Notes under the pieces: model-generated
Told to the model about the DNA's origin: nothing
What the model saw: the letters and a program-made list of their open reading frames with translations, nothing else
The model's database searches: none
Shown: positions 1-23,062 of the stretch, piece by piece
Position numbering within the stretch: the stretch's first letter is position 1
Layout of the letters: each line of letters begins with the position of its first letter
Program-made: the position numbers and the translations under genes
From: a virus
Reading direction: 5' to 3' (one strand)
Virus record (IMG/VR): IMGVR_UViG_3300030107_002180
Coordinates: 1-23,062 of that record
DNA length: 23,062 nt

Positions 1-3000
1 AGCAAAAGCATCTAACCCACCTGCTAATCGTATTTGATCTGCTGTAGGTGCTTGTGGTGGCATATATGCTTGTTGTAAAGGCTGTGATTGTTGGTCTGTT
101 CCCAATTCTCCTAGCCTTTGTTCCCCAAAAAAGTCTGTTCCTACAGGTTGTGGCTGTGGCGTTGCAAAACCTGTTTCTTGCTGTCCTAACTCATAAGGAA
201 ACATTTCTACTTGTTCCCATAGAGTTGTAATTTTTTTATTTGAACTATTACCCCCTAAAGAAGAGTATATGTTTTTTGTTTTATTTAAAGCGTCTTTAGT
301 AGCTTTTGGGGATATAGCTTTCCAAACACCATCAAACGTATTTAAAGGCATACCTTGTTCTTTTTTTACAGCCAAAAAAGCTGCACTTGCGTCTGCAGAA
401 TTTTTAGGAGAACTAAACCATTCATCTAACTGCTCATTAGACATACTAGTAAAATCAATACCTAATTTTCTACCTACATCAGCATAATTAGCTTTTCCTG
501 TTATATGAATAAAGGCTCTTCCTCTATATTTATACCCATCTTGTCCTCCCTGATTTCCCAACTTATCACCATACGCCACATTAAATAAAATAGGTACATT
601 TTCAGCTTTTACAGTCTGAGCATTAAGCCCTGTTCCTGGCGAACCTTTAGGTCTTAATATATGTTTAATTTGCTCGTATTTGTCTCGCCCAAAAGTTTTT
701 ATAAAACTAGCATGGCTATAGTTCATATTGTTTTCTATAAGTTTGCTAAATCCATCAGTTTCTTGATTTGCTTTTGCTATAACAGCATTATAATCAACAT
801 CATTAGAGTGCAATTTCATATTTGCCAAAGAAAGAGCTAATAGTTTTTCATTTCCTCCTAATTGATTAAAATTATTATTTTGATTTACTTTAAGAACAGT
901 TGGAGGCGAACTAAAATTAGATTGATTAACGGAAGACGTATCATAGCCACTCATATCCTGAGCATATGCACCCCAATTTAACCAAGGCATTGAGTAAGAG
1001 TCACTTTTCTTACCCTTTTTGTCGTCTTCCCCACCAAATAATTTTTTTGCTCCTGGAGAATCTGCAACCCACTTTCCAAAACCACTAACGCCATCACTAA
1101 TAACTCTCCAAATTTCTGCATTGGTCATACCGAGTTGTTTTTCTACTTTAGGTCCTTCTTTCTCTATCGTATTTTTTGCTTCTTCGGCTACGCTACCTTC
1201 CACCAAGTTAGGATACATAGGTCTTGAGCCTCCTTCTAAATCTGTTCCAAAGGCTTTCTCAGTTTGAGTTTTAGGCAAACTGTAGTCAGGACTTTCTGGC
1301 TCAAACGTAGACATGTCAAAACCTTTTTCCATACCTAGTGTTGGGTCTGCTGTAGTTGCATCATCTGCTAGTAAGTTAGGATACATTCTTCTAAAGTCTT
1401 CTCCACTCTCATAGCCCATGCGTGGGTTAGGGTCAAAGTATTTTTGTCCTTTTACCCAGTCTACCACAGTTTCTATTGCCCCTTTACTTTCAGGGGCTTC
1501 CGTTATAGTTCTAAGAGCAGACACTTCAGCGGCATTTAAAACTTTATTTGTTTCAGGGTTTACGCCTGATTTTAATAGTTCAAATGCTCTTTCCTTTATT
1601 TGCTTATCTTGCCTTCCCATTAACCACCCTAAAACAGGAACATTAGATAGTATTCTTCCACCAATGCTACTTCTTTGGTCACGTATCTTCTTTAAATCTA
1701 AAGGAGACATATCAGCTATAGAAGTAGATGTTGGTTGTTCTTCCCCTCTTAATGCTCTTGTTGCAGCATCCATAGACAAAGCACTCATGCCTGTTCCTGA
1801 CGTAGTTCTAGCTACTTCTGCTTCTCTTTCTTGTCTATCTCGTTCTGAAGCAGCAGGATCACCTACACCTCCACCCCCTGTAGAGGCAGAACCTCCTTCT
1901 AAAAAGTCAGGTGGAATGTACTGCATTGGTTGACCATTAAAGAAAGGTATAACAACTGTTCTACCTGTACGTGGGTTTGTAAAGTTTCTTAATTGAAAAC
2001 CTGTTCCTGAATAGCGAGAGCCAGAAGGGTATCTCTGATTAGGTACATAAGGAGACCCCATTACATCTGAGTATATGTCGCCTACCACTCCCCCTTCTTG
2101 AAAACCTTCTAATTCCTCAACAGCAAAAGGGAAAGGGTCTTCCTCTTGCTCTACAGGTTGTCCACCAATACGTCCATCAGCCTCCATTCTAGCCATACCC
2201 ATTTTAGCTTCGTCTCTTAGCTGTTCAAATGTTTGTATTCCGTGAAAGCGTACAACATCAGCAGGTACAACATACTCACCTTCACTAAGCATTGCAGGTA
2301 CATCATCTCTAACTTCTTCTGCCATACTACCTGATGGTACTTCGTTACCACTTACAGGGTCACGCTCTACACCGTCATCAGCGAGTACACCTCCCTCGTT
2401 CATAAACGCAAACTTCATTTGTTCCTGCATCGTAGCCCCACCTTTGTTAAATAATACTGGTCTTCCTTGAACCAGAGGTTTTTTTGTTTTAGGATCTTTT
2501 ATTTCCCTTAGATCCATTTTACGCATCTTCGCTATTCTTTCAGCACCTGTTTCAATAGGTTTTTTTGCAAATATCTGTTTTCCTATTTGTACAACAAAAG
2601 GAGAGTTAAACACTGGCATCTTAGTTTCTCTGTCGTAAAAAAAGCCACCTCTATCAGGATTATATCCTAAGTGCATAAAGTCATCATCATCAATAACAGC
2701 TTTGGCTACACTGTGTGCTTCCTCGTCTGTAAACATCTTTTTAGTTAACGGATTTTTAGAAACTGTTCCATTAATTGTGGCATGAGGAAACTTTTGCTCT
2801 ACACCTCTTGCTATGTCAAAAGAGGGCTTTGTAGGTGTAGGAAATTTTACATCCTGTATAACCATTGTCCTAGAAAAAATACTTTCTGCACCTTTTCCAT
2901 CCGGTTTCTTATACGTTATCTGTGGTACATAAACATCAAATCTGTTGTAAGCAGGTATGTCTAACCTAGCCATGACTTTATCACCTGCTTCTATTTTAGG

Positions 3001-3597
3001 TTTACCTTTTGGTATAGTTTTATCTAAGCCTATCATACCTTTGGCTCTTTTATTTTTGTCTAAAGCAAATATAGATTCTGTAAAAGTAGGTAATTCCTCT
3101 ACTTCATCAAACTTTTCTACATCGGCAAACGCAGTTTTTCTGAACTCCTTAGACGTTATTTTTCCTTCTTGTAATTCTAGTGCCTCTTTTTGAAACGGTC
3201 TTTTACCAGGATCATCCATCTTTCTAGTTTTTGACTGTGCTTTTTGTATGCCTTTTACGTAGTCTTCATCTGCCTCAAAAAGTTCTTCTGCAGTTTTCTT
3301 GTCTAGTTTTTCATCTACATTACCTCTGATAGCTTTGTAGTTAGCATTATTTTTAGTTAAAATATCTTCTTTAGTAAACTTTACTAGACCAGTTTTTTTA
3401 GCACCAACTTTTAGTGCCTTACCTATTACTCTTCCTACTCCAGGAACTAGTCCAACAGCTGCTGAGGCAGTTTCTAGTGCTGCTAAGGGTAAATTACCTG
3501 ATGCAAGAGCCTGTCCTGCACTTGCAACGTCCATTGCTGTTCCTACACCAGGTAAAAATCCTGCTGCCTCTTTAGCTAATGCTTTAGCTTTTGCCAT
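1..3597 (-). CDS. Large virion-associated protein with GH19 lysozyme/chitinase-like domain (C-terminus cut by window edge)
   Basis: An open frame runs from ATG at 3597 to the left edge without a stop, giving 1199 residues and no C-terminus. Residues 1-75 are Ala/Gly-rich and hydrophobic (FLPGVGTAMDVASAG, LVPGVGRVIGKALKV). Around 190-335 a stretch including RLDIPAYNRF (about 211-220) and FMHLGYNPDRGGFFYDR (about 307-323) resembles, from memory, segments of phage 'large polyvalent proteins'. Around 395-475 lies a motif familiar from marine phages (MNEGGVLADDGVERDP, then AMLSEGEYVVPADVV). Residues about 910-1130 match the GH19 fold: the catalytic-Glu region QETDGFSKLIEN (Glu946), NMNYS, and YKYRGRAFIHITGKANY at 1022-1038. 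GH19 enzymes cleave beta-1,4 bonds of peptidoglycan or chitin. The gene overlaps the upstream 66-aa gene by 14 bases and lies after the portal, so a virion or internal protein that opens the cell wall at entry is likely. A long linear endolysin is less likely. Confidence 0.8.
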   Translation of the reverse strand, partial: MAKAKALAKEAAGFLPGVGTAMDVASAGQALASGNLPLAALETASAAVGLVPGVGRVIGKALKVGAKKTGLVKFTKEDILTKNNANYKAIRGNVDEKLDKKTAEELFEADEDYVKGIQKAQSKTRKMDDPGKRPFQKEALELQEGKITSKEFRKTAFADVEKFDEVEELPTFTESIFALDKNKRAKGMIGLDKTIPKGKPKIEAGDKVMARLDIPAYNRFDVYVPQITYKKPDGKGAESIFSRTMVIQDVKFPTPTKPSFDIARGVEQKFPHATINGTVSKNPLTKKMFTDEEAHSVAKAVIDDDDFMHLGYNPDRGGFFYDRETKMPVFNSPFVVQIGKQIFAKKPIETGAERIAKMRKMDLREIKDPKTKKPLVQGRPVLFNKGGATMQEQMKFAFMNEGGVLADDGVERDPVSGNEVPSGSMAEEVRDDVPAMLSEGEYVVPADVVRFHGIQTFEQLRDEAKMGMARMEADGRIGGQPVEQEEDPFPFAVEELEGFQEGGVVGDIYSDVMGSPYVPNQRYPSGSRYSGTGFQLRNFTNPRTGRTVVIPFFNGQPMQYIPPDFLEGGSASTGGGGVGDPAASERDRQEREAEVARTTSGTGMSALSMDAATRALRGEEQPTSTSIADMSPLDLKKIRDQRSSIGGRILSNVPVLGWLMGRQDKQIKERAFELLKSGVNPETNKVLNAAEVSALRTITEAPESKGAIETVVDWVKGQKYFDPNPRMGYESGEDFRRMYPNLLADDATTADPTLGMEKGFDMSTFEPESPDYSLPKTQTEKAFGTDLEGGSRPMYPNLVEGSVAEEAKNTIEKEGPKVEKQLGMTNAEIWRVISDGVSGFGKWVADSPGAKKLFGGEDDKKGKKSDSYSMPWLNWGAYAQDMSGYDTSSVNQSNFSSPPTVLKVNQNNNFNQLGGNEKLLALSLANMKLHSNDVDYNAVIAKANQETDGFSKLIENNMNYSHASFIKTFGRDKYEQIKHILRPKGSPGTGLNAQTVKAENVPILFNVAYGDKLGNQGGQDGYKYRGRAFIHITGKANYADVGRKLGIDFTSMSNEQLDEWFSSPKNSADASAAFLAVKKEQGMPLNTFDGVWKAISPKATKDALNKTKNIYSSLGGNSSNKKITTLWEQVEMFPYELGQQETGFATPQPQPVGTDFFGEQRLGELGTDQQSQPLQQAYMPPQAPTADQIRLAGGLDAFA

Positions 3598-3784
3598 TAT
3601 TCATCATGTCCCTCAGTTGCATCAACCGTCTAAGAGCAGAAATGCCTCCCTGCAATCTGTACATGTCAGATGGTTTTTCTGTCTGTTCCATTGTGCGTTG
3701 ATAATTCATTATAGATCTTTGTAGCTCCTCTACGAAAGCATCCCATAGTTCTTTGTTATTCGTTAACTCTTTAATTTTAGACAT
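3584..3784 (-). CDS. Hypothetical small protein between portal and virion lysozyme
   Basis: This 66-residue protein starts MSKIKELTNNKELWDAF and is predicted to be almost entirely helical, with many Gln, Met and Arg residues in its second half (QGGISALRRLMQLRDMM). Its ATG overlaps the portal stop by 8 bases (ATGTCTAA), so it is probably translated by coupling to the portal, and its own stop lies inside the next gene. I do not recognise a family. The position directly after the portal suggests a head-assembly or connector accessory role, but that is inference from context only. Confidence 0.75.
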   Translation of the reverse strand: MSKIKELTNNKELWDAFVEELQRSIMNYQRTMEQTEKPSDMYRLQGGISALRRLMQLRDMMNNGKS

Positions 3785-5897
3785 TACCTGTAAATCCTTG
3801 TTCTCCTGGTGCAGGGGCTGTGCCTGTACCTATTTGTGCTCCCCCTCCTCCTGAGGTATCCTGAACATTAGCTCCTGCAGGTGCAGGGGGTGCTCCTCCT
3901 TCAGGGGGCTGTGGAACTTGTTCTTGCTGTGGTGGTTGTTCAGCCTGAAACTTCTTAAATATCTCAGCCTGTATCACAGCATCTTGCAGACTATTTGTAA
4001 CCTTGTTTGGGTCAAGATCCATAGCCTTTGCAATTTCTCTAATAATATAATCCATTTTAGCAAAAGGTGCAAGAGAAGGATTAGATGCAACTTGTAGGAA
4101 TTGCATAAGTCGTTGGCTTCTTACTTCGTTTGCCATTAAGCTTTCTGTACCTTGTGCTCTAACTTCAAGGTCGCCCTTAATGGTTTCATCAAAATCAAAC
4201 TGCATATTAAAGCTAAAGAAGGCTTTACCCATTGGGGCTAATAAATAGTCGTCTACATTCTTTACAACATTTCGTATAGAGCCATTTGCTGCAGACATAA
4301 GCATAGATATACCAGAAGCTGTACGTCCTACACCTTGTACGCCAGTTTGTCCATGAGCAAAGGACGGAAAGCCGGTACTCTCGTCAGCTAACACTCTAGC
4401 CTTATCAAAGAGTTGCATATTCTCTCCTGCCACGTTTGGAAACTTTGTACCAAAGATAGCTTGACCTGGAGCACCTCCTTGTCGTCTAAATATTTTTCCT
4501 GGATACACACTAAGGTCTTGCCCTGGAACAAGGTTTGTTTCGTCTACTTCAATTACAAGATTACCACTAAGAGCAGCGTTATCAATCGCCATACGCATAA
4601 AGCCGTTCATAAGGGTCTGCGTATCATCCATGTTCTCTGCTATACCTACACCAAAGAAACTATATGGGTTATGCTCATAAGGCACAGCGTAGTAAGGTAT
4701 TCTTACAGGCTTGAAGGGGTTGAGCACCAGTCGAAGCACTTTGTCCTGACATATCCATATATTACAATTAATTTGGTCAAGGTCAACCAATTCTGCAGGA
4801 ACATCTATTCCGTTCTGCTCTAGCTTTTCTGCGTCAACGTGCCCCCAAAACTCTAATACCTCAAATCTCTCTGTTGAATTTTCAATAGTAAAGTCCTTCA
4901 TGTCGTCTTCCCAATACTTCTTGTCGTAACTTGTGCCCATTTCAATGCACATGTCAATACATTCATCTCTGAAGTAAGGTCTGTTCTTTAAAGCTCTAAG
5001 TTGAGTACGTGAAAGTTTGTGACGTTCTACCACATATTCAGCTTCGTCCATATTGGACGCATCAGGGTCAGGGTAGAAATTCCAAATAGAAACATGGTTA
5101 GTTGACGGAACAGTTTTGACAAGAGGGTCATACTCTCCGTCTTCTGTCCAATTAGGATACTCTTTGTCTAACGCAAAAGGACCTTTCATAATGCCAGTAC
5201 CAAATAATGACATTTCAAAAGCTGTGTTGCGAAGTTGTTTGTTTGCTCCTGACTCTTCTAATTGGTCAAGAATTTTCTTTTCCATCTTCTTTGCCGCAAT
5301 CATTGCAGGGTGGAAAGTAACCGTTGTGTTTGTCTTGCCGTCTCCTTCTATAATCTTATCAGAGACACCATTAAGTTTATTCTTTGCCGCTCCCAAACGG
5401 TTTTGCAAATCCTGAAGAGTTTCTCCTGGTTGAAGTTCTGCATTAGGTTTAAACAAATAAGGTTCAGCAGGAGTTTCTTCAAACGCCTGTCTAAGCTCGT
5501 CCTGCCCTTTTTCTGCGTTAGGGTCTATATTAATATGTACGGATTCAGCTACTCCGTCAGGCAATGTAGTAGGGTTAACTGTAAGAGGAAAAGAAGAGTT
5601 ACCAAACAAAACGTCAATTATTTGACCATATGCTGCTAATGTCTTGGTTTTTGTTACCTTTACAAATACTCGTGACTTTTCTGTTTCTGTAAACTGAACA
5701 TCAGGACCATATAGTCCTCTGTAGTTTCTATATGCTTTTAACCACCGTGTTTCGTCTTGAAGCCTTACATCTTCGGCTCTTTTAAACCTCTCATTTACGT
5801 AAGCAACTATACCTGATTCTGAGGTAAGTGCAGGGTCATTATCTTCAATGACGGTAACTCCGTCTGTGTCAAATGCTACTTCATTATCTTCTGCCAT
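3777..5897 (-). CDS. Portal (head-tail connector) protein
   Basis: The 706-residue product has the size and layout of P22-type portals: the dodecameric ring at the capsid vertex through which DNA is packaged and ejected. Recognisable stretches are SRVFVKVTKTKTLAAYGQI (75-93), the family-like FYPDPDA (274-280) followed by EAEYVVERHKLSRTQL, and PYYAVPYEHNPYSFFG with GIAENMDDTQTLMN (about 405-445), typical of the portal core. The last 60 residues are a low-complexity Pro/Gln/Gly/Ala tail. The gene starts 2 bases after the terL stop and is immediately upstream of a small ORF, the usual terminase-portal order. The ribosome site is weak, so coupling to terL translation is likely. The family call rests on recognition of these segments and on context. 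Confidence 0.9.
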   Translation of the reverse strand: MAEDNEVAFDTDGVTVIEDNDPALTSESGIVAYVNERFKRAEDVRLQDETRWLKAYRNYRGLYGPDVQFTETEKSRVFVKVTKTKTLAAYGQIIDVLFGNSSFPLTVNPTTLPDGVAESVHINIDPNAEKGQDELRQAFEETPAEPYLFKPNAELQPGETLQDLQNRLGAAKNKLNGVSDKIIEGDGKTNTTVTFHPAMIAAKKMEKKILDQLEESGANKQLRNTAFEMSLFGTGIMKGPFALDKEYPNWTEDGEYDPLVKTVPSTNHVSIWNFYPDPDASNMDEAEYVVERHKLSRTQLRALKNRPYFRDECIDMCIEMGTSYDKKYWEDDMKDFTIENSTERFEVLEFWGHVDAEKLEQNGIDVPAELVDLDQINCNIWICQDKVLRLVLNPFKPVRIPYYAVPYEHNPYSFFGVGIAENMDDTQTLMNGFMRMAIDNAALSGNLVIEVDETNLVPGQDLSVYPGKIFRRQGGAPGQAIFGTKFPNVAGENMQLFDKARVLADESTGFPSFAHGQTGVQGVGRTASGISMLMSAANGSIRNVVKNVDDYLLAPMGKAFFSFNMQFDFDETIKGDLEVRAQGTESLMANEVRSQRLMQFLQVASNPSLAPFAKMDYIIREIAKAMDLDPNKVTNSLQDAVIQAEIFKKFQAEQPPQQEQVPQPPEGGAPPAPAGANVQDTSGGGGAQIGTGTAPAPGEQGFTGNV

Positions 5898-5899
5898 AT

Positions 5900-7477
5900 T
5901 TAATATCCAAAACTAGGGTCGGCTACTTGAAAGCCAGTTCTTTGATTAACAGGGTTATAATCCCATATATTACTTCGAGGTCGTGTCATAATGCCGTATC
6001 TAAGAGCATCATACATGTGATCCATACTATTTGTATCTACATCCTCTAAGTTCTTTTTGTCCAACGGTAAGGTTGGCAGTTGAGAGATAAGGTGTGTACA
6101 TGTATTGAAAATAACCAAGCGAGGTTCTTCAGTATGCTCGTCAACTTGCAATCGTCTATGTAATTCGTTTTTCCCTGCAACTCTACTTCCTTTACTTCTA
6201 TCTGAAGGTCGCCACTTACACCCTCTTACAATCATTTGTTCTGCTAGGCTAGGACCAGTGTCTCCCCTTTTGTGCCATAAACTGCTGTCTAACACTCCGT
6301 ATTGTATCGTACCATCGTCTTCTTCTAGCTGAAGTATCTGATCGGCTAAGTCTGCAGCAAGAACCTTTGAAACCTGTAACTCCCTGTAAACGACTAATTG
6401 TTCAGCAGGAGTTATAGCCATCCACACCACAGCCGAATAACTTCCGTATCCGTAGTCACATGCCCTGAACTTTCTCCAATTACTAGGAATTTTATACGGT
6501 TCAGTAACATGTATCTGCCTATTAAACTCAGGGAAGGCAGCCCCTTCTGCTACGTCCCAGTTACCGTCAAGCAACTGTTTTCTTTGATGCTCAGGCAGAG
6601 ACAGCAGCATTGCCTCGTAGTCGCCTGATTCAGCTAGATAAGGGTTGTCAAACAAATTAGCAGGTATAAACCTACGTCTGAATAAAGGTTCACCCTCTCT
6701 GCTATGACCTTTTGGAAATGTAATAACATTGCCTGTTTCTGTGTTTGTAGCCCAGAACGATTGGTTTGGTGGCGAAGGGTCTATAAAAGTCTTCTTGACC
6801 CAATGATGCCCCACTCCTCCTGGGTTTGTTGTCGCCCTCATGTACAGTCCTAACGATTGGTCTGCACTTCTGAGTCGTGAACGCATATAGTCCCATGCGT
6901 AAGGTGTCGCCCACTGTGTTAATTCGTCAAAGCCAATCCAGTTAAAGGCTTGACCTTGATATCGCATTACGTCTGTATCACGGTCTAGGTAAGACATCCA
7001 CAGTCGTCCCCCCTTAGGACTTACCCACTGTGACTTTCTTTCTGACCACTTTATTCCTGGAATTGCCTTAGGGTACAACTCCTGTGATTTCTGTATCAGT
7101 TCCCTCAATTCTTCGGTGGTGTGTCGAACAAGTAGCCCACTAAAGTTAGGGTTGTTCAATCCACGCAGAGGGTCAGCTAACATGGCAAACGATTTGCCTC
7201 CTCCTGCTGCTCCACCGTATAAGACTTCCCTTTCAGAGGATGCTAAGAAGTCTGTTTGAGGTCCTTCATTCGATTTAAAAACAACGTAGTCTTCCGACTG
7301 AGGCTGCTGACTTAACTTTATTTCTGGAAGTGTCTCCTCTTTAGGAGAACTTACTACTTTAGGTGACGTAACTTCCTGTGCGTTCTTCTTCGAGCTTACT
7401 GATTTCTTTGATCGCCTTTTCGAGCCTTCTGGTAAGCTCCCTCTTAATCTTAACTGATTTCTTACGTTTTCGTTCAA
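5900..7477 (-). CDS. terL: Terminase large subunit (packaging ATPase/nuclease)
   Basis: The 525-residue protein drives DNA packaging into the prohead through the portal and cuts concatemers. The ATPase half shows Walker A GGAAGGGKS (88-96), Walker B WIGFDEL (D184, E185) and the coupling motif ATTNPGG (215-221). The nuclease half has an RNase H-like acidic triad: D341 in ACDYGYG, D397 in GVLDSSLW, and D486/D490 in MDHMYDALRYG. The first 60 residues are a Lys/Ser-rich linker. The only start that keeps Walker A is TTG at 7477, because the next in-frame ATG lies after it. Hence the gene overlaps the upstream HTH-like gene by 119 bases. The ribosome site is poor (AGAAAAGAATAGAAG), suggesting coupling or another initiation route. 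Confidence 0.95.
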   Translation of the reverse strand: MNENVRNQLRLRGSLPEGSKRRSKKSVSSKKNAQEVTSPKVVSSPKEETLPEIKLSQQPQSEDYVVFKSNEGPQTDFLASSEREVLYGGAAGGGKSFAMLADPLRGLNNPNFSGLLVRHTTEELRELIQKSQELYPKAIPGIKWSERKSQWVSPKGGRLWMSYLDRDTDVMRYQGQAFNWIGFDELTQWATPYAWDYMRSRLRSADQSLGLYMRATTNPGGVGHHWVKKTFIDPSPPNQSFWATNTETGNVITFPKGHSREGEPLFRRRFIPANLFDNPYLAESGDYEAMLLSLPEHQRKQLLDGNWDVAEGAAFPEFNRQIHVTEPYKIPSNWRKFRACDYGYGSYSAVVWMAITPAEQLVVYRELQVSKVLAADLADQILQLEEDDGTIQYGVLDSSLWHKRGDTGPSLAEQMIVRGCKWRPSDRSKGSRVAGKNELHRRLQVDEHTEEPRLVIFNTCTHLISQLPTLPLDKKNLEDVDTNSMDHMYDALRYGIMTRPRSNIWDYNPVNQRTGFQVADPSFGY

Positions 7478-7754
7478 CTTCTATTCTTTTCTTTAGACCC
7501 ATGTGCGTAATAGTACGTCCTGTTTCTTTACTGAGCCAGTTTGCAACCTCTCTGTAGCTATACTGAATAAGGTGCTTTTTTGCCTGTTCTAATGCGTCTA
7601 ACTCTTCTTGTATAGGCAGTAAATAGTCTTTGTCTTCAGGGTCTTCTCTATATCCAAAGGGTATAGTTCGTGCTACTCTAGGAATACGAGTCCATTCTTT
7701 AATATCAACATCAGGTTTTGGTAGTGTCCAATACCCTAAGTCTCTTTTATTCAT
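7359..7754 (-). CDS. HTH-like packaging-associated protein between terS and terL
   Basis: A 131-residue protein read from ATG at 7754, chosen because GAAGG sits just upstream and the start overlaps the terS stop by 8 bases (ATGAATAA). A longer frame to 7781 would lie inside terS. The middle (IQEELDALEQAKKHLIQYSYREVANWLSKETG) reads like a short helix-turn-helix with the pattern 'reiteration of sequence, wing, TITHMGLKKRI'. The last 50 residues are strongly basic and likely coiled coil (KKSVKIKRELTRRLEKAIKEI). Similar proteins occur beside terminases in marine phages, from memory. A DNA-binding helper of packaging, or a second small-terminase-like protein, is the best guess. Its last 39 codons are dual-coding with terL. 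Confidence 0.8.
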   Translation of the reverse strand: MNKRDLGYWTLPKPDVDIKEWTRIPRVARTIPFGYREDPEDKDYLLPIQEELDALEQAKKHLIQYSYREVANWLSKETGRTITHMGLKKRIEVERKRKKSVKIKRELTRRLEKAIKEISKLEEERTGSYVT

Positions 7755-8115
7755 TTTTTCCTTCTTTAGCAGGAAGAACAAACAGTCCCCCTGAGGATTC
7801 TACATTTACTTTTTCTGTTTTAGTTAGTCCTGCTCTATCTAATAGGTCCTTAGCCGCAGTCATCTTATCTCTTATGCCTAGCTCTGTGGGATCAATAAGT
7901 GCGTTACCCATTGCCATCGCAGCCTTTGGTGCAACGTAAGCCATATACTCTTTAGTGGCTTCCATTATTTCATCCTTTAAAGGTTTAACAACTTCAGACA
8001 ATCTTGTTTCATCAGAGTACCCTGCTAATTTCTTAGCCATAGACGCATCTCCCCCTGCCTCATCAAATAAAGCAGATAAAAACTTTTGTTGTTTTTCAGT
8101 CAGATTTTTTGTCAT
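7747..8115 (-). CDS. terS: Terminase small subunit
   Basis: This 122-residue protein begins with LTEKQQKFLSALFDEAGGDA followed by KKLAGYSD, the N-terminal DNA-binding pattern of small terminases (Terminase_2/Nu1-like: 'LTeKQ..F...y...gn...Aa..AGYs'). The middle (EYMAYVAPKAAMAMGNALIDP, then KMTAAKDLLDRAGL) matches the helical oligomerisation region, and the C-terminal GLFVLPAKEG is a common tail of this family. TerS recognises phage DNA and loads TerL, encoded two genes on. It overlaps the preceding zinc-finger gene by 20 bases and the following HTH-like gene by 8 bases. Confidence 0.88.
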   Translation of the reverse strand: MTKNLTEKQQKFLSALFDEAGGDASMAKKLAGYSDETRLSEVVKPLKDEIMEATKEYMAYVAPKAAMAMGNALIDPTELGIRDKMTAAKDLLDRAGLTKTEKVNVESSGGLFVLPAKEGKNE

Positions 8116-8284
8116 GTTCTTTCTTCTTTTCTTCTTCTATAACTTTGTCTACCCAATCACCATTCTCAGCAGCTGTTTCGCACATTACGCAGCTTGGAGC
8201 TATATACTTATGCCCACATACATCGCAGACAACCATCTTACCTATTACAGGGTAAGGACCAAAAGGGTATGGATTTTTTGACAT
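8096..8284 (-). CDS. Small zinc-finger protein
   Basis: A 62-residue protein with two CxxC pairs (C20-C23 and C32-C35) that can form one zinc ribbon, followed by a highly charged tail (VIEEEKKKEHDKKSD). There is no recognisable catalytic domain. It lies directly upstream of terS and overlaps it by 20 bases. The ribosome site is weak, so translation may be coupled to the preceding gene, which ends two bases before its ATG. A nucleic-acid- or protein-binding accessory of packaging is possible but not shown. Confidence 0.7.
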   Translation of the reverse strand: MSKNPYPFGPYPVIGKMVVCDVCGHKYIAPSCVMCETAAENGDWVDKVIEEEKKKEHDKKSD

Positions 8285-8286
8285 TT

Positions 8287-8559
8287 TTAAGTGTCAAGTT
8301 CCTTTATATTTTGTTCCACCAAGAATTTCTCAACATTCTTTTCATGTACGCATAAAAGCTTTTCAAAAGGTCTATTAGCCCCATATTGATTAACCAATGC
8401 TTTTACAATAGGAAGAGGGTTATCTCGTACATATTCTCTACACTCCACTGAACTGTGGAAGTGACCGTGTTCTTTCGGTTCTTTAAATATAAATACGTCC
8501 TTCGTACCATCCGAATATATTCCTGCCATAATAGCTACGATAAACCAACCTTCTAACAT
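8287..8559 (-). CDS. Conserved hypothetical protein
   Basis: A 90-residue product. The first 13 residues are hydrophobic (WFIVAIMAGIY), followed by a soluble mixed segment with FIFKEPKEHGHFHSSVECREYV. I recall similar proteins in marine phages without an assigned function. An internal ATG at residue 11 (MAGIYSDG) is an alternative start, but neither start has a good ribosome site. The upstream start at 8559 follows the previous stop closely and is preferred. Confidence 0.65.
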   Translation of the reverse strand: MLEGWFIVAIMAGIYSDGTKDVFIFKEPKEHGHFHSSVECREYVRDNPLPIVKALVNQYGANRPFEKLLCVHEKNVEKFLVEQNIKELDT

Positions 8560-8565
8560 AGGTTA

Positions 8566-8715
8566 TTATTTTTTCTTCTTTGCCAAGCCGCCCTTACGCA
8601 TCAGGACATCCATAAGTTTGCCTGTCTTAGAGCTTTTCTTCTTTGCCATTGCTTTTTTAGCCATTGCTTTACCCTTAGCTGTGTAAGGGTAGTGTCTGTT
8701 TCCTACCTGAGGCAT
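8566..8715 (-). CDS. Very small Lys-rich basic protein
   Basis: A 49-residue open frame starting MPQVGNRHYPYTAKGKAMAK and ending in GGLAKKKK. About one residue in three is Lys or Arg. The start pattern (MPxVGNxxxPYTxKG) is one I associate with short basic proteins in marine phage late operons. ATG lies one base after the preceding stop (TAATATG) and GGAG is just upstream, so it fits the operon perfectly. It may bind DNA or be a minor virion component. Function unknown. Confidence 0.75.
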   Translation of the reverse strand: MPQVGNRHYPYTAKGKAMAKKAMAKKKSSKTGKLMDVLMRKGGLAKKKK

Positions 8716-8716
8716 A

Positions 8717-8998
8717 TTAATCTCCCTGTTTAATCTTTTTCCATAGACCTTTCAGTCCACCCTTGTACTCTATCTTCCCTCGTACATTAATTTTTCCATC
8801 CTTATCGTCAACGTCAATTCGCCACGCACCTTTTTTAAAGTGGGGGTCTTTTAATCCACCTTTAAACTTAGGCATAGTCTTCTTAACCCAATTTAGCCAA
8901 TTCTCACTTTTTACTGTTTTGCCACTCTTTTTGTCTTCTGACATATAGGCAGGACGCTTTGGGGGAACTTTAACTTTTTTAGGTGCTCCGTCTCCCAT
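8717..8998 (-). CDS. Basic hypothetical protein
   Basis: A 93-residue, Lys-rich protein with WLNWVKKTMPKFKGG in the middle and a Gly/Lys-rich C-terminus that looks like beta strands (AWRIDVDDKDGKINVRGKIEY). Its ATG overlaps the preceding stop as TAATG. No family is recognised. It belongs to a run of three adjacent basic proteins between endolysin and terminase, which suggests a shared DNA-associated or virion role (inference). Confidence 0.65.
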   Translation of the reverse strand: MGDGAPKKVKVPPKRPAYMSEDKKSGKTVKSENWLNWVKKTMPKFKGGLKDPHFKKGAWRIDVDDKDGKINVRGKIEYKGGLKGLWKKIKQGD

Positions 8999-9246
8999 TA
9001 TTTTTTCTTTTTGCCTTTTAAGTTATTAACTACTTTTACAGGGTTCGCATATTTTTTAGTCGTGTTTAAACCACCCTTATTCCAGTTACTTACATCTTTT
9101 GTAACAGAAAGACCATACCCTTTTTTGCCATCCTTAACGAGTGACAATATTTCTTGTTTTGTCATTTTATCAAATTTTTCAGATATAGCTAAATCTCCAA
9201 AAAACTTAATAAGCTGTGGCTTACTCATATCTTTTAGTGCTGCCAT
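8998..9246 (-). CDS. Basic hypothetical protein, possible SAP/Rho-N-like N-terminus
   Basis: An 82-residue protein. Residues 4-36 (LKDMSKPQLIKFFGDLAI, then KQEILSLVKDG) have a helix-turn-helix rhythm like SAP or Rho-N domains, which bind nucleic acids; this is a weak resemblance only. The C-terminus is extremely basic (NLKGKKKK). A GGGGAGAAAAAT ribosome site precedes ATG at 9246, and the stop overlaps the next start by one base. Confidence 0.65.
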   Translation of the reverse strand: MAALKDMSKPQLIKFFGDLAISEKFDKMTKQEILSLVKDGKKGYGLSVTKDVSNWNKGGLNTTKKYANPVKVVNNLKGKKKK

Positions 9247-9260
9247 TATTTTTCTCCCCT

Positions 9261-9728
9261 TTAGTTTAATTCAAAGTGAGGACCATCAATAAATGGTCGT
9301 CTACCTTGTGATCTTCGTAAATCTATATAAGCGTTCATCGCCTCTTCCATCGTTCCATCCCAATCAACTATGTTGTCTATATGCCAGGCGGCTCCCCACC
9401 TTATTTTAGCTCCAGTAATTTTTGCTGCCGCTTTCATTGCGTCAGCTATGTCGTCATAGACAGAAAGTTCCCATGACGGATTTTTGCCATCATAAGCCAT
9501 AAGATCCACTGCATGTCCAGTGTCATCATCTTGTAAAAGGTGTTTAGAGTTCATCGTTTGTGAGCGTCCAGACTCATACAAACGCTTTTGCTCGTCTAGG
9601 GTACGTATTCCATATATCACACCGAAGTCCACTTTGGTCAGTTTTATGGCTTCCTTTACGGTGTCCTGTAGTATATCGTTCACTCCTGCTAACTTCTTAA
9701 AACTCTTTTGTGATAGGTTAAAACCCAT
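9261..9728 (-). CDS. Endolysin: M15-type peptidase (L-Ala-D-Glu or D-Ala-D-Ala cleaving)
   Basis: A 155-residue zinc peptidase that cleaves peptidoglycan stem peptides and most likely lyses the host at the end of infection. Numbering from ATG at 9728, the zinc ligands are H63 (in NSKH), D75 (in GHAVDLMAY) and H151 (in DGPHFEL), with D148 as the likely catalytic base, as in T5 endolysin. GIRTLDEQKRLYESG is the usual N-terminal family signature. The start at 9728 is chosen because GGAG precedes it and the previous gene stops 2 bases before; an in-frame ATG at 9743 would overlap that gene. The stretch between H63 and the conserved Gly is longer than the classical HxxGxAxD motif. No signal peptide is visible, so it probably needs the holin. 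Confidence 0.9.
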   Translation of the reverse strand: MGFNLSQKSFKKLAGVNDILQDTVKEAIKLTKVDFGVIYGIRTLDEQKRLYESGRSQTMNSKHLLQDDDTGHAVDLMAYDGKNPSWELSVYDDIADAMKAAAKITGAKIRWGAAWHIDNIVDWDGTMEEAMNAYIDLRRSQGRRPFIDGPHFELN

Positions 9729-9730
9729 GT

Positions 9731-10003
9731 TTACGCTCTCCAATCTATTGATCTATGGTACTTGACAGCACCTAACATTTCAAACATCTGATTCTTAAAT
9801 AATGTTTGCATTAATAACATATACAACAAGGCTCTCATTGCTTCCTGAAACCTTTGCTGTAAATCGAGTTGATACTTTTGTGTTACAACTCTGTGAGTAT
9901 TATAACTTTGGTCAGGTGTGATTGTCAAGTTATTTATTACAGTATTGGTCGTATTATACGAATTAGTGTTATTATACGAGTGCGTTGCTTGTATTGTTGT
10001 CAT
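9731..10003 (-). CDS. Hypothetical protein, Asn/Thr-rich N-terminus
   Basis: Read from ATG at 10003 it has 90 residues. The first 40 are rich in Asn, Thr, Ser and Tyr, repeating TNS/TNT and NNLT. The second half is amphipathic and Met/Leu-rich (FQEAMRALLYMLLMQTLFKNQMFEML), perhaps membrane-associated. A TTG at 10027 gives an 8-residue longer form; neither has a clear ribosome site. It ends 2 bases before the endolysin start, so a lysis or virion-fibre accessory is possible. No family recognised. Confidence 0.6.
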   Translation of the reverse strand: MTTIQATHSYNNTNSYNTTNTVINNLTITPDQSYNTHRVVTQKYQLDLQQRFQEAMRALLYMLLMQTLFKNQMFEMLGAVKYHRSIDWRA

Positions 10004-10070
10004 AATATTATATATACCACTAGGCAACCAAACACGAACATACAGCAGTGGGTTATTAATGCTTGTCTAT

Positions 10071-10271
10071 TCACGTTTTGCTTTTACCCTTGCCCCATGC
10101 CTTTTTGTATAAATCACGAGACTCATTTAGGGATTTGTACCCTTCTTTTATTCTACGTCTTTTTAGTTCTTCCTCAATAGGTTTGACTAGGAAGTCCTTA
10201 ATAGCTCCTGCTGTTTGGAATCCCATGCCATTCTTATGCTTTGTGTGTCCTTTTTTAGGTGTTAAACTCAT
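10071..10271 (-). CDS. Small basic hypothetical protein
   Basis: 66 residues, starting MSLTPKKGHTKHKNGMGF and with a charged helical centre (KPIEEELKRRRIKEGYKSL). Its ATG overlaps the stop of the 3-TM holin by 4 bases (ATGA), so translation is coupled to lysis-protein production. No transmembrane segment and no known domain can be seen. The 43 bases between its stop and the next TTG/ATG are non-coding. Confidence 0.65.
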   Translation of the reverse strand: MSLTPKKGHTKHKNGMGFQTAGAIKDFLVKPIEEELKRRRIKEGYKSLNESRDLYKKAWGKGKSKT

Positions 10272-10630
10272 TTCTTTTTCCTTGTGTTAAAGAACTTTGC
10301 TGTGGCTCTTGTCGCAAAGGAGGCAGATACAATAGCTCCCAACGCAACCTGATACCACTGTGGCATACCTGCAAGTGCCGTAAATCCGTCTGCTACTACA
10401 GCCCTTCCCCAATCTCCACAAAATGCTAGGATGAGTGGGATACTGAAAAGTAGCGTCAACCACTCGTCTTTCCATGAGCTTTGTGAAGCCCTCATAGCAG
10501 CTAAGTCCCAATCTATCTCACCAGTAGCTTCTTTCATCTTGATGGTAGCTTCAGCTTTTTGTATGGCTGTTTTGCCATCAATGTAGGAAGATGCTAAACT
10601 CGTTACTGAACTAAGTATTGTACCAATCAT
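10268..10630 (-). CDS. Holin-like 3-TM membrane protein (GTA_holin_3TM type)
   Basis: A 120-residue protein with a short N-terminal helix (ILSSVTSLASSYI), an amphipathic segment, and the family-like SSWKDEWLTLLFSIPLILAF (about 50-69). Further hydrophobic segments are AVVADGFTALAGM and YQVALGAIVSASFATRATA, and the tail is basic (FFNTRKKK). The SWKDEW plus LLFSIPLILAF block resembles holins of the gene-transfer-agent 3-TM family. Such proteins permeabilise the inner membrane to release the endolysin, encoded two genes downstream. It overlaps both neighbours by 4 bases (ATGA). Confidence 0.8.
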   Translation of the reverse strand: MIGTILSSVTSLASSYIDGKTAIQKAEATIKMKEATGEIDWDLAAMRASQSSWKDEWLTLLFSIPLILAFCGDWGRAVVADGFTALAGMPQWYQVALGAIVSASFATRATAKFFNTRKKK

Positions 10631-10845
10631 TTTCGTGCTCTATTCTTACTGCGGCTAATAACTCGCAAATTCCTGGGACTATTGTTTCTTGGGTTCTTGT
10701 CTTTATGATCTATATCTAAGCCATCTCCCTTTCGGACAGCCCCTTTCCGTGTCATTGCTCGTCTTACTTTGTTGCGAGAAGCTCTGTTCTTCTTCTCATT
10801 CGGTTTAGAGCCGCTAAGTGCGTACTCTCGTTTATAGTTACGCAT
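10627..10845 (-). CDS. Small HNH-endonuclease-like protein
   Basis: A 72-residue, very basic protein. Its C-terminal half carries the HNH core as seen in small phage proteins: LDIDHKDKNPRNNSPRNLRV followed by ISRSKNRA. This follows the DH...NPxNNxxxNLR...SxxNR pattern (catalytic His and metal-binding Asn). The zinc CxxC pairs of larger HNH enzymes are absent. HNH proteins in late operons often assist terminase cleavage. Alternatively it is a free-standing homing-type nuclease. Its ATG overlaps the stop of the Cys-rich mini-protein by 8 bases (ATGCGTAA). Confidence 0.75.
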   Translation of the reverse strand: MRNYKREYALSGSKPNEKKNRASRNKVRRAMTRKGAVRKGDGLDIDHKDKNPRNNSPRNLRVISRSKNRARK

Positions 10846-10942
10846 CGTCTTTTTTTACATTGCAATCACAAGTGTCGCTGCACTTTCGGTTTAAGATTGC
10901 ACATCCAATTCTTTTAAAGTATTTCCATATTTTTGTAAGCAT
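10838..10942 (-). CDS. 34-residue Cys-rich mini-protein
   Basis: MLTKIWKYFKRIGCAILNRK followed by a Cys cluster (CSDTCDC). The N-terminus is an amphipathic basic/aromatic helix and the C-terminus holds three Cys in seven residues, with a fourth Cys in the helix. It starts at ATG 10942, overlapping the previous stop as TAATG, with GAAGGGAAG about 8 bases upstream, a good ribosome site. Very short proteins of this shape follow holin-like genes in related marine phages (from memory). A role in lysis timing is possible; not proven. Confidence 0.6.
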   Translation of the reverse strand: MLTKIWKYFKRIGCAILNRKCSDTCDCNVKKDDA

Positions 10943-11181
10943 TAATGTTCTTCCCTTCGTTGTGGTGGTAATGGTCTCTGCTCCGATTTGCTCTCTGCAC
11001 CCATCCAAATAGCGAAACTGCCAGTCATAGCTCCAGTTATCACGGATACGAGTCCTGCTTGTGCTGTACTCAAGTCTGGCTGACTCAAAGCCCATTCGAT
11101 ACAGCGAATATAAACGCCTGTCATGGTCAACATCATCAATCTTGGAAGTATTTTCCATCTATCTAGCATCTCTGGTGTCAT
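10942..11181 (-). CDS. Two-TM membrane protein, holin/antiholin candidate
   Basis: 79 residues with two hydrophobic segments, about 12-32 (LPRLMMLTMTGVYIRCIEWAL) and 42-61 (AGLVSVITGAMTGSFAIWMG), and a charged Pro/Arg-rich tail. Size and topology fit small holins or antiholins. MLDRWKILPRLMMLTM is a start pattern I recall from marine podophages. ATG 11181 is used; an in-frame ATG at 11169 is an alternative. The gene overlaps the preceding one by 23 bases. With the 3-TM protein downstream there are two holin-like candidates in this operon. Confidence 0.7.
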   Translation of the reverse strand: MTPEMLDRWKILPRLMMLTMTGVYIRCIEWALSQPDLSTAQAGLVSVITGAMTGSFAIWMGAESKSEQRPLPPQRREEH

Positions 11182-11440
11182 AGGAGCAGTAACCTCTAGG
11201 TCTATCAGGGTCTAGGACTTCGTTAGAACGCAAAAGCCCCTCAAGATACATAGCTCGTTCTACGTGGTCTAGGGAGTAATGGTTTCCTGTCCTTAAATAA
11301 ATAGCTTTACGTACATAGAAGACATCGGATTTAGGAATATGAACCTTTCGCAGCTTATTTTCATTTTTACTGACTAAGGCTTCATAGAAATCTTCTATAA
11401 CATTTTCAGATGAGTATAGTTTTACTCTGTTACTTTTCAT
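11159..11440 (-). CDS. First gene of the leftward operon, conserved hypothetical
   Basis: A 93-residue protein read from ATG 11440; AAAGAG precedes it. A TTG at 11446 also fits. It contains VHIPKSDVFYVRKAIYLRTG and SLDHVERAMYLEGLL, a helical arrangement that could be a DNA- or protein-binding fold but matches no family I can name. Being the first product made from the leftward promoter, with palindromic operator-like sites in its leader, it is a candidate regulator. That is inference from position alone. Confidence 0.65.
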   Translation of the reverse strand: MKSNRVKLYSSENVIEDFYEALVSKNENKLRKVHIPKSDVFYVRKAIYLRTGNHYSLDHVERAMYLEGLLRSNEVLDPDRPRGYCSYDTRDAR

Positions 11441-11489
11441 TGTCAACTCTTTTTTAATAGGAAATATAATAATCTTTACTACAGAGTGT

Positions 11490-11580
11490 AGTTATAACTA
11501 TTTAGTTATAGTATTTTTTAAGTTATTAATTGATTGTTAAGACTTTTAAGTTATAACTAAAAGGCGTTAACTATGTTATA
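11490..11580. promoter_or_regulatory. Operator-like palindrome cluster
   Basis: The perfect palindrome AGTTATAACT occurs at 11490-11499 and 11549-11558. Related half-sites are AGTTATAG at 11504-11511, AGTTATTA at 11521-11528 and, on the minus strand, TATAACATAG at 11571-11580, which covers the -10 box of the leftward promoter. The cluster lies at and just downstream of the predicted start of leftward transcription, where a bound repressor would block it. Role inferred from position and repetition. Confidence 0.5.
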
Positions 11581-11603
11581 CCATGTTTTTTAGCAGGTGT
11601 CAA
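11575..11603 (-). promoter_or_regulatory. Leftward sigma-70-type promoter of the late operon
   Basis: On the minus strand a perfect -35 TTGACA (11598-11603) is followed by a 17-base spacer and TATAAC (11575-11580), preceded by TGG as in an extended -10. Transcription would start near 11568 and give a leader of about 125 bases before the ATG at 11440. Confidence 0.75.
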
Positions 11604-11677
11604 CATAATAATTTGACATTCTCCCCTTTTTCCTGGGAAACCTTTATTGTCAAAGTGGTTTACAGCTAAAAATCCCC

Positions 11678-11697
11678 TTCTGTGTATTTCTGTGTAT
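11678..11697 (+). repeat. Tandem decamer TTCTGTGTAT x2
   Basis: Two perfect head-to-tail copies, one helical turn apart, at 11678-11687 and 11688-11697. They lie between the leftward promoter and the GC-rich island. Possible arm-type integrase sites, iterons or regulator sites. Confidence 0.6.
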
Positions 11698-11708
11698 ACG
11701 ATAACCAT

Positions 11709-11735
11709 AGACCCCGCTGCGGCCCTCGCCAGGGT
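11709..11735. other. GC-rich island with two short inverted repeats
   Basis: About three quarters of these 27 bases are G or C, in surroundings that are mostly A and T. Inside are CCGC-T-GCGG (11714-11722) and CCCT-CGCC-AGGG (11723-11734), side by side. A candidate attP core or structured RNA/DNA element; no tRNA fold can be drawn. Confidence 0.35.
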
Positions 11736-11763
11736 AGAACAAAACAAGAACATTTCCGAAAAA

Positions 11764-12145
11764 TACAGGTCAAAAATAGCCTTTTACTATCATAAATAAG
11801 CCTTTTTCCCTGTATTAGCTTATTAAATAGATATTAAAGCCTTGTTTTAACTAGAAAAAACAACTGTTATGCTATCAGTTGCTTAGACTGTCTAATATAT
11901 ACTACCCTTAAAAATCTTTGTTGCGTAATATACTACTCTCGATTGACAGGGACATATTAAACCTGAAAAAAGTCTTAGCTCATTCGACTAGACAAAAAGC
12001 ACCAACAAAAAATAATTAAATTAATTCTGAAGTATTTGAATGGTTCAACTGTTATGAGTTTTACAGGGAGAAAAAATAATATATATAATAAACACAACTT
12101 TTTCAGCATCTGAAACGTCTATTATATACAGGCTAAAAATACAGG
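11764..12145. repeat. Five dispersed TACAGG-N2-AAAA motifs
   Basis: TACAGG, usually preceded by A/T and followed by two or three bases and an A run, occurs at 11764-11769, 12062-12067, 12127-12132 and 12140-12145 on the plus strand. A fifth copy at 11809-11814 is on the minus strand. The last two are 13 bases apart. Candidate iterons or protein-binding sites of an origin or switch. Confidence 0.4.
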
Positions 12146-12181
12146 GTAAAACATGATAGTATTAAATAATTATTTTTATTG

Positions 12182-12211
12182 TTGACATATGAAAAAATAT
12201 CAGCGAATAAT
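12182..12211 (+). promoter_or_regulatory. Rightward early promoter
   Basis: TTGACA at 12182-12187, an 18-base spacer and AATAAT at 12206-12211 (5 of 6 to TATAAT). The start would be near 12218, about 38 bases before the GTG of the first early gene. An AT palindrome (AAATAATTATTT, 12164-12175) lies just upstream. Confidence 0.6.
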
Positions 12212-12255
12212 TGCGAAGATTTTAAAAAACAAAAATTTTTAAGGAGTATAACAAA

Positions 12256-12681
12256 GTGGTAAATTATATAGAAACACACACACTGACAATAACAGACGTT
12301 AAAGAAGATGTAACAAAAGACATAAGAGACGTATTAAGAAAAATCGAATTATCTTATGAAGTATTTTCAACACTTGATACCTACATATGGTTGGCATCAA
12401 TACATAAGGCATTATCTAAAGATTATATTTCAGCAGAAAGGCTTAGGTTTCAAACAGATATATTAAAAAGTATACTTACAGGCTTTACAGATGGAGTATT
12501 AAGAAACGTAGGACTTCAAGAAGATTTATTTAATATTCTTTTCAAGTTAACTACCTATCAAAAAAGAAGACAATACGATTTCACTCCTGACTATGTAGAA
12601 TTTGATGGTGAAAGTTACGACTATGATATTAGTGAAGAGCAACAACAAAGAGTTGATAACTTTAACGAAAAACACATATAA
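12256..12681 (+). CDS. First early gene, hypothetical protein
   Basis: A 141-residue acidic, mostly helical protein that starts at GTG 12256, fixed by a perfect AAGGAG at 12241-12246. The N-terminus (IETHTLTITDVKEDVTKDI) may be strand-helix and the middle (TLDTYIWLASIHKALSKDY) is helical. The C-terminus is acidic and Tyr/Asp-rich (FTPDYVEFDGESYDYD). No domain is recognised and no HTH is evident. As the first product of the rightward promoter it would be made at once after entry, so a host-takeover or switch role is plausible. It is followed directly by the first copy of the 44-bp hairpin repeat. Confidence 0.75.
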   Translation: MVNYIETHTLTITDVKEDVTKDIRDVLRKIELSYEVFSTLDTYIWLASIHKALSKDYISAERLRFQTDILKSILTGFTDGVLRNVGLQEDLFNILFKLTTYQKRRQYDFTPDYVEFDGESYDYDISEEQQQRVDNFNEKHI

Positions 12682-12683
12682 AG

Positions 12684-12727
12684 TCTTTACTAAATAGGGG
12701 AGTTTTAACAACTCCCTTAACTAGTAA
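12684..12727 (+). repeat. 44-bp direct repeat, copy 1, with hairpin
   Basis: Identical over 44 bases to 13809-13852. It contains GGGAGTT (12698-12704), a 5-base loop TTAAC and AACTCCC (12710-12716): a 7-bp perfect stem. Only TT follows the stem, so it is a weak intrinsic terminator at best. It sits 2 bases after the stop of the first early gene and upstream of the ardC-like gene. Confidence 0.9.
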
Positions 12728-12778
12728 CGATTTAACCAAGTACCTAAACAAAAACAAAAAGGAAAGTGTAAAAACAAA

Positions 12779-13804
12779 ATGAAAAATATTGATTTACAAA
12801 AAGAAGTGACAAAAGAAGTTTTAACCTTAATCAAAGAATACAAGGCTAAAGGCATCATGCCAAAATGGAATAAAGGCTTTAATGGTGGGCAAGGCTTCCA
12901 ACCACTAAGAGAAAACAACGAGCCATATAAAGGCTTTAATGCTTTTTACCTATCCATTCTTACAGGTTCAAAAGGTTGGGTTTCTCCTTACTTCCTAACC
13001 TTTAACAAAGCTATGGAGATTTATGGATATAAAAAACAGGAAGTAAACTCAAAAGGCTTCGCTTTAAGAGATGGAGAAAAAGTAGCAAGGGTTGGATATT
13101 GCAAACTTGATAGAATAGCCTTAGCAAAAAAGATTACAGGGAAAGGAGTGCCTGTCATCTATTACCAAAACTTGACTATCAAAGAAGAAATCACAGGCTC
13201 TATTGATGGAGATAAAGAGTTTGATACAAAAACCATTCCTATGATGAAAAATTACAGTGTTTTCAATGCCTGTCAATTTGATGGCTTGAAAGAATTGAAG
13301 CCTAACTTTTTCCCTGAAATCAAAGAAGCTAAAACAACTAATGAAAGATTGCCTGAGATAGATAATTATTTTGACAGTCAAGAAGCCAACTTGAAAACGT
13401 CAACATCAGGAGCTTTCTATAGACCAAGTGAAGATGCTGTCTTTATGCCTGATTGGACAAAATGGAACACTAGCAATGAATATTATAGTGTTCTTGCCCA
13501 TGAGTTTGTACATTCAACAGGAACAAAAGACAGGCTTAATAGAGACATGAGAAATAAATTCGGTTCTCCTAAATATGCTTTTGAGGAGTTAGTCGCTGAA
13601 TTAGGTTCTTTATTCTCAATGATGGCTTTCGGTATCCAACATAAGGCTAGTGACAATAATATTGCCTATCTTGATAATTGGCTTAATCTTTTGAATGACC
13701 ATGATAACGCAATTTTTAAGGCTTGTGCCCTTGCTAGTAAATCTATTGAGTATATGGACAAGATTGCTAACAAAGAGCCTGTACAGGTCGCATATGCTTC
13801 CTGA
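12779..13804 (+). CDS. ardC: ArdC-type antirestriction protein (ssDNA-binding plus zinc metallopeptidase-like domain)
   Basis: 341 residues with the two-domain ArdC layout. Residues 5-150 form the N-terminal ArdC/TraC-type ssDNA-binding domain, with QPLRENNEPYKGFNAFYL (41-58), GWVSPYFLTFNKA (67-79) and FALRDGEKV. Residues 210-330 form a zincin domain with HEFVH (241-245) in SVLAHEFVHSTGTKDRLNR and the third-ligand region YAFEELVAELGSLF (266-279), so the metal site looks intact. Family members on plasmids shield incoming single-stranded DNA from restriction enzymes. In a phage that enters early, a protective role is likely. GGAAAG lies a rather long 14 bases before ATG. The gene is flanked by two identical 44-bp repeats. 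'Polyvalent protein metallopeptidase' is an alternative name for the C-terminal domain. Confidence 0.88.
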   Translation: MKNIDLQKEVTKEVLTLIKEYKAKGIMPKWNKGFNGGQGFQPLRENNEPYKGFNAFYLSILTGSKGWVSPYFLTFNKAMEIYGYKKQEVNSKGFALRDGEKVARVGYCKLDRIALAKKITGKGVPVIYYQNLTIKEEITGSIDGDKEFDTKTIPMMKNYSVFNACQFDGLKELKPNFFPEIKEAKTTNERLPEIDNYFDSQEANLKTSTSGAFYRPSEDAVFMPDWTKWNTSNEYYSVLAHEFVHSTGTKDRLNRDMRNKFGSPKYAFEELVAELGSLFSMMAFGIQHKASDNNIAYLDNWLNLLNDHDNAIFKACALASKSIEYMDKIANKEPVQVAYAS

Positions 13805-13808
13805 GATA

Positions 13809-13852
13809 TCTTTACTAAATAGGGGAGTTTTAACAACTCCCTTAACTAGTAA
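13809..13852 (+). repeat. 44-bp direct repeat, copy 2, with hairpin
   Basis: Perfect copy of 12684-12727, starting 4 bases after the ardC stop. Stem GGGAGTT (13823-13829), loop TTAAC and AACTCCC (13835-13841). The sequences diverge immediately outside the 44 bases apart from scattered matches. Together the copies bracket ardC with the same orientation, 1125 bases apart. Confidence 0.9.
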
Positions 13853-13897
13853 TGATGATAGTAATAAGTTTAATAGAAATAATAGGAGAAATAAGAA

Positions 13898-14605
13898 ATG
13901 CCTTTAGATTATACCAATAAAGAAAATACAATTTATTTAAAAAGCATTAAGCCTTTAGATGATTATAAATATAATCTGATAAAAGAAAGTAAAAATAAGA
14001 AGTTAGGAAAAAACAAAAAAGCCATAGTTAAAAAGGGAAAATTTAAAGGCTATAAAATGTTTACTTTTACTTTAGAAGAGAGGGCAACTTGTCCGAAAAC
14101 CTGTTTTCATTGGTCTAGTTGTTTTGGGAATAATATGCCTTTTGCTCATAGGATAGACCACACTAACGAAGATTTATTAGAACAAAGACTAGAACAGGAT
14201 TTAGAATTATATTGCTCTAAGAATTTTGGTGTTCTATTGCGTACTCATGTCTTAGGTGATTTCTTTAGTCTAAGATATGTTAACTTTTGGGAAAGAATGC
14301 TAAAGAAGTTTCCTAACTTGGCTTTATATGGCTATACGGCTTATTTGCCAACAGATAACAACAAAGATTATGCTTCTATTGGAAAGGCTATTAGAGAGCT
14401 AAATAAGAGCTTTGGCAATAGGTTTGCTATTAGGTTTTCAAACTTACCTAGCCAATCATTTTCGGCTAATAGTTTTGACATTGTAAAAGAAGAAAAGGGA
14501 AAGACTATTGTTTGCCCTGAACAGACAAAGAAAACAGATAATTGTACAACTTGTGCTTTATGTTGGGATTGCCCAACAAAACAAATATTATTTATAACTC
14601 ACTAA
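13898..14605 (+). CDS. GP88-family Cys-rich protein
   Basis: 235 residues resembling the mycobacteriophage 'gene product 88' family, whose function is not established. Features seen: CPKTCFHWSSC (C65, C69, C75), then RTHVLGDFFSLRYVNFW (115-131), LYGYTAY (143-149) and FAIRFSNLPS (176-185). The C-terminus is a Cys cluster, CPEQT followed by CTTCALCWDC (C206, C216, C219, C222, C225). The seven or eight Cys could bind an Fe-S cluster or zinc, and the RTHVLGDF segment may be a barrel strand-loop. AGGAG sits ahead of ATG 13898. It is encoded between ArdC and small membrane/zinc proteins in the early block. Family call from memory of the motif order. Confidence 0.8.
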   Translation: MPLDYTNKENTIYLKSIKPLDDYKYNLIKESKNKKLGKNKKAIVKKGKFKGYKMFTFTLEERATCPKTCFHWSSCFGNNMPFAHRIDHTNEDLLEQRLEQDLELYCSKNFGVLLRTHVLGDFFSLRYVNFWERMLKKFPNLALYGYTAYLPTDNNKDYASIGKAIRELNKSFGNRFAIRFSNLPSQSFSANSFDIVKEEKGKTIVCPEQTKKTDNCTTCALCWDCPTKQILFITH

Positions 14606-14620
14606 ACAGGAGAAAGAAAA

Positions 14621-14758
14621 ATGTTAATAGCTTTAGTAATAATTTTAACGTCAATGATTGTATTATTTATGTTGTTAATGTCCATTTGGGATTTGATTAT
14701 TGGACTAAGAGACGAAAACTATTTTATTAAAATCAAGGAAAGAAAAAACAATGAGTAA
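14621..14758 (+). CDS. 45-residue single-TM protein
   Basis: The N-terminus is one hydrophobic helix (MLIALVIILTSMIVLFMLLM) followed by a short charged tail ending IKERKNNE. ACAGGAGAAAG gives a good ribosome site. It overlaps the next gene by 8 bases (ATGAGTAA). Likely sits in the inner membrane; function unknown, possibly superinfection exclusion or host-membrane control. Confidence 0.7.
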   Translation: MLIALVIILTSMIVLFMLLMSIWDLIIGLRDENYFIKIKERKNNE

Positions 14759-14921
14759 TAAACACATATACAAACACATAGAAGAAGACACAAACCTAGT
14801 TAGCTATGTTTACGATAGAGAGTGTAAAGACTGTGGAGAAAAAGCATACGCAGATACAGGCTTCTTTTTTGAAGATGAATTATATTGTCAAGATTGTTGT
14901 CCTGAGAGCTATGGAGAATAA
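14751..14921 (+). CDS. 56-residue zinc-ribbon-like protein
   Basis: Two Cys pairs, C25-C28 (ECKDCGE) and C46-C49 with C50 (YCQDCC), separated by 17 residues, make a likely zinc ribbon. The rest is acidic. Translation is coupled to the membrane mini-protein by an 8-base overlap. Could bind host RNA polymerase or nucleic acid, as many phage zinc ribbons do, but no specific family is recognised. Confidence 0.7.
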   Translation: MSNKHIYKHIEEDTNLVSYVYDRECKDCGEKAYADTGFFFEDELYCQDCCPESYGE

Positions 14922-15007
14922 AGTTAGGACAAATTGTCGCACTCTATTGACAAGCCTATACAATCTATGTTAAGGAAAAGAAAAAACAGAAAAGAAAGTA
15001 TAACAAA

Positions 15008-15178
15008 ATGAAAAAAAGAACAGTAATGAAAATAGATTATCAAGAAGCCTTAGCCTTAGTTAAAAGAAAAGATTTCCTAACTCCTGAAGAGTATTCCAAA
15101 CAGTTTTGGGAATTGTGGAAACCTGAAGTAAAAGAAAAAGCTAGAAAAGAAATATTAGATTGGAGGGTAGAAGAATGA
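15008..15178 (+). CDS. 56-residue charged helical protein
   Basis: MKKRTVMKIDYQEALALVKR continues with a helical, Lys/Glu/Trp-rich segment (FWELWKPEVKEKARKEILDW). It ends in TGA overlapping the ATG of the next gene (ATGA), so it is probably a coupled partner of the nucleotidase gene. No domain recognised. The leader before it resembles the leader of the first early gene (GTATAACAAA just before the start). Confidence 0.65.
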   Translation: MKKRTVMKIDYQEALALVKRKDFLTPEEYSKQFWELWKPEVKEKARKEILDWRVEE

Positions 15179-15714
15179 GAAAAGTTAATTGGACATATGT
15201 GGACATGGATGGAGTTATAGCTGATTTCTTTGGCTCACTAGCTAGAGAGTTTAACGTCAACCATTGGAAAGATATTCCTACTCAAGAGGAAGTAGTAGAG
15301 AGATTAACAGGTTCAGATTTCTTTGGTAGGATATCAACATTCCCTAGCACCAAACAGTTTTTAGTAACAGTTGATAAATACACTAGTGGAAGATGGTCAA
15401 TTCTTTCAACTCCATTAAAGGGAGACGAGGAAAATTCTAGTAAGCATAAAGATAGATGGTTAAATCATGTCTTTGCAGTAGTCTTTGGACATAGGTTTAA
15501 CAAGGAAAGATTTTACTCTCACAATAAATGGATGTGGGCAACAGATACAGGAGAAATTTCTAGTGGTAAGCCTAACCTATTAATAGACGATAGACCAACC
15601 AATTTAGAAGAGTTCAAAGCTAAAGGTGGCTTAACAATCAGATATCAAGCTAACGAAAGTAAGTTTGAGAAGTTTGAAAACAAATTAAAAGAATTGTTTG
15701 ACAGTAACGATTAA
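15175..15714 (+). CDS. HAD-superfamily 5'(3')-deoxyribonucleotidase-like phosphatase
   Basis: 179 residues with the HAD signature. Motif I is YVDMDGVIADFF (nucleophile D10, D12), motif II SILSTP (75-80), and motif IV LLIDDRPTNLEEF (D138, D139). The length and the ending GGLTIRYQAN match the NT5C type, which removes phosphate from deoxynucleoside monophosphates and may tune nucleotide pools during phage replication. ATG 15175 is taken as start because GGAGG lies at 15162-15166 and the frame overlaps the previous stop by 4 bases. A TTG at 15160 would add five residues that contain the ribosome site. Confidence 0.8.
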   Translation: MRKVNWTYVDMDGVIADFFGSLAREFNVNHWKDIPTQEEVVERLTGSDFFGRISTFPSTKQFLVTVDKYTSGRWSILSTPLKGDEENSSKHKDRWLNHVFAVVFGHRFNKERFYSHNKWMWATDTGEISSGKPNLLIDDRPTNLEEFKAKGGLTIRYQANESKFEKFENKLKELFDSND

Positions 15715-15758
15715 TCGTGGTAACAGAACGAAACCCTAGCAATATAAGGAGAAATTAA

Positions 15759-16004
15759 ATGGCTAGAAAATTAGAAACATTAAGAACTACAAAATACGAA
15801 AACCTAAACCATATTAACATTAAAGGTATGGCTCTTGTTAGGAATGATAAGAGAGAAAGATTTGGGTTAAATGGTACAACGTCCACAAAAGGCGATTTAA
15901 AACAAAGAATTGCTTGTGGTGGTAATAGACCTATTGACCCAACAACAGGCAGATACATAGCAGTATCTGTATTCAACAAATTACAAAGGGAGCAAGGGGT
16001 TTAA
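15759..16004 (+). CDS. Hypothetical protein, basic, 81 residues
   Basis: Starts MARKLETLRTTKYENL and has INIKGMALVRNDKRERFGLNG and GGNRPIDPTTGRYIAVSVFN, probably a small beta-rich domain. TAAGGAGAAA before ATG is a strong ribosome site. No known family. A hairpin lies over its stop codon. Confidence 0.65.
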   Translation: MARKLETLRTTKYENLNHINIKGMALVRNDKRERFGLNGTTSTKGDLKQRIACGGNRPIDPTTGRYIAVSVFNKLQREQGV

Positions 16005-16013
16005 TTCCCCTTG
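15993..16013 (+). terminator. Stem-loop over a stop codon (possible attenuator)
   Basis: CAAGGGG (15993-15999), 7-base loop, CCCCTTG (16007-16013), a perfect 7-bp stem. The stop codon (16002-16004) lies in the loop, and the next gene's GAGG at 16022-16025 follows just after. Few T residues follow, so full termination is unlikely. Confidence 0.45.
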
Positions 16014-16034
16014 TTCAGAATGAGGTCAAATAAA

Positions 16035-16226
16035 ATGAACACAGTTAAAGAAATAATAAAAACTTTATCAGAGTATAATTCTGATACTAGGGTAGACATT
16101 GTACTTTTAGGAGAGGACGAGGAAAACTCTACTGATGATACATACTTGACCATAAAAGGGATTGTTGGTAGTGGAGAAACTGAAGTTAGTTATATAGAAA
16201 TAGGGGTCAAAGAGAATGAAAGATAG
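16035..16226 (+). CDS. Hypothetical acidic protein, 63 residues
   Basis: Starts MNTVKEIIKTLSEYNSDTRV and ends in a beta-like acidic region (YLTIKGIVGSGETEVSYIEI). ATG 16035 is chosen because GAGG lies 9 bases upstream. Start codons at 16011 (TTG) and 16020 (ATG) would begin in the preceding hairpin region. The start resembles a short 'decode the duty' two-layer fold common in phage mini-proteins but no family is recognised. Overlaps the methyltransferase start by 11 bases. Confidence 0.6.
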   Translation: MNTVKEIIKTLSEYNSDTRVDIVLLGEDEENSTDDTYLTIKGIVGSGETEVSYIEIGVKENER

Positions 16227-17583
16227 ATATAATAATTTTACAGATATAAGCCACGATTGGGCAGAGGAAAGTAGCAATCATACTTCCCTATACTCAAAGA
16301 ATAAAAGTGTTGATGGCTTAAACGTGTTAAGTTGTTTCGATGGCTTGTCAGGTGGTCAACTTGCCCTTGAGAAGTCAGGAATAAAAGTTAACCAATACTT
16401 CGCTAGTGAGATAGACAAATATGCTATAGCAGTAGCCAAGTATAACTATCCTAATATGGTACATCTAGGAGACGTTAAGAAGATAGACACGAGCCAACTA
16501 CCTAAGATTGATTTGATGTTGGCAGGTTCTCCTTGTACTGACCTGTCTTTTGCAGGATTAGGAAAAGGGTTAGTTGATGGTGAACAGAGTAGCCTTTTCT
16601 TTGATTGGTGGAAGCTAGTCAAAGAGCTAAAGCCTACCTATATTTTCCTAGAGAATGTTAGAATGAAAAAAGAATATGAAGATATGATTTCTGACATATT
16701 AGGATTTAACCCAATAGCTATTAACAGTTCTTTGGTTTCGGCTCAGAACAGGTACAGACTTTATTGGTTTGGCATTAGAGATGGAGACATATACAAGGCT
16801 ATTCCTATTGCCCAACCAAAAGATAAGGGCATTGTCTTGGCTGACATATTGGAGACAGGATTAGACGATAGTTGGACACTCTCAGATAAGGCACAGGACA
16901 GAGCTAGAAATAACCCTAGAAGTAGAGCTTTCAAGCCTGAACAGGAGAAATCAGGAGCTTTGTTATCTAACCAATACAAACAATCTACTGATGGCTTATA
17001 TGCAGTAGCTAATGGTTGTATTCAGGTAGGAGAAACGGCAGAGATAAAAGGCTTTGATATTATCAAAAGGGTTTACTCTCCTGAGGGCAAAGCACCAACC
17101 TTAACAACTATGCAAGGTGGACACAGAGAGCCTAAGGTAGCGACTACTGACCCTAAAGGTGGACGTATAGTTAATAGACGTAAGGTTGATGGAGTGAGGA
17201 AAGACAACCAACTAGACCTACCTTTGAAGCCTTACCTAGAAGTCAGGGCAGATGATAAGACTAATTGTCTAAGCACAGTACAAAAAGATAATGTTGTAGT
17301 GTCTAAGATTAGAGACAAGTCTAAGGCAGTTCGAGTAGGTGGCAGAGGGAGTTATGACAGACATGAGTGGGATAGTGTAGACGAATTACATTGGAGAAAA
17401 CTCACACCAAGAGAATGTGCTAGACTTCAAACTGTTCCTGATGATTATTGCACTATGGGAAGTTTTGATGGGATTGTTAAACCTATCTCTAAGTCTCAGC
17501 AATACAAAATGCTTGGCAATGGTTGGACAATAGACGTTATAGCTCATATCCTACAGGACATTAGGCTCAAGGGTTGGTGGTAA
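16216..17583 (+). CDS. C5 cytosine DNA methyltransferase
   Basis: 455 residues. Motif I is VLSCFDGLSGGQLALEKSG (37-55, SAM binding). Motif IV is GSPCTDLSFAG (104-114) with catalytic C107, motif VI FLENV (144-148) and motif VIII QNRYRLYWFGI (177-187). After a long variable region (about 195-390, presumed target recognition) come KLTPRECARLQTVPDDY (395-411) and YKMLGNGWTIDV (430-441), the motif IX/X equivalents. Motifs I, IV, VI and VIII are intact, so the enzyme should methylate cytosine in a specific site and protect phage DNA from host restriction. No cognate restriction enzyme lies nearby, so it is an orphan. The Cys/Asp start resembles DNMT3-like phage enzymes. Neighbours ArdC and small early genes fit anti-defence. 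Confidence 0.93.
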   Translation: MKDRYNNFTDISHDWAEESSNHTSLYSKNKSVDGLNVLSCFDGLSGGQLALEKSGIKVNQYFASEIDKYAIAVAKYNYPNMVHLGDVKKIDTSQLPKIDLMLAGSPCTDLSFAGLGKGLVDGEQSSLFFDWWKLVKELKPTYIFLENVRMKKEYEDMISDILGFNPIAINSSLVSAQNRYRLYWFGIRDGDIYKAIPIAQPKDKGIVLADILETGLDDSWTLSDKAQDRARNNPRSRAFKPEQEKSGALLSNQYKQSTDGLYAVANGCIQVGETAEIKGFDIIKRVYSPEGKAPTLTTMQGGHREPKVATTDPKGGRIVNRRKVDGVRKDNQLDLPLKPYLEVRADDKTNCLSTVQKDNVVVSKIRDKSKAVRVGGRGSYDRHEWDSVDELHWRKLTPRECARLQTVPDDYCTMGSFDGIVKPISKSQQYKMLGNGWTIDVIAHILQDIRLKGWW

Positions 17584-17586
17584 GTT

Positions 17587-17679
17587 ATGACGAATAGACA
17601 AGCATGGATTTATTTTTTAACGATTGTAACAGTATGCTATGTATTAGATGAACTAGTAAGATATTTTTATTTTAATTAA
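17587..17679 (+). CDS. 30-residue single-TM protein
   Basis: MTNRQAWIYFLTIVTVCYVL followed by DELVRYFYFN: one hydrophobic helix with a short charged C-terminus. It starts 3 bases after the methyltransferase stop, in the same early transcript. Its own ribosome site is weak (GTAAGTT). Likely an inner-membrane mini-protein of unknown role. Confidence 0.55.
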   Translation: MTNRQAWIYFLTIVTVCYVLDELVRYFYFN

Positions 17680-17691
17680 TGGAGAAAGAAC

Positions 17692-17838
17692 GTGGAAGAA
17701 GAAATAGAAGAAAAAGAGTTTGATATAACTATTAGTCACACTATGTCTGTTATGGCTGAAAGCTATGAAGATGCAGTTGAGTGGGTAAAAAACCATGTAG
17801 CCACACAAGGTAGGCACATAGATTTTGATATAGAATAA
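17692..17838 (+). CDS. 48-residue acidic protein
   Basis: GTG start at 17692 behind GGAGAAAGAAC. Very acidic N-terminus (EEEIEEKEFDITI), then a helix with AESYEDAVEWVKNHV, and an acidic end. No domain recognised; such small acidic proteins often mimic DNA or bind host enzymes. Function unknown. Confidence 0.6.
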   Translation: MEEEIEEKEFDITISHTMSVMAESYEDAVEWVKNHVATQGRHIDFDIE

Positions 17839-17850
17839 AGGAGAAAGAAA

Positions 17851-18237
17851 GTGGAAAAACTAGATAGACAAATACTAAAAAGAGTAAGAGAAACATTAAA
17901 TAATATTCTCAAAGATAACGAAAGACTTGAACAGTTTGACGTAACAGTAGGCAACGCATCATTTAGTGATGATGAAGTAACCTTTAAATTAAACCTAAAG
18001 ATAAAAGGTACTAAGTCTCAATCTCAGAAAGACTTAGAAACATTTGGTGAGATGGACAACTTAGACCTAACCAAGATAGCCAAACTAGATGGCAAGGATT
18101 TTAGTCTGTCAGGGTTTAGACGTAAGGCAAGAAGTAAGCCATATCTAATTCAAGACTTAAAAAATGGTGGTGAATATATTATAACTACTGAAGTAGCTAA
18201 GAAATATTTTGGCAAAGGAGAGGAAAGTAATGCCTAA
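17851..18237 (+). CDS. Hypothetical protein, 128 residues
   Basis: Starts at GTG 17851; AAAGGAG at 17838-17844 supports it. The N-terminal third is a charged helix (LKRVRETLNNILKDNERLEQF), the middle is beta-like (VTVGNASFSDDEVTFKLNLKI), and the end contains FSLSGFRRKARSKPYLIQDL and GGEYIITTEVAKKYFG. It looks like a small helix-plus-strand domain with no recognised family. Its stop overlaps the next gene's start region by 8 bases. Confidence 0.7.
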   Translation: MEKLDRQILKRVRETLNNILKDNERLEQFDVTVGNASFSDDEVTFKLNLKIKGTKSQSQKDLETFGEMDNLDLTKIAKLDGKDFSLSGFRRKARSKPYLIQDLKNGGEYIITTEVAKKYFGKGEESNA

Positions 18238-18418
18238 AACGTATTACAAAAAAGTGTCTCCCTCGAAGCCTAGAAACCCTGAGTTCATACGCAAGAGTTC
18301 TCAGGTGATAGAGGACAAGAGGGAGAAGGAGCAACAACGTAGACACGAGAAGAGAGAGCTTGACCTAAAGAGGTGGAGAGCAGAGTATGAGAAATCAAGA
18401 GGAGATAAAGATGAATAA
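18230..18418 (+). CDS. 62-residue charged coiled-coil protein
   Basis: ATG 18230 has GGAGAGG just upstream; a TTG at 18209 would start inside the previous gene. Starts MPKTYYKKVSPSKPRNP, then a long charged helix (KREKEQQRRHEKRELDLKRW). Strongly basic and acidic runs alternate, typical of a coiled coil. Function unknown. Overlaps the next gene by 8 bases (ATGAATAA). Confidence 0.65.
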   Translation: MPKTYYKKVSPSKPRNPEFIRKSSQVIEDKREKEQQRRHEKRELDLKRWRAEYEKSRGDKDE

Positions 18419-18548
18419 GGAAGATAAAATAAAATTTATAGTTGAGTGTGAAAAGAACGCAGTTCCACCGAATAGTTGGAAGTGGATTCAATTAGCAGAT
18501 GACGAAACTATTAATGAGTTATATGATTATTGGACACAAGAATTATAG
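18411..18548 (+). CDS. 45-residue hypothetical protein
   Basis: MNKEDKIKFIVECEKNAVPP followed by a Trp-rich stretch (SWKWIQLADDETINELYDYW). The acidic C-terminus may be a helix. It overlaps the coiled-coil gene by 8 bases and uses its GGAG at 18401-18404. No family. Confidence 0.6.
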   Translation: MNKEDKIKFIVECEKNAVPPNSWKWIQLADDETINELYDYWTQEL

Positions 18549-18560
18549 AGGAGATAAGAG

Positions 18561-18749
18561 ATGAAACTTGATGATATAAACAATGCTATCTTTAACTTGA
18601 ATGATGTTAAGGAAACGATTAAGGCAAATGGATTGCGTGATACTAAACGTGTCCATGAGGGAACAGATAACCAAGATACTCTTGGGGATTTGGTAGATGA
18701 CTTAGAGATTTTTTTATTAAATACTTACAACAATTTGAATAGGAGTTAA
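18561..18749 (+). CDS. 62-residue acidic helical protein
   Basis: MKLDDINNAIFNLNDVKETI then a short loop and a second helix (LGDLVDDLEIFLLNTYNNL), so a helical hairpin. GAGGAGATAAG before ATG is a good ribosome site. No recognised family. Confidence 0.65.
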   Translation: MKLDDINNAIFNLNDVKETIKANGLRDTKRVHEGTDNQDTLGDLVDDLEIFLLNTYNNLNRS

Positions 18750-18752
18750 GGA

Positions 18753-18992
18753 ATGAAGATAACTATTGAACCAAAAGACAGAGTAGAATTACTCAAGTAT
18801 GTTAACGTATTGAGAGAGTTTAACTGTAACACATCAGAGAAAGTTCCTATCTACTATGAGCACATTTGTGAGATAGAAACTCTTATGTTTAAACTAGCAA
18901 ACCTATTAGAGTTTGAACAACCAAAGGGTTTAGAGGGGGGTTGGTATAGCGACTATTCTCTTAAAGAAGATTTACCAAAGGAGAAGAAGTAA
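18753..18992 (+). CDS. 79-residue hypothetical protein
   Basis: Starts MKITIEPKDRVELLKYVNVL, a strand and helix, with a further helix (YYEHICEIETLMFKLANLLEF) and a charged end. GGAGTTAAGGA precedes ATG. The last base is shared with the next ATG (TAATG), so translation is coupled. Confidence 0.65.
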   Translation: MKITIEPKDRVELLKYVNVLREFNCNTSEKVPIYYEHICEIETLMFKLANLLEFEQPKGLEGGWYSDYSLKEDLPKEKK

Positions 18993-19180
18993 TGAAAGCT
19001 AAACACTTAATGGAGAAACTTATAAAGCTAGACAGTATGGATACAGACATAGAGTTTAGATTACCTGTAAAACTATTTGGAGAAGATGAGGATTTAATAT
19101 TAGACTTTAACTATCTGTTCTATCCTAGTGTCGAGAATGATAAATTTATTATAGCATTTAAGGAGAAGAAGAATGAATAA
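18992..19180 (+). CDS. 62-residue acidic hypothetical protein
   Basis: MKAKHLMEKLIKLDSMDTDI followed by strand-like segments (IEFRLPVKLFG, LILDFNYLFY, KFIIAFKEKK), a possible small alpha-beta fold. AAAGGAGAAGAAG is the ribosome site. It resembles the 63-residue protein at 16035 in shape (helix, then strands) but sequence identity is low. Overlaps the next start by 8 bases (ATGAATAA). Confidence 0.65.
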   Translation: MKAKHLMEKLIKLDSMDTDIEFRLPVKLFGEDEDLILDFNYLFYPSVENDKFIIAFKEKKNE

Positions 19181-19439
19181 ATATTATGCAGTAGTATTTG
19201 AACCCTTTGAAGTTGATGGGTTAGAATATGTCAAAGAGGGAGACAATGGTTGGACAATAGATAGTCCTGTTAAGGTATTCCCTACAAAGGCTCTTGCCCA
19301 AATTGAAGCTGATAAATGGAACACAGGGGAAGTGGTAGAGCTATCTGAATTTGAAGCTATATGTTTCAATAGGTCAAGGGCAGAGAAGATGGTAAAGATG
19401 CCTGACAAAGAAAACGAACCTGATTTTATAATGGAGTAA
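19173..19439 (+). CDS. 88-residue hypothetical protein
   Basis: MNKYYAVVFEPFEVDGLEYV then GWTIDSPVKVFPTKALAQIEADKWNTGEVV and an acidic tail. The strand-helix layout (WTIDSPVKVFPTKALAQIEAD) looks like a small alpha-beta domain. AAGGAGAAGAAG precedes ATG. No known family. Confidence 0.65.
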   Translation: MNKYYAVVFEPFEVDGLEYVKEGDNGWTIDSPVKVFPTKALAQIEADKWNTGEVVELSEFEAICFNRSRAEKMVKMPDKENEPDFIME

Positions 19440-19443
19440 TGAT

Positions 19444-19590
19444 ATGACTAATACATATTATCAACAAATAGTTGTAAAAATAGAAGTTGAAGAGGGTGCT
19501 GATATCCAAGAAGTAATTAGCGAATGTGATTATCAGTTTAACCACAACAAGATAGTAGGAACAGAAATAATTGAGGTGAAAGATGATTAA
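19444..19590 (+). CDS. 48-residue hypothetical protein
   Basis: MTNTYYQQIVVKIEVEEGAD, a helix (IQEVISECDYQF) and a final strand (KIVGTEIIEVKDD): a beta-alpha-beta mini-fold. ATG lies 4 bases after the previous stop (GTAATGATATG). Overlaps the next gene by 8 bases (ATGATTAA). Confidence 0.6.
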   Translation: MTNTYYQQIVVKIEVEEGADIQEVISECDYQFNHNKIVGTEIIEVKDD

Positions 19591-19792
19591 ATTAGCAATA
19601 TTAGATTACGAAAAGGGTAAATTACATACTTATAATGAAGATTGTCTAAATAAACTTGGGTACACTAAAGATTGGAAAGACGAGTTTTATTGTGATAGTG
19701 AGGGGATAGAGGGTTTTATATCTTGTGTGTTAGACTTTAGTTTAAACAACATTCATTATATGGAATATACAGAGGAGAAAAGAAATGAATGA
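19583..19792 (+). CDS. 69-residue acidic hypothetical protein
   Basis: MIKLAILDYEKGKLHTYNED followed by a Tyr/Asp-rich segment (YTKDWKDEFYCDSEGIEGFI) and FSLNNIHYMEYTEEK. GAGGTGAAAG supplies the ribosome site. The beta-like start and acidic end are typical of early phage mini-proteins. Its end overlaps the following mini-gene by 8 bases (ATGAATGA). Confidence 0.65.
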   Translation: MIKLAILDYEKGKLHTYNEDCLNKLGYTKDWKDEFYCDSEGIEGFISCVLDFSLNNIHYMEYTEEKRNE

Positions 19793-19883
19793 GGGACAGA
19801 CACTACTAACAAGCATAGCCTTGATTATAGCTACGGCTCTTATACTCAATGCGTGTTCAGGTTTCTTTATGAGGATAAATTAA
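19785..19883 (+). CDS. 32-residue membrane mini-protein with lipobox-like LNAC
   Basis: MNEGQTLLTSIALIIATALILNACSGFFMRIN: a hydrophobic helix ending at LNAC-SG, which resembles a lipoprotein signal (L at -3, A at -1, Cys), although Asn at -2 is atypical. If processed, only a few residues would remain. Alternatively a plain TM mini-protein. AGAGGAGAAAAG is the ribosome site. Confidence 0.5.
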   Translation: MNEGQTLLTSIALIIATALILNACSGFFMRIN

Positions 19884-20047
19884 TGAAAAGTGGATACATA
19901 ATAATAAAGGTGGAGCATGAAGCTGATAACCTGGAAATTATATGCAAGGAATGTGAGTGGGATTTAGACCATGAGCTACTTATAGATGCTCAGATAACAG
20001 GCTATGTTGAACATAACCCTGAGTTTGATTATGAAGTTTTACATTAA
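19883..20047 (+). CDS. 54-residue hypothetical protein
   Basis: ATG 19883 shares its base with the previous stop (TAATG); GAGGATAAA is its ribosome site. A longer in-frame start at 19853 lies inside the membrane mini-protein. The sequence KSGYIIIKVEHEADNLEIIC followed by KECEWDLDHELLIDAQITGYV alternates strands and a helix; a Cys pair (C31, C34 region, ICKEC) is present. No family. Confidence 0.6.
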   Translation: MKSGYIIIKVEHEADNLEIICKECEWDLDHELLIDAQITGYVEHNPEFDYEVLH

Positions 20048-20059
20048 AGGAGAGGATAG

Positions 20060-20209
20060 ATGGACGAAGATGAGTTTACAAATTTGATTGAATCTGATAC
20101 AATTCTTGACGCAGAGTTTGATAACGCAAAAGAAGAAGACTTTGAGTTAATACAAAAGATAAGGGAAGTACATGATATTAGAAACGGCATTGATGTGCAT
20201 GGCATTTAA
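20060..20209 (+). CDS. 49-residue acidic protein
   Basis: MDEDEFTNLIESDTILDAEF then NAKEEDFELIQKIREVHDI: a very acidic, helical protein behind a strong AAAGGAGAGG. Overlaps the next gene by 38 bases. Could bind a host protein or mimic DNA; not identified. Confidence 0.6.
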   Translation: MDEDEFTNLIESDTILDAEFDNAKEEDFELIQKIREVHDIRNGIDVHGI

Positions 20210-20597
20210 TATTTACCACGAAGCTAACAATCAATCTATGTTAGGACAGATTGCAGTAGGGCAAGTGGTGATGAACAGGGTAGCAAGTCCATCTTTTCCT
20301 AACACAGTATGTGAGGTGGTTAAACAAGGACAGAGATACAAGAATGGAAAGATGGTGCTACACAAATGTCAGTTCTCTTGGTACTGTGATGGTAAGAGAG
20401 ACGAGATAAAAAAAGACACTAAGGCTTGGAGAAAGGCTTTAGACTATGCGAGTATTGTTGTAAGTGGTAGGATAGTAATGGACGTAACTCAAGGGAGCTT
20501 ATGGTATCATGCGTATTATGTGAAACCCTCTTGGGCAAGACAAAAAGAAAGAGTAACGAGGATAGATAGTCACATATTTTATAGGAGAAAGAAATGA
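20172..20597 (+). CDS. SleB-like cell wall hydrolase
   Basis: A 141-residue Hydrolase_2 domain protein. Signature residues: NIYHEANNQSMLGQIAVGQV (catalytic Glu17), VMNRVASPSFPNTVCEVV (33-50), CQFSWYCDG (66-74), SLWYHAYYVKPSWA (109-122) and DSHIFY. SleB-type enzymes act on the glycan strand of peptidoglycan as lytic transglycosylase-like hydrolases. No signal peptide is visible. It lies in the early strand, apart from the M15 endolysin on the late strand, so an entry or late-lysis helper is possible. AGGGAAG just before ATG supports the start, and 4 bases overlap the next gene (ATGA). Confidence 0.9.
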   Translation: MILETALMCMAFNIYHEANNQSMLGQIAVGQVVMNRVASPSFPNTVCEVVKQGQRYKNGKMVLHKCQFSWYCDGKRDEIKKDTKAWRKALDYASIVVSGRIVMDVTQGSLWYHAYYVKPSWARQKERVTRIDSHIFYRRKK

Positions 20598-20827
20598 CAG
20601 ATATGTTTTTAGGAATGTTTGCTTTAGCTTTTGTAGAGCACAACAAAGAGTTTATTAACCAAGCGAGAGAGAACAAAAAGAATGGGTATGTTTGGGAGCT
20701 ATCGCCTGGATTTATAAGTAAAGATGCCCTTGCCATAGCCTTTGAGGGTAATGGTAAAAGGCAGGTAATATGGAGACAAAAGAAAACAGTAAGGATACCC
20801 TTACCCAAGCCAAAGGAGATGAAGTAA
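20594..20827 (+). CDS. 77-residue hypothetical protein
   Basis: MTDMFLGMFALAFVEHNKEF begins with a short hydrophobic segment, then NKKNGYVWELSPGFISKD and a basic end (QKKTVRIPLPKPKEMK). Overlaps the SleB-like gene by 4 bases and the next gene by one base, so it may work with cell wall hydrolysis. No family. Confidence 0.65.
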   Translation: MTDMFLGMFALAFVEHNKEFINQARENKKNGYVWELSPGFISKDALAIAFEGNGKRQVIWRQKKTVRIPLPKPKEMK

Positions 20828-20904
20828 TGTTTGGATATACTGCATTTCTTATAGTGTACTGTTGTTTTGTGGCTTATATGTTGAGTGTATCTGATGAAGA
20901 TTAG
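20827..20904 (+). CDS. 25-residue TM mini-protein
   Basis: MFGYTAFLIVYCCFVAYMLSVSDED: one hydrophobic helix and an acidic end. It starts on TAATG shared with the previous stop, with AAGGAG 12 bases upstream. Likely a membrane mini-protein; too short for family assignment. Confidence 0.45.
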   Translation: MFGYTAFLIVYCCFVAYMLSVSDED

Positions 20905-21118
20905 CAGAACACAAGTAATAAGATTTATACTGCCCTTTAGTAAGATATTAAACTTTTTACTAGGGGGTAGTATACACCAATCTTTTTCGGCTCGTAATCA
21001 TGCGTGGAAAGAGAGGGGTAAGCCTAACTTTACATGGATAATTGATAAAATATTAGGAGAGAAACATTGTTTGATATCATACATACTATGGAGAAGAAAG
21101 ACACAGGCTCTCAGGTAA
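20894..21118 (+). CDS. 74-residue conserved hypothetical protein
   Basis: ATG 20894 is preferred; a GTG at 20885 would add 3 residues. Contains ILPFSKILNFLLGGSIHQSFSARNHAWKERGK (split: GGSIHQSFSARN, HAWKERGKPNFTWIIDKILG). The RNxxWKxxGKxNxxxxIDxIxGxxHC pattern recurs in marine phages, from memory, without function. Basic C-terminus. Overlaps the integrase start by 52 bases. Its ribosome site is weak. Confidence 0.65.
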   Translation: MKISRTQVIRFILPFSKILNFLLGGSIHQSFSARNHAWKERGKPNFTWIIDKILGEKHCLISYILWRRKTQALR

Positions 21119-22029
21119 TGCCTAAGAGTGTAAATGAATTGGTAGACTATTACCTTAAAAGCCCACAGTTTTTGGCTTTAAGAAGTAGGACACAGAAAGA
21201 TTACGAATACTGTATAGGCAGGGCAGTTGACACTACCATTACTCCTGCTAGGAAACTTGGAGCAACCAAACTAGATAAGCTAAGTGTATCGGATTGTAAG
21301 ATTGCGTATCAACAATGGGTTAAGAGAGGAGTAAGAACGGCTAACATCACAACTACTGTTATGTCAGTTCTCTTTAACATGGCAGAAGAGCTAGAGTTGA
21401 TTGTTCGTAACCCAATGCGAAGTGTAACAAAGATGAAAGAGAAACCAAGACGAGTTATGTGGACAGTAGACCAAGTGAGACTTTTTACTGATACTGCTTT
21501 TTCAAAGTATGAGTGGAGAAGTATAGGATTGATTGTGTACATGGCATATTCTTTTGCTCAGAGGATTGGGGATATACGTTCCCTTAAATGGGAGAACATA
21601 AATTTTGAGGAACGTAGGCTAGACCTTGAGCAATCTAAAAAGAGAGCAGAAGTACATATACCTATACTTATACATATGTACAGAATGTTGGAGAAACAGT
21701 ATAAAGACTTTGGCTTTCAAGAGTATGTAGCACCACACCCCTATCCTAGAAGTGGAGCTTACAGGATATACACAGATACAGACATTAGTAGAATGGTAAA
21801 CAAGATAAAAGAAGAAGCAGGATTACCTAAAGAGTTAACTGCTATGGATATGAGAAGAACGGCTATAACTGAAATGGTTGAAGCAGGAGTAGACACTACT
21901 CAGATTATGGCAGTATCAGGACACAATAGTCCTAACTCAATGCGACCTTATATTCGCCACACTTACAAGTCGGCGGCAAATGCTTTATCAAGGAGAGAGG
22001 AGAGTAAAAATGGTACACAAACCATCTAA
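21067..22029 (+). CDS. int: Tyrosine recombinase (phage integrase)
   Basis: 320 residues. An N-terminal SAM-like core-binding domain (about 20-120: VNELVDYYLKSPQFLALRSR) precedes the catalytic domain. Catalytic residues visible are R166 (YSFAQRIGDIRSL), the beta-hairpin Lys (K191/K192), R263 (AMDMRRTAITEM), H286 (AVSGHNSPNSM) and Tyr295 (RPYIRHT). In the usual HxxR box the His position is Met260. The enzyme would catalyse site-specific recombination between phage attP and a host att site; no partner excisionase was recognised. The start is TTG 21067, chosen because GGAG at 21056-21059 sits 7 bases upstream; the later ATGs lack ribosome sites. Confidence 0.92.
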   Translation: MFDIIHTMEKKDTGSQVMPKSVNELVDYYLKSPQFLALRSRTQKDYEYCIGRAVDTTITPARKLGATKLDKLSVSDCKIAYQQWVKRGVRTANITTTVMSVLFNMAEELELIVRNPMRSVTKMKEKPRRVMWTVDQVRLFTDTAFSKYEWRSIGLIVYMAYSFAQRIGDIRSLKWENINFEERRLDLEQSKKRAEVHIPILIHMYRMLEKQYKDFGFQEYVAPHPYPRSGAYRIYTDTDISRMVNKIKEEAGLPKELTAMDMRRTAITEMVEAGVDTTQIMAVSGHNSPNSMRPYIRHTYKSAANALSRREESKNGTQTI

Positions 22030-22804
22030 GGAGTTCTTAGAGGGACTAGGACTCAAAGAAGGAGAGACAATTACTATAGATTGTCCTGTCTGTAATGGAG
22101 TTAAGAAGTTCTCAGCTTCTAATAAAGAGGGTCTAATACTATATAACTGTTACCGAAATAGTTGTGACGTTAAAGGAGCATCAATGACTCCCCTGCTTGT
22201 AGAAACTATAAAGAACAAGATACAGGGGTTAGAAGAGGTTGAAAAAGACCGAAAATTTGAGATGCCTGAGTATATAACAGATGGTAACAATTCATATATC
22301 CAAAGGTTCAGGAGAAGATGGGATTTGAGGGTAGAGTTATTATATGATTGTAAAAGTAATAGAGCAGTATTTCCTATCTATCAAAACGGAAGGATTGTAG
22401 ATGCGATAGGGAGAGCCTTGTATAATGCCCAACCCAAATGGTATAAGTATGGTGGCAAGGCTAAGTATTACTCCTACTGCATTAATCCTAATGAAAGCAT
22501 AGCAGTAGTCGTGGAAGATGTTATATCAGCTACTGTAGTGGGAGAAACACTAGCAGGAATAACAGGAGTGGCATTGTTAGGAACTAACTTATTGAGGGAG
22601 CACAAGGAGTATTTGGACACTTTTGATACAGTTGTTGTGGCTCTTGACCCTGATGCACTAGGTAAGACTATTGAATATACTAAAGAGTTAAAGAGTTACT
22701 GTGAACCCTCTGAGGTGATTGCATTACATATTGAGGACGACTTAAAGTATAGACGAGAAAATGATTTTAAGAAGCTGAGGGAAATAACAGATGGAACAAT
22801 TTGA
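22010..22804 (+). CDS. T7-type DNA primase: zinc finger plus TOPRIM domain
   Basis: 264 residues from ATG 22010, with GGAGAGAGGAGAG directly upstream; an ATG at 21980 lies within the integrase end and ahead of that site. A Cys4 zinc finger (C25, C28, C47, C52; DCPVCNG and YNCYRNSC) is followed by a linker and the TOPRIM fold. TOPRIM residues are E169 in VVVEDVISA and D213/D215 in VVALDPDALGKT. It makes RNA primers for the lagging strand. No helicase domain is fused, so a separate helicase probably follows to the right. The gene overlaps the integrase by 20 bases. Confidence 0.9.
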   Translation: MVHKPSKEFLEGLGLKEGETITIDCPVCNGVKKFSASNKEGLILYNCYRNSCDVKGASMTPLLVETIKNKIQGLEEVEKDRKFEMPEYITDGNNSYIQRFRRRWDLRVELLYDCKSNRAVFPIYQNGRIVDAIGRALYNAQPKWYKYGGKAKYYSYCINPNESIAVVVEDVISATVVGETLAGITGVALLGTNLLREHKEYLDTFDTVVVALDPDALGKTIEYTKELKSYCEPSEVIALHIEDDLKYRRENDFKKLREITDGTI

Positions 22805-23062
22805 ATTATTTGAACTTGAAGACTACCCTTCTTCTGAAAGCGAGGACAAGAGAGTTTGTAGCAAGTGTGATAAGTCTCTTCCTCTAAGTAGCTTTTCCCC
22901 TAACTCAGGGGGTAACTTTCTTAGACCTGAATGTAAAGAATGTAATCGTGCTTTTCGCAAGGTTAGAGAAAGGTTGAAGATGGAACATGGGATGCCTGAA
23001 GAAGGCTATCAATGTCCTGTTTGTGAGAAAACTGAAGATGACGTTGCAGGGAAAGGGGGTAG
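22791..23062 (+). CDS. Endonuclease VII-like HNH protein (partial at right edge)
   Basis: Runs from ATG 22791 to the window edge (90 codons visible), overlapping the primase end by 14 bases. An N-terminal double zinc finger (C23-C26, C48-C51; RVCSKCDKSL, LRPECKECNRAF) is followed by a basic helix and YQCPVCEKTEDDVAGKGG, the start of the recombination endonuclease VII/HNH core. Such proteins resolve branched DNA before packaging or act as nicking enzymes. The catalytic His motif lies beyond the edge, so activity cannot be judged. Confidence 0.75.
   Translation, partial: MEQFELFELEDYPSSESEDKRVCSKCDKSLPLSSFSPNSGGNFLRPECKECNRAFRKVRERLKMEHGMPEEGYQCPVCEKTEDDVAGKGG

Follow-up and report, generated by a model that had tools for sequence, protein, structure and literature searches.

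The ardC locus and its direct repeat

The window analysed here is a stretch of 23,062 bases at the start of a virus record of 45,123 bases, a metagenome-derived contig. The terminase shares 68-75% identity with its counterparts in Puniceispirillum phage HMO-2011 and in the Roseobacter phages CRP-603, CRP-2 and CRP-207, and we therefore regard the window phage as HMO-2011-type. Phages of this type have been described as dominant and widespread among marine viruses (PMC9038755). The early region of the window carries, on the plus strand, a first early gene of 141 amino acids (12256-12681) with no homologue in the phage collection, an ardC-type anti-restriction gene of 341 amino acids (12779-13804) and a GP88-family gene of 235 amino acids (13898-14605). 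A TTGACA-18-AATAAT sequence upstream of the 141-aa gene (12182-12211, plus strand) is a candidate early promoter by consensus match only, promoter-like matches being about as numerous in this region as in shuffled sequence. A C5 cytosine methylase (16216-17583) and a tyrosine recombinase (21067-22029) are encoded further downstream.

The first-pass annotation had named the central gene as ArdC-type, and this identification is upheld by Pfam (ArdcN, 6e-12, and the zincin-like MPTase-PolyVal domain, 3e-37) and by PHROGs, where it matches anti-restriction protein. Its best matches in phage records are only ~32% identical. The gene was not found in any of the HMO-2011-type relatives examined, drawn from collections in which near relatives of the window may be missing, and thus no related genome among them places ardC in unrelated flanks.

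Two copies of a 44-nt sequence, identical throughout, occupy 12684-12727 and 13809-13852. The perfect direct repeat reported earlier is therefore real, and the match extends to 47 of 48 positions with one C/T mismatch, ending at 12731 and 13856; the chance of a 44-nt exact repeat arising within 23 kb is negligible. Both copies start just behind stop codons, again as annotated, copy 1 beginning 2 bases past the stop of the 141-aa ORF (which ends at 12681) and copy 2 beginning 4 bases past that of ardC (which ends at 13804). The further claim that the repeats bracket ardC exactly holds on the 3′ side, where copy 2 is directly adjacent to the gene and the GP88-family gene lies directly downstream, but not on the 5′ side, where copy 1 is separated from the ardC start codon by 51 nt. 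With two copies in the whole 45-kb record, the 44-mer is not a common terminator placed after nearly every gene. No other stop-adjacent hairpin was seen among exact repeats of at least 28 nt in ~150 related loci, where two other repeats were of a different kind.

Each copy had been described as a 7-bp stem with a TTAAC loop. This hairpin is present, but the description understates the fold, as the 7-bp stem forms only the central part of a predicted rod of ~60 nt with about 20 base pairs (20-21, arranged as 10 + 6 + 4-5), interrupted by a 1x1 mismatch and a 2x2 internal loop. From the outside inwards the rod consists of an outer stem, the 1x1 mismatch, the pairing UUACUA/UAGUAA, the 2x2 loop, the arms UAGGGGAGUU/AACUCCCUUA and the loop UUAAC, with a predicted folding energy of -21 to -22 kcal/mol. 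The full module spans 12678-12737 in copy 1, where the outer stem (AAGUC/GAUUU) takes in the last A of the upstream stop codon, and 13803-13862 in copy 2, whose own flanks supply a different outer stem (UAUC/GAUG), both on the plus strand. The folding z-score is -4.9 for the 44-mer and -5.9 for copy 1 with its flanks (91-nt context), and no shuffled sequence folds equally well.

The hairpin in related phages

The element recurs in two related loci, L272 and L204. In L272, which was recovered with a search pattern that left out the inner arms, there is one copy (AGTCTTTACTAAGTAGGGGCTAATAATTTAGCCCTTAACTAGTAACGATTTAAACAAGTA), situated 2 nt past the stop of the first early gene; a GP88-like gene follows it, and ardC is absent. 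L204 (terminase ~87% identical) also has one copy (TTACTAAGTAGGGGCTATTTGTTTAGCCCTTAACTAGTG), behind a 20-codon ORF whose stop codon falls inside the outer stem. Placement behind a stop codon is thus common to all four copies. Across the window, L272 and L204 the segments UUACUAAnUAGGGG...CCCUUAACUAGU are invariant, whereas the inner and outer arms differ in sequence yet remain complementary.

The comparison with L272 bears on the history of the locus. The DNA of the two phages is ~80% identical as far as window base 11752, and similarity resumes at 15180 (72-85%); within the 3.4-kb accessory region that differs in gene content, the element is the sole shared DNA, as a stretch of 78 nt with 80.8% identity (E 6e-14; window 12678-12752). 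This stretch includes both flanks of copy 1, among them a leader at 12738-12752 on the plus strand. The earlier annotation had described immediate divergence outside the repeat, and this is correct for copy 1 against copy 2 but not for copy 1 against L272. The flanks of copy 2, in contrast, match neither copy 1 nor L272, and only the core is common to the two window copies. Since its L272-like flanks lie on both sides, copy 1 appears to sit in the older context.

A relative with a single copy and no ardC, which the first reading of the locus had proposed to look for, therefore exists in the form of L272, with the order gene, element, GP88-like gene. However, the genes either side of the element are non-homologous between the window and L272 by BLAST, and the two GP88-like proteins are at most remote relatives (a weak match to PHROG 1392 in common), so L272 falls short of a clean empty site. 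L272 and L204 have another sequence in the fast-evolving inner stem and loop, which copies 1 and 2 share without a difference. The pair thus fits the earlier suggestion of a recent duplication or gene conversion, but the element itself is older and conserved. On this comparison, we regard the element as a member of a small conserved family of putative RNAs, and not merely the product of a recent duplication.

Two features of these sequences bear on whether the conserved molecule is RNA. The four copies, from three records, were aligned in four rows, with one N inserted manually into the loop of two of them to guide the alignment. Both partners have changed in 7 of 21 pairs, compared with 4.0 in shuffles (5 of 500 shuffles reach 7). 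Paired cells make up 96% of this alignment against 83% in shuffles, and its covariation score of 0.405 (0.175 in shuffles, none of 500 reaching the observed value) is far above that of slid controls. Given the small number and relatedness of the sequences and the manual guidance of the alignment, we take the covariation as good, not overwhelming, evidence. Moreover, every non-Watson-Crick pair is a G-U on the coding strand, where the other strand would have an A-C mismatch, and for each of the four copies the predicted fold of the coding strand is 1.4 to 6.7 kcal/mol more stable than that of the complement. Judging from the covarying stems and the coding-strand G-U wobbles, the element most likely acts in the early mRNA.

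Wider searches returned few relatives. The exact 41-mer had no match in viral contigs, in collections that may leave out near relatives of the window, and blastn of the element against phage isolates gave chance-level matches only. The bare pattern GGGAGTT-N5-AACTCCC occurred in at least 119 stretches, which we took as chance; a strict structural pattern gave zero matches, and looser patterns recovered L272 and L204 as the two real homologues together with unrelated matches, which formed three sequence groups and were dropped on the basis of fold and sequence. Patterns scanned against 84,980 species genomes of bacteria and archaea matched none, and Rfam at the gathering score yielded 0 matches in the window. 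A covariance model run over ~1.5 Mb of related loci and 24 records, six of them isolates, returned the four known copies with their complements and, beyond these, only weak hits.

Other hairpins and sequence bias in the early regions

Hairpins of other sequence occur in the early regions of this phage group. At the corresponding junction, after an early gene and upstream of the GP88-like gene, the sister phages L003 (~3070-3103), L213 (~2730-2700) and L199 have a GC-rich hairpin of another sequence, GCGGAGTCT...AGACTCCGC. The junction thus seems to carry a hairpin by recurrent design, in a sequence that varies between lineages. The same three phages have a second hairpin, followed by a U-tract, after the GP88-like gene. 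Within the early operon of the window, a 10-bp hairpin at 15990-16016 (GAGCAAGGGG/CCCCTTGTTC) spans the stop codon of an 81-aa gene and is another stop-adjacent structure. Upstream of the integrase gene, a 20-bp stem with a 9-nt loop (20926-20974) has the words TTTAGTAA and TTTACTAG in common with the element; we rejected it as a relative, given that the covariance model does not find it and that it lies inside a possible 77-aa reading frame.

The early regions also show a bias in short words, which for GANTC is lineage-specific. GANTC is the CcrM methylation site of alphaproteobacteria. It occurs 4 times in the early region of the window (11753-23062) against 28.6 expected, with none from ~11.5 to 17 kb, and is nearly absent from L204 (positions 1-3800, 0 against 6.8 expected) and L272 (positions 1-3218, 1 against 6.4). 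The early regions of the sister phages are enriched in it (L213, 35 against 10.4 expected; L199, 35 against 8.8; L003, 46 against 25.2), and L213 and L199 are depleted of it in their late regions. This pattern may reflect hosts differing in restriction or methylation, or regulation through GANTC. Both GGNCC (ratio 0.0) and GCNGC (0.11) are strongly under-represented in 11753-23062 of the window, the region that encodes the C5 cytosine methylase.

Probable function of the element and its possible part in gene exchange

Taking structure and comparison together, we consider it somewhat probable that the repeat is the core of a ~60-nt intercistronic RNA hairpin serving as an mRNA processing or 3′-end-stabilising site, that its copies around ardC have been homogenised by recombination, and that the element belongs to one sublineage of HMO-2011-type marine phages. 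In this model, the hairpin would be carried on early mRNA directly behind a gene's stop codon. The predicted double-stranded rod of about two helical turns, lying in an intercistronic region as an RNase III site would, is of the kind that could be cut by a double-strand-specific RNase such as RNase III or could block 3′ exonucleases, and either cutting or stabilisation would give each early gene its own mRNA end. As a short, conserved sequence at gene boundaries, the element may also serve as a homology patch where accessory genes are exchanged, with the cores on either side of ardC being duplicated or homogenised by recombination when that gene reached the junction. We infer both the RNA cleavage (by RNase III) or stabilisation and the recombination route from the sequences. 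Of the two explanations put forward in the first-pass annotation, a shared post-transcriptional element fits a conserved structured RNA present in at least three phages, and recombination of ardC as a cassette survives in modified form.

The strongest competitor is that the element is mainly a seam for homologous recombination and that ardC entered as a gene-plus-hairpin unit, in the manner of the shuffling ascribed to T4-type promoter-early stem-loops (PeSLs). In favour of this, the element stands as an island of common DNA between genes that are not homologous, its copies flank ardC, relatives are without ardC and L272 has a single copy, and the two window cores agree fully over a segment that has another sequence in L272 and L204. 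However, the covarying arms preserve a structure that homologous recombination does not need. Furthermore, one ardC-bearing genome is known and none of the ~150 related phage loci has another repeated pair, while the L272-like flanks on both sides of copy 1 indicate that a simple one-step insertion is not the sole path. As the main role of the element, we consider such a seam possible but unlikely.

The PeSLs themselves invite closer comparison. In T4-type phages they have been given a gene-shuffling role (Arbiol 2010 and Comeau 2014, as cited in PMC4503421). They too are short stem-loops between early accessory genes, common to related phages; the window element likewise is a conserved stem-loop between early genes of related phages. 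PeSLs pair a stem-loop with an early promoter and occur densely in T4-like myoviruses, whereas the element has one or two copies per record and lies in a genome with an HMO-2011/CRP-like terminase, not that of a T4-type myovirus. A search for an early promoter in or after the element with the sigma-70 consensus, which a phage-specific promoter would escape, turned up nothing at copy 1 and, near copy 2, no more than one weak match of 9/12 (13830-13859). As no promoter part was found and the phage is of a different type, we have not filed the element as a PeSL. The early RNase III sites of T7 (R1.1 type) are also ~60-nt hairpins with an internal loop between early genes. R1.1, at 60 nt, has an asymmetric 4/5 internal loop (PMC6121014), in contrast to the symmetric 2x2 and 1x1 loops of the element; a function like that of R1.1 is possible.

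Alternatively, the hairpin could be a partial terminator or attenuator that pauses RNA polymerase, perhaps aided by a factor from host or phage, and lowers expression of the early genes downstream. The strong hairpin directly behind stops, the promoter-like site upstream of the first gene and the U-tract hairpins of the sister phages are consistent with this. On the coding strand, however, no U-tract directly follows the stem (the strand continues TTAACTAGTAA), and a terminator scan lists the element on the opposite strand only, with a weak tail; the element is thus not an intrinsic terminator of the usual kind. Further genes also come after it, and we find attenuation improbable.

Several readings at the level of DNA fare less well. 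The element could be a palindrome acting as an operator for a dimeric regulator, or as a site for the phage tyrosine recombinase, which the window does encode, and its invariant outer half-sites (TTACTAA/TTACTAG) are near-palindromic. The variable yet complementary arms and the coding-strand G-U pairs point instead to single-stranded RNA, and the element always stands behind stops, not at promoters, making this role very unlikely. Integron attC sites resemble the element in that a hairpin lies just past a gene's stop and repeated hairpins flank a gene. The end boxes of attC are RYYYAAC and GTTRRRY. Both are absent here, the element ending in TCTTTACTAA and TAACTAGTAA, and the recombinase at 21067-22029, the one protein scanned, scores 24.6 bits against the TIGR02249 cut-off of 265; we have rejected this identity. 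A REP/RAYT or IS200/IS605 origin was likewise set aside, the possibly incomplete 45-kb record having no match to the Y1 transposase PF01797 in a scan in which control genomes were positive. Finally, a wrong join at the 48-nt repeat could have created the second copy or the ardC segment in a metagenome contig whose arrangement was found in no second genome, but 48 nt is shorter than usual reads, the GC content and lack of GANTC of ardC are those of its neighbours and gene order and strand are coherent, so that an assembly artefact is highly unlikely.

Returning to the hairpin as an RNA processing or stabilising site, a more ambitious and quite speculative extension, to which we give little chance, is that it forms a dedicated gene-capture seam of HMO-2011-type phages, with accessory early genes, ardC among them, travelling as gene-plus-hairpin cassettes joined at the core and the RNA fold keeping each gained gene on its own processed mRNA. 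If true, cassette exchange and expression would be combined in one 60-nt element. Little is known of how HMO-2011-type phages gain and express accessory genes. Our analysis points to the hairpin as a small control element acting at the RNA level, one that is shared or copied when phages exchange accessory genes, and it would place an anti-restriction gene at such a point of gene swapping. Conserved through the turnover of neighbouring genes, such an RNA hairpin may offer a handle on both the gain and the expression of accessory genes in these phages.
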